From Xanthobacter flavus (GTDB lineage: Bacteria; Pseudomonadota; Alphaproteobacteria; Rhizobiales; Xanthobacteraceae), in the NCBI RefSeq assembly GCF_017875275.1, contig NZ_JAGGML010000001.1, forward strand, positions 2,935,001-2,999,000: a stretch of 64,000 bases of DNA, written 5' to 3'. The translations under genes and the position numbers were made by a program. Under the pieces are notes generated by a model. That model worked only from the letters and a program-made list of their open reading frames with translations. It ran no database searches and had not been told where the DNA came from. Shown here piece by piece: positions 1 to 64,000 of the stretch; the stretch's first letter is position 1; each line of letters begins with the position of its first letter.

Positions 1-3000
1 CGCCGCCAGTCGGACGCGTCGCACCCCGCCGTGTCCGCCTGGGTTTCGGCCAATGCCGGCTCGGGCAAGACCCACGTGCTGGCGCGGCGCGTCATCCGCC
101 TCCTGCTCGCCGGCACGCCGCCGGGGCGCATCCTGTGCCTCACCTATACCAAGGCGGCGGCGGCCAACATGGCGAACCGCGTGCTTGCCATCCTCGGCCG
201 CTGGGCGCGCATGGATGACGCCGCGCTCGATGCCGCCATCGCCGAGACCGTGGGCGAGCCGGCGGACGCCGCGCTGCGCGCCCGGGCGCGCCGGCTGTTC
301 GCGGCGGCGCTGGAGACGCCGGGCGGGCTGAAGATCCAGACCATCCACGCCTTCTGCGGCGGCCTATTGCATCGCTTCCCGTTCGAGGCGGACGTGGCGG
401 CCGGCTTCCGCGAGCTGGACGAGGTGGCCCGGCGCGAATTGATGGCCCGCATCCGCGCCGACCTCGTGGTGGCGGCGAGCCTTGCCCCCGTATCCCCGGC
501 CGGCGAGGCGCTGGCGCGGCTGACGGAGGAAATGTCCGATAGCGGCCTCACCAGCCTCATCGAGGCGGCGGTGGCGCTGCGTGCGCGCATCCTGCCCCTA
601 GGCGACACCCCCGCCGCCCGCCGCGTCGCCGTGGCGCGGGCACTGGGGCTTCCGGCGGGGCTCACGGTTGCCGATGTGGAAGCCGGGATGCTGGCGAGCC
701 CGCATCTGCCGCGCTCCGAATGGGAGAGCGTGGCGGCGACGCTCGCCACCTCCGACAAGGCCACCGACCGCAAGCGCGCCGACGACCTCGCGGCCGCCGC
801 CTCGGCGGGCGATGACGCCTCGGCCCTTGTCGCCTATCGCGGCGTATTCTTCGGCTCGGATGGCCCGCGCTCGGACAAGAATCTCCTCACCAAGGGCATG
901 GGCACGCGCGAGCCGGACCTGCTCGCCCGCTTCACCGCCGAGCGCGACCGGCTCGCGGGGCTCGACGACCGGCTCAAGGCCGCCTGGACGCTGGAGCGCA
1001 CCGGCGCGGCCCTCACCCTCGGCGCCGAAGCCTGCCGCCGCTACGAGGCGGAGAAGGCGGCGCGGGGCCTGCTCGATTTCGACGACCTCATCACCAAGGC
1101 GGCGGCGCTGCTCGCCGAGCAGCCGACCTTCGTGCAGTTCAAGCTCGACCAGGGCATCGACCACATTCTCGTGGACGAGGCACAGGATACGAGCCCCGAG
1201 CAGTGGAAGGTGGTGGAGGGCCTCGCCTCCGACTTCTTCTCCGGCGCAGGCGCGCGGGCGGGCGTGACGCGCACCATCTTCGTGGTGGGCGACGAGAAGC
1301 AGTCCATCTTCTCCTTCCAGGGCGCCGATCCGCGCGCCTTCGGCGCCATGCGCGCGACCTTCGAGCGCAAGGTGGGGGCGGAGGGCTTCCGCCGGGTGGA
1401 ACTGCCCCACTCCTTCCGTTCGGCGCCGGGCGTGCTGGAGGCGGTGGACGCCATCTTCAAGAGCGCCGATGCGCATGCGGGGCTTACGCTGGATGGGGTG
1501 GGCCCCGTCCACGCCGCCATCCGCGCCGATGCGCCCGCCCTGGTGGAGATCTGGCCCACCACCGTGCCCGAACCCCATCCCGAGCCCGACAATTGGCGCC
1601 GGCCGCTGGACGAGGTGCCCACCGACGATCCCGTCAGCCGGCTTGCCGCGCGCATCGCGAGCTTCATCCAGGCGGGTATCGCGAACGGCCTCGCCATGCC
1701 CTCCCGTGACGGGCGGCCCATGCGGGCCGGCGATGTTCTGGTGCTGGTGCGCCGGCGCGGGCGGGTGTTCGAGGCGGTCATCCGCGCGCTGAAGGAATTG
1801 AAGGACCCGCGCGTGCAGGTGGCCGGCGCGGACCGGCTCGTGGTGCCCGAGCACATCGCCGCCCTCGATTTGATGGCGCTGGGCGATGCGCTGCTCTCGC
1901 CGCACGACGATCTCTCGCTCGCGTCCGTGCTGAAAAGCCCGCTGTTCGGCTTCACCGACGACGATCTCATGCGCCTGTGCCCGCAGCGCAAGGGGACGCT
2001 CGCCTTCGTGCTCGCCGCCTCGGACGACGCACGCCACCGCGCCGCCGCCGCCCGGCTCGCCGGCTGGAAAAGCGAGGCGGAGGGGCTGCGGCCGTTCGAC
2101 TTCTATGGCCGGGTGCTCGGCCGCGACGGCGGGCGGCGGGCCATGCTGGCGCGGCTCGGCCCCGAGGCGGCGGACGTGCTGGACGAATTCATGGCCCTCG
2201 CCCGCACCTATGAGGGGGCGGAGCCCGCGAGCCTCGCCGGCTTCCTCGCCTTTCTCAGGCGCGGCGGGGCCGAGACCAAGCGCGACATGGAGAGCGGGCG
2301 CGACGAGGTGCGGGTGATGACCGCCCACGGGGCCAAGGGGCTGGAGGCGCCCCTCGTCATCCTCGCCGACACGGTGGACATGCCCCGGCCTCGCATCGCC
2401 GGCGGCCTCCTCACTTTGCCGGGGGAGGGGGTGCCGGTGCTGGCGCCGCGCAAGGCGGAAGACCCGGAGGTGCTCGCCACCGCCCGCGCCGCCGCCGCCG
2501 CGCGGGAGCTGGAGGAATATCGCCGGCTCTTCTATGTCGCGCTCACCCGCTCCGAGGATGCCCTCGTCATCTGCGGCGCCGAGACCCGTTCACCGGCCAA
2601 GGACAAGCCCCACGCCCGGCCCGAGGGTTGCTGGTACGACCTCGCCCGCGCGGCGCTGGAGCCGGAGGCCGACGCCGGCCCGGCGCTGGGCTTCGAGGGC
2701 GAGGTGCTGCGCTGGCGCCGGGGTCCGGGGCTGAAGGTGGCGGGTGGTGCGGCGGTGCCGGCGGCGGTCGAGCCAGAGGAAGCCCTCTCCTTCCCCCATC
2801 CCCCGCCGCCCGAGGTGGTGATGCGGCGGCTGCGCCCATCCGGCATCGAAAGTGGCGCTGTGCCCGTCCGCCCGTCCGCGCCCGCGCCGCTGCCGGAGAG
2901 CGCCTTGCCGCCGCTCCTGCGCGGCGATCTCATCCACCGCCTGCTGGCCGGTCTGCCGGAGGTGGCCGAAGCGGAGCGGGAGGCCGCCGGCCTGCGCCTG

Positions 3001-3468
3001 CTCCGCCATGCGGCCGACGGGGTGGACGATGCGGCGCACCGTGTGATTCTCGCCGAGGCGCTGGCCGTGCTCGGCCATGCGCCGCTCGCGGAGCTGTTCG
3101 GCGCCGGAAGCCGGGCCGAGGTGCCGGTGATCGGGCGCATTTCGGGGGCGGGCGGGGAGGTGTTCGCCGTCAGCGGCCGCATCGACCGGCTGGTCGTGCG
3201 CCCGGACCGCATCCTCGTCGCCGATTTCAAGACCGACCGGGTGCCGCCTTCCGACCCCGCCGAGGCCGGTGAAAGCTATGTTTCCCAGCTCGCAATCTAC
3301 GGCGCCATTCTGTCGCAGGCGTTCGGTGGGCGTCCCGTGGAGGCGCGGATCGTCTATACGGCCGGGCCGCGTGTGGTGCCGCTCTTCCCCGACCGGCTGG
3401 AGGCCGCGCTGGCCCGGCTCGGTGTTTCCTCACCATCTTTCATGGCGCCGAGCGTCAAGGGCGCGTGA
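1..3468 (+). CDS. addA: Double-strand break repair helicase-nuclease AddA, 5' end outside the window
   Basis: AddA is the helicase-nuclease subunit of AddAB, which resects DNA double-strand breaks to load RecA. The frame is open from base 1, so the true start lies upstream. Visible motifs are the Walker A loop NAGSGKTHVL near the N terminus, the Walker B/DEAQD box LVDEAQDTSPEQW, a UvrD-like region ending in a VALTRSEDAL motif, and a C-terminal RecB-type nuclease centre with GRIDRL followed by ADFKTDR. About 1,155 codons are present, close to the usual AddA length, so only a few residues are missing. addB would be expected just upstream. trxA follows 85 bp downstream. Confidence 0.95.
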   Translation, partial: RRQSDASHPAVSAWVSANAGSGKTHVLARRVIRLLLAGTPPGRILCLTYTKAAAANMANRVLAILGRWARMDDAALDAAIAETVGEPADAALRARARRLFAAALETPGGLKIQTIHAFCGGLLHRFPFEADVAAGFRELDEVARRELMARIRADLVVAASLAPVSPAGEALARLTEEMSDSGLTSLIEAAVALRARILPLGDTPAARRVAVARALGLPAGLTVADVEAGMLASPHLPRSEWESVAATLATSDKATDRKRADDLAAAASAGDDASALVAYRGVFFGSDGPRSDKNLLTKGMGTREPDLLARFTAERDRLAGLDDRLKAAWTLERTGAALTLGAEACRRYEAEKAARGLLDFDDLITKAAALLAEQPTFVQFKLDQGIDHILVDEAQDTSPEQWKVVEGLASDFFSGAGARAGVTRTIFVVGDEKQSIFSFQGADPRAFGAMRATFERKVGAEGFRRVELPHSFRSAPGVLEAVDAIFKSADAHAGLTLDGVGPVHAAIRADAPALVEIWPTTVPEPHPEPDNWRRPLDEVPTDDPVSRLAARIASFIQAGIANGLAMPSRDGRPMRAGDVLVLVRRRGRVFEAVIRALKELKDPRVQVAGADRLVVPEHIAALDLMALGDALLSPHDDLSLASVLKSPLFGFTDDDLMRLCPQRKGTLAFVLAASDDARHRAAAARLAGWKSEAEGLRPFDFYGRVLGRDGGRRAMLARLGPEAADVLDEFMALARTYEGAEPASLAGFLAFLRRGGAETKRDMESGRDEVRVMTAHGAKGLEAPLVILADTVDMPRPRIAGGLLTLPGEGVPVLAPRKAEDPEVLATARAAAAARELEEYRRLFYVALTRSEDALVICGAETRSPAKDKPHARPEGCWYDLARAALEPEADAGPALGFEGEVLRWRRGPGLKVAGGAAVPAAVEPEEALSFPHPPPPEVVMRRLRPSGIESGAVPVRPSAPAPLPESALPPLLRGDLIHRLLAGLPEVAEAEREAAGLRLLRHAADGVDDAAHRVILAEALAVLGHAPLAELFGAGSRAEVPVIGRISGAGGEVFAVSGRIDRLVVRPDRILVADFKTDRVPPSDPAEAGESYVSQLAIYGAILSQAFGGRPVEARIVYTAGPRVVPLFPDRLEAALARLGVSSPSFMAPSVKGA

Positions 3469-3553
3469 AGCCGCCTTGACGGAGAGGGGAGGGGGTACCT
3501 ACGTTCTCCCCAACATCCAGTGGTTCTCCCCGTTCTGCCCTACGAGGTATGTC

Positions 3554-3874
3554 ATGGCCGTCGAGAAAGTTTCCGATCAGAATTTCGATCAGGACGTGCT
3601 GAAGTCCAGTGCTCCGGTCATCGTCGACTTCTGGGCGGAGTGGTGCGGCCCCTGCCGCATGGTTGCCCCCATCCTGGAGGAAGTCTCCGGCGAGCTGGGC
3701 GAGAAGGTGCGCATCGTGAAGCTGAACGTGGACGAAAATCCGCAGACGGCATCCAAGTACGGCATCATGTCCATCCCGACCCTGCTCCTGTTCAAGGACG
3801 GCAAGATCGCCTCCCGCCAGGTGGGCGCCGCCCCCAAGGCCAAGCTGGTGCAGTGGATCAACGGCTCCATCTGA
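3554..3874 (+). CDS. trxA: Thioredoxin
   Basis: A 106-aa classic thioredoxin, a cytoplasmic disulfide reductase that supplies electrons to ribonucleotide reductase and other targets. It has the WCGPC active site near residue 30 and the cis-proline loop SIPTLLLF. I chose the ATG at 3554 because it gives the canonical MAVEKVSDQNF amino terminus; the same frame runs further upstream but without thioredoxin-like sequence. It sits between addA and a strong intrinsic terminator. Confidence 0.97.
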   Translation: MAVEKVSDQNFDQDVLKSSAPVIVDFWAEWCGPCRMVAPILEEVSGELGEKVRIVKLNVDENPQTASKYGIMSIPTLLLFKDGKIASRQVGAAPKAKLVQWINGSI

Positions 3875-3896
3875 CCACTTCGGGTCCCGAAACGCG

Positions 3897-3924
3897 AAAA
3901 AGCCCCCGTCTCGGGGGCTTTTTT
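3897..3924 (+). terminator. Rho-independent terminator after trxA
   Basis: Arms AGCCCCCG (3901-3908) and CGGGGGCT (3912-3919) enclose a TCT loop and are followed by a run of six T's (3919-3924). An A-run precedes the hairpin at 3897-3901, so it could also end minus-strand transcripts from the gene at 3945-4295. Confidence 0.9.
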
Positions 3925-3944
3925 GCGTTGGGGGATGGAGCGTG

Positions 3945-4295
3945 TCAGCCGAGGCTGGCCATGAGCTTGCCCGCGGCGGTGATCCGCTCCACCGAGAATG
4001 CGGAGGCGGCGCGCACGCGCCACGGCCGGTCGAGGCAGAGGCTCGCATCGTTCAGCCTTGAGGCCTCGGCCTGCGCCTCCCCCTCGCTCGCGAAGCGATG
4101 GGCCTCGCGGGGGAAGAAGGCGCCGCCGGGAATGATCACGGCTTCGCCGTCCTGCGTATCGATCCGCGTCTCGCTACCGTCGAAGAAGACCCACCCGCAT
4201 GGCGCACCCGGCACGGAACGGGCAATCACATGGGCGAGCGAGAGGGGGACGCGGCGGCGCGTGGGCTGCCAGCGTGGCATACGGAAACTGAACAT
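3945..4295 (-). CDS. Hypothetical protein, 116 aa
   Basis: I do not recognise a family. The protein is basic at its N terminus, and its middle reads as a short beta-rich module (GWVFFDGSETRID, VIIPGGAFFPRE) followed by an alanine-rich helical tail. No signal peptide or membrane segment is seen. It lies downstream of truA on the same strand with a 142-bp gap and ends against the shared terminator after trxA. Codon use looks like that of its neighbours, so it is probably a real gene. Confidence 0.6.
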   Translation of the reverse strand: MFSFRMPRWQPTRRRVPLSLAHVIARSVPGAPCGWVFFDGSETRIDTQDGEAVIIPGGAFFPREAHRFASEGEAQAEASRLNDASLCLDRPWRVRAASAFSVERITAAGKLMASLG

Positions 4296-4437
4296 CGGAC
4301 CCGTTGTCCTCTATCGCCCCTGAGGTGTCTTCCCAGTGGAAATGCTCTAGAGGGCCGGACCGTTCCAACCTGCGACGCGATGAACGTTTACAGGAAGTTG
4401 CCAAGTGCGAGGCTCAAGCTGGCGGAATCGCGCAGAT

Positions 4438-5175
4438 TCAATAGCTGACCGCGGCGAGATAGAGCCCGGCCGCCGGCGCCATGGGGCCGCAGCGGGTGCG
4501 GTCGGCGGCGGCGAGGGCCGCGGCAAGATCGTCCGCGCTCCAGCGGCCTTCGCCCACCCGCATCAGCGAGCCCACCATGGAACGCACCTGATGGTGCAGG
4601 AAGGACCGCGCCGAGGTGACGACGCGGATCTCGTCGCCGTGGCGGGTCACGTCGAGCTGGTCCAGCGTCTTCATGGGCGAGGCGGCCTGGCACTCGGCGG
4701 CGCGGAAGGTGGAGAAATCGTGCCTGCCGAGAAGGCGCTGAGCCGCGACGTGCATGGCGTCTGCATCGAGCTTCTGCGGAATGCGCCAGGCCCGGTCGCG
4801 ATCGAGCGCGAGATCGGGGCGGCGGTTGACGATGCGGTAGAGGTAATGCCGCTTGGTGGCGGAGAAGCGGGCGTCGAAGCTGTCCGGCACACGCTCGGCG
4901 GCAAGCACGGCCACCGGATGGGGGCGAAGCTGGGCCGTCATGGCGTCCCGCACCGTGTCGGTGCGCCAGTCCTTGCTCAGGTCCACATGGGCGACCTGCC
5001 CGGTGGCATGGACCCCGGCGTCGGTGCGGCCGGCACCCGCCACCGTCACCTTCTCTCCGCAGAAGCGCTCGAACGCCTCGGCCAGCACACCCTGCACGGT
5101 GGGCAAGTCCGCCTGCATCTGCCAGCCGGCGAAGGGGGTGCCGTCATATTCGATGGTGAGCTTATATCTAGGCAC
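4438..5175 (-). CDS. truA: tRNA pseudouridine(38-40) synthase TruA
   Basis: TruA isomerises uridines 38-40 in the tRNA anticodon arm. The 245-aa protein begins [19 protein letters not shown] and carries the signature [14 protein letters not shown] with the catalytic aspartate. It also has the C-terminal [11 protein letters not shown] block. Length is normal for the family. It is divergent from the small gene starting at 5206, with 30 bp between start codons. Confidence 0.96.
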
Positions 5176-5205
5176 TTCCGGCTAATTCCAACGGAGAGAA
5201 CGCTC

Positions 5206-5439
5206 GTGGCACTTATTGAGAATTTTGTCAGGCAGGACAAAGAGCGGTTTAAAGTTCATGAGGCCATTGAGGCACACGTCTGCTCCTTCGAAGCCGAGGG
5301 TGGGCGAGTACTTCAAATCGACACCTATGGCCGTGGCACGAGAGCCAACCCGCACAAGATAAGCCAATCAGTGCAACTGGATCGCCGGAGCGCTGAACAG
5401 CTCTATGAAATTCTGAAGGCCGAATTCGGCTTCAAGTGA
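5206..5439 (+). CDS. Small conserved-looking hypothetical protein (77 aa), GTG start
   Basis: The GTG at 5206 is preceded by a GGAGAG ribosome site at 5193-5198, about 7 nt upstream. This decides the start, although the frame stays open far upstream through the antisense of truA. The product is compact and soluble, with [19 protein letters not shown], then QIDTYGRG and an [14 protein letters not shown] block. I recall similar short proteins next to fmt in rhizobia, but their role is unknown to me. Base composition is visibly more AT-rich than the flanking genes. The stop overlaps the 3' end of fmt by 8 bp (convergent). Confidence 0.75.
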
Positions 5440-6355
5440 GCTGCGACCCAGGTGCGAGCTTGTTTCCCCGAAGGAACGTCTCCGCCCCCATGGGCTGCTT
5501 GCCGGCCTTCTGCAGTTCCACGAGCCGCACCGCGCCCGTCCCGCAGGCGATGGTGAGGCGGTCGTCCAGTACCGTTCCGGGCGCGGCGGAGCCGTCCGCC
5601 AGCGTGGAGCGGAGCACCTTCACCCGCGTCTCTTCGGAGCCGAGGGGGAACCAGGCGCCGGGGAAGGGGGAGAGGCCACGGATGCGGTCGTGCACCTCCT
5701 GGGCGGGCCTGGACCAGTCGATGCGGGTCTCGGCCTTCTCGATCTTGGCGGCATATTCCACGCCGGTTGGCGGCTGGGGCGTGAAGGCGAGGCCGCCGCG
5801 CTCCAGCGCGGCCAGCGCCCGGCCCATCAGGTCGGCGCCGATCACCATCATGCGGTCGTGCAATTCGCCGGCGGTCATGTCCGGCCCGATGGGGATTCGC
5901 TCGACGAGGCCCACGGGCCCGGTGTCCAGCCCCGCCTCCATCTGCATCACCGCGACGCCGGTCTCCCGGTCGCCGGCCATGATGGCGCGCTGGATGGGCG
6001 CGGCGCCGCGCCAGCGCGGCAGGAGGGAGCCGTGCAGGTTCAGGCAGCCGAGGCGCGGCGCATCAAGGATGGCCTGCGGCAGGATGAGGCCGTAGGCCAC
6101 CACCACCGCCACGTCCGCCCCATGGGCGCGAAAGGCTTCCGCCGCCTCTTCGCCCTTCAGGCTCCTGGGCGTGAACACCGGCAGGCCGAAGCGCTCGGCC
6201 ACCGCATGGACGGGCGAGGGGGTGAGGTCGAGCCCGCGCCGGCCGGCGGGGGCGGGGGCACGGGTATAGACCGCGACGACCTCATGGCCGCGCCCGACGA
6301 TTTCCGAGAGGGTGGGCACGGCGAAATCCGGCGTGCCCATGAAGACGATGCGCAT
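5432..6355 (-). CDS. fmt: Methionyl-tRNA formyltransferase
   Basis: Fmt formylates initiator Met-tRNA with 10-formyl-THF. The 307-aa protein begins [16 protein letters not shown] and has the folate-site region [18 protein letters not shown] with the catalytic Asn-His-Asp set, plus a C-terminal tRNA-binding domain. It is downstream of def on the same strand with a 51-bp gap, the usual def-fmt pairing for adding and removing the formyl group. Confidence 0.97.
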
Positions 6356-6390
6356 GAACCCTCGGTGTTTGACCCTCGTGCCCCGTGATC

Positions 6391-6406
6391 ACCCGCCGCG
6401 GCGGGT
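6391..6406. repeat. 16-bp perfect palindrome between def and fmt
   Basis: ACCCGCCGCGGCGGGT is self-complementary and directly abuts the def stop codon. It could form a short hairpin in the def-fmt transcript and act as an mRNA-end or attenuation element. No T-run follows on the minus strand, so it is not a classic terminator. Confidence 0.5.
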
Positions 6407-6925
6407 TCAGGCCTCGGCCTTGTGCTTCGCCTGCTTGGTGAATTTCTTGATGACCCGGTCGCGCTTCAGCTTGGAGATGTGATCGATGAAGAGCACGCCG
6501 TTGAGGTGGTCGATCTCGTGCTGCACGCAGGTGGCGAACAGGCCCTCGGCCTCCACCTCCCGCGTCTTGCCCTCCACATCCAGGAAACGCACCGCCACCT
6601 TCGCCGGGCGCTCAACCTCCTCGTAATATTCGGGGATGGAGAGGCAGCCCTCGCTGTAGATGGAGGTTTCCTCCGAGGCGGCGATGATTTCCGGATTGAT
6701 GAGGGCGAGGGGCTTCTTGTTCTCGCCGTCGCGCGCCACGTCGATGGTGATGACGCGGCGCTGCACGCCCACCTGTATGGCTGCCAGCCCGATGCCGGGG
6801 GCGTCGTACATGGTCTCGAACATGTCCTCGACCAGCTTGCGCACCTCGCTGTCGATCTTTTCGACCGGGGCGGAAAGCGTGCGCAGCTTGGGCTCGGGGA
6901 TGATGAGGATGGGCCGGATCGTCAT
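6407..6925 (-). CDS. def: Peptide deformylase
   Basis: Def removes the formyl group from nascent N termini; it is a metalloenzyme. All three family motifs are present in the 172-aa protein: [17 protein letters not shown] (metal-ligand Cys) and [14 protein letters not shown] (two metal-ligand His and the catalytic Glu). The C terminus is lysine-rich. It is first in the def-fmt operon and divergent from rmuC. Confidence 0.97.
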
Positions 6926-7005
6926 TCGAGCGAGATAAGCGAAGCTGCCGCACAGGTCAACATGTTCGCCGTTTGTTCAGAGGAGAGAATCGCGTAAGTA
7001 AAGCC

Positions 7006-8160
7006 ATGCCGGTTGTGCTCTTCACCCTGGGCGGGCGGCCCTTCACCTTGGCTGAGGCGGCTGCGGTCGCCGCGGGGGTGCTGGCGCTGCTGCTGTTCCT
7101 CGTTCTTGTGACGCTCGTCCGACAGTCGCGAGCGCGCGCCGCCGCAGCGTCCGAGGAGGCGCTCAGGCGCGACGAGATGGACCGCCGCCTGCGCGAGCTG
7201 GTCCGCGTCCAGTCCGAGACCGCCGGCCGCGTGCAGAGCATGACGGAGATCCTCGCCCAAAGGCAGAGCGAACTCGCCCGCGCCGTCTCCGACCGCCTCG
7301 ACCAGACCTCCCACCGGCTGGGAGAGACCCTCTCCACCGCCGCCCGCGCCACCCATGAGAGCCTGACGCGCATCGCCGAGCGCCTCGTGATGGTAGAGAC
7401 GGCCGAGCGCACGCTCGGCGATCTTTCCGCGCAGGTGGTGTCGCTGCGCGAGACGCTCGCCAACAAGCAGGCCCGCGGCGCCTTCGGGCAGGCGCGCATG
7501 GAGGCCATCGTCGCCGACGGGCTGCCGCGCGGCAGCTTCGCTTTCCAGTACACCCTCTCCAACGGCAAGCGGCCGGACTGCGCCATCTTCCTGCCCGGGG
7601 ATCAGCGCCCGCTGCTGGTGGATTCCAAATTCCCGCTGGAGGCCGTCACCGCCTTCCGCGAGGCGCCGTCCCCGGAGCACCGAAAAGCTGCCGGCCAGCG
7701 CCTGCGCAACGATCTGCTGAAGCACGTCTATGACGTGGCCGAGCGCTATTTCATCCCCGGCGAGACGCAGGACGTGGCGCTGATCTTCGTGCCGTCGGAA
7801 TCCGTCTACGCCGAGATCAGCGAGCATTTCGACGGCGTGGTGCAGGAGGCGTACCGGCTGCGCGTGGTGCTCGTCTCGCCCTCCCTGCTGATGCTGGCGG
7901 TGCAGGTGGTGCAGGCCATCGCCAAGGATGCCCGCATGCGCGAGGAGGCGGACCGCGTGCGGGCGGAGGTCGGCGCGCTGGTGGACGATGTGAGCCGCCT
8001 GCGCGAGCGGGTGGGCGACCTCGCCAAGCATTTCGCGCAAGTGGGCGACGACGTGCAGCGCGTCATCATCTCCGCCGACAAGATCGCCCGGCGCGGCCTC
8101 AGGCTGGAGCAGCTCGATTTCGACGCGCCCGGCCCGGCGCCCTCCGCGCCGACCGAGTGA
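7006..8160 (+). CDS. rmuC: DNA recombination protein RmuC
   Basis: RmuC-family proteins limit recombination at inverted repeats and have a nuclease-like fold. The N terminus has one membrane segment (about residues 15-32, [13 protein letters not shown]), then a long coiled coil. The conserved core follows with [25 protein letters not shown] and [12 protein letters not shown] take the ATG at 7006. The AGAGGAGAG at 6978-6986 lies about 19 nt upstream, which is far; a TTG at 6973 is the alternative start, but it lies before that site. The gene is followed after 10 bp by the DUF2200 gene. Confidence 0.9.
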
Positions 8161-8170
8161 GAGGGCGGCC

Positions 8171-8524
8171 ATGCCGAAGCACCGCATCACCACCACCAGC
8201 TTCGCCAGCGTGTATCCGCTCTATGTCGCCAAGGCCGAGCGCAAGGGGCGCACCCGGGCGGAGGTGGATACGATCATCCGCTGGCTGACGGGCTATTCCG
8301 ACACCGAGCTTGCCGCCATCGCCGCCGGCACCACCGATTTCGAGACCTTCTTCGCCGAGGCGCCCGCGCCCAATCCCGCCCGCTTTTTGATCACGGGGGT
8401 GGTCTGCGGCGTGCGCGTGGAAGAGATCGCCGAGCCGACCATGCGGGAAATACGGTATCTCGATAAGCTGGTCGACGAGCTGGCGCGCGGGCGCCCGCTG
8501 GAGAAGATCCTGCGCAAGGGTTGA
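8171..8524 (+). CDS. DUF2200 family protein
   Basis: A 117-aa protein with the typical DUF2200 opening [20 protein letters not shown], then [14 protein letters not shown] and the closing block [17 protein letters not shown]. Function is unknown; the family is small, soluble and widespread. It starts 10 bp after rmuC and is probably co-transcribed with it. Confidence 0.9.
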
Positions 8525-8646
8525 GGGCTGTTGATGCGCCCCTCCCGGAGGGCTGTGCCATCTTGCGCAGCGGCATCCAAGGCGGGATGCTGGAGACCGA
8601 GATGAATCGCGCCGGTTGTGGCGCGCCCGTGACCTTTAAGGACGAA

Positions 8647-9525
8647 ATGCCTGAACTGCCCGAGGTGGAAACCGTCCGCCGCGGCCTGATGCCCGTCTTG
8701 CAGGGCGCCGTGATCGAAAGCGCCGAGGCGCGCCGCCCGGACCTGCGCTGGCCGCTGCCCGAGAACTTCGCCGAACGCCTGGCCGGCCGCCGCGTGGAGG
8801 CCATCGGCCGCCGCGCCAAATATCTGCTCGCCGACCTCGACGGGGGCGAGGTGATGATCCTGCACCTCGGCATGTCCGGATCCATCCGGGTGGAAGGCGC
8901 GCACGCGCGCCGGACGGGTGCCTTCCACTATCCCCGCGCCGAGGCCGGCCCGCACGACCACGTGGTGCTGCACCTCGCCGGCGGCACTACCATCACCTTC
9001 AACGACCCGCGCCGTTTCGGGGCCATCCTCATCGTGCCCTACGACCGGCTGGAGAGCCATCCGCTCCTCGCCGGCCTCGGCCCCGAGCCGCTGGGCAACG
9101 CCTTCCATGCGGATTATCTCGCGAGCGCCTTCGCCCGCCGCAGCACCTCGCTGAAGGCGGCGCTGCTGGACCAGAAGCTGGTGGCGGGACTCGGCAACAT
9201 CTATGTGTGCGAGGCGCTGTTCCGCGCCGGCCTCTCGCCCCGGCGCCTCGCCCACACCATCGTGACCAAGGACGGCAGGCCGACCCAACGGGCGGAGCGT
9301 CTCGTCACCGCCATCCGCGACGTGCTGCGCGAGGCCATCCAGGCCGGCGGCTCGTCGCTCCGCGACCACAAGCAGGTGAGCGGAGAGCTGGGCTACTTCC
9401 AGCACACCTTCCGCGTCTACGACCGCGAGGGCGAGCCCTGCCGCACCCGGCATTGCAAGGGCACGGTCCAGCGCATCGTGCAGAGCGGGCGCTCCACCTT
9501 CTTCTGCCCAACCTGCCAGAGATAG
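8647..9525 (+). CDS. mutM: Formamidopyrimidine-DNA glycosylase
   Basis: MutM excises 8-oxoguanine and formamidopyrimidines and nicks the DNA. After the initiator Met the catalytic N-terminal Pro-Glu is present ([14 protein letters not shown]), which fixes the start at 8647 although the frame is open earlier. Other signs are the H2TH region with [15 protein letters not shown] and the C-terminal zinc finger, here C-x4-C then C-x2-C (FFCPTCQR), as I recall being usual in alphaproteobacteria. The protein is 292 aa. Confidence 0.96.
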
Positions 9526-9674
9526 CCGCGCAGAGAAGGCGCAGGCCCGCACGGCGACTGTGCGAGGCTGCCACTTCGCATCAATGCCGAGGCACGGTAG
9601 AGCACGTTACCCCTGCGCGCGAGGCGCGGCTGAGGACATCGACCGGTGTCACGCCGGCTGAGGAGGAGATGAGG

Positions 9675-10445
9675 ATGGCTTACGAGACGATCCTGGTGGA
9701 GGTGGACGAGCGGGTCGGCATCATCCGGCTGAACCGCCCGCAGGCGCTGAACGCGCTCAACGCCCAGCTCATCAACGAGCTGAACGCCGCCCTCGACGGG
9801 CTCGAGGCCGACCGCAACATCGGTTGCATCATCCTCACCGGCTCGGAAAAGGCGTTCGCCGCCGGCGCCGACATCAAGGCGATGCAGAACTTCACCTATC
9901 CGGACACGTATCTCGACGACTACATCACCTCCTGGGAGCGCCTCTCGCGCACCCGCAAGCCCGTGATCGCGGCGGTCGCCGGCTTCGCGCTGGGCGGTGG
10001 CTGCGAGCTCGCCATGATGTGCGACTTCATCCTCGCCGCCGACACCGCGAAATTCGGGCAGCCGGAGATCAAGCTCGGCGTCATGCCCGGCTCGGGCGGC
10101 ACCCAGCGCCTGACGCGCTTCGTCGGCAAGTCCAAGGCCATGGAGATGTGCCTGACCGGCCGGCTGATGGATGCGGTGGAAGCCGAGCGCTCCGGCCTCG
10201 TCTCCCGCATCATCCCCGCCGCCGATCTGATGACCGAGGCGCTGAAGGTGGCCAAGGTGATCGCCGGCATGTCGCTGCCCGTCGCCATGCAGACCAAGGA
10301 GGCGGTGAACCGCTCGTATGAGACCTCGCTCGCCGAGGGAATCCGCTTCGAGCGCCGGGTGTTCCAGTCCCAGTTCGGCCTCCCTCACCAGAAGGAAGGC
10401 ATGAGCGCCTTCATCGAAAAGCGCCCCCCCGACTTCAAGGCCTGA
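9675..10445 (+). CDS. Enoyl-CoA hydratase
   Basis: A crotonase-family enzyme that hydrates trans-2-enoyl-CoA in beta-oxidation. The oxyanion-hole motifs [11 protein letters not shown] and [15 protein letters not shown] are present. Both catalytic glutamates are in place: one in GCELAMMCD, the other in [14 protein letters not shown]-type context. The protein is 256 aa. The ATG at 9675 sits 8 nt after AGGAGG (9661-9666); an ATG at 9669 is too close to that site. It is monocistronic and is followed by a hairpin and the tRNA-Leu. Confidence 0.93.
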
Positions 10446-10452
10446 CGACCAC

Positions 10453-10481
10453 GCGGGTGCCGCCCCACCGGCCGCACCCGC
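10453..10481 (+). terminator. Possible terminator hairpin after the enoyl-CoA hydratase gene
   Basis: GCGGGTGC (10453-10460) pairs with GCACCCGC (10474-10481) across a 13-nt loop. The following bases are only moderately T-rich (CTTCCCC), so the case is weak. Confidence 0.4.
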
Positions 10482-10579
10482 CTTCCCCATCTTTCCACGG
10501 AAGAGCGCAAGGAGCGTGTTGACAAGCAAGCCGCCCCCCCTCTATGTGTCGCGCTCCCTTCCGGCCCCAACCGGACGGG

Positions 10580-10664
10580 GCCCAGGTGGCGGAATTGGTA
10601 GACGCGCTGGTTTCAGGTACCAGTGGTGAAAGCCGTGGAGGTTCGAGTCCTCTCCTGGGCACCA
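10580..10664 (+). tRNA. tRNA-Leu (anticodon CAG)
   Basis: The acceptor stem GCCCAGG (10580-10586) pairs with CCTGGGC (10654-10660), followed by discriminator A and an encoded CCA. The anticodon stem CTGGT/ACCAG encloses the loop TTCAGGT, giving CAG. A long class II variable arm follows, then the T-arm with GGTTCGAGTCC. The gene is intact; its 3' end is the integration target of the islands that follow. Confidence 0.96.
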
Positions 10665-10665
10665 T
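10648..10665 (+). repeat. attL: tRNA-Leu 3' end, left boundary of the islands
   Basis: TCCTCTCCTGGGCACCAT (18 bp) recurs exactly at 24471-24488, and its last 17 bp at 36300-36316. It is the tRNA acceptor 3' strand plus CCA and one base, the usual crossover region for tyrosine recombinases. The tRNA gene is kept whole by this copy. Confidence 0.9.
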
Positions 10666-10727
10666 CGCTCCCCTAGAGCGTTGACGCTTCAGAACATATT
10701 GATGTAGCTGTGTTTCTCGCCGCTCAA

Positions 10728-10739
10728 ACTGGTACACAT
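10728..10739 (+). repeat. Possible arm-type site, left end of island 1
   Basis: ACTGGTACACAT occurs here and again at 24396-24407, about 60-90 bp inside each end of island 1 in the same orientation. A 12-bp match so placed could be an integrase arm site. The left copy overlaps the integrase start codon, hinting at autoregulation. With only one pair seen, this is tentative. Confidence 0.4.
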
Positions 10740-12399
10740 GAGCGGCCACATGGCTCTTCCTATGACACGCCCCACACGGCGCCCTGAGTCGTCGTTCCTG
10801 ACGTTCCGCAAGCGCACCCCCAAGGACATCCTCGCCAAGGCGAAGGGACAGGTTGTCACCATCGCGTTCCCGCAGGACAGCGAGGGGCAGCACACGGCCG
10901 CGTTCACCATTGGCCCGGAAATCAAGTTCTCTCTCAAGGCGCGCGACCCTGCTAACGCTAGGGCCAGAACCGGCTTCGCCGAATCGTTCCTTGCGCGCCA
11001 TTGGGAAGCCATCCGCAAAGGGCCTGTCTCCCTTACCCATAAGCAGACCGTCGCCCTGTCGGGGGAGGTCTACCGACTCTTTGCCGATGGCATGGAAGAC
11101 GACCCCGGTTCTGCCAAGCTGTGGGATGCGGTCCTTGCTGGCATCGCCGAAGCGATGGCAGGGCCTGTCGGGGGCGGTAGACATTTGCTCATCATCGGTG
11201 ACGAGCAGGAGCGCCGGGACATCCTGTTGGAAGAGCGGTTCGGCAAGCTGGCCGACCGCGTGCTGTCCGCTCATCATCTGGAGGTTGACCAGACCAGCCG
11301 CAAAGCACTGCTGTTTCACGCTGCAATCGCACTCAAGGATGCGGCGCTGAAGCTGGATCGCAATGTGGCTGGCGACTACCGGCCGGACCCCAATGCGGGA
11401 CGGTTCGGCGGCGCATTTGTGCCAACCTCGCAGACGGCGGCGGCAGCGGAGGGCGGAAAGGCTGTGACCTTCGCGAGCTTGGTGACGGGCTGGTGGAAGG
11501 AAGGTGAGGCGGCACGCCTCTCCCGCAAGACGCACCAAGCCTATGCCAGCGCCGTGGACCGCCTGGCCGAGCATGTCGGACACAGCGACGCCGCGCGGAT
11601 CACGGCAGACGACATCATCGGCCTGAAGAGCGCGCGCCTCGCCGCCGGGGTGAGCCCCAAGACGGTGAAGGACAGCGACCTTGCGGGGCTCAAGGCCATC
11701 TTCCGATGGGCTGTGGCCAACCGGCTGCTCCCCGCGAACCCGGCTGAGGGCATCACCGTGAAGCGGGTGAAGGCGGTCAAGCTCCGTGGAAAGGGGCTCA
11801 CGGACAAGGAAGCCGATGCCATTCTCGCAGCCGCCTTCCGCCATCAGCGGGGGCAGGAGCGGCCAAAGACGTTCGCGGCCAAGCGGTGGGTGCCATGGCT
11901 GTGCGCCTACACCGGGGCACGCGTGGGTGAGATTGCCCAACTCCGCAAACAGGATGTCCGGCAGGAAGGCGACCATTGGGTGCTCACCCTGACGCCCGAG
12001 GCGGGCGCGGTGAAGAACAAGGAGGCGCGCGAAGTCCCCCTGCATCCGCACCTTGTCGAGATGGGCTTCCCGGAGTTCGTGAGGCAGGCGGAGAATGGCC
12101 ACCTGTTCCTCACTCCGAGTCGGAGCGGGGACGTCCTTGGTCCGCTTCAGGGCGTGAAGAACCGCCTTGCCGAGTTTGCCCGTGAAGTTGTCAAAGACCC
12201 CAATGTCGCCCCGAACCATGGATGGCGCCACCGGTTCAAGACGGTGGGGCTGGAAGCGGGCGTTTCGGAACGGGTGCTGGATGCCATCTGTGGTCACGCC
12301 CCGCGAACGGTGGGAGCCGCCTACGGGGACGTGACGTTGAACGCACGGGCGGATGGCATCGCCAAGTTCCCGAGGTATCAGATCGAAACAGAGGTGTGA
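10738..12399 (+). CDS. Tyrosine-type site-specific integrase of island 1
   Basis: A 553-aa phage-type integrase, presumably responsible for integration at tRNA-Leu. The N-terminal 200 residues are a long DNA-binding arm region. A core-binding SAM-like domain follows (SRKTHQAYASAVDRL), then the catalytic domain with TGARVGEIAQLR (Arg), HGWRHRF (His-x-x-Arg) and CGHAPRTVGAAYGD (His and nucleophile Tyr). The gene starts 73 bp from the attL core, the standard arrangement. The ATG at 10738 gives the longest product; an ATG at 10762 (MTRPTRRPE) is possible. Confidence 0.92.
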   Translation: MSGHMALPMTRPTRRPESSFLTFRKRTPKDILAKAKGQVVTIAFPQDSEGQHTAAFTIGPEIKFSLKARDPANARARTGFAESFLARHWEAIRKGPVSLTHKQTVALSGEVYRLFADGMEDDPGSAKLWDAVLAGIAEAMAGPVGGGRHLLIIGDEQERRDILLEERFGKLADRVLSAHHLEVDQTSRKALLFHAAIALKDAALKLDRNVAGDYRPDPNAGRFGGAFVPTSQTAAAAEGGKAVTFASLVTGWWKEGEAARLSRKTHQAYASAVDRLAEHVGHSDAARITADDIIGLKSARLAAGVSPKTVKDSDLAGLKAIFRWAVANRLLPANPAEGITVKRVKAVKLRGKGLTDKEADAILAAAFRHQRGQERPKTFAAKRWVPWLCAYTGARVGEIAQLRKQDVRQEGDHWVLTLTPEAGAVKNKEAREVPLHPHLVEMGFPEFVRQAENGHLFLTPSRSGDVLGPLQGVKNRLAEFAREVVKDPNVAPNHGWRHRFKTVGLEAGVSERVLDAICGHAPRTVGAAYGDVTLNARADGIAKFPRYQIETEV

Positions 12400-12433
12400 C
12401 CTCTGATTTGATGCCTGGGGATGATCGCACCCA

Positions 12434-12628
12434 TCAGGCGGTGGGCTCCTGAGAGGCGGGAAGGTCGCGAAGCGCTGCCTTCCGCCATTCCGACAGGAGG
12501 AAACGCAGGACATCGGTGAAGGACGTGACCTTGCCGGGGCGGATGACGCGGTGGATGTCCCGGATGGTGGTCATGTCGGTGGCGTCGAGGCGCGCTGTGA
12601 CATGGTGGGGGTAGGCGTTGAGGGTGAT
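12434..12628 (-). CDS. Small ribbon-helix-helix-like ORF without a canonical start
   Basis: The minus strand encodes a 64-codon frame convergent with the integrase and ending at 12434. It reads VTARLDATDMTTIRDIHRVI and then TSFTDVLRFLLSEWRK, the strand-helix-helix layout of small RHH repressors. An AGGAGA site sits at 12635-12640, but the codon at the right distance (12626-12628) is ATC. The first in-frame ATG is internal, at 12574, after the RHH strand. It may use a rare ATC start, be a decayed gene, or be a shorter 46-aa protein. Confidence 0.4.
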   Translation of the reverse strand: MTLNAYPHHVTARLDATDMTTIRDIHRVIRPGKVTSFTDVLRFLLSEWRKAALRDLPASQEPTA

Positions 12629-12828
12629 TGTGTGATCTCCTAGATATAGTGTGTTACGAAAAAATCGCGCTAGATGTTGTGTTACTTGAAAACAGGGGCG
12701 CGAAAGCAGGCGAGCCGATCAAAGCGGCTCAGAAGCCCGTAGGAGTCCAAGAAGGTCGCTCGGCTAGTCCTGTAGCCTGACGATGCTCCATTGACTCCCA
12801 CGGGGCTCCCATTCGATCTGAGCGAGTC

Positions 12829-13602
12829 TCAGGCGCGGAGGTAGACGTGGTCAGCCTCACTGGGCAGAGCGTCCAGCACCAGCCGGGCCATAGGGTCGAC
12901 CTTCCCGGCGAACCGGGTCACGTCCCTGAGCAACACGGCCTTGGACTTGCAGAAGCTGCGGCTGGTCCACCGAGGGAAGCCGTCCGGTGTCTTGCCCTCG
13001 CGCCGCTGAAGGGCGAACTGGGCTCGATCCTTGGTGAGGATAACCCGCCAGCCATCGTTCAGCCGACAGACCCCCTTCCGGTACAGGTCTTCGGTCTCCT
13101 TGTTCCCACCAGGGGCAGGCGCACCGAAGGGCACGAAGCGGCCACGGCGACGGGCCATCAGCTCCGACAGAGTGCTCGGTCCTGTGTCTGTGTCGGCGCC
13201 TGGGGTGCTGTGCAGCCCAACCTCAGAGAACAGGGACGGGGCCATAGAGGCCCATTCGGGAAGGTCCAGAAGCGTTTCCATGACGGTGGGGTCGATGGTC
13301 AATCCCAGCCCAGCCACGGCCACCAACAGTTCGTCCCGCGTCGGGTGGGCACTCAGCTTGCGCCATGCCCTGCGAGAGACAGTCCCGACAGCGATGTCCC
13401 GTCGCTGGACAAGCCAAGACGATCCACCCTTGGCGAGGATCACGCGATGGCGCGGACCCAGAATGGCGGTGACAAATCCATAATCGTCGTCTCCCTCCAG
13501 AAGGCTCCGGACGGGCATGTCCTTCAGAGCGGTGGCAATGAGCTGTGCAGCCTTTGCACGAACGGCCTTGTCGATCCTGCGTTGTCGCGCGGTGGTGCTC
13601 AT
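12829..13602 (-). CDS. Hypothetical protein with an internal duplication, 257 aa
   Basis: I recognise no family. The start at 13602 (MSTTARQRRIDKAV) has a GAGG site about 6 nt upstream; longer frames lack one. Two modules resemble each other: RVILAKGGSSWLVQRR in the first third and RVILTKDRAQFALQRR in the last third, each followed by a basic W/S-rich turn and a helix. This suggests a repeated beta-rich domain, perhaps nucleic-acid binding given its charge. The gene is transcribed toward the integrase and has a long hairpin-bearing leader upstream. Confidence 0.75.
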   Translation of the reverse strand: MSTTARQRRIDKAVRAKAAQLIATALKDMPVRSLLEGDDDYGFVTAILGPRHRVILAKGGSSWLVQRRDIAVGTVSRRAWRKLSAHPTRDELLVAVAGLGLTIDPTVMETLLDLPEWASMAPSLFSEVGLHSTPGADTDTGPSTLSELMARRRGRFVPFGAPAPGGNKETEDLYRKGVCRLNDGWRVILTKDRAQFALQRREGKTPDGFPRWTSRSFCKSKAVLLRDVTRFAGKVDPMARLVLDALPSEADHVYLRA

Positions 13603-13654
13603 GGTGTGCCTCGGTGTTGGGATGATGGGTGGGGGTGGTGAAGTGGATGGGGTG

Positions 13655-13730
13655 CCAGACCAGAAGCATCCCGAGCGGTGGAAGGGCGCTCTGTGACGGC
13701 GGTCGCGCGGGAGAGATGCTTCCGGTCTGG
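13655..13730. repeat. 16-bp inverted repeat in the leader of the 257-aa gene
   Basis: CCAGACCAGAAGCATC (13655-13670) pairs with GATGCTTCCGGTCTGG (13715-13730), with 15 Watson-Crick pairs and one G-U possible, across 44 nt. On the minus strand it lies 53 nt upstream of the 257-aa start codon, so it may be a leader hairpin or a paired operator. Confidence 0.6.
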
Positions 13731-13805
13731 TCTTGGGTTGGGAAGGCAATGCCCCTCGGTCGTCGCAGACATCGACCTTCGAGCGAAACGCTCTGTGAAG
13801 GGGCG

Positions 13806-13847
13806 CCATGTCGTGAGGTCCTGCCCGTGGTGGGCGGGACGACATGG
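13806..13847. repeat. Bulged 16-bp hairpin
   Basis: CCATGTCGT (13806-13814) pairs with ACGACATGG (13839-13847). Inside, CCTGCCC (13820-13826) pairs with GGGCGGG (13832-13838) with one G-U, around the loop GTGGT. A 5-nt bulge lies on the left arm. It is a stable structure on either strand and has no T-run to make it a terminator. Confidence 0.6.
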
Positions 13848-14073
13848 GATTGGGGAGCGCGACGGCGGCACACGGGGAGGCTGACGGCCCGTCCCGACCG
13901 ACTCACTGTCATGCGAGCGGGGCGGGTATCAGCCTTCCGGTGTGTCGTTGTGTTCGGGAAAAATGATGTCCACCCCGCAGTCCCTGACTGGCAATGCGTT
14001 CGCCGTGTGATCCTGAGCGAGGCGGTCCTCTATCAGTAGGAGAGAACAAACGACAGGAGGCCCATCTGGTCGT

Positions 14074-14266
14074 GGCAGTGGCTCAAGGTATCGAGATGTT
14101 CCCTCTACGATCCCTAGGTCAGTCGGAGAGCTAGAGAACTCCTGTGGGAGGGAAACTTCGTTTCTGATCCTCTAGGCAGGTACCCATTCCGAGGTCATCA
14201 GGAGACCCTGATGTGGGACTCTGTGAGTACACCTAGAGTTAATCTTTCTCACCCCTAGGCAGTAGG
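14074..14266 (+). repeat. Structured direct repeat, copy A (193 bp)
   Basis: This aligns over its whole length with 14368-14560 at an offset of 294 bp. It can form hairpins in series: GAAAC-TTC-GTTTC (14152-14164), CATCAGG-AGAC-CCTGATG (14196-14213) and an imperfect ACTCTGTG/CCTAGAGT (14218-14239). The first hairpin differs from copy B by a compensatory A-T to G-C pair change. It ends with a stretch resembling the 3' end of the small membrane-protein gene that overlaps copy B. Confidence 0.75.
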
Positions 14267-14367
14267 GTCGAGTAAATAGGATAGCGTCGAATGGGGCGGG
14301 TAACGGCTTCCTGCGTGGCGCTGCGGTTAGAAAAAGCGATGTCCATCCCACGGGTGCGGGTGATGCT

Positions 14368-14560
14368 GGCGGTGGCTCAGGGTGTCTGATGTTCCCTATA
14401 CGATCCCGAGGTCAGTCGGAGAGCTAGAGAACTCCTGGTGGAGGGAGACTTCGTCTCTGATCCTCTGAGCAGGTCTGACAATACAGGACCATCATGTAAC
14501 CCTGATGTGGGACTCTATGAGTACACATAGAGTTAATCTTTCTCACCCTAGGGCAGTAGG
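14368..14560 (+). repeat. Structured direct repeat, copy B (193 bp)
   Basis: The second copy of the element at 14074. Its hairpins are GAGAC-TTC-GTCTC (14445-14457), an imperfect CATCATG/CCTGATG (about 14490-14507), and a perfect 8-bp stem ACTCTATG/CATAGAGT around AGTACA (14512-14533). Its right end overlaps the 3' end of the minus-strand small membrane-protein frame (stop at 14548). Confidence 0.75.
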
Positions 14561-14643
14561 AGGAGAATAATAAGGACAATCAGGAGTAGCTGCCCCGCGA
14601 CGGCCCACAACCCAACTCGGTCGTGGTCATTGAAGCGGCCCAT
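14548..14643 (-). pseudogene. Paralogue of the small membrane protein, start unclear
   Basis: From an ATG at 14643 the product is 31 aa: GRFNDHDRVGLWAV, then a hydrophobic segment LLLIVLIILLLLP. It matches the 55-aa protein at 15403-15570 (GRFNDHDRIGLWAI). The homology continues upstream in frame (HLRRRPHAGVGP against HLRRYTHPEIGP) but no ATG, GTG or TTG is available there. It is therefore either a shortened gene or a decayed duplicate. It lies just downstream of rha. Confidence 0.5.
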
Positions 14644-14750
14644 CGGGCCAACCCCAGCGTGGGGGCGGCGCCTCAGATGCGCAGGGAGGGGCGTGGGAGT
14701 CGTCTCGAGTTTTTCAGGCAGGTAGGCAGCCTGAGCATGAGAAATCGACT

Positions 14751-15179
14751 CTAGCGGCGCGCTCTGGCGATCCGAGGGCGCTCCTCCATCTGGGCCACCG
14801 TGGCCGCCAGCTGGGCAATCTCGGTCGACACCGGAGGGGGAGCCTTCAGGGCCTCCTCCATGGCGTTGAACTCGGCGATGTAGGCCAGCTTGAACTTGAG
14901 CGCCTTGGCTCCGGTGAAGCCCATGGCGAGCAGCGTGAAGCCGTCACGGGTCATGTCGAAGGAGCGAACCTGACGGGTTCCTCCGCGAGGCATTACAACG
15001 GTTTCCGACGTGGCCCCAAAATTGGGGGCACATGACGGAGCCTCGCTCATCAGCGTGTCGATGTCCCTGAGGACGTGATCGTGCCGCTTCCCGAAGTATG
15101 CCGCGACGTCCTTCGAGCTGGCGACCACGAAGCGGCCCACTGTCCTGACAATGGGCTTAGCGGTGACGAGGTCTCCCAT
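14751..15179 (-). CDS. Rha family phage regulatory protein
   Basis: A 142-aa protein of the phage regulatory Rha family, found in temperate phages and thought to influence lytic growth. Family hallmarks are VVASSKDVAAYFGKRHDHVLRDI, RSFDMTRDGFTLLAMGFTG (in parts) and the AKALKFKLAYIAEFNAME helix. The ATG at 15179 overlaps the stop of the 53-aa gene upstream (TGATG), so translation is probably coupled. It is the last intact gene of a minus-strand cassette: resolvase, membrane protein, 53-aa protein, rha. Confidence 0.85.
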   Translation of the reverse strand: MGDLVTAKPIVRTVGRFVVASSKDVAAYFGKRHDHVLRDIDTLMSEAPSCAPNFGATSETVVMPRGGTRQVRSFDMTRDGFTLLAMGFTGAKALKFKLAYIAEFNAMEEALKAPPPVSTEIAQLAATVAQMEERPRIARARR

Positions 15180-15340
15180 CAGTGGAACACTCCGTCCTGG
15201 CAGGACTGACACAGGCCGGAAATCCGGTGCTCCCGCGCCGACGCCTCGTCGTTGAACATGAAGAAGCGGACCCGCGTGCCGGTCGCTTCGTCGACCAGCT
15301 CGGTTCCCCGGTGGCCGCCAGACTCGCTTGGCCGTTCCAC
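15179..15340 (-). CDS. Small hypothetical protein (53 aa) with a CxxC, GTG start
   Basis: Read from a GTG at 15340 with a GGGG site about 8 nt upstream. The product has TGTRVRFFMFNDEASA and ends GLCQSCQDGVFH, with one Cys-x2-Cys pair that could hold half a metal site. It looks like small phage-borne proteins whose function is unknown. Its stop overlaps the rha start by one base, supporting a real gene in this cassette. Confidence 0.6.
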   Translation of the reverse strand: MERPSESGGHRGTELVDEATGTRVRFFMFNDEASAREHRISGLCQSCQDGVFH

Positions 15341-15402
15341 GCTACGTCCCCACCGTTTCGAGCTTGACGGACTCCTGCGGCGCTCTGAGGCGATCTGTGG
15401 GC

Positions 15403-15570
15403 TTATCGTCCGAGCACCAACACAGCGGCGACGATGAAGAAGACGACATGAGCCGTAATCGCCCACAACCCTATCCGGTCGTGGTCATTGAAGCGGCCTT
15501 TGGGGCCGATCTCAGGGTGTGTGTAGCGCCGAAGGTGAGGCGGTGTTTCATCCCGTAGCCACTCGCTCAT
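15403..15570 (-). CDS. Small single-pass membrane protein, 55 aa
   Basis: The product has a soluble, charged N half (SEWLRDETPPHLRRYTHPEI), a GRFNDHDRIGLWAI motif and one C-terminal transmembrane helix (HVVFFIVAAVLVLG), so a cytoplasmic N terminus is likely. Its ATG overlaps the resolvase stop (ATGA), pointing to translational coupling. A diverged copy lies at 14548-14643. The function is not known to me; its place in a phage-type cassette suggests a host- or membrane-targeted role. Confidence 0.75.
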   Translation of the reverse strand: MSEWLRDETPPHLRRYTHPEIGPKGRFNDHDRIGLWAITAHVVFFIVAAVLVLGR

Positions 15571-16142
15571 GCCTCTGCTCCCTGTCCCTGAACGATCCGG
15601 TAGACGCTCCCCCTGCCAATCCCGACAGCCGCAGCGATCTCGGTGGGCGTCTTCCCTTCGCGGTGGAGCCGCATCACCTCTTCCGACTTCGCCCGCGCGG
15701 TGGGCTTACGACCGAGGTATTTCCCCTCTGCCTTCGCCTTGGCGATGCCCTCCCTCTGGCGCTCCAACATCATCTCACGCTCGAACTGCGCGAAGCCCGC
15801 GAAGATGGTGAGGATCAGGCGCCCCGTCGCGCTCTTGGTGTCGACCACCTCGCCACCGAGGTTCAGCACTCGGAGACCCACTCCCTTCGCATCGAGGTCG
15901 CGGACGATCTCCCACAGGTGGATGGTGGAGCGGGCAAGCCTGTCGATCTTGGTGATGACGAGGGTGTCCCCCTCCCGCACGAACTCCAGCGCCTGCTTCA
16001 GCCTGTCCCGGTCCCCAACCGAGGACACATGCTCGGCAAACACCTTGCCGCATCCCGCCGCATCGAGGTCGCGTCGCTGGGCCTCAAGCCCTGCCTCCTG
16101 TTCGGTGGTGGAGGTCCGCGCGTAACCGACCAACATCCCCAT
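15567..16142 (-). CDS. Serine recombinase (resolvase/invertase family)
   Basis: A 191-aa small serine recombinase that would invert or resolve DNA at short sites. The catalytic serine is in VGYARTSTTEQ. The conserved region VITKIDRLARS and the long E-helix FAQFEREMMLERQREGI are present, and a C-terminal Hin-type HTH ends the protein (TPTEIAAAVGIGRGSVYRI). The start at 16142 has a GGGAGG site 8 nt upstream. It heads a coupled four-gene cassette. It could act on the 294-bp-spaced repeats nearby, but nothing shows this. Confidence 0.92.
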   Translation of the reverse strand: MGMLVGYARTSTTEQEAGLEAQRRDLDAAGCGKVFAEHVSSVGDRDRLKQALEFVREGDTLVITKIDRLARSTIHLWEIVRDLDAKGVGLRVLNLGGEVVDTKSATGRLILTIFAGFAQFEREMMLERQREGIAKAKAEGKYLGRKPTARAKSEEVMRLHREGKTPTEIAAAVGIGRGSVYRIVQGQGAEA

Positions 16143-16517
16143 GTGCCCTGCCTCCCGGCCTTCGGCGTCCAAAAGGTCTAGAGATGAGAGTCGGAACCGT
16201 CCGAAATGTCAAGTCCATCCTATTGGACGCAATCGCGAGCGTCACCGGACGCGTCCGCATGGGCAGGGTCTATTGGGCGGCGAGGGATGACGGTCGCCGG
16301 GCGAGTCGCATACGCTGTTAACGTTTCGGTGGTGCATAGGGTGAGCGGAGCCGGGGGCAAGAGGGAGTGTGAGGGTGGAAATTTCTGCACATCCATCTGA
16401 AGATCTGTGTATTTGCGCTATTGGGTAAAGATGAGCTGTGCGCAGGCTATTGAACGCGATCGGTGGCTAAAATATTAAAGCGTAGGTCGCTTGTAAGGCG
16501 CTTGTAGGTCGAGGGCG
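16143..16517. other. 375-bp intergenic region, divergent promoters
   Basis: It separates the resolvase cassette (minus) from the GIY-YIG gene (plus). It becomes AT-rich after about 16370 (TAAAATATTAAAG near 16470) and holds a short imperfect repeat GCTTGTAAGGC/GCTTGTAGGTC just before the GIY-YIG start. I see no protein or RNA gene. Confidence 0.6.
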
Positions 16518-17303
16518 ATGATGGCCAATAAAATATTCTCTTACGAAGTGGCAGAGCAGTTGCGGGCTTACGTTTATCGCTTAATCGATCCCCGCGACGA
16601 AAAGACGTTTTATGTTGGAAAGGGAAGAGGTAACCGCGTTTTTCAGCACGCTATTGAAGCCAACGTCGCTGAGGAACAAGAGACCGATATCATGGGGTTG
16701 AAACTAAATCACATCCGGGAAATTCAACGTTCAGGGCATGAGGTTAAGTACGTCATACACCGTCATGGCATGGATGATGACACGGCCTTTCAAGTTGAAG
16801 CAGCCCTTATTGATGCCTATGTTGATATGAATCCGGATCTGCGAAATTCAATCAGAGGGCATAATGCCTCAATATACGGCGTAGCAACTGTTGAAGAAAT
16901 TCTTGGACGATACAATCTGCCGCCGCTTGAAGTCAGGAGCGGAGAGAAGTTATTGGCGATCACTATCAACAAGCTACGTGGTCGGCGCGATCAGGAGGTT
17001 ATTTTCGATCTGATACGTTACTGCTGGCCTCTCAGTCGGAAGCGTGCCGAGACCGTGGATTATGTGCTGGCAGTCGACCGCGGAGTGGTCGTCGGTGTCT
17101 TCAAGCCCCTGAGCTGGGCTCCAGCCCGCGCTTCTGACTTTCCCGACATTCGCGACTTAGTTGACGAGCCACATCGGCTGGCATTCCAGGGTGAGCGTGC
17201 CCCTAAGGATGTCTGGGAGTTCTACGTGGGCGAGCATGGCAAACGCATTAATCCCAGCGACCTACCGCCCGCCCGCCAGTCCTGCCGGTACATTAACTGC
17301 TGA
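16518..17303 (+). CDS. GIY-YIG domain protein (LEM-3-like)
   Basis: A 261-aa protein opening with a GIY-YIG-type nuclease domain: YVYRLIDPRDEKTFYVGKG, then NRVFQHAIEA, a conserved HGMDDDTAF and the glutamate-bearing QVEAALIDAYV. It resembles uncharacterised bacterial LEM-3-like GIY-YIG proteins. The C half has a second unknown domain (DYVLAVDRGVVVGVFKPLSW, VWEFYVGEHGKRI), perhaps modified-DNA or nucleotide binding. The gene is AT-rich relative to its neighbours, a sign of recent transfer. It sits beside the type I restriction operon; a defence role is likely but inferred. Confidence 0.8.
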   Translation: MMANKIFSYEVAEQLRAYVYRLIDPRDEKTFYVGKGRGNRVFQHAIEANVAEEQETDIMGLKLNHIREIQRSGHEVKYVIHRHGMDDDTAFQVEAALIDAYVDMNPDLRNSIRGHNASIYGVATVEEILGRYNLPPLEVRSGEKLLAITINKLRGRRDQEVIFDLIRYCWPLSRKRAETVDYVLAVDRGVVVGVFKPLSWAPARASDFPDIRDLVDEPHRLAFQGERAPKDVWEFYVGEHGKRINPSDLPPARQSCRYINC

Positions 17304-17596
17304 CGTCGCCGACGAAGTGTAATCTAAGGCGCTAGCGAAGGCCTCTCAATCTACCAATTCGCTCAAAATGGATTGAGCGCGCGTTTGGGCGTTGCGTGTC
17401 TTCATCACTGCCGTTGGTTGCCCGCTCTGCCAACAGAGCCAGTCATAGGGGTCGCGGCTCCCTTTGCTTGGATCTTGCTGCCGCATCGCGCTATGACATC
17501 TCAATGCCCTCTCGCCGATCATACAAGTCGGGGGATATGGGGGGAGCGTTTCGTCTGCACGGAGGGAATATGTGTCCGTAAATCGGAGCACGGATT

Positions 17597-20500
17597 TCAA
17601 CTCGGTCGAGCGACGATGTCCTCAGCACCCAAACGGGCCTTCGCCCGAAGCGCCTCATAAAGCTGCCCCGGCCCAAGCAGGGTGTCCTTCAGCCCCGCCC
17701 TTACCTTCTCCGAGTCCAGCGCCTGCTTGCTCATGGTGGTGTGTGCGGCGAGGGCATCCATGATGGCGTTCAGCAACTCGGTGGCGAGGTCAGGGGAGTT
17801 CGCGAACTGCTCCTTGGTGTTGTTGCTGGCCTGTTCCACCAGAAGGTCGGACTCCAGCAGCTTCCCCTTCAGCACGTTGTTCACGTAGACGAGTTTGTCG
17901 TCCTCCGTTAGCTCGCCCACGAACAGATCGTTGACCCGCTCGATAATCTCCGTGAGCAATGCCCGCTGCTTCTCCTGAACGGCTCCGGCGCCCGTCTCGG
18001 TCATGGGTGCCAGTTGCTCGCCCTGTCCGCCACCAAGCGCGAGGGTCCGCCTACCCTGATCGTTGAGGCGGTGGTGGGTGAGCTTCACGCGGCTGAGGTC
18101 CACGCCCTCCCGTTCGCGCCCGAAGTCGAGGAGAGGCAGCAGCCGCTTGAAGAAGATGGCCCGCTTCTCCACCGCCGTGGACCCATAATCGAACATTTGG
18201 GAGAGGAAGGCGTAGACCCGCAGGTAGGTCGCCATGTCGGTCTTGAAGAGAAGCAGCGCCTCCTGGGCATCCTTGGCGTCCCGCTCGGCCTGGGCATCGC
18301 CGCGTGCGCGGGCTGCCTCGCGTTCCATCTGAAGCGACCTGAATGACCGCAACAGCCGGTCTGCGACGGGGAGCAGTGCCGCGTCGAGCTGGCCCTGTGT
18401 CGCCCCCGGGTCCATCTCCACATTGACGACGCGGTCAACCTCGTTGTCGTCATAGTGGCCGGAGGCGTCCAGCTTGGCCTTGAGGTTCAGCACGATGTGC
18501 GGGTCGGTGACGCCTGCTAGTTCGGCCGTCTCGTAATAGGTCTTGAAGGCCTTCAGGATTTCATCCGGCTCATTGACGAAGTCGAGGATGTAGGTGGTGT
18601 CCTTCCCCGGATGGGCACGGTTGAGCCGCGACAGGGTCTGCACCGCCTGAATGCCCGCGAGACGACGGTCTACATACATGCCGCACAGCAAGGGCTGATC
18701 GAAGCCGGTCTGGAACTTGTTGGCGACGAGAAGGATCTGATACTCCTCGGTTGCGAACGCCTCCCGGATGTCCCGCCCCTTCAGCCCCGGATTGAGCGAA
18801 CGGCTCACTTCGGTGAAGGGTTCGTCTCCGCTCTCGGGGTCGTCCACCTCGCCGGAGAAGGCCACCAGAGTGCCGATGCGGTAGCCGTTGCGCTTGATGT
18901 ACTGGTCTATGGCGAGCTGCCAGCGCACCGCCTCCTTGCGGCTTGCGACCACCACCATGGCCTTCGCCTTGCCCTCCAGCAGCGGCGCGACGTTGGCGCG
19001 GAAGTGCTCGACCACGACCTGCACCTTCTGGGCGATGTTGTAGGGGTGGAGGCGCACCCACTGCATGATGCCCTTGACGGCGGTGCTGCGCTCGACCGTC
19101 TCCTCGGTCATCTCCTCCCCGTCATGCACGAGGCGGAAGGCGAGCTTGTACGGGGTATAGTTCTTCAGCACATCGAGGATGAAGCCCTCCTCGATGGCCT
19201 GCCGCATGGAATAGACGTGGAAGGCCTGTGGCTTGTTGGTGTCGCTGGCGGGCTCATCGGGCTCGGGCCGCCTGCCGAACAGCTCCAGCGTCTTGGCCTT
19301 CGGAGTGGCGGTGAAGGCGATGTAGGTGATGCCCTTGTCGTTCGCGCGGGCGGCCATCTGGAGGGCGAGGAGGTCTTCCGTGCCCACCTCTCCGCCATCG
19401 GCCACTTCGGCCATCTCCTCGGCGGACAGCACTTGCTTCAGCTTAGAGGCAGCCTCGCCGGTCTGGGACGAGTGGGCTTCATCCGCGATCACGGCGAAGC
19501 GCTTGCCCTGCGTGGCGGCCAGCTCCTGCACCGCCTTCAGGGCGAAGGGAAAGGTCTGGATCGTGCAAACGACGATCTTCTTGCCGCCGGACAGGGCTTC
19601 CGCGAGCTGGCTGCTCTTGGCCCCGCTCTCGCTCTTGATGGTGGCGACCACACCGGTGGTACGCTCGAAATCGAAGATGGCTTCCTGAAGCTGGCTGTCG
19701 AGCACCGTGCGGTCGCTCACCACCAGCACCGTGTCGAACACCTTGGCGTTGGCCGCGTCATGCAGTTCGGCGAGGAAGTGCGCCGTCCAGGCGATGGAAT
19801 TGGTCTTGCCCGAGCCCGCCGAGTGCTGGATCAGGTATTTGCTTCCCGGCCCCTCGGCGAGCACCGTGCCCACGAGGCGGCGGGTGGCGTCAAGCTGGTG
19901 ATAGCGGGGGAAGATGAGGGAAGTGACCCGTTTCTTGGCATCGCGCTTGGCGACGATGTAGCGGCCGAGGATTTCCAGCCAGCTCTCGCGCTCCCACACA
20001 TCTTCCCAGAGATAGGCCGTGGGGGCGCCAGCGGGGTTCACGGGGTTGCCTGCCGCGCCGTTGTTGCCCTTGTCGAAGGGCAGGAAGCGGGTCGCCGCGC
20101 CCTCAAGGCGGGTGGTCATGCGGACAAGCGAATTGCTCACCGCGAAGTGGACGAGGGCGCCACGGGGGAACTCCAGCAGCGGCTCCGGGAAGGGCTGCCC
20201 CTTGGGCCTGGGGTCGCGGTCGAAGCGATACTGGTCAACAGCATCTTCCACGCGCTGGGTGTAGTCGCTCTTCAGCTCGGCGGTGGCGACGGGGAGGCCG
20301 TTGAGGAAGAGCACGAGATCGAGGGCATTCTGGTTGGCGGCCGAATAGCGCACCTGTCGCACCACCCGCAGGCGGTTGGCCTGATAGCGGGCCTGAAGAT
20401 CGGCATTCATACCAAGCGCGGGGCGGAACTGGGCGAGGCTCACGGGCTGGCGCAGGCCCACCACCTCGATCCCGTGGCGCAGCACATCCAGCGTTCCGCG

Positions 20501-20740
20501 CGGGTCCATCTGGTGGCGCAGCCGGTCCAGCAGCACGGTGGACGCGGCGGCGCCGTGGCTCTTGGTCAGCGCTTCCCACGCCTTGGGCTGGGTGTCCTGC
20601 ACCCAAGCCAGCACATCGGCCGGGAACAGCGCCCGCGCCCGGTCAAAGCCCTCCGCAGCGCTCTCGTCATAGAGCCAGCCCCGCGCGGCAAGGGCCTCGC
20701 AGATGCCCACCTCGAAGGCGATCTCCCGATGCAGGCTCAT
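17597..20740 (-). CDS. hsdR: Type I restriction endonuclease subunit R
   Basis: HsdR is the ATP-driven translocase and nuclease of a type I restriction complex. The N-terminal nuclease centre is D141 with E155-L-K157 (LFLNGLPVATAELKSDY). The helicase core has Walker A HSAGSGKTNS, Walker B IADEAHSSQTG and the late motifs KFQTGFDQPLL and QTLSRLNRAHPGK. A C-terminal helical domain binds HsdM/S. At 1,047 aa it is full length. The start at 20740 has a GAGGGAG site 8 nt upstream. It is last in the operon, 19 bp after hsdS. Confidence 0.95.
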   Translation of the reverse strand: MSLHREIAFEVGICEALAARGWLYDESAAEGFDRARALFPADVLAWVQDTQPKAWEALTKSHGAAASTVLLDRLRHQMDPRGTLDVLRHGIEVVGLRQPVSLAQFRPALGMNADLQARYQANRLRVVRQVRYSAANQNALDLVLFLNGLPVATAELKSDYTQRVEDAVDQYRFDRDPRPKGQPFPEPLLEFPRGALVHFAVSNSLVRMTTRLEGAATRFLPFDKGNNGAAGNPVNPAGAPTAYLWEDVWERESWLEILGRYIVAKRDAKKRVTSLIFPRYHQLDATRRLVGTVLAEGPGSKYLIQHSAGSGKTNSIAWTAHFLAELHDAANAKVFDTVLVVSDRTVLDSQLQEAIFDFERTTGVVATIKSESGAKSSQLAEALSGGKKIVVCTIQTFPFALKAVQELAATQGKRFAVIADEAHSSQTGEAASKLKQVLSAEEMAEVADGGEVGTEDLLALQMAARANDKGITYIAFTATPKAKTLELFGRRPEPDEPASDTNKPQAFHVYSMRQAIEEGFILDVLKNYTPYKLAFRLVHDGEEMTEETVERSTAVKGIMQWVRLHPYNIAQKVQVVVEHFRANVAPLLEGKAKAMVVVASRKEAVRWQLAIDQYIKRNGYRIGTLVAFSGEVDDPESGDEPFTEVSRSLNPGLKGRDIREAFATEEYQILLVANKFQTGFDQPLLCGMYVDRRLAGIQAVQTLSRLNRAHPGKDTTYILDFVNEPDEILKAFKTYYETAELAGVTDPHIVLNLKAKLDASGHYDDNEVDRVVNVEMDPGATQGQLDAALLPVADRLLRSFRSLQMEREAARARGDAQAERDAKDAQEALLLFKTDMATYLRVYAFLSQMFDYGSTAVEKRAIFFKRLLPLLDFGREREGVDLSRVKLTHHRLNDQGRRTLALGGGQGEQLAPMTETGAGAVQEKQRALLTEIIERVNDLFVGELTEDDKLVYVNNVLKGKLLESDLLVEQASNNTKEQFANSPDLATELLNAIMDALAAHTTMSKQALDSEKVRAGLKDTLLGPGQLYEALRAKARLGAEDIVARPS

Positions 20741-20759
20741 GGCCGGGGCTCCCTCGCGC

Positions 20760-22082
20760 TCATGCCGCAACCTCTTCGGCAGCGACAGCGTCGCGCACAT
20801 CGATCTTGCCGGTGACGGCAGCGGAGATCAGCGCTGCGCGGCGTTCCTTGAGAAGGGCGATGGCGCGTTCGGCTTCGGAGGTGAGGGTGTCGAGCTTGGC
20901 GGTCTGGATAGCAATGTGTTTGGAAATCGCAAACTGCTCATCACGTGGGGGAACCGGCACCAAGAACTCTTTAAGGCTCGACTGGGGCAGGTTGTTTGCT
21001 AGTCCCTCTGCTCCGCTTATCGCCTGGACAATCTGATCCCTCATAATTGTCGCCCCCATCAAGGCCACAAACCATTCCGGAGCCTCGTCAGGTGCTAACC
21101 GTACACGATAGATCTTGTCTGAAAGCAACAGCCGCGCTCTTACTGCAGAAACGTATGCGGTCGATCCAACGAACTTAGGTGATCCATTGGCGCGGGACAT
21201 CAGGATATCACCGGGACGCACCTCATATGCGATAACAGGAGCAAGTTCAGGCGGAAGCGCTTTATTTTCTTGCTCCGAGAATAAGCCTCCATTTGTGCAT
21301 CCAGCCTTGAGGACCCCCCATTCGAGGTCTTCGGCTGGGCGGCTCAAACATTCTGGACTCCACCCCTGCTCGATCGCTGCGACGATCCGGCGGAGTTGCT
21401 TCACTTCCCAATGCGCTGGAATCTCGCCCAGCCATGCGATGCCGCTATCCTTCATCGGGGCATTGGGGTCGAGCCCCTTGGTGACGGCGTGCGAGATGAC
21501 AGCGCGGCGCTTCTCGGCCAGCAGCGCAATCAACCGCTCCTGCTCGGCCACCAGCGCATCGATCTTGGCGGTCTCACGGTCGAGGAAGGCGGCGATGGCG
21601 CGTTGCTCAGGAAGCGGGGGCTTGGGCAGTTCCATCTGGCCCATGAAATCCCAACTAGCCCTTGGCATCTTCGCGCCATACGTCGAGCCGTCGACGATTA
21701 CGATGAATTCACGGGTTAACATAAGGTACTGCAGAAACCTGCCAGCCATATCCGATGCCGGACGAAGAACGTGGAAGTCCCCCACGGCTTCACCGGAGAG
21801 TTGGCAGAGGAAAACTTTTGCGAGATACGGGCGAAGCTTCCCGAACAGGATATCCCCTGCCTTGAAGGCAATGCCATCGCCTTCGTACTGCGTTTCAGAG
21901 GGACGGAAACGCCCCGTCCAACCTTCGATGTTTTCGAGAGCAACAGGCGCGGTTTGGGCCTCGGCCTTCTCGGTAACGAGTGTTGCTAGGCGTTTCAGAC
22001 GATAGACCCACCAATGGTCGGGCACGCACCCAAGCCATTCGATCCCGCTGTCCTTGTTGCTGGGGTATGCCTTCCGGCTCAT
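20760..22082 (-). CDS. hsdS: Type I restriction specificity subunit S
   Basis: HsdS chooses the DNA target. The 440-aa protein has the classic two-fold plan: each half begins with a KDSGIEWLG or KDSGIAWLG element, then a target-recognition domain, then a coiled spacer (LPEQRAIAAFLDRETAKID; PPRDEQFAISKHIAIQTAKLD). The DNA of the recognition domains is more AT-rich than that of hsdM or hsdR, as expected for exchangeable domains. Its start overlaps the stop of the 128-aa gene by 4 bp. Confidence 0.94.
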   Translation of the reverse strand: MSRKAYPSNKDSGIEWLGCVPDHWWVYRLKRLATLVTEKAEAQTAPVALENIEGWTGRFRPSETQYEGDGIAFKAGDILFGKLRPYLAKVFLCQLSGEAVGDFHVLRPASDMAGRFLQYLMLTREFIVIVDGSTYGAKMPRASWDFMGQMELPKPPLPEQRAIAAFLDRETAKIDALVAEQERLIALLAEKRRAVISHAVTKGLDPNAPMKDSGIAWLGEIPAHWEVKQLRRIVAAIEQGWSPECLSRPAEDLEWGVLKAGCTNGGLFSEQENKALPPELAPVIAYEVRPGDILMSRANGSPKFVGSTAYVSAVRARLLLSDKIYRVRLAPDEAPEWFVALMGATIMRDQIVQAISGAEGLANNLPQSSLKEFLVPVPPRDEQFAISKHIAIQTAKLDTLTSEAERAIALLKERRAALISAAVTGKIDVRDAVAAEEVAA

Positions 22083-22461
22083 CGGCTTTGCCCCGCAACA
22101 GCCTCGATCACACGGCGAGCTTCTTCAATCGTCTTCGGCTTGAAGCACACAAGCGCAGCCCTCCGGAAGCCGGGGATTTGCTCCAGATTGCTGTTCCGAC
22201 CGGGCTTTTCTCCCTCGGCATAGCCAGGCTTGAGGTTGTGGAGGATGTCCTCCATATCGTTCAGGCGGATGGCTTCGAGCGCGACCCAAAGGTTCTGCTG
22301 CGTGCTGCGCCCCGGCTCGTGGCCGATCCCGGTTTCCCGCCCCTTGGCATAGCGCTCGACATAGACGGTGTCCGCTTTGCGAACGCCATCATCAAGCTTT
22401 TCCAAGGCGGGGTGCGATTTCAGCATGGAACGGATGCCTTCCCGCAAGGCGTCAATCGTGC

Positions 22462-22465
<4 letters not shown>
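22079..22465 (-). CDS. Accessory protein between hsdM and hsdS, 128 aa
   Basis: A soluble protein not recognised as a named family: an N-terminal helix [21 protein letters not shown], a middle with [23 protein letters not shown], and a C-terminal helix [13 protein letters not shown]. It overlaps hsdM and hsdS by 4 bp each (ATGA both times), so it is embedded in the operon and translationally coupled. The tight placement suggests a part in assembly, specificity or control of the restriction complex; an anti-restriction or immunity role is an alternative. Confidence 0.85.
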
Positions 22466-24276
<1,811 letters not shown>

Positions 24277-24395
24277 CGATCAACCCTCGTTGGCAACGGC
24301 GTAGTGCAATTGAGCTTGGCGGAGACGACGGGGTTATGGAGATTCGAGTACGCTGTCAGGACTCGAACTCATGCAGCTTGCGCCGCGGCCACCGC

Positions 24396-24407
24396 ACTGG
24401 TACACAT
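24396..24407 (+). repeat. Possible arm-type site, right end of island 1
   Basis: Second copy of ACTGGTACACAT, 64 bp inside the right att copy of island 1 and in the same orientation as the one at 10728. Confidence 0.35.
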
Positions 24408-24470
24408 CGGCTTCCTTGCGGCGGCTGAAAACGCAGTAAAATCAATGGCGGGCGGCCAGATTAGGGCCAA

Positions 24471-24490
24471 TCCTCTCCTGGGCACCATTT
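24471..24490 (+). repeat. Internal att site between islands 1 and 2
   Basis: It shares 18 bp exactly with attL (24471-24488) and 19 bp exactly with the right copy (24472-24490). Only the tRNA 3' end is present, so it is an attachment-site remnant and not a second tRNA gene. A 6-bp hairpin, TTACCC/GGGTAA (24489-24504), directly follows. Confidence 0.9.
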
Positions 24491-24568
24491 ACCCTTCCGG
24501 GTAAGTCCCAAAAGCTCCGAAAACCCTTACAAACACTCAATCCTCCGGTCCAAGAAGGTCCGGGGGTG

Positions 24569-24636
24569 TTTGGGGGTATTCGTTGGCAGCCGGCAAATTT
24601 GGGGGTATTTTTGGGGGTATCGGAAACGTACCCCCA
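24569..24636. repeat. Integrase arm-type repeats, left end of island 2
   Basis: TTTGGGGGTAT occurs at about 24569, 24598 and 24610, and an inverted copy (GTACCCCCA) at 24628-24636. They lie 80-165 bp inside the left att copy and directly upstream of the integrase start. The same G5TA core recurs at the other end of the island. Confidence 0.7.
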
Positions 24637-24652
24637 CTGAGGGCGACCCCTA

Positions 24653-25846
24653 ATGCCCCTGACCGACACGGCCATCCGCGCGGCGAAGGCCGGCGACAAG
24701 CCCTATAAGCTGGCGGACGGTGGCGGTCTCTATCTCCTGGTGAACCCGACCGGCTCCCGCCTTTGGCGGTTGAAGTACCGGATCGAGGGCAAGGAGAAGC
24801 TCCTCGCCATAGGCCCCTATCCCGATGTGACGCTCGCCAAGGCGCGGGAGCGGCGCGACGACGCGAAGAAGGCGATCATAGACGGCGCCGACCCCTCCGC
24901 CCTCAAGAAGCAGTCACGGGAGGAGGCGAAGGCGGCGCCCGCCAACACCTTCCGCGCGGTGGCCGAGGAACACCTCGCCAAGCTGGAGCGCGAGGGGCTT
25001 GCCGATATCACGTTAGGGAAGCGGCGTTGGCTCCTCGGGTTCGCATACCCCCATTTCGGGGACCGGGATATCGGCAGTGTTAGCTCGGCCGACGTGCTGG
25101 TGGCGCTTCGGGAGATTGAGGCCAAGGGCCACCACGAGACGGCGCGGCGGATGCGCTCTGTCATCGGCTCGGTTTTCCGCTACGCTATCGCCACCGCCCG
25201 AATCGAGAACGATCCCACCTTCGCCCTGCGCGGCGCCCTGACCACGCCGAAGGTGCAGCACAGATCGGCTGTCACCACCGCGACCGAGCTGGGCAAGCTC
25301 CTCAAGGCCATCGACGGATATCGAGGCCAGCCGGCGACGCGCGCCGCGCTGCGGCTTATGCCACTGCTGTTCCCCCGTCCCGGCGAGCTGCGCGCGGCGC
25401 GGTGGTCCGAATTCGACCTCGACAAGGCGGTTTGGTCTATCCCGGCCGAACGCATGAAGATGCGCCGGCCCCACCGCATCCCGCTGCCAACGCAGGCGGT
25501 GGCCATCCTGCGCGAGCTTCATGCCGTGACGGCGGAGGAGGATTTCGTCTTCCCCTGCATCGGCGCGGCGAAGAAGCCGATCAGCGAGAACACCCTGAAC
25601 TTCGCCCTGCGTCGTCTCGGCTTCGGCCCGGATATCGCGACCGCCCACGGCTTCCGCGCCACCGCCTCGACGCTCCTGAACGAGAGCGGGCGGTGGAATC
25701 CCGACGCCATCGAGCGCCAGCTCGCCCATGCGGAGAACAATGAGGTACGCCGCGCCTATCTGCGGGGCGAGCATTGGGAGGAGCGGGTGCGGATGATGGC
25801 GTGGTGGGCGGATCATATGGATGCGCTGCGGGAGGCCGCGGACTGA
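24653..25846 (+). CDS. P4-type tyrosine integrase of island 2
   Basis: A 397-aa P4-like integrase. The N-terminal DUF4102 arm-binding domain is plain (LTDTAIRAAKAGDKPYKLAD, GGGLYLLVNPTGSRLW). The catalytic domain has FPRPGELRAARW (Arg), HGFRATASTLLNE (His-x-x-Arg) and QLAHAENNEVRRAYLRG (His and Tyr). Such integrases insert islands into tRNA 3' ends. The gene starts 165 bp from the att core and lies behind the arm-type repeats, which may let the enzyme repress itself. Confidence 0.94.
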   Translation: MPLTDTAIRAAKAGDKPYKLADGGGLYLLVNPTGSRLWRLKYRIEGKEKLLAIGPYPDVTLAKARERRDDAKKAIIDGADPSALKKQSREEAKAAPANTFRAVAEEHLAKLEREGLADITLGKRRWLLGFAYPHFGDRDIGSVSSADVLVALREIEAKGHHETARRMRSVIGSVFRYAIATARIENDPTFALRGALTTPKVQHRSAVTTATELGKLLKAIDGYRGQPATRAALRLMPLLFPRPGELRAARWSEFDLDKAVWSIPAERMKMRRPHRIPLPTQAVAILRELHAVTAEEDFVFPCIGAAKKPISENTLNFALRRLGFGPDIATAHGFRATASTLLNESGRWNPDAIERQLAHAENNEVRRAYLRGEHWEERVRMMAWWADHMDALREAAD

Positions 25847-25959
25847 ATCAATCCGACGTCCGCTGATTGCACCGGATTGTGCATGGCTTCCCTGGACGAC
25901 GTTGGACTTGCTGCGGGTTAGACGGAAACTATGCCAGCGAATCAACTGGCGGTACGGCT

Positions 25960-26652
25960 ATGTCCGATCTGGAGCGTTGGCGCCTCGTAAAGCAGTTCAC
26001 CATTTATCAGGCCGCTCTTCTTAGCCACGGCTACGATCCAGCGTCGGTGTATGGAATCGAATTTGAGCGGTGGCCCGTTTCGGTGCGCCATGCGACGCTT
26101 CCGACAATAAATGCTCTTAAACATGCGATATTCGATCGCGCTATTCCCCTTGCGAGGGAGGTATACTGTGATTCGTTTGGAAACGACGTGGATTTATCGG
26201 AAAGTCTAATCCACAGTAAGAGGATTCATCAGTGGTATTTTGAGCATGATATATATGATTTATTCTTCAGAATTAAACCTAAGCCTGCTCATGAGGTCGA
26301 TGATCCGCGCGGTCTATTCTATGCGCCGAAGCTCGCCGCTGCGAATGCCGCTTGGCGGGCCGTTACGGCCGACCCCAAGCGCCTGCGGGGCAAATCAGTG
26401 AAGCAGGCCTTGCAGGAGTGGCTTGAAGAGCACGCCGCCGAATACGGGCTTCTTCACAAGGGGAAGCCGAACGCCACCGGCATCGAGGATATTGCCAAGG
26501 TCGCGAACTGGCGGCCCAACGGCGGTGCTCCGGCTACCCCGGAGGATGCGCCAGAACCTCCGGGTGGGTTTAGTCAAACCAGCCCCTTGGATCAGGAAAA
26601 CCCCTACTCTGGTTCGTTCGGTTCCGACCTTGACGACGAGATACCTTTCTAG
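25960..26652 (+). CDS. Hypothetical mobile-element protein, 230 aa
   Basis: The N half reads ERWRLVKQFTIYQAALLSHGYD and has helical, AT-rich coding (about 26.1-26.3 kb). The C half has a conserved-looking block RLRGKSVKQALQEWLEEHAAE followed by GIEDIAKVANWRPNGG and an acidic, proline-rich tail. I recall similar proteins beside P4-type integrases in alphaproteobacterial islands, with no known function. I chose the ATG at 25960 because upstream frames lack similarity. Confidence 0.75.
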   Translation: MSDLERWRLVKQFTIYQAALLSHGYDPASVYGIEFERWPVSVRHATLPTINALKHAIFDRAIPLAREVYCDSFGNDVDLSESLIHSKRIHQWYFEHDIYDLFFRIKPKPAHEVDDPRGLFYAPKLAAANAAWRAVTADPKRLRGKSVKQALQEWLEEHAAEYGLLHKGKPNATGIEDIAKVANWRPNGGAPATPEDAPEPPGGFSQTSPLDQENPYSGSFGSDLDDEIPF

Positions 26653-26756
26653 GGGGCTTGGGGTATCTCTAGGCCTGATTAATCGGCTGATCGGCTTACG
26701 TTTTTTCAAATTCGCCCGGCTATTTTAGCGCCCGCGTCGCGCCCATCCTTCCGTCC

Positions 26757-26996
26757 ATGTCCACTCGGACCCGGATGGAGCCAATGAGCAGCAACGATAC
26801 GACGACCCGCCCCTCTCTCCTGCGCCTGGAGGCCGTGAAGGCCCGCACCTGTCTCAGCCGCAGCACCATCTACGCCTATATGCGGGAGGGGCGCTTTCCC
26901 CAGCCGGTGGCCCTCACCGAGCGTTGCGTCGCCTGGATCGAGGCGGAGATCGACGGCTGGATTGCCGACCGCATCGCGACGGGGCGGCGTGGGTGA
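26757..26996 (+). CDS. AlpA-family transcriptional regulator
   Basis: A small MerR-like HTH protein: LLRLEAVKARTCLSRSTIY, then YMREGRFPQPVAL and a WIEAEIDGWIADRIA helix, the standard AlpA pattern. AlpA-type proteins regulate integrase/excision genes in P4-like elements. The longest reading starts at 26757 (79 aa); ATGs at 26775 and 26784 are alternatives, the last with GGAG only 3 nt upstream. The stop overlaps the next gene's GTG. Confidence 0.9.
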   Translation: MSTRTRMEPMSSNDTTTRPSLLRLEAVKARTCLSRSTIYAYMREGRFPQPVALTERCVAWIEAEIDGWIADRIATGRRG

Positions 26997-27484
26997 AGGG
27001 GATGCGCGCCCGCAAGCCGCGCCGGTGCTCGCCGCAGAGGGTGAAACAGGGCACCACCTATGAAGTGGCCGAAGTTGCCAAGCTCCTCGGCATCCACCGC
27101 AACACGGTGCGGCGGTGGCTCAAGGAGGGGCTGGGGGCGATCGATGACCGGCGCCCCCTTCTGATCCACGGTTCGGCCCTAAAGGCCTTCCTTGCGAAGC
27201 GGCGGGAGACCCGACGCCACACATGCCGCCCCGGCGAGTTCTATTGCTTCCGTTGTCGGGTGCCACGCGCGCCGTGGGGCGGGACGGCGGACCTGTCATT
27301 CCGCAATGAGAAGGTCGCGCGTCTTGCGGCCCTCTGCGCCTGCTGTGGAACCCCCATGCACCGGACAGTGCGGCGGGCCGACCTGCCGACCCTCGGCGTC
27401 CTGATCGATCTGCACACGCTGGCGCCGGAACGAATGAATGGTTGTTCCGACCCCAATGCAAACCGTGCTTTCGAGAAGGTGTGA
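26993..27484 (+). CDS. HTH and zinc-ribbon protein
   Basis: 163 aa if started at the GTG (26993) that overlaps the AlpA stop; an ATG at 27002 is the alternative. The N part is a MerR/excisionase-type HTH (TYEVAEVAKLLGIHRNTVRRWL). The C part has a zinc-ribbon-like Cys set: FYCFRCRVP and, about 35 residues later, LCACCGTPM. It probably binds DNA near the recombinase that follows 4 bp downstream and may be its directionality or accessory factor. No named family is recognised. Confidence 0.75.
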   Translation: MKGMRARKPRRCSPQRVKQGTTYEVAEVAKLLGIHRNTVRRWLKEGLGAIDDRRPLLIHGSALKAFLAKRRETRRHTCRPGEFYCFRCRVPRAPWGGTADLSFRNEKVARLAALCACCGTPMHRTVRRADLPTLGVLIDLHTLAPERMNGCSDPNANRAFEKV

Positions 27485-27488
27485 CGCG

Positions 27489-28595
27489 ATGACGAGACTG
27501 AACCCGTCCAATGAGCGCCTGAAAAGGGACTATATCCGCTATCTGAAGGAAGCCAAGGGCAAGAGCGAGGCGACGCTCGATGCCGTCCGCAAGGCCCTCG
27601 CCCGCTATGAGGCATACACGGCCGCAAAGGACTTCAAGACCTTCCGGCGCGAACAGGCCATCGGCTTCAAGACCCGGTTGGCCGAGACCGAGGGCGTGCG
27701 CACCGGCGAGGGCCTGAGCGCATCCACACAGGCCAGCACGCTCACCGCGCTGAAGGACTTTTTCACCTGGCTGTCGTGGCAACCCGGCTTCAAGTCCAAG
27801 GTCCACATGGCGGATATCGACTATCTGTCGCCCTCGAACAAGGATGCCGCGCGGGCCAAGGCGGCGAAGCTGCGGGCCTTCCCCAGCCTCGAACAGGTGC
27901 GCGCCACTGTTGCCGCCATGCCGGGGGTGACAGTCATTGACCGGCGCAACCGCGCCCTGGTCGCCTTCACCCTCCTGACCGGCATACGCGACCGCGCGCT
28001 GGTGTCTCTGTCACTCGGCCATGTGGACACGTCCGGCAAGACCCCTGTAGTGGCGCAGGACCCCAACAGCGTCGAGACCAAGTTCGCAAAGGCCATCGTC
28101 ACCTACTTCTTTCCAGTGGGCGACGACCTCGCCGATATCGCGCTCGCCTGGATCGAGGAGTTGCGCAAGGTCCACCTGTTCGGCCCGGCCGATCCGCTCT
28201 TCCCCCGCACGCACATGGGCCTTGGCGACGACGGTGGCTTCGTTCCGGTGGGCATCGAGCGGGATCACTGGAGCAATGCCTCTCCGGTGCGGGAGATCTT
28301 CCGCAAGGCCTTCGAGCGCGCGGGCCTGCCCTATTTCCCGCCCCACGCCTTCCGTCACACCCTCGGCCATCTGGCGCAGACCATGTGCCGGACCCCGGAG
28401 GAGCTGAAGGCCTGGAGCCAGAACCTCGGCCACGAAAACATCGCCACCACGCTCACCTCCTACGGGCGAATCGCCCCCCACCGGCAGGGGGAGGTGATGG
28501 GGCGCATGGGGCGGGAGGCCGATGGCGAGGCCGGCGACGTGCTGGCGCAGATCGGTGCGCTCTTGGCGCGGCAGAGGGGAACGGCATTGGCTTGA
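27489..28595 (+). CDS. Second tyrosine-type recombinase in island 2
   Basis: A 368-aa XerC/D-like recombinase. The N-terminal core-binding domain starts SNERLKRDYIRYLKEAKGKS. Catalytic residues are seen in LLTGIRDRALVSL (Arg), HAFRHTLGHLAQ (His-x-x-Arg) and LGHENIATTLTSYG (His and Tyr). There is no DUF4102 arm domain, unlike the integrase at 24653, so it is not a simple duplicate. It begins 4 bp after the HTH/zinc-ribbon gene. Its target site is unknown. Confidence 0.9.
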   Translation: MTRLNPSNERLKRDYIRYLKEAKGKSEATLDAVRKALARYEAYTAAKDFKTFRREQAIGFKTRLAETEGVRTGEGLSASTQASTLTALKDFFTWLSWQPGFKSKVHMADIDYLSPSNKDAARAKAAKLRAFPSLEQVRATVAAMPGVTVIDRRNRALVAFTLLTGIRDRALVSLSLGHVDTSGKTPVVAQDPNSVETKFAKAIVTYFFPVGDDLADIALAWIEELRKVHLFGPADPLFPRTHMGLGDDGGFVPVGIERDHWSNASPVREIFRKAFERAGLPYFPPHAFRHTLGHLAQTMCRTPEELKAWSQNLGHENIATTLTSYGRIAPHRQGEVMGRMGREADGEAGDVLAQIGALLARQRGTALA

Positions 28596-28777
28596 GGTGG
28601 CAGCGAGTGCGGAAAGGGCCACCACGTGCAGAAGGGCAATCCACTCCTCCGGGGCTCTCGACATAAATATAAATAAATCAATTGCTTATGGAAAATTGCC
28701 GGCGCAGGACACGCTTGCCGGCCATCCGCAACCGCGATATCTCTTCGGAGCCGCTGGAGTGTAGGATTTGTGATCGT

Positions 28778-31552
28778 ATGAACGCCGTCGAGATTGAACA
28801 GGCTATATCCGCGCTGGCCGAGCAGCCTTTCGACCCGCAAGAGTTTCCCTTTCTCTTCCTTCAGGCCTTCGGCAACAAGGAGACGACGATACGCCGACTG
28901 CGCAAGGGCGAATCGAACAAGTCCGACTTTGCCGGCCCTTGGGGCGGTGTACTCCAGACGAACAATATCCACATCGCGGTTGCCGCCCCCGGCGAGGTCA
29001 CGCGCACCCTGGCCGCCCTGAAGGCGAGCCCTGCCACGACCAAGGCCAAGGCGAAGTTTGTCCTGGCGACCGATGGTGAGACGTTCGAGGCCGAGGACCT
29101 CACATCGGACGAAGCGCCGGTGGCCTGCGCCTACAAGGATTTCCCGGACCATTTCGGCTTCTTCCTGCCGCTTGCCGGCATCACCACCGTCAAGCAGGTC
29201 CGCGAAAGCTCCTTCGATATCCGCGCCACAAGCCGGCTCAACCGGCTCTATATCGAGCTGTTAAAGGACAACCCCGATTGGGGCGCGGCCGATCGGCGCC
29301 ACGACCTCAACCATTTCCTCGCGCGGCTGATCTTCTGCTTCTTCGCCGAGGACACGGACATCTTTTTCGGCGAGCGGCTCTTCACCGCCACCGTTGAGCA
29401 GATGAGCGCGCGGGATTCGTCCAACACCCATGAGGTGATCGGCACACTCTTCCGCGCCATGAACACCAAGATCGACGACCGCCCCGCCGCGAAGCTGCCG
29501 CGCTGGGCGGATGCCTTTCCTTATGTGAATGGCGGGCTCTTTTCCGGCAGCACAGAGGCGCCGCGCTTCAGCAAGATCGCGCGCTCCTATTTGCTGCACA
29601 TCGGCAATCTGGATTGGAAGAAGATCAACCCGGACATCTTCGGCTCCATGATCCAAGCGGTGGCGGAGGATGAGGAGCGCGGCGCGCTGGGCATGCACTA
29701 TACCAGCGTGCCGAACATCCTGAAGGTGCTGAACCCGCTGTTCCTCGACGATCTGCGCGCGAAGCTGGAGGAGGCGGGGGACAATCCCCGCAGCCTGCTG
29801 AACCTGCGCAAGCGCATGGCGCGCATCCGGGTGTTCGATCCCGCCTGCGGCTCCGGCAATTTCCTGGTCATTGCCTATAAGGAGATGCGGGAGATCGAGG
29901 CTGAGATCAACAAGCGGCGCGGCGAGCCGGAACGGCGCAGCGATATCCCGCTCACCAATTTCCGGGGCATCGAGATCCGCGATTTTCCCGCCGAGATCGC
30001 GCGCCTCGCCCTCATCATCGCCGAGTACCAGTGCGACGTGCTCTATCGCGGCCAGAAAGAGGCTCTGCGAAATTTTCTGCCCCTCGATGCCGAGAACTGG
30101 ATCACCTGCGATAATGCCTTGCGCGTTGATTGGCTCAGCATTTGCCCCCCCACGGGAATTGGGGTGAAGCATATGGCGGATGATTTGTTTCACACGCCGC
30201 TCGACCAAGCGCAGATCGACTTCGAGAACGAGGGTGGAGAGACCTATATTTGTGGAAACCCGCCCTATCTTGGATTTACATGGCAATCTCGGGAACAAAA
30301 AGCGGAACTCCAGGCCCTGTTCGAAGGGCGCGTGAGGAACTGGAAGTCGCTCGACTACGTAGCTGGGTGGTTTTTAAAGGCTGCCGATTACGGAACCAAA
30401 ACAAAAAGTATTGCAGCTTTTGTCGCAACGAACTCGATCTGCCAAGGCGAACAAGTACCAATATTGTGGCCAATTATATTTAATATGGGACATGATATAA
30501 TTTTTGCGCATACAAGCCTTAAGTGGGTGAACTTGGCGAGTCACAATGCGGGAGTTACGGTTGTGATCGTCGGCATATCAAATAGGAATGTAAAGGGTCG
30601 CCGATTATTTTCAATTGCCGAAGATGGTTCAACGATCGAAAAATATGTGGACCACATTAATGCTTATTTGATAGCTGGAATAGACATAATCGTGAAGCCG
30701 ATAACGAGGGCAACTGATGAAAGAGGGGTTATGGAATGGGGGAACAAGCCCACCGATGGAGGTAATTTTTTCTTAACTGCTGGTGAGCGAGGTGAATTGT
30801 TGGGGCAGTTTCCGGAAGCTCAACGTTTCATAAGGCGCTTCTTGGGAGCGCAGGAATTTATTCGCGGGCAGGAGAGGTATTGCCTTTGGATTTCCGACGC
30901 CGACCGAGCTGATGCGGAAAAAATCCCCGAAGTTCGACGCCGAATTGATGCGGTCGCAAAGATGCGGTCTGAGAGCAGAGCTGTCGAGACGCGCCCGGCC
31001 GCTTCTTTTCCGCATCGGTTCAGGCAGATCCAATCTGTTGCAAACAAATATTCTATGATTATTGCAAGAGTTAGCTCTGAGGCAAGGGAGTATTTACCGG
31101 TCGGATTGGAGGATGAAAAAACAATCATTGGGGATCGTAATTTTGCTATGTACGATAAACCGTTATGGAACATGGCAGTTATTGTATCGAAATTGCATTT
31201 GGTTTGGATAGGGGCCGTTTGCGTTCGGTTGGAGATGCGATTTTCCTATTCCAATACGCTGGGCTGGAACACCTTTCCGATCCCAACACTCACTGAGAAA
31301 AACAAGTCCGACCTGACCCGCTGCGCCGAGGAGATCCTGTTAGCGCGCGAGGCCCATTTCCCCGCCACCATCGCCGAGCTTTACGACCCGGAAAAAATGC
31401 CCGCCGACCTGCGCGCGGCGCACGAGCGCAATGACGATGTGCTGGAGCGCATCTACATCGGCCGCCGCTTCCGCAACGATACCGAGCGGCTGGAAAAGCT
31501 GTTCGAGCTTTATACGAAGATGACCGCCAAGGGCGGAGGCAAGCATTCATGA
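28778..31552 (+). CDS. Large class I DNA methyltransferase (MmeI/type IIG-like) of the candidate defence operon
   Basis: 924 aa. The AdoMet motif DPACGSGNFLVIAY is at about residue 352 and the catalytic NPPYLGF at about residue 493, an N6-adenine methyltransferase layout. The N-terminal 300 residues (QTNNIHIAVAAPGEV, FPDHFGFFLPLAGI) show no clear PD-(D/E)XK centre, unlike MmeI. From about residue 527 to 835 (30.36-31.28 kb) the DNA turns strikingly AT-rich; this is where a target-recognition domain should lie. I took the ATG at 28778 (MNAVEIEQAIS); the ribosome site is weak. The stop overlaps the next gene by 4 bp. Confidence 0.9.
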   Translation: MNAVEIEQAISALAEQPFDPQEFPFLFLQAFGNKETTIRRLRKGESNKSDFAGPWGGVLQTNNIHIAVAAPGEVTRTLAALKASPATTKAKAKFVLATDGETFEAEDLTSDEAPVACAYKDFPDHFGFFLPLAGITTVKQVRESSFDIRATSRLNRLYIELLKDNPDWGAADRRHDLNHFLARLIFCFFAEDTDIFFGERLFTATVEQMSARDSSNTHEVIGTLFRAMNTKIDDRPAAKLPRWADAFPYVNGGLFSGSTEAPRFSKIARSYLLHIGNLDWKKINPDIFGSMIQAVAEDEERGALGMHYTSVPNILKVLNPLFLDDLRAKLEEAGDNPRSLLNLRKRMARIRVFDPACGSGNFLVIAYKEMREIEAEINKRRGEPERRSDIPLTNFRGIEIRDFPAEIARLALIIAEYQCDVLYRGQKEALRNFLPLDAENWITCDNALRVDWLSICPPTGIGVKHMADDLFHTPLDQAQIDFENEGGETYICGNPPYLGFTWQSREQKAELQALFEGRVRNWKSLDYVAGWFLKAADYGTKTKSIAAFVATNSICQGEQVPILWPIIFNMGHDIIFAHTSLKWVNLASHNAGVTVVIVGISNRNVKGRRLFSIAEDGSTIEKYVDHINAYLIAGIDIIVKPITRATDERGVMEWGNKPTDGGNFFLTAGERGELLGQFPEAQRFIRRFLGAQEFIRGQERYCLWISDADRADAEKIPEVRRRIDAVAKMRSESRAVETRPAASFPHRFRQIQSVANKYSMIIARVSSEAREYLPVGLEDEKTIIGDRNFAMYDKPLWNMAVIVSKLHLVWIGAVCVRLEMRFSYSNTLGWNTFPIPTLTEKNKSDLTRCAEEILLAREAHFPATIAELYDPEKMPADLRAAHERNDDVLERIYIGRRFRNDTERLEKLFELYTKMTAKGGGKHS

Positions 31553-32844
31553 GCGCGATGTCCAACGAGCCCACCCACGATGAGCTTGAGAAGCTCTTCG
31601 TCAACAATGAGAAAATGGACAGGATTGCGGCATACCTCAACCGCTTCAATCCCATCCGGATTATGGGAATGGATCGAATGGAAATCCGCCATTCGGCCAT
31701 TCTCGCATGGCTTCTGGACCCCAAGGAAACCCATGGGCTGGGAGACGCCTTCCTTAAAGCCCTCCTCGCTGAGGCGCTTCGGGGCCGCAGCGGAGTGGGC
31801 GGACCCACCGCCATTGATATCTCGCAAAGCGATCTCCGGGATGTGGAGGTGCGGCGCGAATGGAGGAATATGGATATATTCCTCTACTGCCCGCGCAGGA
31901 AGTGGGCCTTCGTTGTTGAAAATAAGTTCTATGCCACGCAAGGAGAAGGTCAGCTTTCGAAGTACATAGAAGTTGTGAAGTCTGTGTTTAAGGAAGACAT
32001 TGAAGAGTTGAAGGTTGTTGGTATATTCCTGACTTTATTTGATGAGGAGCCTAAGGATAAATCCTATGCGCCTCTTCGGTATGCGGCGATTTGCGAACTT
32101 CTTCCTCGGTTGCTTGCAAATGAGGGGGTCTCAGTTAGTCGCGAGGTGGATATTTTCCTCCGACACTACATTGAAATTATTCGGGATGAGGCCGGCATGA
32201 ACGACGAGCGCAGCGAGATGGAAAAGCTCGCCCAGCAACTCTATCGCAGTCACAAGAAGGTGCTGGACTTTGTGATGGAGCACGGAGCGGCCACGGATTT
32301 CAAGATCGCGGCCGAAACGCTCTTTGGAACAAATACCGCGCGCGGGGCTAAGGTGGAGGTCGATGGGCGCGCTTACGCCTTCGGATGGTCCAATGGCCGC
32401 AATTGTGCCTTCCTTCCCTGGAGTTGGTATACCGCGTTTGGCGGTCAACAGCAGACTTGGCCGGGATGCGAAGGCTATTGGATGGGCTATCCTTTGATCT
32501 GCTGGATGGAACTGATCGACGGCAATGATGGGTCCAAAGGTTATTTGCGGCTTTTCGCTGAGGTCGGCCCGCTCTCCCCATATTTTGCGCGTAAGGAGTT
32601 GATTGAAAAAATTCAGGAACAGGCAAGTGACAAAAAACTTAATCTCATAAAGTTCCAAGGTGGAGCTTCAGATGAAGTACGTAAGTATTCGAGATTTCTG
32701 AGGGATAACAGCGTTGACATACATGATATTTATGATTCTGAAAGAATTGCAAAAGGGATGAGCGGTTTGCTTAGCCGTTTCGCGGCGAGCTTCGACGCGA
32801 TTGAAAATGTTCTGGCATCACTTCGGCCGGATGGGAGTTATTAA
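31549..32844 (+). CDS. PD-(D/E)XK nuclease family protein
   Basis: A 431-aa protein with a PDDEXK_4-like N-terminal domain: IRHSAILAWLLDPKETHGLG, then WRNMDIFLYCPRRKWAFVVENK, giving the D (about 108) and ENK (about 123-125) catalytic set, followed by QLSKYIEVV. The C half is unknown, with Trp-rich blocks (WSNGRNCAFLPWSWY, WPGCEGYWMGYPL). It is coupled to the methyltransferase by an ATGA overlap and followed at once by the helicase. It is probably a DNA-cleaving effector; that is inference. Confidence 0.85.
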   Translation: MSAMSNEPTHDELEKLFVNNEKMDRIAAYLNRFNPIRIMGMDRMEIRHSAILAWLLDPKETHGLGDAFLKALLAEALRGRSGVGGPTAIDISQSDLRDVEVRREWRNMDIFLYCPRRKWAFVVENKFYATQGEGQLSKYIEVVKSVFKEDIEELKVVGIFLTLFDEEPKDKSYAPLRYAAICELLPRLLANEGVSVSREVDIFLRHYIEIIRDEAGMNDERSEMEKLAQQLYRSHKKVLDFVMEHGAATDFKIAAETLFGTNTARGAKVEVDGRAYAFGWSNGRNCAFLPWSWYTAFGGQQQTWPGCEGYWMGYPLICWMELIDGNDGSKGYLRLFAEVGPLSPYFARKELIEKIQEQASDKKLNLIKFQGGASDEVRKYSRFLRDNSVDIHDIYDSERIAKGMSGLLSRFAASFDAIENVLASLRPDGSY

Positions 32845-32845
32845 G

Positions 32846-34912
32846 GTGACTGAGAAGATCATTATCCCTTCCGTCTCGGTCTCCTATGCCCGCAACGGCA
32901 CATCCACCAAGGCCAATGCCTTGGGAATGCGGCCCATGCAGGAGCGTGCCTATGAGCGGAGGGGTGAGCAATATCTTCTCATCAAGTCGCCGCCGGCCTC
33001 CGGTAAGAGCCGCGCGCTCATGTTCATCGCCCTCGACAAGCTCGCCAATCAAGGGCTGAAGCAGGCGGTCATCGTGGTGCCGGAGAAGTCCATCGGCTCC
33101 AGCTTCCACGACGAGGAGCTGACTCGGTACGGCTTCTGGATGGACTGGCAGGTCGCCCCCAAGTGGAATTTGTGCAACGCGCCAGGCTCTGACAACGGAG
33201 GCAAGGTCAATGCCCTCGCCTCCTTCCTTGAAAGCGACGACACCGTCTTAGTTTGCACCCACGCCACCTTTCGCTTCGCCGTGGACAAATTGGGGGTGGA
33301 TGCCTTCGACGACCGGCTGATCGCCATCGACGAGTTTCACCACGTCTCGGCCAATCCAGACAATAAGCTCGGGACCCACCTGGGTGCCCTTATTGCCCGA
33401 GACCGCGTGCACATGGTGGCGATGACCGGCTCCTATTTCCGGGGCGATGCCGAGGCGGTGCTCTCCCCCCTGGACGAGGCGAAGTTCGATACCGTCACCT
33501 ACACCTATTATGAGCAGCTCAACGGCTATGCCCACCTGAAGCAGCTCGACATCGGCTATTATTTCTATGCCGGCGCCTATTCCGACGACATCCTGAAAGT
33601 GCTCAACCCGGCCGAGAAGACCATCATCCACATCCCCAGCGTCAATTCGCGAGAGAGCACGAAGGACAAGATAAGGGAGGTGGAGCACATCATCGAGGAA
33701 CTGGGCGAATGGCAGGGCACCGACCCCGCCACCGGCTTCCAACTGGTGAAGACCCGGGCTGGCCGAGTGCTCCGCATCGCCGATCTGGTGGATGACGACG
33801 CCGCCAAGCGCGAGCGGGTTTCCGCTGCGCTGAAGGATGCGAGCCAGAAGAACAATCGCGATCATGTGGACATCATCATCGCCCTCGGCATGGCTAAGGA
33901 GGGCTTCGACTGGATCTGGTGCGAGCATGCGCTGACGGTGGGCTATCGCTCCAGCCTCACCGAGATCGTGCAGATCATCGGCCGCGCCACCCGCGACGCG
34001 CCGGGCAAGGTGCGCGCCCGCTTCACCAATCTGATCGCTGAGCCGGATGCCTCCGAAGAAGCCGTGACCGAGGCTGTTAACGATACGCTGAAGGCCATCG
34101 CCGCCAGCCTTCTCATGGAGCAAGTGCTCGCGCCCCGTTTCGAGTTCAAGCCGAAGAACCCGGCCAATGAAGCAACGCCCGGCTTCGATTACGGCACGGG
34201 CGGCTATGATCCGGGAAAGTGCAATGTCGGTTTCAACGAAGAGAGCGGAAAGTTCGAGATCGAGATCAAGGGCCTTGTCACGCCGAAGAGTGAAGAGGCA
34301 CAGCGCATCTGCCAAGAGGACCTGAACGAGGTCATAGCCGCCTTCGTGCAAGACAAACATGCCATCGAGCGTGGCTTGTTCGATGGCGAGCATGCCGGCG
34401 GCGAGACTTTGGCTGTGGAGCTGACGCAGGTCCGCATGGGCAAAATCATCAGGGACCGTTTCCCCGAACTGGATGCGGACGATCAGGAGGCCGTGCGCCA
34501 ACATGCCATCGCCGCCCTGAATCTTACCCAACAGGCCAAGGAGGTGGCCACCGGAGGCGGAGCCGGAGGGGAGAGTGCTAACACCGCGTTCGTGGACGGC
34601 GTTCGGAAGTTCGTGAATGTCCGCGATCTGGATATCGACCTGATCGACCGGATAAACCCCTTCAGTGAGGCCTATGCGATCCTCGCAAAGACCATGAGCG
34701 AGGCAAGCCTGAAGCAGGTCGCGGCTGTGATCGCCGGCCGACGCGTGACCCTCACCGTCGAGGAGGCGCGCGATCTGGCCAAGCGCGCCTTGAAGTTCAA
34801 ACAGGAGCGGGGCCGGCTACCCTCGCTCACGTCGCCCGACGCCTGGGAGCAGCGCATGGCGCAGGGTGTCGAGTTCCTCAGGCAGATGAAGGCGGAGGCG
34901 GCGAATGGCTAA
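32846..34912 (+). CDS. DEAD/DEAH-box superfamily 2 helicase
   Basis: 688 aa from a GTG at 32846, which has GGGAG 8 nt upstream and lies one base after the previous stop; an ATG at 32831 would overlap that gene. Motifs are a Q-like MRPMQERAYE, Walker A KSPPASGKSRAL (about residue 53), Walker B IAIDEFHHVS (about 162) and motif VI QIIGRATRDAPGK (about 380). The C-terminal 250 residues are unique to the family. A restriction-type translocase role is likely. It overlaps the GIY-YIG gene by 8 bp. Confidence 0.9.
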   Translation: MTEKIIIPSVSVSYARNGTSTKANALGMRPMQERAYERRGEQYLLIKSPPASGKSRALMFIALDKLANQGLKQAVIVVPEKSIGSSFHDEELTRYGFWMDWQVAPKWNLCNAPGSDNGGKVNALASFLESDDTVLVCTHATFRFAVDKLGVDAFDDRLIAIDEFHHVSANPDNKLGTHLGALIARDRVHMVAMTGSYFRGDAEAVLSPLDEAKFDTVTYTYYEQLNGYAHLKQLDIGYYFYAGAYSDDILKVLNPAEKTIIHIPSVNSRESTKDKIREVEHIIEELGEWQGTDPATGFQLVKTRAGRVLRIADLVDDDAAKRERVSAALKDASQKNNRDHVDIIIALGMAKEGFDWIWCEHALTVGYRSSLTEIVQIIGRATRDAPGKVRARFTNLIAEPDASEEAVTEAVNDTLKAIAASLLMEQVLAPRFEFKPKNPANEATPGFDYGTGGYDPGKCNVGFNEESGKFEIEIKGLVTPKSEEAQRICQEDLNEVIAAFVQDKHAIERGLFDGEHAGGETLAVELTQVRMGKIIRDRFPELDADDQEAVRQHAIAALNLTQQAKEVATGGGAGGESANTAFVDGVRKFVNVRDLDIDLIDRINPFSEAYAILAKTMSEASLKQVAAVIAGRRVTLTVEEARDLAKRALKFKQERGRLPSLTSPDAWEQRMAQGVEFLRQMKAEAANG

Positions 34913-36122
34913 GTTCACGGAGGAGGACGACGCCCTTCTCGAAGAACTTGGCGTCGAGGTCGAAACCAAAAAGGTCGGGAGCCGGACACCACGCGAGGAG
35001 CGCATCATCGCCGGCTTCGAAGAGATCCAGCGGTTCGTCGAGCAGCACGGCCGCGGCCCGCAGCATGGCGAGGACCGCGACATCTTCGAGCGCCTCTATG
35101 CCGTGCGCCTCGATCGCCTCCGCGAACAGGAGGATTGCCGCACCCTCCTTGCCCCCCTCGATCATCAGGGGCTCTTGGGCGGGGCGGAGCACGACGCAGG
35201 TGCCGCCGACGAACTCGATGATGACGCGCTTCTGGCGCAGCTCGGCGTGGGCGATGATCTGGGCGGCATCAGGGAGCTTCGGCATGTCCGATCGGTTGCC
35301 GAAAAGCGCGCCGCCGAGGAGATCGCCAATCGCCAGAGATGCGAGGACTTCGAGCGATTTAAGCCGCTTTTCGATCAGGTGCAGAGCGACCTTCAGAATG
35401 GGCTTCGCTCGACTCGGCCGTTTGTCAAAGACGCGGGCTTCCTGAAAGCGGAAATCAAGGCGGGCCAGTTTTTTATCCTCGGTGGACAGACCGCCTATGT
35501 GGCCGAGGTGGGGGAGCCTTTCAGGGCGCCCAATGGGGAGACTGATGCGCGGCTAAGAGTGATCTATGGGAATGGGACGGAAAGCAACCTGCTCCTGAGG
35601 TCGCTCCAGCGGGGGCTTTACAAGGACGAAGCGGGCCGGCGCATCACGGAACCGACCGCAGGGCCGCTGTTCGCCAATCAGAATGAGGATGGGGATGAGG
35701 CCAGCGGCATTGTGTATGTGCTGCGGAGCAGATCCGATCATCCGATCGTCATGACCCATCGTGGTGTGCTGCATAAGATCGGCGTTACCGGCGGCGATGT
35801 GGAGCGGCGAATCGCCAACGCGCGGCTCGATCCCACCTTCCTCATGGCTGACGTCGAGATCGTCGCCACCTATGAACTGTTCAACATCAACCGGACTCGG
35901 CTTGAGAACCTAATCCACCGCATCTTCGGCGCCGCCCGCCTCGACATCGAAATTAAGGACAGGTTCGGCCAGCCGGTGGTGCCCCGCGAGTGGTTCCTCG
36001 TACCGCTGTTCATCGTCGATGAAGCGATCGAGAGAATCAGGGATGGGACGATCACCGGCTACACTTACGATCCTAAGTCGGCCTCGCTCGCGAGAGTCGC
36101 CCCCCCTGGGTTGGGTGTATAA
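34905..36122 (+). CDS. GIY-YIG (T5orf172-like) nuclease
   Basis: 405 aa. The N-terminal half is helical and charged (LLEELGVEVETKKVG, RTPREERIIAGFEEIQRFVE). A central beta domain follows (FFILGGQTAYVAEVG). The C-terminal GIY-YIG domain is at about residues 267-365: GIVYVLRSRSD, then LHKIGVTGGDVERRIANA, and a glutamate in TRLENLIHRIFG. It is last in the four-gene operon, starting inside the helicase gene. It may cut the DNA handled by the helicase; this is inferred from position. Confidence 0.88.
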   Translation: MAKFTEEDDALLEELGVEVETKKVGSRTPREERIIAGFEEIQRFVEQHGRGPQHGEDRDIFERLYAVRLDRLREQEDCRTLLAPLDHQGLLGGAEHDAGAADELDDDALLAQLGVGDDLGGIRELRHVRSVAEKRAAEEIANRQRCEDFERFKPLFDQVQSDLQNGLRSTRPFVKDAGFLKAEIKAGQFFILGGQTAYVAEVGEPFRAPNGETDARLRVIYGNGTESNLLLRSLQRGLYKDEAGRRITEPTAGPLFANQNEDGDEASGIVYVLRSRSDHPIVMTHRGVLHKIGVTGGDVERRIANARLDPTFLMADVEIVATYELFNINRTRLENLIHRIFGAARLDIEIKDRFGQPVVPREWFLVPLFIVDEAIERIRDGTITGYTYDPKSASLARVAPPGLGV

Positions 36123-36200
36123 CTCTCACATGCGAGGATGAGGTGCGGCCGTGTGAGGCCCTATGCACGGAATTTCCTGCCCTCGTTTGATTTGCCGCGA

Positions 36201-36239
36201 GGGGGTAGCGGCTAAGAATGGGGGTACATTTGGGGGTAT
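36201..36239. repeat. Integrase arm-type repeats, right end of island 2
   Basis: G5TA cores at 36201, 36220 and 36232, the last as ATTTGGGGGTATG. They match the repeats upstream of the island 2 integrase and lie 60-100 bp inside the right att copy. The following 60 bp are very AT-rich. Confidence 0.65.
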
Positions 36240-36299
36240 GTTATTTTTTTGATCAGTTTTTTTGTATTTAAAACAATATGTTACTGAATTTATTCGTTG

Positions 36300-36318
36300 C
36301 CTCTCCTGGGCACCATTT
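36300..36318 (+). repeat. attR: right boundary of the islands
   Basis: CCTCTCCTGGGCACCATTT, identical over 19 bp to 24472-24490 and over 17 bp to the tRNA-Leu 3' end at 10649-10665. Sequence beyond this point should be the original chromosome downstream of tRNA-Leu. Confidence 0.9.
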
Positions 36319-36544
36319 CAGCATCCAGAGACGTCTAAGCACGTCTGATGTCGATGCGAAATCATAGACTTATGGCTCCGCAAGCGCCTCTCCGGATCCG
36401 CTGAGGTCAGGTTGTACCCACGCTGCATGATGGCGCGATTGTCAGCATCGATGGCGTGCCAGCGCGCTTGGTCCCGCTGGCTTTGTCGCGCGCGCCTCCG
36501 ACTTTGCGACGAAGTGCGCGCCCGAACCAGTCCGCCTCGGCTCC
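36319..36544. other. 226-bp chromosomal stretch after attR
   Basis: The region between attR and the luxR stop codon. I see no convincing gene; short open frames here have no recognisable protein features. It may hold a decayed fragment left by earlier island traffic. Confidence 0.4.
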
Positions 36545-37672
36545 TTACTTCTGTCCTCCCACGCTGGATGCCAGCCGCGTCACGAGCGCGACCAGCTCAG
36601 CCTGGCGCCCGATGCCGAGTTTGGCGAATATGGAGCGCATGTGCGTGCGGGCGGTTTCGTAGGAGACGCCCTGTATCTCGGCAAAATCGCGCAGCGTGAC
36701 ACCTTGGCCGACAGCTTCGGCCAGCCTGGCCTCGGCCGGGGAAAGTCCGAGCGCCCGCAGGTGGTGTTGGACGTCCTTGAGCTTCGGCTCGAGATTTCGG
36801 ACGAGCAGCATCGCGCCGCCTCCGCCGAAGGAGATGGCTTCCATCACATCCGATCGGGGCCTGACCGGAGCCAGCTCGATGTGGAGCGGCGCCTTGCCGC
36901 TCGGCCGGCGCAGCACCACGCCGCCCGACGGAGGAAGCGCATGGCCCGGCAGTACGTTGCGGATCGCGCCTTGAAGGCGCGCATCGTCGCGCCGGGATGA
37001 TGCGTGGACGCGCCGGTTCGTGACGACGAGCCCGTCGCCGAGGAGCTGTTCGGCCATGAGATTGACGTGGCGGACATTGCCGTGGCGATCGAGCAGGATC
37101 AGGCCGAGGTCCACGCGCTGGAGCGCCTCGGCGAGGTCGGCCGTCAGCTCACGCGCCTCGACCAGTGAGGTGGTTATGGCGACCGCCCGCCCGAGGTGGG
37201 GCGAGAGGGCCGTCATGGCGTCCAGATCGTCCTTTTGAAACAGTTCCCGCTTCAGGCCGCTCTGAACCGAGATCGCCACAAGGTGATCCTCCTGCACCCG
37301 CGCTATGGCGGCCAGGGGCTGCTGGATTCCGTGGCGCCGGAGAAACTCGTTGTAGAACGGATCGCGGCGGATTTCCTCCTCGGTCATGACCGTGCGATCG
37401 GTCCCGACCGTGCCGGGGCGGATGCCGCGCGCCATGACGCGAGCGGTGGCCGTGTCGTGCTGCCACCACCCCTGCTGGTATTCGAGGTTCGCTTCTTCGA
37501 GGCTCCTGGAGGCGATGCTGCGGACGGACGTCCAGGTTCCGATGGGAACGATGGTCGCTCCGATGGCGCCCATGACATCGGACAGGGCCGCGAGCGCACC
37601 CGCCCATTTTTCCGGGTGCAGCGCCGCCTCGTAAAGCGTGTCGATGACCGGCAGGATGTCTCGTCTTGTCAT
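36545..37672 (-). CDS. LuxR-family (GerE-type HTH) transcriptional regulator
   Basis: 375 aa from the ATG at 37672 (MTRRDILPVIDTLYEAAL); a TTG four codons upstream is possible. The N part is a GAF/PAS-like sensor, including a PAS-type RVDLGLILLDRHGNVRHVN. The C-terminal HTH reads LSPAEARLAEAVGQGVTLRD and then VSYETARTHMRSIFAKLGIG. The layout is that of orphan LuxR solos. The signal is unknown. It is the first chromosomal gene after the islands. Confidence 0.88.
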   Translation of the reverse strand: MTRRDILPVIDTLYEAALHPEKWAGALAALSDVMGAIGATIVPIGTWTSVRSIASRSLEEANLEYQQGWWQHDTATARVMARGIRPGTVGTDRTVMTEEEIRRDPFYNEFLRRHGIQQPLAAIARVQEDHLVAISVQSGLKRELFQKDDLDAMTALSPHLGRAVAITTSLVEARELTADLAEALQRVDLGLILLDRHGNVRHVNLMAEQLLGDGLVVTNRRVHASSRRDDARLQGAIRNVLPGHALPPSGGVVLRRPSGKAPLHIELAPVRPRSDVMEAISFGGGGAMLLVRNLEPKLKDVQHHLRALGLSPAEARLAEAVGQGVTLRDFAEIQGVSYETARTHMRSIFAKLGIGRQAELVALVTRLASSVGGQK

Positions 37673-37916
37673 GGTCGCCCCCAACCCTGACCTAGCGAGA
37701 TACAGCCTGAGGTGGTCGTCAAGGCTTCACCGCGATGGTCTCTTCTGCTGCGGCGGCCCGCCGCACCTCCATTTGGAGGAGGCAGGAGGCGCAAGATGCG
37801 CGGGGGCGCTCCGGGCCGTCCCGAAGTGAGGCGGGGGTTGCGCATTGGCGCGACTTGGCCTGTAGAGAAGGCGGCGGGCGCAACGCGATGCCCGTCGACG
37901 GGAGCTGGAGACCAAG

Positions 37917-38402
37917 ATGGCCGACCTCATCATCATTGCCTATGATTCCGAGGCCAAGGCGGAGGCTGCGCGGCAGGAGCTGCTCAAGCTCCAGAAGGAA
38001 TATCTGATCGAGCTCGGCGACGCGGTGGTGGCGGTGCGCCAGGAAGACGGCTCCATCAAGCTGCACCAGATGATCAACACCACCGTCGCGGGCGCCGCTT
38101 CGGGCGGCCTGTGGGGCGGGCTCGTCGGCCTTCTGTTCCTCAACCCGCTGCTCGGCATGGCCATCGGCGCCGGCGCCGGCGCGCTCGCCGGCAAGTTCAC
38201 CGATGTCGGCATCAATGACGACTTCATCAAGCAGGCAAGCTCCGCGCTCGGTCCGAACCAGGCGGCGCTCTGCGTGCTGGTGGGCAAGGTGACCGCCGAC
38301 AAGGTGGTGGCCGACATGGCCCAGTTCGGCGGCACCGTGCTGCAGACCAGCCTCTCCAAGGAGCAGGAAGAAAAGCTTCAGGCCGCGCTCAAGGGCGTCT
38401 GA
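37917..38402 (+). CDS. DUF1269 family membrane-associated protein
   Basis: A 161-aa protein opening MADLIIIAYDSEAKAEAARQ, with a glycine-rich hydrophobic hairpin (GGLWGGLVGLLFLNPLLGMA, AIGAGAGALAGKF) likely to insert in the membrane, and a C-terminal ferredoxin-like half. This pattern is typical of DUF1269; its function is unknown, though members are often stress-linked. It is convergent with the next gene across a strong hairpin. Confidence 0.92.
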   Translation: MADLIIIAYDSEAKAEAARQELLKLQKEYLIELGDAVVAVRQEDGSIKLHQMINTTVAGAASGGLWGGLVGLLFLNPLLGMAIGAGAGALAGKFTDVGINDDFIKQASSALGPNQAALCVLVGKVTADKVVADMAQFGGTVLQTSLSKEQEEKLQAALKGV

Positions 38403-38410
38403 GTCCCAGG

Positions 38411-38437
38411 GGGCGCTATTCCCCCGGAATGGCGCCC
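38411..38437. terminator. Hairpin between two convergent genes
   Basis: GGGCGC-T-ATTCC (38411-38422) pairs with GGAAT-G-GCGCCC (38426-38437) around a CCC loop: 11 Watson-Crick pairs and one T-G. It sits in the 37-bp gap between two stop codons. There is no long T-run, so it may act as a bidirectional transcript-end structure. Confidence 0.6.
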
Positions 38438-38439
38438 GC

Positions 38440-39375
38440 TCAATCCAGCCTCTGCCGCGCCAGCCACTGGCGCGGCGTGGTGCCAAGTTCCGCGCGGAAG
38501 GCGCTGCGCAAAGCGTGCGCGTCCGCAAAGCCGCAGCGCTGCGCGATGGCTTCGAGGCCGCGGGCGCCAGAGGCCAGCAGATCCTGGGCCTGCGCCAGCC
38601 GAGCCCGCTTCAGCCAATCACCGAGGCTGCCGCCCGTGCGTGCGCGGATGTGACGGGTGAGGCTGCGCCGGCTCATGCCCATGCGCGCTGCGAGATCGTC
38701 GAGCGCAGGCGCCTGTGCGGGATCGGCCCTGAGGTCTTCCAGCAGATCGGTCACTTTCTTGTCGGCCGATGTGGCGATGGTGGGCCGCGCGATGATCTGC
38801 GGCTGAGCCCCGGCCCGCTGGGGCGCCACCACGAGATGGCGCGCCACCCGGTTCGCCTCGCCCACGCCCGAGAGCCGCGCCATGAGGTGCAGGCAGCAAT
38901 CGAGCCCCGCCGCGATGCCGGCCGAGGTCAGGACCTGGCCTTCATCGACAAACAACGCGCCGGCATCCACCCGCACCTCGGGATAGCGCGCGGCAAAGGC
39001 CTCAGCCCGCGCCCAGTGGGTGGTGGCGCGCCGGCCGTCGAGCAGGCCCGCCTGCGCGAGGCCGAAGGCGCCGAGGCACAGGCCCACCACCAGCGCGCCG
39101 CGCCTTTCCGCCGCCGCAAGCTCCGCGATCAGAGCATCCGGTACCGGTTCGTCCGCATCCCGCCAGCCGGGCAGGATCACCGCGTCAGCCTTGCGGGCGG
39201 CGGACAAAGGATGCGGCGCCTCGATCACAAGGCCGCCGGTGGCGGACAGGCGGGGCGCTTCGGCGCAGACGTCCGCGCCGTGGCCTCCTGCGAGGAAGGG
39301 TTCGCCGAACACCGCGAGGGGCGTGGACAGCATGAAGGGGCTGATGCCGTCATAGGCGAGAATGGCAAGGCGCAT
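38440..39375 (-). CDS. GlxA-family regulator (DJ-1/PfpI domain plus AraC HTH)
   Basis: A 311-aa two-domain regulator. Residues 1-170 form a class I amidotransferase-like domain (LAILAYDGISPFMLSTPLAV; nucleophile-elbow region VVGLCLGAFGLAQAG). The C terminus has two AraC HTHs (LDDLAARMGMSRRSLTRHIR; LEAIAQRCGFADAHALRSAF). It is divergent from the cysteine hydrolase gene starting 87 bp away, so that gene is a likely target. Confidence 0.92.
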   Translation of the reverse strand: MRLAILAYDGISPFMLSTPLAVFGEPFLAGGHGADVCAEAPRLSATGGLVIEAPHPLSAARKADAVILPGWRDADEPVPDALIAELAAAERRGALVVGLCLGAFGLAQAGLLDGRRATTHWARAEAFAARYPEVRVDAGALFVDEGQVLTSAGIAAGLDCCLHLMARLSGVGEANRVARHLVVAPQRAGAQPQIIARPTIATSADKKVTDLLEDLRADPAQAPALDDLAARMGMSRRSLTRHIRARTGGSLGDWLKRARLAQAQDLLASGARGLEAIAQRCGFADAHALRSAFRAELGTTPRQWLARQRLD

Positions 39376-39462
39376 TGGCCCGATCTACATCAATCTTGTC
39401 CATCAGGCCACTGAACGCCTGTATCGTGCACCTCTAGAAGGATGGCGCCACAGGAGCCCGAC

Positions 39463-39969
39463 ATGAGCCGCACCCTTCTCGTCATCGACATTCAGCAGGA
39501 TTATTTCCCCGGCGGCGTGCTGCCGCTCTGGCAGGCGGAAGAGACCGAGGCGCGCATCGTCGCGGCCATCGTCGCGGCTCGGGCGGCGGGCGACCGCATC
39601 ATGCTTGTCCGCCATGTCTCCAGCGCGCCCAAGGGCCTGTTCGCAGCAGATGGGCCGGGCATCGCCATCCGCCCGGCCATCCTGGCCGCGGCCGGGGACG
39701 CGCCGGTCGTCACCAAGCGCTTTGCCGATGCCTTTCAGGAGACAGACCTCGCCCACCATCTCGCGGGCACGGACGACTTGCTGGTCTGCGGAATGATGAC
39801 GCAGAATTGCGTCGTCTTCACCGCCTTGTCGCGCGATGCGGATGCCTACCGGGTCTCGGTGGTGGGCGACCTGTGCACGGCGCCCATCGAGGTGGTCCAC
39901 CGCATCGCCCTCAACGCCATCGGCTCGAAGACGAAGGTCGTCACCGCGGCGGAGGCGGGGCTTGCCTGA
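39463..39969 (+). CDS. Isochorismatase-family cysteine hydrolase
   Basis: A 168-aa hydrolase with the catalytic triad residues in LVIDIQQDYFPGG (Asp), VVTKRFADAF (Lys) and GMMTQNCVVFTA (Cys). The substrate could be an amide such as nicotinamide or N-carbamoyl compounds; it is not determinable here. The ATG at 39463 has AGGAG about 6 nt upstream and fits the family start (MSRTLLVIDIQ). It is divergent from the GlxA-like regulator. Confidence 0.9.
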   Translation: MSRTLLVIDIQQDYFPGGVLPLWQAEETEARIVAAIVAARAAGDRIMLVRHVSSAPKGLFAADGPGIAIRPAILAAAGDAPVVTKRFADAFQETDLAHHLAGTDDLLVCGMMTQNCVVFTALSRDADAYRVSVVGDLCTAPIEVVHRIALNAIGSKTKVVTAAEAGLA

Positions 39970-39981
39970 GGCGGCCTCGCC

Positions 39982-40707
39982 TCAGGCAAGGGTGTCGATG
40001 AAGTGCGCGAAGTTCTCCAGCGGCTCGCGCACCGTCTCGAACCTGTTTTCCGGCGCCGCGGGGTCGGCGTGGCCGAGCGCCATGCCGCAGATGACCATCT
40101 CGGTGTCGGGGATGGCAAGGCGCTCCGCGATCACGGTGCTGTAGAGCATGAAGGCCGCCTGCGGGCAGGTGTGGAGGCCCACGCCACGCGCGGCAATCAT
40201 GATGTTCTGGAGGAACATGCCGTAATCGAGCCAGGAGCCCGCTTCCATGTCGCGGTCGATGGTGAAGATGAGGCCCACCGGCGCATCGAAGAACAGGAAG
40301 TTGCGGGCGTGCTGCTCCCGCATGCGGGCGGTGTCGGTCTTGCCGATGCCAAGCGCGCCGTAAAGGTCCCAGCCCACCTTGCGGCGGCGGGCGAGATAGG
40401 GCTCGCGCCACTTCCGGGGGTAATAGGCATATTCCTCGGCGCCGCCATCACCGGAGAGGGACAGCGCGTGCAGCTCGGCCGTCAGCGCGGCGAGCGGCGC
40501 GCCGCGCAGCACCCGCACGCGCCAGGGCTGGATGTTGGAGCCAGAAGGCGCGCGGGCGGCAAGCTCCAGGATGCGCGCGACGGTTTCGTCCGGCACCGGC
40601 GTCGGCAGGAAGGCGCGGATGGAGCGCCGCGAGCGGATCGCCTCCTCGGCCGAGAGGGACTGTCCGACAGGGGGAGGGGCAGCGGAATCGGGCATAGGGG
40701 CAGACAT
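39982..40707 (-). CDS. Nitroreductase-family flavoprotein
   Basis: A 241-aa FMN-dependent NAD(P)H oxidoreductase. Family signs are AIRSRRSIRAFLPTPV (FMN phosphate site), ARAPSGSNIQPWRV, a central GLHTCPQAAFM and ICGMALGHADP. Substrates may be quinones or nitroaromatics. The start at 40707 (MSAPMPDSAAP) is chosen; an ATG four codons later is possible. It is convergent with the hydrolase gene, 12 bp apart. Confidence 0.92.
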   Translation of the reverse strand: MSAPMPDSAAPPPVGQSLSAEEAIRSRRSIRAFLPTPVPDETVARILELAARAPSGSNIQPWRVRVLRGAPLAALTAELHALSLSGDGGAEEYAYYPRKWREPYLARRRKVGWDLYGALGIGKTDTARMREQHARNFLFFDAPVGLIFTIDRDMEAGSWLDYGMFLQNIMIAARGVGLHTCPQAAFMLYSTVIAERLAIPDTEMVICGMALGHADPAAPENRFETVREPLENFAHFIDTLA

Positions 40708-40922
40708 CACCGGCAACGGAGAGGCACGCGAGAGGCCAGCAGAGGCCCACGCGGGGCGCGGAAGGTAGCGCGTGCCCGGCGGTCGGTGAAGAGAAGACTG
40801 CCCGGAAGAGAAAACAGGGGGCGGACCCGGTATGCGCCCCGGGTCCGCCCTGAGACTGACGATCGGCGAACCCCCGCGCCCGCCGATCGCCCACTCGCGC
40901 AGATGAAGGCGTGCCCGCCGCC

Positions 40923-43463
40923 TCAGAAGGTCGCCTTCAGGCCCGCATAAGCGGAGAAAGGCTGGCCCGGTGACTGCATCTGCGGATTGCTGAGGCCAAG
41001 ATAATCCGTGTCGAAGAAGGTGCCGTAGGTGGCGTACTTCGCGTTGAACAGATTGTTGATGTAACCGAACACCTGGATGTTGTCCGTCACCTGGTAGGAG
41101 GTGTGAATGTTGGCGACCCAGTATCCCGGCAGCATGGGGGCCTGATTGGCGTCGTCGCCGACATAATACTGGCTGGAAACGGCGATGACGTCGCCGCCCA
41201 CCTTCCATTTGGGCGTCACCATGTAGTCGAGGCCGAACTTCAGCGTCTGGGCCGGGATGCCGGGGATGGTGTCGCCCGGCGTCACCAGCACCTGCTCATC
41301 CACCGCATAGGGATTGTTGGGCGAGGCGAGATAGCCGGTGAACTGGTAGGTGGCGTTGAGATAGGCGTAATTGGCGTAGAACTTCCACGGCCCGTTCACA
41401 TACTGCATCTCCGCTTCGAAACCCTGGCGGCGGGTGGCGGGAACGTTGGTGAAATAGCCGTAGCCGGTCTGCTGGCTGGCCAGCGCGATGATGTCGTTGT
41501 CGCTGTCGACGCGATAGACGCCGAGCTTCCAGTTCACCTTGCCGCCGAACAGCGCGCCGCCGCCGCGCAGGCCCGCCTCGTAGGTGTGGGAGACCACCTG
41601 CTCCAGCGGCGGGTCCGCCACCAGGGAGTTTTCGAGCAGGCACGGGCGGTTGGGATCGGCGCAGTTCAGTTCCAGAGGGGTGGGCGCGCGGTTGGATTCC
41701 GAATAGCCGCCATAGAGCGTCGCCTCGGGCGTGAGCTTGTAGGTGAGGCCGATCAGCGGGTTGATGCGGGCGAAGGTGTAGTCCCCGTTGAGCTGGGGGC
41801 TGGTGCCTGTGGCGTCCTGCATCGAGATGTTCGCGATGTTGAGGCGCGCGCCGACCGTCAGGGTTGCCCGGTCGGTCATGTCGAAGGCGTTGGTAGCGTA
41901 GAGGCCGTAATAGGTGGCGCTCGCATTGAGATCCACCGGCAGATAGAAGACCTGATACTGCTCCGGCAGGGAATAGTTCGGGATGTTGTGCAGGTATTTG
42001 CCGAGGCCGACCACTTCCAGCGTATTGGTGTTCGTAATTCCAAGCTCCGTATTGGAGCGGAAATTGATCTGGCTCGAATCCACGCTGCCGCCGACGACGA
42101 AGTAATTGTCGTGGCCGAGGAGCTTGTCGGTGCTGGTCGCCTGCACCGAGCCGCCATAGGTCGTGGTGTCGGTCCAGGTGCGGTTGATGACGCCGTAGAG
42201 CTGGTTGGGGCCGAGCGCGGTGAAGGGAATGGTATTGCCGTTCTGGTCATAGAGGACCATCTGGCTGCGGAACGCGGCGTAGGTGGGGTTGGTGATCGGA
42301 TTGCCGCCGCCGGCCGGGCCGGTGAACTGGTCCTCCTCAAGACACATCTTGGTATTGCCGACGCCGGGGTTCCAGGTGTTGGAGCAGGCTTCGAGGTCGG
42401 CGTCGTTGCCGTCCACATGCGTCTGGCTGAACTTGCGGGCATAGAGGTTGCCCTGCAATTGCCAGGTGTCGGTGAGGTCATAGCGGCCGTTGAGGGCGAG
42501 GAGGCCGACGTTGTTCTCGGTGGTCTGCGGCCAGGTGTAGATGGAATTCCAGTTCTGGTTCAGCATCTCCACCGGGGTGGGGCCGACCACGCCGAGATTG
42601 GTGGTGGCGGCACTGGCGACGAGATGGACCTCGGTCTTGTCGTTCTTCCAGCCGAAGTCGCTGTAGAAGCGGGCGAGATCGGCGGGCGACTGCAGGCGCC
42701 AGCCGTCGGAATGCACCGCATCGGCCGCGATATAGACGCCGAAGCCGTCCTTCTCGCCGCCGTATTGGATGTTGCCGCCGATCTGGCCGAAGGAGCCGCC
42801 CTGAATGCTGCCCTCGAAGCCGTGATAGTTGAAGCCGTTCTTCATCTCGATGGAGACGGCGCCGCCCAAAGCGTTGAGGCCGAAGGCGGGATTATTGGAG
42901 AACACCTCGGCCCGGTTGATGGCGACCTCGGGGATGAGGTCCCAGTTCACCGTGTCGCCGAAGCCTTCGTTGAGCCGGATGCCGTTCTGGTAGACGGCGA
43001 TGCCCTGCGGCGTGCCCTGCAGCGGCGAGGCGGCGAAGCCGCGATAGCGGAAGTCCTGGAAGAAGGCGTTGCCCTGCACATCCGAGGTGTTGGCGCTGGG
43101 CGTATACTGGAACAGGCCATCGGTGACGGCGAAGGAATTCAGCCGGTCGAACTGATCGGCGCCGATGATTGTGACGGAGCCCGGCACCTTGTCCGCATCA
43201 ATGCCGGTGCCGGAGAGCGGGGTGGTGGCGACCACTTCCACGGTGCCGAGCTGGAGGGTGCCGGATGCATCGCTTTGCTCTTGCGCGCGTGCCGGGAAGG
43301 CCGCGAGCAGCGCCGCCGGCACCGCGGCGGCGGAGAGGCCGAGGGCCACCGCCATCGCGCGCCACGACGCGCTGCCCGCCGCAGATTGTCCGGACGCGCG
43401 GCGGGGTGCAACCCGCTGCTGCTGTGCGCGCCGTGAGGCCCCGCTCTCGCGCTCCCCGTGCAT
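40923..43463 (-). CDS. TonB-dependent outer-membrane receptor
   Basis: 846 aa. The long basic N terminus and hydrophobic stretch ALGLSAAAVPAALLAAF-PARA form a signal peptide ending near residue 60. A plug domain (VEVVATTPL, GSVTIIGADQFDRL, GGAVSIEMKNG) and a 22-strand barrel follow, ending in aromatic KATF. Two Cys pairs lie in extracellular loops. The ligand could be a siderophore or another metal complex. The leader carries a conserved-looking inverted repeat (43510-43569). Confidence 0.92.
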   Translation of the reverse strand: MHGERESGASRRAQQQRVAPRRASGQSAAGSASWRAMAVALGLSAAAVPAALLAAFPARAQEQSDASGTLQLGTVEVVATTPLSGTGIDADKVPGSVTIIGADQFDRLNSFAVTDGLFQYTPSANTSDVQGNAFFQDFRYRGFAASPLQGTPQGIAVYQNGIRLNEGFGDTVNWDLIPEVAINRAEVFSNNPAFGLNALGGAVSIEMKNGFNYHGFEGSIQGGSFGQIGGNIQYGGEKDGFGVYIAADAVHSDGWRLQSPADLARFYSDFGWKNDKTEVHLVASAATTNLGVVGPTPVEMLNQNWNSIYTWPQTTENNVGLLALNGRYDLTDTWQLQGNLYARKFSQTHVDGNDADLEACSNTWNPGVGNTKMCLEEDQFTGPAGGGNPITNPTYAAFRSQMVLYDQNGNTIPFTALGPNQLYGVINRTWTDTTTYGGSVQATSTDKLLGHDNYFVVGGSVDSSQINFRSNTELGITNTNTLEVVGLGKYLHNIPNYSLPEQYQVFYLPVDLNASATYYGLYATNAFDMTDRATLTVGARLNIANISMQDATGTSPQLNGDYTFARINPLIGLTYKLTPEATLYGGYSESNRAPTPLELNCADPNRPCLLENSLVADPPLEQVVSHTYEAGLRGGGALFGGKVNWKLGVYRVDSDNDIIALASQQTGYGYFTNVPATRRQGFEAEMQYVNGPWKFYANYAYLNATYQFTGYLASPNNPYAVDEQVLVTPGDTIPGIPAQTLKFGLDYMVTPKWKVGGDVIAVSSQYYVGDDANQAPMLPGYWVANIHTSYQVTDNIQVFGYINNLFNAKYATYGTFFDTDYLGLSNPQMQSPGQPFSAYAGLKATF

Positions 43464-43813
43464 GTCCCGCCCCTTTCAGCCCTCGTCCGACCGGGGCTGT
43501 TTTTTTGGCGGTGTGACGTCGCCGAGATGACCCGCGAAAGCTCAGGGAAACCGTGTGGGTCGTCACACCAGAATTCTACCACCTGAAAACCATAGGCGCG
43601 CCCAGAATGCCGTCAATCGGACAGAGGGCTGAGAATTTTCTTAGGTTTTCGGGGTGTGTCTTCCAGGGAACGCTCGGGACGATTCGGCAATGAAATTCGG
43701 GAACATTTGGCAATGTCTGGAGGGTTTGCGCTTCGCTTGCGTCGCAGGCGACTCTACAGGCGCCCTCCAGACTTGTCCTCCCCCGTCGCCCAGTGTCGCC
43801 TGTTCGGCCCGGC
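43464..43813. other. 350-bp region upstream of the TonB receptor
   Basis: It holds the receptor's leader and promoter and the 3' flank of the GMC oxidoreductase gene. The proximal 110 bp contain the structured element listed separately; the rest shows no gene. The AT-rich stretch near 43630-43655 is a plausible promoter area. Confidence 0.5.
43510..43569 (-). promoter_or_regulatory. Candidate structured leader RNA of the TonB receptor
   Basis: GGTGTGACG (43510-43518) and CGTCACACC (43561-43569) form a perfect 9-bp closing stem. Inside, ACCC (43530-43533) pairs with GGGT (43557-43560). The 60-nt element starts 47 nt upstream of the receptor start codon, on its transcribed leader. I do not recognise a known riboswitch class; a repressor operator is the alternative. 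Confidence 0.45.
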
Positions 43814-45529
43814 TCAACGCCGGGCGAGGCCGGCGGCGATCTTCTCGGCGATCATCAGCACCGGAATGTTGGTGTTGGCGGTAGGCAGGCGCGGCATGGC
43901 GGAGGCGTCCGCCACATAGAGGTTCTCGCTGCCGATGACGCGGCCGGTGGGGTCGAGCACCGCCTGCGGATCGTCCGGCGCGCCAAGTCGGCAGGTGCCG
44001 CTGGCGTGCCAGACGCCGAACACGTTGGCCCGCACGAACGCCTCCAGCCGCGCATCGTCCTCCACGATCTCGGCGAGAGACAGGCCTCCGGACATGAAGC
44101 GCTTCAGCGCCATCTGGCGGAGGCCCGCCGGCACGTCGAGGAGGGCGCCCAGCGCCGCAGCGACAACCGCATTGGCGCGGGAGACGCGGCTGAGGCGCTT
44201 CACGAACGGCGAGAAGGCGGCGGGGAAGACATCCCCCGCGTCCGGGTTCAGCGCCTCACAGACGAGGAGGGAGAAAAGGGTGCGCACCCCCGACTTCATC
44301 CGCGCGAGGTCGCTGGGATCGTCCAGCAGGTTGAGGTCGGCCTCCGGATAGACGCTCGGATCGGGCGAGACGAGGCGCACGGAGCCGCTGGATCTCGGCC
44401 GGTTGCACCACAGGAAATAGAGCCCGAGCCGGCGGCCCAGCCCATGCCAGCCCGCCCGCGCCGAGGCGGTGGCGTAGAGGTCCGAGGCCTCGCCCCCCTC
44501 CACGCCGGAGGAGAACCGCAGGGCGGCGAAGCTGGCCCGGCGATAGGACATGGGCAGGCGCAGCCGCTCCGGCAGATACTGGCAGAAGGTGAGGGTGGGG
44601 TGGTCGCGCAGGTTGCGCCCCACGCCGGGACGGTGGATTGCCACCGGCATGCCCAGCGCCGCCAGTGCCACCCCGTCGCCGATGCCGGCGCGCATGAGGA
44701 TGGCCGGCGTCTGCAACGCGCCCGCCGTCACCACCACGCGGCCGGCGGCCACCTCTGTGACGGTCCCGTCCCGCTCCACCTGCACGCCGGAGGCCCGCGC
44801 GCCAGTCATGCGCAGGCGCAGCGCCCGCGTGCGGGGCCAGATGGCGAGGTTGGGGCGGGCGCGGGTGGCGGCATCGAGATAGCCGATGGCGGCGGAGACG
44901 CGGCTGTCGTTTTCGTTGTTGAAGGCGGGCGGGAAGATGCCGTCCCCGACTTCCCCGTTCTGATCCAGCCGGCGCGGCAGCCCGCTCGCGGCGAAGGCCG
45001 AGGTCGCGGCATCGGCGAAGGCGGGCCAGCCGGGCGGCAGAATGCGGCGGATGGGGATGGGGCCGTCCCTGCCATGCAGCGGCCCACCGCAATCGAGATC
45101 GCGTTCCAGCATTATGAAGTAGGGCAGCACGTCGTCCCAGCCCCAGCCGGCGGCGCCAAGGGCGGCCCATTCGTCATAATCGCGCGGCAGGCCGCGGTTG
45201 GCGGACTGGACATTGATGCTGGAGCCGCCGCCCATGACGCGCCCCTGCTCATAGGCCCGCGACCCGCGCGAGCCGTCCGGCCGGCGGGCGGTGAAGGCGG
45301 AGAGGCCGGGCCAGACGAAGCGGTCGCCCTGGAACAGGCCCATGGGATAGCTGTCGGCGATGGCCTCGGGCACCGCGCCGGGCGGCGTGTCCTCTCCGGC
45401 CTCGATCAGCAGCACGCGATGGGTGGGATCGGCCGAAAGCCGGTTGGCCATGACGCAGCCGGCGGAGCCGCCGCCGACGATCACCGTGTCGAAGAAAAGC
45501 ATGTCGGGGATGGGGGCGTGGCCGGGCAT
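43814..45529 (-). CDS. GMC-family FAD oxidoreductase (HmfH-like)
   Basis: 571 aa. The N-terminal FAD site reads VIVGGGSAGCVMANRLS, the second GMC signature is in AGALQTPAILMRAGIG, and the C-terminal catalytic His/Asn are in WHASGTCRLG and TANTNIPVLMIAEKIA. In the described furan cluster the GMC enzyme HmfH oxidises hydroxymethylfurfural to furandicarboxylate; the neighbours here support that role. A choline or alcohol oxidase is the fallback reading. Its start overlaps the aldehyde dehydrogenase stop by one base. Confidence 0.85.
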   Translation of the reverse strand: MPGHAPIPDMLFFDTVIVGGGSAGCVMANRLSADPTHRVLLIEAGEDTPPGAVPEAIADSYPMGLFQGDRFVWPGLSAFTARRPDGSRGSRAYEQGRVMGGGSSINVQSANRGLPRDYDEWAALGAAGWGWDDVLPYFIMLERDLDCGGPLHGRDGPIPIRRILPPGWPAFADAATSAFAASGLPRRLDQNGEVGDGIFPPAFNNENDSRVSAAIGYLDAATRARPNLAIWPRTRALRLRMTGARASGVQVERDGTVTEVAAGRVVVTAGALQTPAILMRAGIGDGVALAALGMPVAIHRPGVGRNLRDHPTLTFCQYLPERLRLPMSYRRASFAALRFSSGVEGGEASDLYATASARAGWHGLGRRLGLYFLWCNRPRSSGSVRLVSPDPSVYPEADLNLLDDPSDLARMKSGVRTLFSLLVCEALNPDAGDVFPAAFSPFVKRLSRVSRANAVVAAALGALLDVPAGLRQMALKRFMSGGLSLAEIVEDDARLEAFVRANVFGVWHASGTCRLGAPDDPQAVLDPTGRVIGSENLYVADASAMPRLPTANTNIPVLMIAEKIAAGLARR

Positions 45530-46992
45530 CAGACCACCCCGGCCTCCTGGTAGATGTGCTTGATCTCCATGAAGTCGATCAGCGCGTCATAGCCGTGCAG
45601 CCGGCCGAGGCCGCTCCGGCGATAGCCGCCGGTTTCGGCTTCGGCGAACAGCTTGTTGTGGTCGTTGATCCACACCGTGCCGTTGCGCAGCGCCCGCGCC
45701 ACCCGCATGGCCCGCGCGCCGTCGCGCGTCCACACGCTGGCGGACAGGCCGTAGTCGGTGTGGTTGGCGCGCGTCACCGCATCCTTCTCGTCGGCGAAGC
45801 GCTCGATGACCACGAGGGGGCCGAAAATCTCCTCCTGCACGAAGAAGGCGCCGGTGTCGGCATGGGCCAGCAGGGTGGGGGAGAGGAACGTGCCCATCTC
45901 GAGCGCGCCGCCCGGCCGGCTGCCGGCGAGCACCACCTCGTCGGCCAGCGCCATGGCCTCTTCCGTCTTGCGCTCCACCTGCACGCGGGAGGCTTCGTCG
46001 ATGAGCGGACCCATCTGGCTGCCCTCCGCCGCGCCGGGGGCGATCTTGAGGCTGGCGAGAGCGCCCTTCAGCGCCGCCTTCATGGCCTCAAAGCGGCTCT
46101 CGTGGACGAGGATGCGCCGCGCCGCCGTGCATTGCTGGCCGGCGATGATGGTGGCCGCCGCCGCGAGCTTCGGCGCCACGGCCTCCACATTCGCATCCTC
46201 GAACACGAGGCAGCAGGACTTGCCGCCCAGCTCCAGCGACAGCTTCTTCATGGTTGGCGCCGCATCGGCCATGATGCGCGCGCCGGTGGCGTTGGAGCCG
46301 GTGAAGGAGATGACATCCACCTCCCGCGAGGCCACCAGCGTGCGCGCCACGTCGTGCCCCGTCTCGGTGACGAGGTTGAGGACGCCGCGCGGCAGCCCCT
46401 CGACCTCGGCGAGCGTGCGCAGAATCTCGGCGGTGACGAGGGCAGTCTGGGCGGCGGGCTTCACCACCGCCGTGCAGCCGGCCGCGAGGGCCGGCGTCAG
46501 CGCGCGGATGAGCAGCACGGCCGGCGCGTTCCACGGGATGATGAGGCCGGCGACGCCCGCCGGCTCCTTCAGAAGCGTCGAGAAGGCGCCCGGCTCCACC
46601 TCGAACACATGGCCGGGGATGTAGCGGGTGATGCCCGCATAATAGCGGATCTCCGAAATGGACCCCGCGATCTCCCCGCGCGACTGGGCGAGCGGCTTGC
46701 CGTTCTCGGCGGTGAGCAGGCGGGCGAGGTCGTCCGCCTTCCGCTCCATGGCGTCGGCCCAGCGCAGCATCACCATCTGCCGCAGGCGCGGGGCCTGCGA
46801 CCACTCAGGCCGTTCGAACGCCCGCCGTGCGGCGGCAATGGCCGCCTCGGCGTCCGCCGCGCCGCTCGCCGGGAAATGGCCGAGCACGGCGCCGGTCGCG
46901 GGATCGAAGCTCGGCGCGGTCTCACCGGAGAGCGCGCCCTGCCAGATGCCGTCAATGAGGTTCTGGGCCGCGAGCGGAGCGATGGCGTTCAT
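45529..46992 (-). CDS. NAD(P)-dependent aldehyde dehydrogenase
   Basis: A 487-aa ALDH-superfamily enzyme. The Rossmann region is present, with VISFTGSNATGARI; the general-base glutamate is in LSLELGGKSCCLV and the nucleophile Cys in AGQQCTAARRI. It is a good candidate for oxidising furfural or hydroxymethylfurfural aldehydes to acids in this cluster. It lies between the TPP enzyme (35-bp gap) and the GMC gene (overlap). Confidence 0.92.
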   Translation of the reverse strand: MNAIAPLAAQNLIDGIWQGALSGETAPSFDPATGAVLGHFPASGAADAEAAIAAARRAFERPEWSQAPRLRQMVMLRWADAMERKADDLARLLTAENGKPLAQSRGEIAGSISEIRYYAGITRYIPGHVFEVEPGAFSTLLKEPAGVAGLIIPWNAPAVLLIRALTPALAAGCTAVVKPAAQTALVTAEILRTLAEVEGLPRGVLNLVTETGHDVARTLVASREVDVISFTGSNATGARIMADAAPTMKKLSLELGGKSCCLVFEDANVEAVAPKLAAAATIIAGQQCTAARRILVHESRFEAMKAALKGALASLKIAPGAAEGSQMGPLIDEASRVQVERKTEEAMALADEVVLAGSRPGGALEMGTFLSPTLLAHADTGAFFVQEEIFGPLVVIERFADEKDAVTRANHTDYGLSASVWTRDGARAMRVARALRNGTVWINDHNKLFAEAETGGYRRSGLGRLHGYDALIDFMEIKHIYQEAGVV

Positions 46993-47027
46993 GTGTCCTC
47001 CCGGCCGTCCGTGACGGCCTTTATTGG

Positions 47028-48746
47028 TCAGCCGTGACCCGCCTTGAGCGCCGCCTCGCGCAGCGCGGTCAGCGTGGTCGAAGGGGTGATGGCCTCGGGG
47101 TCGATGACGAGTTCGAGGAGCGCGGGCTTCCTGTGCTCGGCGGCGAAGGCGCGGGCGCGGGCGAAGGCATCGGCGAAGGCCGCCGTCTCCTCCACCTTCT
47201 CGCCGAACGCGCCATAGGCGCGGGCGAGCGCCGGGAAGTCCGGATTTTCCAGCGTCGTCGCGTAGACGCGGCCGGGATATTCGCGCTCCTGATGGGCGCG
47301 GATGGAGCCGTACATGTTGTTGTTGACGACGAGCACCACGACGCCCGCGCCGTACTGGCAGGCGGTGGCCAGCTCCTGCCCGTTCATGAGGAAGCAGCCG
47401 TCCCCGGCGAAGCAGATCACCTCGCGCGCGGGATCGTGGAGCTTGGCCGAGATGGCCGCCGGCAGCCCATAACCCATGGCGCCGGAGGTGGGCGCGAGCT
47501 GGGTGCGGAAGCCGCCGTAGCGGTGGAACTTGTGCACCCAGATCGCGTAATTGCCGGCGCCGTTGGTGAGGATGGCATCCTTCGGCAGTACCTCGCGCAG
47601 ATGCATCATGACCGCGCCGAGATCGAGCCGGCCGGGCATGGGGCCGGGGGTCTGGTCCGCCTCATAGGCCGCGCGGGCGGCCCGCACCTCGTCGCTCCAC
47701 GGCATGCGGGAGCGCCAGCCGGTCGGACCCTTGGGCTTCAAGGCCGCCGCGGCGGCGGCAAACTCCGGCATGCCCGCGTTGATGGGCAGGTCCGACTGAT
47801 AGACCCGTCCCAGTTCGTTGGGGTCCGCATGCACATGCACGAACCGCTGCGCCGGGCGCGGCAGGTCGAACAGGGTGTAGCCATTGGTGGTCGTCTCGCC
47901 GAGCCGTCCGCCCACCGCGATGATCAGGTCGGCGTTGCGGATGCGGGCGACGAGCTTCGGGCTCGGGCCGAGGCCGGCGTGGCCGATGAAGTTGGGGTGG
48001 TTGTTGTCGAGGATGTCCTGACGGCGGAAGCCGGCCGCCACTGGCAGATCGAATGCCTCCACGAAATGCGCGAAGTCGCGGCAGGCGGCCTTCGTCCAGC
48101 CGCCACCGCCCACCAGAACGAGCGGACGTGCGCTCTCCGCGATCATGGCGGCGAGCCGCGCCATGTCCTGCGCGCCCGGATGGGCGGCGACGCGGCGATA
48201 GGCTTCCGCGTCCGCCGTCTCGCACTCGGCCGCCAGCATGTCCTCGGGCAGCGCTACCACCACCGGGCCGGGACGGCCGGAGGTGGCGACATGGAAGGCG
48301 CGGGAGACCAGCTCCGGGATGCGCTCCGGGCGATCGATCTCCACCACCCATTTCGCCATGCCGCCGAACATGGCGGGATAGTCCACCTCCTGCCACGCCT
48401 CGCGCTGGCGCATGTGCGAGCCCACCTGCCCGATGAACAGGATCATCGGGGTGGAATCCTGCGACGCGGTGTGGACGCCGATCGCCGCATGGCTCGCGCC
48501 GGGGCCACGGGTGACGAAGCAGATGCCGGGCTTCGCGGTGAGCTTGCCATAGGCCTCCGCCATGTTGGCGGCGCCGGCCTCGTGGCGGGTGACGATGGTC
48601 TGGATCGCGCGGTCCGCGCCGGCGAGGGCGTCGATGGCGGCAAGGAAGCTCTCGCCGGGCACGCAGAAGACGCGTTCGACGCCATGGATCTTCAGCGCGT
48701 CCACCAGGATTTCGCCGCCGGAGCGGAAGGTCTTCGTGTTCGCCAT
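47028..48746 (-). CDS. Thiamine-diphosphate-dependent enzyme (acetolactate synthase/decarboxylase-like)
   Basis: 572 aa with the three-domain plan of the family: an N-terminal PYR domain with the activating glutamate (VTRHEAGAANMAEAYGK), a central domain, and a C-terminal PP domain with GDGCFLMNGQEL and VVNNNMYGSI for Mg-ThDP. It may be a 2-oxoacid decarboxylase, a carboligase or an aldehyde lyase; sequence alone does not tell. No such enzyme is among the hmf steps I know, so its place in the furan pathway is open. Confidence 0.88.
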   Translation of the reverse strand: MANTKTFRSGGEILVDALKIHGVERVFCVPGESFLAAIDALAGADRAIQTIVTRHEAGAANMAEAYGKLTAKPGICFVTRGPGASHAAIGVHTASQDSTPMILFIGQVGSHMRQREAWQEVDYPAMFGGMAKWVVEIDRPERIPELVSRAFHVATSGRPGPVVVALPEDMLAAECETADAEAYRRVAAHPGAQDMARLAAMIAESARPLVLVGGGGWTKAACRDFAHFVEAFDLPVAAGFRRQDILDNNHPNFIGHAGLGPSPKLVARIRNADLIIAVGGRLGETTTNGYTLFDLPRPAQRFVHVHADPNELGRVYQSDLPINAGMPEFAAAAAALKPKGPTGWRSRMPWSDEVRAARAAYEADQTPGPMPGRLDLGAVMMHLREVLPKDAILTNGAGNYAIWVHKFHRYGGFRTQLAPTSGAMGYGLPAAISAKLHDPAREVICFAGDGCFLMNGQELATACQYGAGVVVLVVNNNMYGSIRAHQEREYPGRVYATTLENPDFPALARAYGAFGEKVEETAAFADAFARARAFAAEHRKPALLELVIDPEAITPSTTLTALREAALKAGHG

Positions 48747-48836
48747 GGTCCTGCCCGTGTGTGGTCTTGCCCGGCTCTTTCCGGGGGGCGAGGCCGCGCC
48801 TTTCGGCGCGACTCGCGCGTTTGAGGGAGGCTCAGC

Positions 48837-50171
48837 CTAGCGGAAATTGCCCTTGGTTTCCGGGATGATGAGCGTGCCGATGAGGTAGAGCACGAACACG
48901 CCGACGGCGAAGATGGAGAGCGACAGCGGCAGGTCCGACGGCGTCGCGCTGGCCAGCGAGACGAAGGTGGGCATCATGCCGCCGATGGCGAAGCCGATGT
49001 TCCACGACAGGCCCGTTCCCGAGGCGCGCATGGCGGTGGGGAAGCGCTCGTTGAGGAAGATCAGCACCGGCGCGTAGCCCGCATTGCCCACGAAGGCGAT
49101 GCCGAGGGCATAAAGCACGATGGAGGAGAGGTCGGTGGTCTTTGCCATGCCGAGATAGAAGGTCGGCAGGAGGATGATGGCGGCAATGCCCACCAGCAGG
49201 AAGGTCTTCTTGCGGCCGATGATGTCGCTGAGCGTGCCCACCAGCACCGCCGAGACGAGGGCGGACACCGAGCAGGCCATCAGGATGTAGGACGAGGTCT
49301 GGTTCGGCAGCTGGTTGATGAGCTTCAGGAATGTCGGCATGTAGCCGGAAGTGAGGTAATAGCCCGCGCCGCCGCCGATGGTGATGAGCAGGTTCACCAG
49401 GAGCACGTTGCGATAGCCGCCCGCGAACAGGGCCTTGAGCGGCGCCTGGCTTGCGGTGCCCGCGGCCTTCTTCGCCGCCTTCTGCTTCTGCATCTCCTTC
49501 CAGTAGGGAGATTCCTCGAGGTTCCGGAAGATGAACCAGCCGAGGAAGGAGGAGAGCAGGCCGGAGAAGAACATCACCCGCCAGCCGGTCTCGGCGAAGG
49601 CCTCACCCGGGAACAGGGTGGAGGTGATGAGGAAGACGATGGAGGCCAGCAGCGCGCCGATGCCCGCGCCGCCGCCGCCCACGAGGCCGGACATGAAGCC
49701 GCGCCAGTTGGGCGGCACCGATTCCGTGCCGATGGTGTGGGTGGAGGCCACCACGCCGCCGACGAACACGCCCTGCACGAGGCGCAGCAGCAGGAAGATG
49801 ACGGGGGCGATGGCGCCGACCTGATGGATGGTGGGCAGCAGGCCGAAGGCGGCGGTGGAGAGGCCCACGCCGATGATGGCCACCAGCATGGCGCCCTTGC
49901 GGCCGTGCACGTCGGCATAGTGGCCGAACAGCGCCGAGCCGATGGGCCGCATCAGCAGCGTCACCGCGAACGAGGCATAGACCGCCGCCAGCGACCATGT
50001 GGGATGGGTGGAGGGGAAGAACAGCTGCCCCACCACCGGCGCCACATAGAGCAGGATGAACAGGTCGAACAGATCGAGCGACCAGCCGAGAACGGACGCG
50101 ATGATCGCGCTGTTGCGTTGGCGGCTCCCCACTGCGATCGCGGCGGTGTCAGTAGCGTCTTGAGCGGACAT
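48837..50171 (-). CDS. MFS transporter (HmfT-like)
   Basis: 444 aa with about 12 membrane helices. It shows the MFS loop signature around GSALFGHYADVHGRKGAM and the second-half repeat GTLSDIIGRKKTF, as in metabolite:H+ symporters of the aromatic-acid type. In this cluster it is a likely furoate or furandicarboxylate carrier. The operon order places it between the hmfE-like and TPP genes. Confidence 0.88.
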   Translation of the reverse strand: MSAQDATDTAAIAVGSRQRNSAIIASVLGWSLDLFDLFILLYVAPVVGQLFFPSTHPTWSLAAVYASFAVTLLMRPIGSALFGHYADVHGRKGAMLVAIIGVGLSTAAFGLLPTIHQVGAIAPVIFLLLRLVQGVFVGGVVASTHTIGTESVPPNWRGFMSGLVGGGGAGIGALLASIVFLITSTLFPGEAFAETGWRVMFFSGLLSSFLGWFIFRNLEESPYWKEMQKQKAAKKAAGTASQAPLKALFAGGYRNVLLVNLLITIGGGAGYYLTSGYMPTFLKLINQLPNQTSSYILMACSVSALVSAVLVGTLSDIIGRKKTFLLVGIAAIILLPTFYLGMAKTTDLSSIVLYALGIAFVGNAGYAPVLIFLNERFPTAMRASGTGLSWNIGFAIGGMMPTFVSLASATPSDLPLSLSIFAVGVFVLYLIGTLIIPETKGNFR

Positions 50172-50210
50172 TATTGTTTCCTCCCGGCCCCTGAGGGGCG
50201 TGTTGGGCTC

Positions 50211-51017
50211 TCAGAAGCCCTTGAATTCGGGCTTGCGCTTCTCGTGGAAGGCCTCGACGCCCTCCTTGAAGTCGTGCGACTGCCGCAGCCGGCTGTAGCA
50301 GTGACCTTCCAGCTCGATGGCGATGGAGAGCGGGGAATCCTCGGTGTCGTTCAGCAGCTTCTTCGCCGTGCGCTGGGCCATGGGCGAGAAGGCGCGGAGT
50401 TCATCCACGAGGGCGTCGGTGGCCTTCTCGAGGTCCGCGTCGGCCACCTTCTCGGTGGCGATGCCCCAGTCGAGGGCCTGCTGCGCGCTGATGCGCTTGG
50501 AGCGCATCACGATGTCCTTGGTGCGGGTGATGCCCACCATCATCTGCAGGCGCGCCGAGCCGCCGGAGCCGGGGATCTGGCCGAGCTTCTGCTCGGGCAA
50601 GGCGTACTGGGTGGTGTCGGTCACGATGCGGAAGTCGCAGGCCAGCGACAGCTCGAAGCCCACGCCGAAGCAGAAGCCCCGGTTGGCGGCGATCACGGGC
50701 TTGGACGCGCGGAACGGCGCAGCGATGTTCCAGGCAAGCTTGGAGACGGTCTCGGGAGAGGCCTCCATGAAGCCCTTGATGTTGCCGCCGGAGGAGAAAT
50801 GCTCGCCCACCGCGCGCACCACGATGACCCGCACGCGGTCATCCTCGTCCAGCGTCTCGAACACGAGGCGCAGCTGGTCGCGCTCCGGCATGGAGACGAT
50901 GTTGAAGGGCGGGCGGTTCAGGATGATGTCGGCGCGCTCGCGGGCTTCATCGATCTCGACGCCGAACCCGTCCAGCTTGGCGAGGCGGGGGTCGGCGAAG
51001 GTGTAGGCAACAGCCAT
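50211..51017 (-). CDS. hmfE: Crotonase-fold enzyme, HmfE-like (2-oxoglutaroyl-CoA hydrolase)
   Basis: 268 aa with the enoyl-CoA hydratase fold: oxyanion-hole motifs HFSSGGNIKGF and GFCFGVGFELSLACD, and KLGQIPGSGGSARL. The published hmf pathway assigns a protein of this fold (HmfE) to the final CoA-thioester hydrolysis that yields 2-oxoglutarate. The gene is downstream of hmfD here, as in that cluster. Family certain; substrate by context. Confidence 0.82.
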   Translation of the reverse strand: MAVAYTFADPRLAKLDGFGVEIDEARERADIILNRPPFNIVSMPERDQLRLVFETLDEDDRVRVIVVRAVGEHFSSGGNIKGFMEASPETVSKLAWNIAAPFRASKPVIAANRGFCFGVGFELSLACDFRIVTDTTQYALPEQKLGQIPGSGGSARLQMMVGITRTKDIVMRSKRISAQQALDWGIATEKVADADLEKATDALVDELRAFSPMAQRTAKKLLNDTEDSPLSIAIELEGHCYSRLRQSHDFKEGVEAFHEKRKPEFKGF

Positions 51018-51059
51018 CTTGGACTTCCTTCTGGATGATCGGGGATTTGCAAGAAGAGG

Positions 51060-52604
51060 TCAGGCGGCGGAGTGGGCGGCGTCCGCCTCGGCCACGTATT
51101 CGCCGGCGACGAGCTGGCGGCGCAGCAGCTTGCCTACCGGGGATTTCGGGATGTCGGCCACGAACACGAAGCGGCGCGGGCGCTTGAAATTGGCGAGGCC
51201 CGAGGTGCGGCACCAGGCGTCCAGCTCGCTCGCTTCCACCGGCGCGGCGCGCTTGACGAAGGCGACGACGATCTTGCCCCACTTCTCGTCGGGCAGGCCC
51301 ACCACTGCCACTTCCGAGACGGCGGGGTGCAGCGAGAGGCAGCTTTCGATTTCCACCGGCGAGACGTTCTCGCCGCCGGTGATGATCATGTCGTCCACCC
51401 GGCCGGTGACGAAGAGGTCGCCGTCCTTGTCGAGGAAGCCGGTGTCGCCGGTGAAGTACCAGCCGTCGCGCAGCGACTTGGCATCCGCCTCGGGACGGCG
51501 CCAGTAGCCCTCGAAGGATTCGTCCCCGGCGAGCAGTGCGATGATCTCGCCTTCCTCACCCTCGGCGGCGATCTCCTCGGCGGAGGTCGCGCCGAGGCGC
51601 ACCACGCGCACCATCTGGTTGATGCCCGCGCGGCCCGCCGAGCCGGGTTTCAGGATCGCCTTCTGGTCGATGGTGAAGGTGTAGATTTCCGAGGAGCCGT
51701 AATGGTTCACGAACAGCTCGGGGGAGAATTCCGCGTCGAGCTTTTTCAAAAGACCATCGGTCATGGAGGCGCCGGCAAAGCCGAGCTTGCGCACGCTCGA
51801 CACGTCGGTGGAGGCGAAGGCGGGATCGTGCACGAGGTCGTGGTAGAGGGTCGGCACCAGATAGAGGTTGGTGACGCGCTCGCGCTCGATCAGCGCCAAC
51901 GCGCTCTTCGTGTCGTAGCGCGGCAGGCACACGAAGGTGCCGCCGATGACCGACATGGCGATCAGCGAGCGCACCCCCATGGTGTGATAGAGCGGCATGA
52001 CGCCGAGGGTCACCTCGCCCCGCCGGTAGAGGTTCTGCGCCACATGGGCGATGCCCGCCGCCCGCTCCGCCCGGTGGCGGCGCGGCACGCCCTTGGGGCG
52101 AGATGTGGTGCCCGAGGTGTAGAGCATGATGGACCAGGCATCCGCCCCTGCCCGTGGCAGCGGGTCCGGTGTCGCCTCGGCCAGAAGTTCGGCGAAAGGC
52201 ACGGCGCCTTCCAGGCTCGTGCCAACGGCGATGGTGAGCAGCCCGGCGGCGCGCGTGGCACCCTGCACCGCCTCGGCCGACACCGCCTCGAACACCAGCG
52301 CCTTGGCCTCGGCATTCTCCAGCGCGAAGTCGATCTCGTCGGCCTTGCTGCGCCAGTTGATGGGGGTGATGACAATGCCGGCGAACTGGCAGGCCCAGTG
52401 CAGCGTCGCCGCCTCGAAGCGGTTCTGCAGCACGCTCACCAGATGGTCGCCGGGCTTCAGCCCCAGCCGGTCGAAGGCCGCGACCACCGCGCCGATCTTA
52501 GCCAGCCAGTCCCGATAGGTGAGGCGCAGGTCGCCGTCCACGATGGCGATGGCCCCCGGATCGCGCGCCACGCTGGCGAGGAAGCTGGTGCCGAGGTCAA
52601 GCAT
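51060..52604 (-). CDS. hmfD: Acyl-CoA ligase, HmfD-like (2-furoyl-CoA synthetase)
   Basis: 514-aa AMP-forming ligase. The AMP-binding P-loop is IMLYTSGTTSRPKGVPRRH; other motifs are VNHYGSSEIYT, WYFTGDTGFLDKDGDLFVTG and the C-terminal catalytic lysine in PKSPVGKLLRR. The start at 52604 (MLDLGTSFLASV) overlaps the hmfC-like gene by 8 bp. Activation of furoate fits the neighbouring molybdenum dehydrogenase; other aryl acids are possible. Confidence 0.85.
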   Translation of the reverse strand: MLDLGTSFLASVARDPGAIAIVDGDLRLTYRDWLAKIGAVVAAFDRLGLKPGDHLVSVLQNRFEAATLHWACQFAGIVITPINWRSKADEIDFALENAEAKALVFEAVSAEAVQGATRAAGLLTIAVGTSLEGAVPFAELLAEATPDPLPRAGADAWSIMLYTSGTTSRPKGVPRRHRAERAAGIAHVAQNLYRRGEVTLGVMPLYHTMGVRSLIAMSVIGGTFVCLPRYDTKSALALIERERVTNLYLVPTLYHDLVHDPAFASTDVSSVRKLGFAGASMTDGLLKKLDAEFSPELFVNHYGSSEIYTFTIDQKAILKPGSAGRAGINQMVRVVRLGATSAEEIAAEGEEGEIIALLAGDESFEGYWRRPEADAKSLRDGWYFTGDTGFLDKDGDLFVTGRVDDMIITGGENVSPVEIESCLSLHPAVSEVAVVGLPDEKWGKIVVAFVKRAAPVEASELDAWCRTSGLANFKRPRRFVFVADIPKSPVGKLLRRQLVAGEYVAEADAAHSAA

Positions 52605-53115
52605 GGGCGGGTTCCCCCTGGGCGTCTCTAAGCTCCGCCGCCGCTTCCAGCGCGGCGCGGACAATGGGCGTGTAGCCGGTGCAGCGGCACAGATGGCCGG
52701 AGAGGAGATCGCGCACGGCCTCCTCGCTCGGGTCGGGCTCCGCCTTCAGGAACACGTCGAGCGACATGAGGATGCCGGCGGTGCAGAAGCCGCATTGCAG
52801 CGCATGGTGGCGGCGGAAGGCGGCCTGCAGCACCGAGAGGCGGTCCGGTGCCGGGGCGAGGCCTTCCACGGTGCGGATGGCGCATCCCTCCACCTGTACG
52901 GCGAGGGTCATGCAGGAGCGGGTGAGCATCCCGTCCACGTCCACGGTGCAGGCGCCGCACACGCCATGTTCGCAGCCGACGTGCGTCCCGGTGGCGCCGA
53001 TCTCGTGGCGCAGGAAATCGGAGAGCAGGGTGCGCGGGGCGGCCTGCCCCGAAACCGGGCGGCCGTTGAGGGTGAAGCGCACGGTGTGGCGCGCCTCGGC
53101 GCTCAGGCGCGGCAT
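52597..53115 (-). CDS. hmfC: 2Fe-2S subunit of a molybdenum hydroxylase (HmfC-like)
   Basis: 172 aa, small subunit of the xanthine dehydrogenase/CO dehydrogenase family. It has the plant-type 2Fe-2S site HVGCEHGVCGACTVDVDG and the second cluster site LQCGFCTAGILMS plus HLCRCTGYTPIV. The start at 53115 (MPRLSAEARHTVRF) precedes the ferredoxin fold. It overlaps both neighbours. It passes electrons from the molybdenum site to FAD. Confidence 0.9.
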   Translation of the reverse strand: MPRLSAEARHTVRFTLNGRPVSGQAAPRTLLSDFLRHEIGATGTHVGCEHGVCGACTVDVDGMLTRSCMTLAVQVEGCAIRTVEGLAPAPDRLSVLQAAFRRHHALQCGFCTAGILMSLDVFLKAEPDPSEEAVRDLLSGHLCRCTGYTPIVRAALEAAAELRDAQGEPAHA

Positions 53116-53927
53116 GTTTTGGCCTCCTCGATGGTGGAGCGGCCGATGCGGCGCACCAGCTCGCGGCGATAGCGGGCGGTGGCATGCACGTCGTCGCGGG
53201 CGTCCAGCTCCCACGCGAGGGCATTGAGCGCGTCGTCCAGCGCCGAGCCGTCGAGCAGCGGGAAATCGCGGGCCACCGGCATGTCGGCGACCCCGCCCAC
53301 GCCGAGGCGGATGCCGGTGCCGGAGACCAGCGCGGCGCAGGCGACGATGGCGAAATCGCCATGGCGGCGGGCGATCTCGCGGAAGGCCGTTCCCTCGCCC
53401 TTGGCGGTGGGGAAGGAGACAGACTCGATCATCTCGTCATCCGCCTTGGCGGTGGCCATCATGCCGGTGAAGAAATCCTCCGCCGCCACCTTGCGGCTGG
53501 CCTTTGCGCTTTTCAGATGCACATGGCCCTTGAGCGTCACGAGGCAGAGCGGCAGCTCCGCGCTCGGATCAGCATGGGCGACGGAGCCGCATACGGTGCC
53601 GCGGCTGCGCGTCTGGGCGTGGCCGGTAAAGGGCAGGGCTTTGGCGATGAGCGGGGCGGCCTGCGCCAGCCCGTTGGAGGCCAGCAGCCGCGCCTGCCGC
53701 ACGCCGGCGCCGATCTTCAGCGCGCCCTTCTCCGCATCCATCCGGGCGAGGGGGGCGACGCGCATGATGTCCACCAGCACCTTGGGCCGGGCGAGGCGCA
53801 TGTTGAGCATGGCCATGAAGGACATGCCGCCGGCGAGGATGCGGGCGTCCGAACCCTCCGCGCGCAGCACGGCGAGGGCTTCCTCCACGCTGTCGGCGCG
53901 GACGTAATCGAAGGCGGCGGGCTTCAT
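53103..53927 (-). CDS. hmfB: FAD subunit of a molybdenum hydroxylase (HmfB-like)
   Basis: 274 aa, medium subunit (CoxM/CutM type). FAD-contact motifs are ILAGGMSFMAMLNMRLARP and TRSRGTVCGSVAHADPSAEL. It begins MKPAAFDYVRADSVEEAL, inside the last codons of the large subunit gene (4-bp overlap), and overlaps hmfC by 13 bp. It completes the L-M-S heterotrimer. Confidence 0.9.
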   Translation of the reverse strand: MKPAAFDYVRADSVEEALAVLRAEGSDARILAGGMSFMAMLNMRLARPKVLVDIMRVAPLARMDAEKGALKIGAGVRQARLLASNGLAQAAPLIAKALPFTGHAQTRSRGTVCGSVAHADPSAELPLCLVTLKGHVHLKSAKASRKVAAEDFFTGMMATAKADDEMIESVSFPTAKGEGTAFREIARRHGDFAIVACAALVSGTGIRLGVGGVADMPVARDFPLLDGSALDDALNALAWELDARDDVHATARYRRELVRRIGRSTIEEAKTCRA

Positions 53928-56920
53928 CGCGCATCCCTCCCCAGCAGCGAGGAGAGCCGGGCGAGAAGTCGGGAGACGAGCCCGTCCTCCGGCGCCGTGC
54001 CGCCGCCCGCCTTGCGGGCAAGGGCCGCGAAAAACTGGCCGATGATGACCTTGGCCGCGCCGTCCAGCAGGCGTCCGCCGACGCTCGCCACCTTGCCGCC
54101 CACGAAGGCCTCGTAGGTGTAGGAGAGTTCGGTGCCGCCCGCCCCGTCCGGGTTGAGCGTGATGCGGCCGGAGCCGCCGCCGAAGCCGAGGTTGCCGTCC
54201 ACCTTGCCGGAGAGTGTCACGGCCTTCGGCGGGTCTAGGTCGGAGAGGGCAACCTGCGCCTTGTAGCGCCCCTTCACCGGGCCGATGCCCAGCGTCACGT
54301 CGGCGGTGAATTTCGTATCCGAGACTTTGCGCACGTCGTGGGCGCCGGGGATGATGGTGGCGAGGGTGTCCGGGTCCAGCAACATGGCCCACACCGCTTC
54401 GGGTGCGGCGGCAACGTGGGCCTTGCCCTCGCCGCGCATGAGCCGCTCGCCCTTGCCGGACGGGGCTGGAGCTGCCATGGCGCGCGCGCCCGCTGGGGCC
54501 GGCGGCTCGGCGCCGTGGATCAGCGCCGCGACGGCGGAGGGCACGAGCGGCAGGCGCACGTCCGTGATGCCCAGCGCGTCCGCCACCGCATTGGCGAGGC
54601 AGGCGGGGGTGGACATGCAATTGCCTTCGCCCACGCCCTTGGCGCCGAGCGGCGTGAAGGGGGAGGGGGTCTCCATATGGACGATGACCGGCTCGGGCAC
54701 CTCCATGGCGGTGGGCACGAGATAATCGGCGAAGGTGCCGGTCAGGAAGCTGCCGTCCGCGCCATAGGCGTATTCCTCCAGCAGCGCGGCGCCGAGCGCA
54801 TGGGCGAAGCCGCCGCGGATCTGCCCGTCCACCATGCCGGGGTGGAGGATGGTGCCGCAGTCATGCGCGGTCACGTAGCGGTCGATGCGGATTTCGCCCG
54901 TGTCGCGGTCGATCTCGATGCCGCAATAATCGAAGATGAAGCCGTGGCAGAGGGAGGAATTGATGTGGTCGCCTTCGTCCGCCGCCGTGAGTTCCGGCGG
55001 GGTCCAGAACACCGTCTCGCGGATGGTGGGCGCGACCCCTTCCGGCAGTTGCGCCGGCGACCAGTGGGAGAGCGCGGCGACGCGGGAGAAGGGCACCGCA
55101 TTGGCGGGATTGGAGCGCGCGGCGATCCTGCCGCCGGCGAACATCACGTCCTCCGCCGGCACGTTCAATTGCGGGGCCGCGATGCGGGCGAGGCGCGCCG
55201 CGATGCGGTCTGCCGCCAGCTTGGCAGCGCCCGCCACGGCGGCGGCGAAGCGGCTGGCATAATTGCCGGAGGCGATGGACCAGGCGTCCTTGGCCGTGTC
55301 CATCTCCGCATTCACGCGGATGTCCGAGGGCTTCAAGCCCAGCACGTCCGCCACCACCTGCGAGAGCACGGTGCGGTGGCCCTGGCCCTGGGGCACGGAG
55401 GCGACATGCACCGTGACCGAACCCACCGGATCGATGGCGATGGTGGCGGTCGCCTGCGCGCCGTTCTTCGGCCCTGCCTTGTGCCGCTCGGCGGGGGTAA
55501 GGACGGTGGCGATATAGCCCATGTTGGAGACGGACGGCTCCACCACGGCGGCATAGCCGATGCCGTAAATTCGCCCCTCCGCCCGCGCCGTCTCCCGCCG
55601 GGCCACAAGCTCGGCGAGATCGCCGGCCTCAAGGCCCAGCTCCAGCGTCTTCGGGTAATCGCCGGAATCGAGCAGCGCGCCGGAGGCGGTGCGATAGGGG
55701 AAGGCATCCGCCGGCACGAGATTGCGGCGGATCACCTCCAGCGGGTCGAGCCCCAGCTCCACGGCGATGCGCTGCATCAGCCGTTCGAGGGCGAGATAGA
55801 CCTGCGGGCCGCCGAAGCCCCGGTTGAGGCCGGTGGGGCATTTGTTGGTGACCACCACGCGGTTGCGGACGGTGAGGTTTCGGATGTCGTAGGCACCGGT
55901 GAGATTGCCGTGCATCCGGTACAGCGTCGCCGGCTCGGGCGCGCGCAGATGGGCGCCGCAATCCTCCACCTGATCGTAGTCGAGCGCGGTGACGCGCCCG
56001 TCCGCCGCCACCGCGGCGGTGAGCGTGGTGGCGCGGTTGGTGGCGGAGACGGACGCCATGAGGTGTTCGAGGCGATCCTCGATCCACTTCACCGGCCGCC
56101 CGGAAACCCGCGCCGCCACGGCCCCCAGCACGATGTAGGGGAAGATCCCCTGCTTGATGCCGAACGAGCCGCCGCTGTCGCGGGGCGTGCGCAGGCGCAG
56201 GCGATTGCCCGGCACCTTCAGGGCCCGCGAGATCACCGCATGGATGGAAAAGGGGCCCTGGAAATTGGCGAGGACGTCATAGGCATCCTCGTGCGGGTCG
56301 TATTCGGCGACGAGCCCATAAGTCTCGATGGGCGTGCAGGAGTTTCGGGGATAGCGCACCGAGATGGCGATGCGGTGTGCTGCCTCCGTAAAGGCGGCCT
56401 CCGGGTCGCCATAGCGGAAGGTGCGGTCGGAAGCGATGTTGCGGGGGAAGCCGTCGTGCAGCAGCGGCGCGCCCTCTTCCATGGCGGCGAGCGGGTCAAC
56501 CACGGCGGGACGCATCTCGTAGGAGACCTCGATGAGGTCGAGGGCATCCTCCGCCACGTAGCGATCCTGCGCGACCACGAGGGCCACCGGCTCGCCGACG
56601 AAGCGCACCCGATCCACCGCCATGGGCCAGCATTCCACCGGTGCCTTCACCCCCACCACGAGGGAGGTGGTGAGCTGTGCCACATCGGCCCCGGTGAGCA
56701 CGGCGGCGACGCCGGGCAGCGCCCTGGCGGCAGCTGTATCGATGGAGACGATGTCGGCATGGGCGTGGGGCGCGCGCAGGATCGCCATGTGGAGGGCGCC
56801 GGGCTTCACGCCCAGATCGTCCAGATAGCGGCCGCCGCCGGTGAGAAGGGCGGCATCCTCCACGCGCTCGATGGCGCGGCCGACCCATTCCCCCGCCTTG
56901 TCGTGCGGCGTATCCAGCAT
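53924..56920 (-). CDS. hmfA: Molybdopterin subunit fused to a CoxG/SRPBCC domain (HmfA-like furoyl-CoA dehydrogenase)
   Basis: 998 aa. Residues 1 to about 800 are a CoxL/XdhB-type large subunit: GRAIERVEDAALLTGGGRYL start, GGSFGIKQG, VPQGQGHRTVLSQVVADVLG and the catalytic-glutamate loop AKGVGEGNCMSTPACLANAV. Residues about 824-980 are a CoxG-like SRPBCC domain (AAAPEAVWAMLLDPDTLA, GRYKAQVALSDL, GGKVASVGGRLLDGAAK) joined after a Pro/Ala-rich linker. In CO dehydrogenase CoxG is a separate membrane-anchoring protein. The predicted reaction is C5 hydroxylation of furoyl-CoA. Confidence 0.88.
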   Translation of the reverse strand: MLDTPHDKAGEWVGRAIERVEDAALLTGGGRYLDDLGVKPGALHMAILRAPHAHADIVSIDTAAARALPGVAAVLTGADVAQLTTSLVVGVKAPVECWPMAVDRVRFVGEPVALVVAQDRYVAEDALDLIEVSYEMRPAVVDPLAAMEEGAPLLHDGFPRNIASDRTFRYGDPEAAFTEAAHRIAISVRYPRNSCTPIETYGLVAEYDPHEDAYDVLANFQGPFSIHAVISRALKVPGNRLRLRTPRDSGGSFGIKQGIFPYIVLGAVAARVSGRPVKWIEDRLEHLMASVSATNRATTLTAAVAADGRVTALDYDQVEDCGAHLRAPEPATLYRMHGNLTGAYDIRNLTVRNRVVVTNKCPTGLNRGFGGPQVYLALERLMQRIAVELGLDPLEVIRRNLVPADAFPYRTASGALLDSGDYPKTLELGLEAGDLAELVARRETARAEGRIYGIGYAAVVEPSVSNMGYIATVLTPAERHKAGPKNGAQATATIAIDPVGSVTVHVASVPQGQGHRTVLSQVVADVLGLKPSDIRVNAEMDTAKDAWSIASGNYASRFAAAVAGAAKLAADRIAARLARIAAPQLNVPAEDVMFAGGRIAARSNPANAVPFSRVAALSHWSPAQLPEGVAPTIRETVFWTPPELTAADEGDHINSSLCHGFIFDYCGIEIDRDTGEIRIDRYVTAHDCGTILHPGMVDGQIRGGFAHALGAALLEEYAYGADGSFLTGTFADYLVPTAMEVPEPVIVHMETPSPFTPLGAKGVGEGNCMSTPACLANAVADALGITDVRLPLVPSAVAALIHGAEPPAPAGARAMAAPAPSGKGERLMRGEGKAHVAAAPEAVWAMLLDPDTLATIIPGAHDVRKVSDTKFTADVTLGIGPVKGRYKAQVALSDLDPPKAVTLSGKVDGNLGFGGGSGRITLNPDGAGGTELSYTYEAFVGGKVASVGGRLLDGAAKVIIGQFFAALARKAGGGTAPEDGLVSRLLARLSSLLGRDAR

Positions 56921-57120
56921 CCCGGCGCTTCCCTTATTCGCGCCGCGGAGGCGGTGCGTTGGTTGGGGGGAAGGTGCCGGGAGAGGGCGGCGCGGACCAT
57001 GCCGAGCCGTCTCAGCTTTTACCGAGGAGTCTCATTCGGCGTTGTGCGGTGCGGCGGGAAGAAAGAGGGGCGAGCGCCTCTTGAGTTGAGCGCCTGCAAC
57101 GCCTTCCCGCGACGCCGACC

Positions 57121-57960
57121 TCACATTGCGATGCGGGAGATGGCGCGGAATTCGCTCGGCGTCACGCCGGTGTGGTCGCGGAAGAAGCGGGTGAAATGGG
57201 AGGGCGCGGCAAAGCCCAGGCGCTCGCCGATGTGGGTGAAGCTGCCGTCTTCGGCGGTGACGGCCGCGACCGCCGCCTCCACGCGCATCACGTTGAGATA
57301 GATGCGCGGCGGCACGTTGGTAGAGGCCTCGAACAGGCGGAAGAAGTGCGCGCGGGAGAGGCCCGCTTCCTTCGCGAGGGTGGCCGTGTCCACCTCCTCG
57401 GCGAGGTTGGCGCGCATGGCGTCCACCACGCGGCGGATGCGCCAGTCCATGCGGCGCTGGCCGTCCAAAGCGCGGATGGAGAAGCTGCGCCAGGGGGTGA
57501 AGCGCTCCACCACGGCGATCATCAGGTCCGCCAGCAGCGCCTCGTGAACTGCCTTGGCGTCGGGCTCGGCCATCATGGCGGCGGCAAGGTCGTGGGTGAG
57601 GCGGTGGATGCGCGGCGACACCTCGCCCCCCGGCTGCTCGAAAAAGCCGGCGCCGCCGGACGCGACCCAGCCGGGGCGGAAGGTCTTCAGCCAGCCCGGC
57701 TCGATATACAGGGCGAGGATGATGGTCTTCGGCCGGCTCGGATCATGCACATAGGCATGGGGCTCCCAGCCGTTCACCAGAACGCACGAACGGTCTGTGA
57801 GGGGAACCAGCCCCTCACAGACCGCGAATTGCGTGTCCGCGCCCTCGACCTTGAGGAGCACGTGGCAGTGCGGATGCGCGTGGCGCACCAGCGGGCGGTC
57901 CATGTCCAGAAGGGCGACCCGCCCGAAGGCCCCGTGCGCGATCCGGAGTGCGTTCGACAT
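57121..57960 (-). CDS. AraC-family transcriptional regulator
   Basis: 279 aa with a cupin-like N-terminal sensor (VRHAHPHCHVLLKVEG, NGWEPHAYVHDP) and two C-terminal HTHs (ATLAKEAGLSRAHFFRLFEAS; FTHIGERLGFAAPSHFTRFF). It lies between the ABC importer and the hmfA-like gene, all on the minus strand, with a 200-bp gap before hmfA that would hold the promoter it controls. It probably activates the long hmf operon on sensing a furan. Confidence 0.88.
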   Translation of the reverse strand: MSNALRIAHGAFGRVALLDMDRPLVRHAHPHCHVLLKVEGADTQFAVCEGLVPLTDRSCVLVNGWEPHAYVHDPSRPKTIILALYIEPGWLKTFRPGWVASGGAGFFEQPGGEVSPRIHRLTHDLAAAMMAEPDAKAVHEALLADLMIAVVERFTPWRSFSIRALDGQRRMDWRIRRVVDAMRANLAEEVDTATLAKEAGLSRAHFFRLFEASTNVPPRIYLNVMRVEAAVAAVTAEDGSFTHIGERLGFAAPSHFTRFFRDHTGVTPSEFRAISRIAM

Positions 57961-57996
57961 CCGGCCTGTATCTCCGCTTAGGCTTTCATCTTCCGG

Positions 57997-58770
57997 TCAA
58001 GCTTTCGCCTTCCAGGGGATCAGCATCCGCTCGATCTCGTCGAGGATGACGGAGAAGACGAAGCCGAGCAGCGCAATAACCAACAGCCCCACATACATGG
58101 TGTCAACGGTGAGCACCTGCCAGGCGTTCCAGATCATGTAGCCGATGCCGTCGGAGGCGGCGACCATCTCCGAGATGGCGATGAGGATGAGGCCCATGCC
58201 CATGGCGAGCTTCACTCCGGCCATGATGGAGGGCAGCGCCCCCGGCAGCGCGATGGTGCGGAACACCTGCCAGCGGCTGGCGCGGTAGTTGTGGCCGACG
58301 TCCAGATAGATCTTGTCGATGTTGGCGACGCCCATCACCGTATTGATGAGGATGGGATAAAAGGCGCCCAGCGCCACCATCACCACCTTCGACATCTCGC
58401 CGAGGCCGAAGATGAGCAGCACCAGCGGCAGGATGGCGCTCTTCGGGATCGGGTAGGTCGCTGAGATCAGCGGGTCGATGGCCGCGCGCAGCGGCTTCGA
58501 GATGCCCATGGCGAGGCCGAGGAACAGCGCCGGCACGCCGCCGAGCAGCATGCCGAGGAAGAGGCGGCGCAGGCTGGCGAGGAGATTGGTCCACAACTCG
58601 CCCGAGGCGACCAGCGCGCCGAAGGTGTGGACGATGCTGGAGGGCGGTGGGAAGAAGCGGGCGTCGACGAGCCCCATGCGTGCCGCCGCCTCCCACAGGC
58701 CGAGGAGCAAAAGCGGGGTGAGCAGGCCGATGAAGCGCTCGCCGATGAAGCCGGATCTCTTCGCCATCAC
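57997..58770 (-). CDS. ABC transporter permease (SsuC/TauC type)
   Basis: 257 aa, about six membrane helices, with the EAA-type cytoplasmic loop around ALGAFYPILINTVMGVANI and the ATPase-contact helix LPGALPSIMAGVKLAMGM. It overlaps the ATPase gene by 4 bp. The family imports nitrate, sulfonates, taurine and aromatic acids; here a furan acid is likely by context. Confidence 0.92.
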   Translation of the reverse strand: MMAKRSGFIGERFIGLLTPLLLLGLWEAAARMGLVDARFFPPPSSIVHTFGALVASGELWTNLLASLRRLFLGMLLGGVPALFLGLAMGISKPLRAAIDPLISATYPIPKSAILPLVLLIFGLGEMSKVVMVALGAFYPILINTVMGVANIDKIYLDVGHNYRASRWQVFRTIALPGALPSIMAGVKLAMGMGLILIAISEMVAASDGIGYMIWNAWQVLTVDTMYVGLLVIALLGFVFSVILDEIERMLIPWKAKA

Positions 58771-59603
58771 TTGCCTCCCTCGGCACTCATACGGGCGCGC
58801 TGCACCTCGTCGCGCAACTGCTCCCAGATGTGGAACACCAGATCGCCGTAGGCGGGATCGTGGCGCAGCTCCAGCACGTTGCGGGGGCGGGCGAAGGGCA
58901 CGTCGATGATGGCCTTCTCGCGCCCCGGATTGGCGGTCATGATCATGATGCGGTCGCCCAGAGTCACCGCTTCGTCAACCGAATGGGTGATGAAGACAAC
59001 GGTCTTCTTGGTGGCTTCCCAGATGCGCAGCAATTCTTCATGCAGCAGCATCTTGTTCTGCTCGTCGAGGGCCGAAAACGGCTCGTCCATGAGCAGGATT
59101 TCCGGATCGTTGGCGAAGGCGCGCACGATGGAGACGCGCTGGCGCATGCCGCCGGACAGCTGGTTGGGATAGCGGTCGCGGAAGCGGTAGAGGCCAATGC
59201 GCTCCAGCCACAGCTTCACGCTCTCCGCCACGTCCTTCTCCGCCACGCCGCGCATCCTCAGGCCATAGGCGGCGTTGTCGTAGACGGTCATCCAGGGGAA
59301 CAGGCTGTCGCCCTGGAAGATCATGGAGTTTTCCGGCCGGCTGGGGTCGGTCCGGTTGAGCTTCATGGTGCCTTCGCTGACGCTCTCGAGGCCCGCCAGC
59401 ATGCGCAGAAGGGTGGTCTTGCCGCATCCGGACGGGCCGACGATGACGAAGAACTGGCCTTGCGGAATATCGAGGTCGATGCCGTCCACCGCGACGAACC
59501 CGGATGAGCCGAAGTATTTGCGCACGCCGCGCATGGAAATCTGCACCGGCGGCGCCGCTTCCGCGGGGCTCGGCTTCACGTTCAACATGCTCACCACGGC
59601 CAT
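58767..59603 (-). CDS. ABC transporter ATP-binding protein (SsuB/TauB type)
   Basis: 278 aa from MAVVSMLNVKPS. Motifs are Walker A GPSGCGKTTLLRMLAG, Q-loop PENSMIFQGDSLFPW, signature LSGGMRQRVSIVRAF, Walker B ILLMDEPFSALDEQ and switch His FITHSVDEAVTLG. It pairs with the permease and the binding protein on either side. Confidence 0.94.
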   Translation of the reverse strand: MAVVSMLNVKPSPAEAAPPVQISMRGVRKYFGSSGFVAVDGIDLDIPQGQFFVIVGPSGCGKTTLLRMLAGLESVSEGTMKLNRTDPSRPENSMIFQGDSLFPWMTVYDNAAYGLRMRGVAEKDVAESVKLWLERIGLYRFRDRYPNQLSGGMRQRVSIVRAFANDPEILLMDEPFSALDEQNKMLLHEELLRIWEATKKTVVFITHSVDEAVTLGDRIMIMTANPGREKAIIDVPFARPRNVLELRHDPAYGDLVFHIWEQLRDEVQRARMSAEGGK

Positions 59604-59658
59604 GAATGCTTCCTCCGGATGCCGGATGGGGCGGCGCCGCAAGGGCGCCGCGTGCGCG

Positions 59659-60699
59659 TCAGTTCTGGGCGGCCTTGTACGGGCCGAGCGCCTTCAGGGT
59701 GGCTTCCGCGAACGAGGTGTCCACCACGTCGGAGACCTTGGCCGGGCGCTCGATATAGCCGTTCTCGGTGAAGAACTTGAGGTCTTCCGCCATGCTCTGC
59801 GTATCGACCTTGCCATCGGGGTCGATGCCGTTGGGGATCATGGTCTTGAACAGCTCGGCGTCCTTGAGGCCGGTGGTGCGCATGATGGTCTTGACGACCT
59901 CGTCCGCGCCCTTGCCGTCGAACTTTCCGCCTGCGGTGGCGTCGTTGAAGATGCGGGCCGATTTCACATAGGCGTTCATGAAGCGCTGGGCGACGTCGCG
60001 GCGCTTGGCGATGAAATCGCCGCCGTAGAGCAGCACGGCCACCTGCTGGTTGGGATAGCCGTCCACGAGGAAGCGCACGGCGACGCCGTTGTTCACCGCC
60101 TGGGTGACGGAGGGTTCGGTGGTGATGGCGGCGTCGATGGCGCCGGTGGTGAAGGCGGCGATCTGCTGGGGATAGCCGATGTAGTTGTGGTTCACGTCCT
60201 TGTAGGTAAGGCCGGCCTTGGCGAGGATGTGCGCCATCTTGGCGTTGGTCGCCGCGCCCGGGCCGACGGAGCCGACGCGCATGCCCTTGAGATCGGCGAT
60301 GGTCTTCACCTTGCCTGAGTCCACCAGCTCCTTGCGGACCATGAGGGGCATGTAGTCGTAATGGACCGGGGTGGAGCCCTTGTCCGCCACCACCTTTATG
60401 TTGATGCCGCGCGCGGCCGCATTGTAGAGCCCGGCGGAGGAGGCGCCGGCGCCCACGTCGATCTGGCCCGAACCCAGCGGGGCGACCATCTTCGGACCGG
60501 AATCGAAGGCGATCAGTTCCACCTCCAGACCTTCCTGGGCGAAGATGCCGCGCTCGACGCCGAGGTGGAACACCACGTCCGACACCACATTGTTGATGCC
60601 GACCTTCACCTTGTCGGCGGCCTGCGCGCTGCCGGCGGCGGCGAAGGCGACGGCAAAGGCTCCGGCGCAGAAGAGGCGGCGGGTTGTCGTCTTGAACAT
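59659..60699 (-). CDS. ABC transporter periplasmic substrate-binding protein (NMT1/SsuA-like)
   Basis: 346 aa. The signal peptide MFKTTTRRLFCAGAFAVAFA ends near AQAADKV. The mature NMT1-like fold has VGINNVVSDVVFHLGVERGI, LGSGQIDVGAGASSAGLYNA and LKGMRVGSVGPGAATNAK. The start at 60699 is set by the signal peptide. It is first of the three importer genes and follows the UbiD gene with an 85-bp gap. Confidence 0.92.
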   Translation of the reverse strand: MFKTTTRRLFCAGAFAVAFAAAGSAQAADKVKVGINNVVSDVVFHLGVERGIFAQEGLEVELIAFDSGPKMVAPLGSGQIDVGAGASSAGLYNAAARGINIKVVADKGSTPVHYDYMPLMVRKELVDSGKVKTIADLKGMRVGSVGPGAATNAKMAHILAKAGLTYKDVNHNYIGYPQQIAAFTTGAIDAAITTEPSVTQAVNNGVAVRFLVDGYPNQQVAVLLYGGDFIAKRRDVAQRFMNAYVKSARIFNDATAGGKFDGKGADEVVKTIMRTTGLKDAELFKTMIPNGIDPDGKVDTQSMAEDLKFFTENGYIERPAKVSDVVDTSFAEATLKALGPYKAAQN

Positions 60700-60784
60700 C
60701 AATAATCCTCCCGGGCTGGCGGCCGGTGCGCGGGGCGCCCGGCTTCTGTGTTGGGGCGCGGACGCCGTCCGCGCTGCTTTGGGA

Positions 60785-62218
60785 TCAGGAGACCTGAGCA
60801 ACGATGCGGGCGAAGGCGGCATTTGGGTCCTTCACCAGCGCCTCGGCAAGGTCCACGCTCTCCTCGCCCTTCACGTGGATTCGGCGGAAGGACAGGGGAT
60901 CGTCGGAGAGCGGTGCGGTGGCATCGAGGCCGAGCTTGGCGCTGATGCCGGCCTCGTCGGTGGAGGGGTCGAGCTTGGAACCGAGCGCGCCGGCGACGAC
61001 CACCATGTCGCGATCGGCCTGGAAACGGGTCGCCACCGCCCACTCGATCTCTTCGGCGCTGGAGATGTCCACGTCCTTGTCCACCACCACAACCTGCTTC
61101 ACGTCATAGTGGCCGCCGAAGGCGCACAGGATGATGTTCTTGGGCTCCCCTTCGCGCTGCTTGTCGATCTTGACGACGAGGTGATAGCGGCAGGTGCCGC
61201 CGCGGGTGAGGCGCACGTCCAGCACGTTGGGGAAGGAGCGCTTGAGGTGCTGCAGCAGCGTCGCCTCGCGCGGCACGCCGCCGAGCACCAGATGCTCGAA
61301 CGAGCCGCCGACGATGGTGTGGTAGATGGCGTGGCGACGATGGGTCACCGCATCCACCTCGATCACCTCGCGGGCGGCGCGCGGGCCGTAATATTGCGGG
61401 AATTCGCCGAACGGGCCTTCCGGCTCGCGCACCTTGGGCAGGATGCGGCCTTCCACCACGATCTCGGCGGCGGCCGGCACGCGCACGGAATTGGTCTTGC
61501 ACTTCACCACCTCGACCGGGCGGCCGAGAAGGGAGCCGGCGATCTCCATCTCGTCCTCATCCAGCGCGCAGATGGCCTGCGAGGCCAGGAGCAGCGCGGG
61601 GTGCGCGCCGATGACGATGGCGATCTCCAGCGCCGCGCCCGCCTCTTCCGCCATGCGGTAGTAGGCGAGCGTATGGCGGGGCAGCAGCAGCACGCCGATG
61701 CGGTTCGGCCCGCTGATCTGGCAGCGGTGGATGGAGACGTTCTGCACCCCGGTGACGGGGTTGCGCGCAATCAGCAAGCCGGCGGTGATGTAGGGGCCGC
61801 TGTCCAGCTCGTTGTGCGAGGGAATGGGAAGCTGGGCGAGGAGATTGACCTCGGTGTGCACCACCTCCTGCACCGGGGCGGAGGTGACTTCCACGCATGG
61901 CGTCGGCTTCGCGGCGGCGGCGAGGAAGTGGGGCAGCAGTTGGTCCTCGCTGACGCCGAGGGAATCGGCCACCCATGCGCGCTGGGTGAAGAGGTTCACC
62001 ACCACCGGCATGTCGTGAGCCTTGCCGTCCACGCCCACCGGATGAGGGAAGAGCACGGCCTTGTCGCGCTCGGTGCGCTTCGCCACGGCGGCGAGATTGT
62101 CGGCCAGCGGCAGGTTTTCCCGCGCGACCGCCAGACGGCCATGCGCGGCGAGGTCGGCGAGCCAGGTGCGCAAATCCGGCGGGGTCTGGGCGGTGGGACG
62201 GGGGCGGGGTTCCAACAT
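60785..62218 (-). CDS. hmfF: UbiD-family prenyl-FMN decarboxylase (HmfF-like)
   Basis: 477 aa. The prenyl-FMN/metal region reads NVSIHRCQISGPNRIGVLLL, the catalytic Glu-Arg-Glu area is in GPFGEFPQYYGPR, and the C-terminal block has VVVDKDVDISSAEEIEWAVA. HmfF decarboxylates 2,5-furandicarboxylate to 2-furoate in the known pathway. Pairing with UbiX, 35 bp upstream, supplies the cofactor. Other UbiD substrates (phenolic acids) cannot be excluded. Confidence 0.88.
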   Translation of the reverse strand: MLEPRPRPTAQTPPDLRTWLADLAAHGRLAVARENLPLADNLAAVAKRTERDKAVLFPHPVGVDGKAHDMPVVVNLFTQRAWVADSLGVSEDQLLPHFLAAAAKPTPCVEVTSAPVQEVVHTEVNLLAQLPIPSHNELDSGPYITAGLLIARNPVTGVQNVSIHRCQISGPNRIGVLLLPRHTLAYYRMAEEAGAALEIAIVIGAHPALLLASQAICALDEDEMEIAGSLLGRPVEVVKCKTNSVRVPAAAEIVVEGRILPKVREPEGPFGEFPQYYGPRAAREVIEVDAVTHRRHAIYHTIVGGSFEHLVLGGVPREATLLQHLKRSFPNVLDVRLTRGGTCRYHLVVKIDKQREGEPKNIILCAFGGHYDVKQVVVVDKDVDISSAEEIEWAVATRFQADRDMVVVAGALGSKLDPSTDEAGISAKLGLDATAPLSDDPLSFRRIHVKGEESVDLAEALVKDPNAAFARIVAQVS

Positions 62219-62253
62219 GTTTTCAGGTTCCGCTGGTCGGGATATTCGGGAGG

Positions 62254-62874
62254 TCAGCTGGCGGGCGTGATCTGGCGCAGCGGGGCCTTGCGGCGGCGCG
62301 GGCCACTCTCCTCGCCCCAGCGGCGCACGGCGCCCACCTCGATGTCGAACAGATCGAGCACCCGGCCCACCGTGTGATCGATCATTTCTTCGAGGTTGGC
62401 GGGGCGCGAATAGAAGGCCGGCATGGGCGGGGAGATGATGGCGCCCATCTCGGACACCTCAGTCATGGTGCGCAGGTGGCCGGTGTGCAGCGGCGTCTCG
62501 CGCGCCATCAGCACCAGGCGGCGGCGCTCCTTCAGCACCACGTCGGCGGCGCGGCTGAGCAGGCTCGAAGTGACGCCGGACGCGATCTCCGACATGGAGC
62601 GCATGGAGCAGGGCGCGACCACCATGCCCATGGTGCGGAACGAGCCGGAGGAGATGGCGGCCGCCATGTCGTCGTTGGAATGGCAGACGCTGGCGAGGGC
62701 CTTCACGTCCGCCACCTTGCGGTCGGTCTCGTGGGCGAGCGTGATCTCGGCGGTGCGGGACATGACGAGGTGCGTCTCGATGCCGGCCGCGCGCAGAAGC
62801 TCCAGCATCCGCACGCCATAGATCACGCCGGAGGCGCCGGAGATGCCGACGACGAGACGCTTGTGATCCTGCAT
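62254..62874 (-). CDS. hmfG: UbiX-family flavin prenyltransferase (HmfG-like)
   Basis: 206 aa. UbiX joins dimethylallyl phosphate to FMN, making the prenyl-FMN that UbiD needs. It has RLVVGISGASGVIYGVRML (flavin phosphate site), VAPCSMRSMSEIASG and RRRLVLMARETPLHTGHLR. The start at 62874 gives a normal N terminus. It is first of the minus-strand run and divergent from the LysR gene. Confidence 0.93.
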   Translation of the reverse strand: MQDHKRLVVGISGASGVIYGVRMLELLRAAGIETHLVMSRTAEITLAHETDRKVADVKALASVCHSNDDMAAAISSGSFRTMGMVVAPCSMRSMSEIASGVTSSLLSRAADVVLKERRRLVLMARETPLHTGHLRTMTEVSEMGAIISPPMPAFYSRPANLEEMIDHTVGRVLDLFDIEVGAVRRWGEESGPRRRKAPLRQITPAS

Positions 62875-63055
62875 GGCATCTCCTCCGCGTGCTGCCGCAC
62901 GTGTGGCCGAGGCCGGACGGGAGATGTGGGGAAAGGCAAGGCGCATCATTCGGGCGCCATGCGCCCGGCCTTGCCGACGATCCCTCCCCGCCACGGGCCG
63001 TTTCGGCCTTCTGGGCGACGGCTCCATGAGCCGGTGATCGAGTCATAGACAAAGG

Positions 63056-63102
63056 TCGTAATCACTGCAAATAATGAATGATTATCGGCGCCATCATTAC
63101 GA
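63056..63102. promoter_or_regulatory. LysR-type operator between hmfG and the lysR gene
   Basis: A perfect LTTR box ATAATGAATGATTAT (63071-63085; T-N11-A with dyad symmetry) lies 53 bp before the LysR start and about 200 bp before the UbiX start. It is framed by a wider inverted pair, TCGTAAT (63056-63062) and ATTACGA (63096-63102). The regulator probably binds here to control both directions. Confidence 0.7.
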
Positions 63103-63137
63103 CTGATTTCAGGCGTGGCCGCGAAGGACAATCCGCG

Positions 63138-64000
63138 ATGGATCTCAGGCAGATGCAGTATTTCCTGTGCCTCGCGGAGACCGGCAACGTCACCCGGGCG
63201 GCCCGCCAGCTCAACATCGTGCAGCCGGCGCTCAGCATGCAGATCGCCAAGCTCGAGGCGGAGTTCGGCAAGAAGCTCTTTGACCGCACCGCCCACGGCG
63301 TTTCCACCACGCCGGCGGGGGAGGCGCTGGCGCGGCTCATCTCGCCCATTGTGCGGGACGTGGAGCACGCCATGCAGGAGATGGCCCGGCTCGACGGGCG
63401 GGTGTCCGGCCGGGTGGTGGTGGGGCTCATCACCTCGGTGGCGCAGAGCACGCTGGCAAACTCTTCGGCCACGGTCGCCGCGCGTTACCCGGACGTGGAA
63501 TTCTCCGCCTGCGAGGGCTACACCGAGACCATGATGGACTGGGTGACGACCGGCCAGCTCGACCTCGCCATCATCAATGTTCCACGGCAGAAAAGGGGGC
63601 TCGCGTCCCAGCACATTCTCGACGAAGAGATGGTGTTCGCCACGCGCACCGATTCCCCCATCAATGTGCCGGAAGGCCTCGGCTTTGCCGATCTTGGCGG
63701 GCTCGATCTGGTGCTGCCGTCCAAGCGCCACGGCCTGCGGGCGATCCTTGAGGCGCAGGCGGCGGAGGCCGGCATCGAGCTGAAGCCGCGCATCGAGATC
63801 GACACGCTCTCCGCCATCTGCGAGGTGGTGGCGACGACGGACCTCGCCACCGTGCTGCCCACCATCGCCTTGCATCAGATGCTTGCGGCCGGACGGGTGC
63901 GCGGGCATCGCTTCGCCGCCCCGCTCACGCGGTCCATCGCCGTGGTGCACCACCCGCGCCGGGCCATCTCGGCGGCGGCCCATGCGGTGGTGGAGGTGAT
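63138..64000 (+). CDS. LysR-type regulator, 3' end outside the window
   Basis: The N-terminal HTH is clear: MDLRQMQYFLCLAETGNVTR then AARQLNIVQPALSMQIAKLE. The effector-binding domain follows (GRVVVGLITSVAQSTLANS, LDLAIINVPRQ, VLPTIALHQML). About 287 codons are present and the frame is open to the last base, so only the C-terminal end is missing. It is divergent from ubiX and likely senses a furan acid or another pathway compound. Confidence 0.93.
   Translation, partial: MDLRQMQYFLCLAETGNVTRAARQLNIVQPALSMQIAKLEAEFGKKLFDRTAHGVSTTPAGEALARLISPIVRDVEHAMQEMARLDGRVSGRVVVGLITSVAQSTLANSSATVAARYPDVEFSACEGYTETMMDWVTTGQLDLAIINVPRQKRGLASQHILDEEMVFATRTDSPINVPEGLGFADLGGLDLVLPSKRHGLRAILEAQAAEAGIELKPRIEIDTLSAICEVVATTDLATVLPTIALHQMLAAGRVRGHRFAAPLTRSIAVVHHPRRAISAAAHAVVEV

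Follow-up and report, generated by a model that had tools for sequence, protein, structure and literature searches.

The island beside tRNA-Leu carries, in the 0.95-kb gap upstream of the leftward gene p257, a tandem duplication whose core has diverged less than its flanks. We tentatively favour reading it as a control region that acts in cis on the leftward operon and has been duplicated locally, its core being conserved as cis-acting sites. In the window (the whole 64,000-nt stretch of DNA that was analysed), copies A and B are offset by 293-294 nt and are 84% identical over about 192 nt by self-alignment. BLAST aligned them over 195 nt with an E value of 7e-56, far beyond chance, which confirmed the two copies described by the first-pass annotation. 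That annotation had given the element a size of 193 bp, but the repeated unit proved larger. Weaker similarity extends leftward to 13914 in A and 14288 in B (47/64 identical near 13914-13980), and about 80 nt of unit A are absent from unit B. With this stretch missing from B, the similarity defines larger repeated units that abut in tandem (Table 1).

Table 1. Coordinates of the tandem units, their hairpins and the neighbouring genes, numbered from the first letter of the window
Feature	Position	Strand	Remarks
tRNA-Leu	10580-10664		
Island 1	10665-24487		13.8 kb, between copies of CTCTCCTGGGCACCA, beside tRNA-Leu
Integrase	10738-12399		island 1, after tRNA-Leu
p257	12829-13602	-	uncharacterised; carries a beta-alpha domain twice; lies downstream of the repeat
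Long hairpin 1	13655-13730		inverted repeat, 16-nt arms, just upstream of p257 start; z -2.6 (+), -5.0 (-)
Long hairpin 2	13806-13847		z -3.5 (+), -4.2 (-)
Long hairpin 3	13868-13947		right arm is the start of unit A; z -7.5 (+), -4.4 (-)
Tandem unit A	13914-14287		core 14095-14266; from self-alignment with B and core vs flank identity
Stem-loop of copy A	14152-14164		GAAAC-TTC-GTTTC, pair A14154-T14162
Hairpin H2	14196-14213		CATCAGG/CCTGATG, perfect 7-bp stem only in A; B counterpart 14490-14507
Tandem unit B	14288-14560		core 14388-14560; from self-alignment with A and core vs flank identity
Stem-loop of copy B	14445-14457		GAGAC-TTC-GTCTC, pair G14447-C14455
Hairpin H3	14511-14534		GACTCTATG/CATAGAGTT, perfect only in B; A counterpart 14217-14240
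Conserved block of B, GTTAATCTTTCTCACCCTAGGGCAGTAGG	14532-14560	+	A counterpart 14238-14266, one-base shift at CCTAGG
Small ORF	14548-14739	-	related to 15403-15570; open frame without clear start; end overlaps copy B
rha	14751-15212		island 1
Resolvase	15567-16172		island 1
GIY-YIG protein	16518-17303		island 1; matches PD-T4-3
Type I R-M system	17597-24276		island 1

The repeated sequence CTCTCCTGGGCACCA, which is the 3' end of tRNA-Leu, recurs at 24473 and 36301. From these three copies (10650-36315) two islands appear to lie in tandem, and the duplication is in the first. Genes of the second island include those for a type IIG R-M enzyme (28682-31552) and for a PDC-S26 protein (31549-32844). 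The final 13 nt of copy B (14548-14560) fall inside the stop-codon end of the small minus-strand ORF that abuts it. This ORF and that at 15403-15570 are tiny, paralogous and membrane-protein-like, and the first may be degenerate, as it has no clear in-frame start near its 5' end. A mobile repeat or MITE was ruled out, since there are only two tandem copies in the 5.35-Mb single-contig genome, and so was a coding repeat, since no reading frame is open through both copies.

The two units have not diverged evenly. Between A and B, 142/158 positions are identical in the core blocks (14095-14181 and 14196-14266), compared to 70/100 in the left flanks (Fisher p = 9e-5), while the spacer between the blocks (14182-14195) retains 5/14. 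As the core diverged less than the flanks of the same duplication, it is probably functional, and, if a single event made both units, the comparison suggests that constraint acts on the core. Gene conversion could also have kept the core alike. It forms part of an alternative that we regard as possible but somewhat doubtful, namely a neutral tandem duplication of an intergenic segment prone to hairpins, in which patchy gene conversion kept the core alike and the changed base pair (below) arose by chance or by template-switch correction of a quasi-palindrome. Unit A starts within long hairpin 3, as this alternative would have it, but the unequal rates of core and flanks argue against it.

The first-pass annotation had taken the serial hairpins of the copies as a sign of a structured RNA or a structured DNA site, which the folding tests did not bear out. 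Compared to dinucleotide shuffles, whole copy A gave z scores of 0.93 and -0.74 and whole copy B of -0.82 and -2.06 (the latter on the minus strand), and the cores alone gave -0.64 to 0.16 over both strands. Thus neither whole copies nor cores were clearly more stable than shuffles in the way expected of a novel structured RNA, and the copies fold at or near the chance level (z 0.93 to -2.06). This agrees with both the control-region reading and a neutral duplication. The consensus fold of A and B by RNAalifold was likewise no better than column shuffles (z -0.66, p 0.26 on the plus strand; z -1.38, p 0.087 on the minus strand). Strong folding belongs instead to the neighbouring segment 13655-13947, whose hairpins (z -2.6 to -7.5) exceed the reported repeat.

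These results also bear on a structured leader RNA, transcribed from the minus strand upstream of p257, whose series of hairpins would serve anti-termination, translation control or processing and would be doubled by the duplication. We consider it unlikely. In its favour, minus-strand folding of B was slightly better preserved than in random mutants of A (fractions 0.025-0.075) and plus-strand folding less well preserved than minus, copy B reached its z of -2.06 on the minus strand, the adjacent segment 13600-13985 folded with a minus-strand z of -5.0, and the leaders of two related islands, L120 and L111, folded with z of about -3. Against it stand the core z scores near 0 on both strands, the consensus fold, the equal strength of the neighbouring hairpins on the plus strand and the lack of any Rfam match. 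A search of the 64 kb at the Rfam gathering score returned only the tRNA and a loose search only chance matches far below that score, in agreement with the earlier statement that no family was recognised.

What, then, of the base pair that differs between the copies? The A-T pair of copy A is indeed a G-C pair in copy B, in otherwise matching stem-loops, and two further stems are perfect in one copy only (H2 in A, H3 in B), all as first reported. H3 of copy B, which is followed by a T-rich tail on the plus strand, was the sole stem to beat all 300 shuffles. We simulated the divergence by placing substitutions, matched in number and kind to those observed, at random on A. At least one compensated pair arose by chance in 16% of simulations under a loose rule (a shared hairpin with a stem of at least 5, a loop of 3-8 and G-U pairs allowed) and in 1.2% under a strict rule (Watson-Crick pairs and a triloop only). 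Moreover, template switching during replication can itself yield compensatory pairs (PMC8794818). Chance or one template-switch event (PMC8794818) could account for the single compensated pair, which needs no RNA function; a lone pair of this kind, seen between two copies, is no evidence for RNA structure. Both its frequency in the simulations (1-16%) and the capacity of template switching to create it favour a neutral duplication, as does the survival of H2 and H3 each in one copy only.

Searches for homologues of the element returned only A and B. Distant BLASTN against phages and plasmids found none, an exact-pattern search of viral contigs gave none or unrelated matches, and 392 genomes of the family and 397 of the order, searched at the DNA level, gave only chance hits, with two 30-nt hits falling in coding sequence. 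An 18-mer scan of 84,980 genomes had no match, and a covariance model of A and B run on 59 sources and 14 same-genus genomes found only the two copies themselves. A and B are thus the only two copies in everything searched, with one compensated pair between them, and the lack of a homologue in phages, plasmids, viral contigs and relatives again favours a neutral duplication.

Islands related by other means have a gap in the same place. Through relatives of the integrase we reached tRNA-adjacent islands in other families, a profile search with p257 added L111 and L120, and L081 (the same island as L122) has a distant p257 homologue. In the related islands, which share integrase, p257-type or resolvase genes, the sequence of the gap differs from island to island. 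In L122/L081 the gap (L122 8900-9510), upstream of the leftward operon, contains about 12 minus-strand sites ATTAC-N10-YAGGAATG, and in L111 it contains four sites (array 9116-9394, related to that of L122) and a 99-nt tandem duplication at 89%. L087, which has rha and a 70%-identical resolvase, carries three to four sites around CTCACCCTAGGA, and the gap of L085 has two. That same-place gaps also carry repeats counts against a neutral duplication and, with the position of the duplication upstream of p257, supports a control region. In the window, as in L120, L111 and L122, the leftward operon has a long inverted repeat upstream of it, which also supports a control region; long hairpins upstream of p257-type genes are not general, and are largely limited to islands with a resolvase of this group. 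Within L087, a 306-nt non-coding segment (6500-6805) with terminal inverted repeats of about 19-20 nt and a 38-codon ORF folds with z of -8.4 on the minus and -7.0 on the plus strand, and may be MITE-like or a structured RNA.

The sites themselves connect the islands less firmly. The pattern YTCACCCTAGGR has a single occurrence in the host genome, which is in copy B, and three in genome G552, all within the L087 array; this supports the control-region reading. As the motif tying copy B to the other islands was picked after inspection, it serves as a lead rather than as proof. When a matrix was built from the other islands, its best hit within the 64 kb fell in copy B at only one of four widths, so that the matrix tests only weakly suggest a motif common to the islands. 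This counts against a control region, as does the strand of the sites, which is minus throughout L122, L111, L087 and L085 but plus in copy B, and the outcome of a search for a sigma-70-type promoter, which found none. Of the three CCTAGG-like sites of A, two are altered in B, and hence a simple array of the CCTAGG site is not conserved.

Two further readings assign the sites other roles. The first-pass annotation had proposed an origin, packaging or recombination site. Such a site of the island (res, origin or cos-like) would fit the direct repeats, the long palindromes and the nearby resolvase and integrase genes of a mobile element, but we consider it quite improbable. The island-1 proteins searched included no recognised replication initiator, relaxase or packaging protein, and the copies are not beside att but some 3.4-3.9 kb away from the tRNA end of island 1. 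In addition, the resolvase gene of L111 and of L122 is directly preceded by another paired palindrome, which looks like its res site and is separate from the array. Alternatively, the arrays would be promoters for the single-subunit RNA polymerase of an incoming phage, so that infection switches the islands on. Copy B reads TAAT-N4-CTCAC-N2-TAGGG and the L087 repeats include AATTACCCCTCACCCTAGGA, a layout that we take to be close to that of T7 and T3 promoters. We give this idea a very slim chance. A search of viral contigs found none with the L087-type site.

The repeat domain of p257, the gene downstream, (consensus CRDGIQWILQRR) is a beta-alpha domain that we did not recognise, and p257 had no sequence match in Pfam, PHROG, NCBIfam or the PDB. 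The AlphaFold model shows two beta-alpha domains (mean pLDDT 68), to which neither Foldseek (best E 0.11) nor VIA-align (best Z 5.0 over 68 residues, rmsd 3.7) assigned a family. Domains of this type occur in 12/397 order genomes and at 26 loci in the species collection. Relatives are spread across alphaproteobacterial genomes, often near integrases.

Taken together, the slower divergence of the core (p = 9e-5) and its place in a likely control region uphold the earlier proposal of a functional non-coding site, although the argument from structure on which that proposal was built is not supported. We infer that the core of the copies is regulatory and that its sites act as DNA. On this account, a non-coding control region would lie between the rha side of the tRNA-Leu defence island and the leftward p257, and a segment beginning inside a long hairpin would have been duplicated in tandem. 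The core would have been kept in both copies for the cis-acting sites that it holds, while spacers and flanks drifted; probably it stayed alike because of these regulatory sites, which would most likely be promoters or sites bound as double-stranded DNA and would control how the leftward operon is expressed. If the gap is such a control region, it would point to how little-known alphaproteobacterial defence islands regulate a conserved uncharacterised gene. The island family itself, with its p257 domain, long leader hairpins and island-specific repeat arrays, may be the better lead.

Among the closest known systems is the tRNA-integrated, prophage-like defence island with a tyrosine integrase, Rha and anti-phage cargo. 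Common to such islands and the one described here are the tRNA-Leu site with direct repeats of the tRNA end, the integrase, Rha, the type I R-M system and PD-T4-3; unlike them, it has a p257 domain and a hairpin- and repeat-bearing gap for which we found no described counterpart. The put anti-termination sites of phage HK022 are duplicated hairpin RNA elements in a leader region. The layout here is similar, with a series of hairpins, in duplicate, in a possible leader region, but copies A and B fold at the chance level. Operator, iteron and tandem promoter arrays of phages and plasmids differ in that here the sites of A are only partly retained in B, there are just two copies of the unit and the binding protein is putative. 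As in such arrays, however, short repeated sites lie in a gap upstream of an operon, and a unit has been duplicated in tandem, here as well as in L111 and L122.
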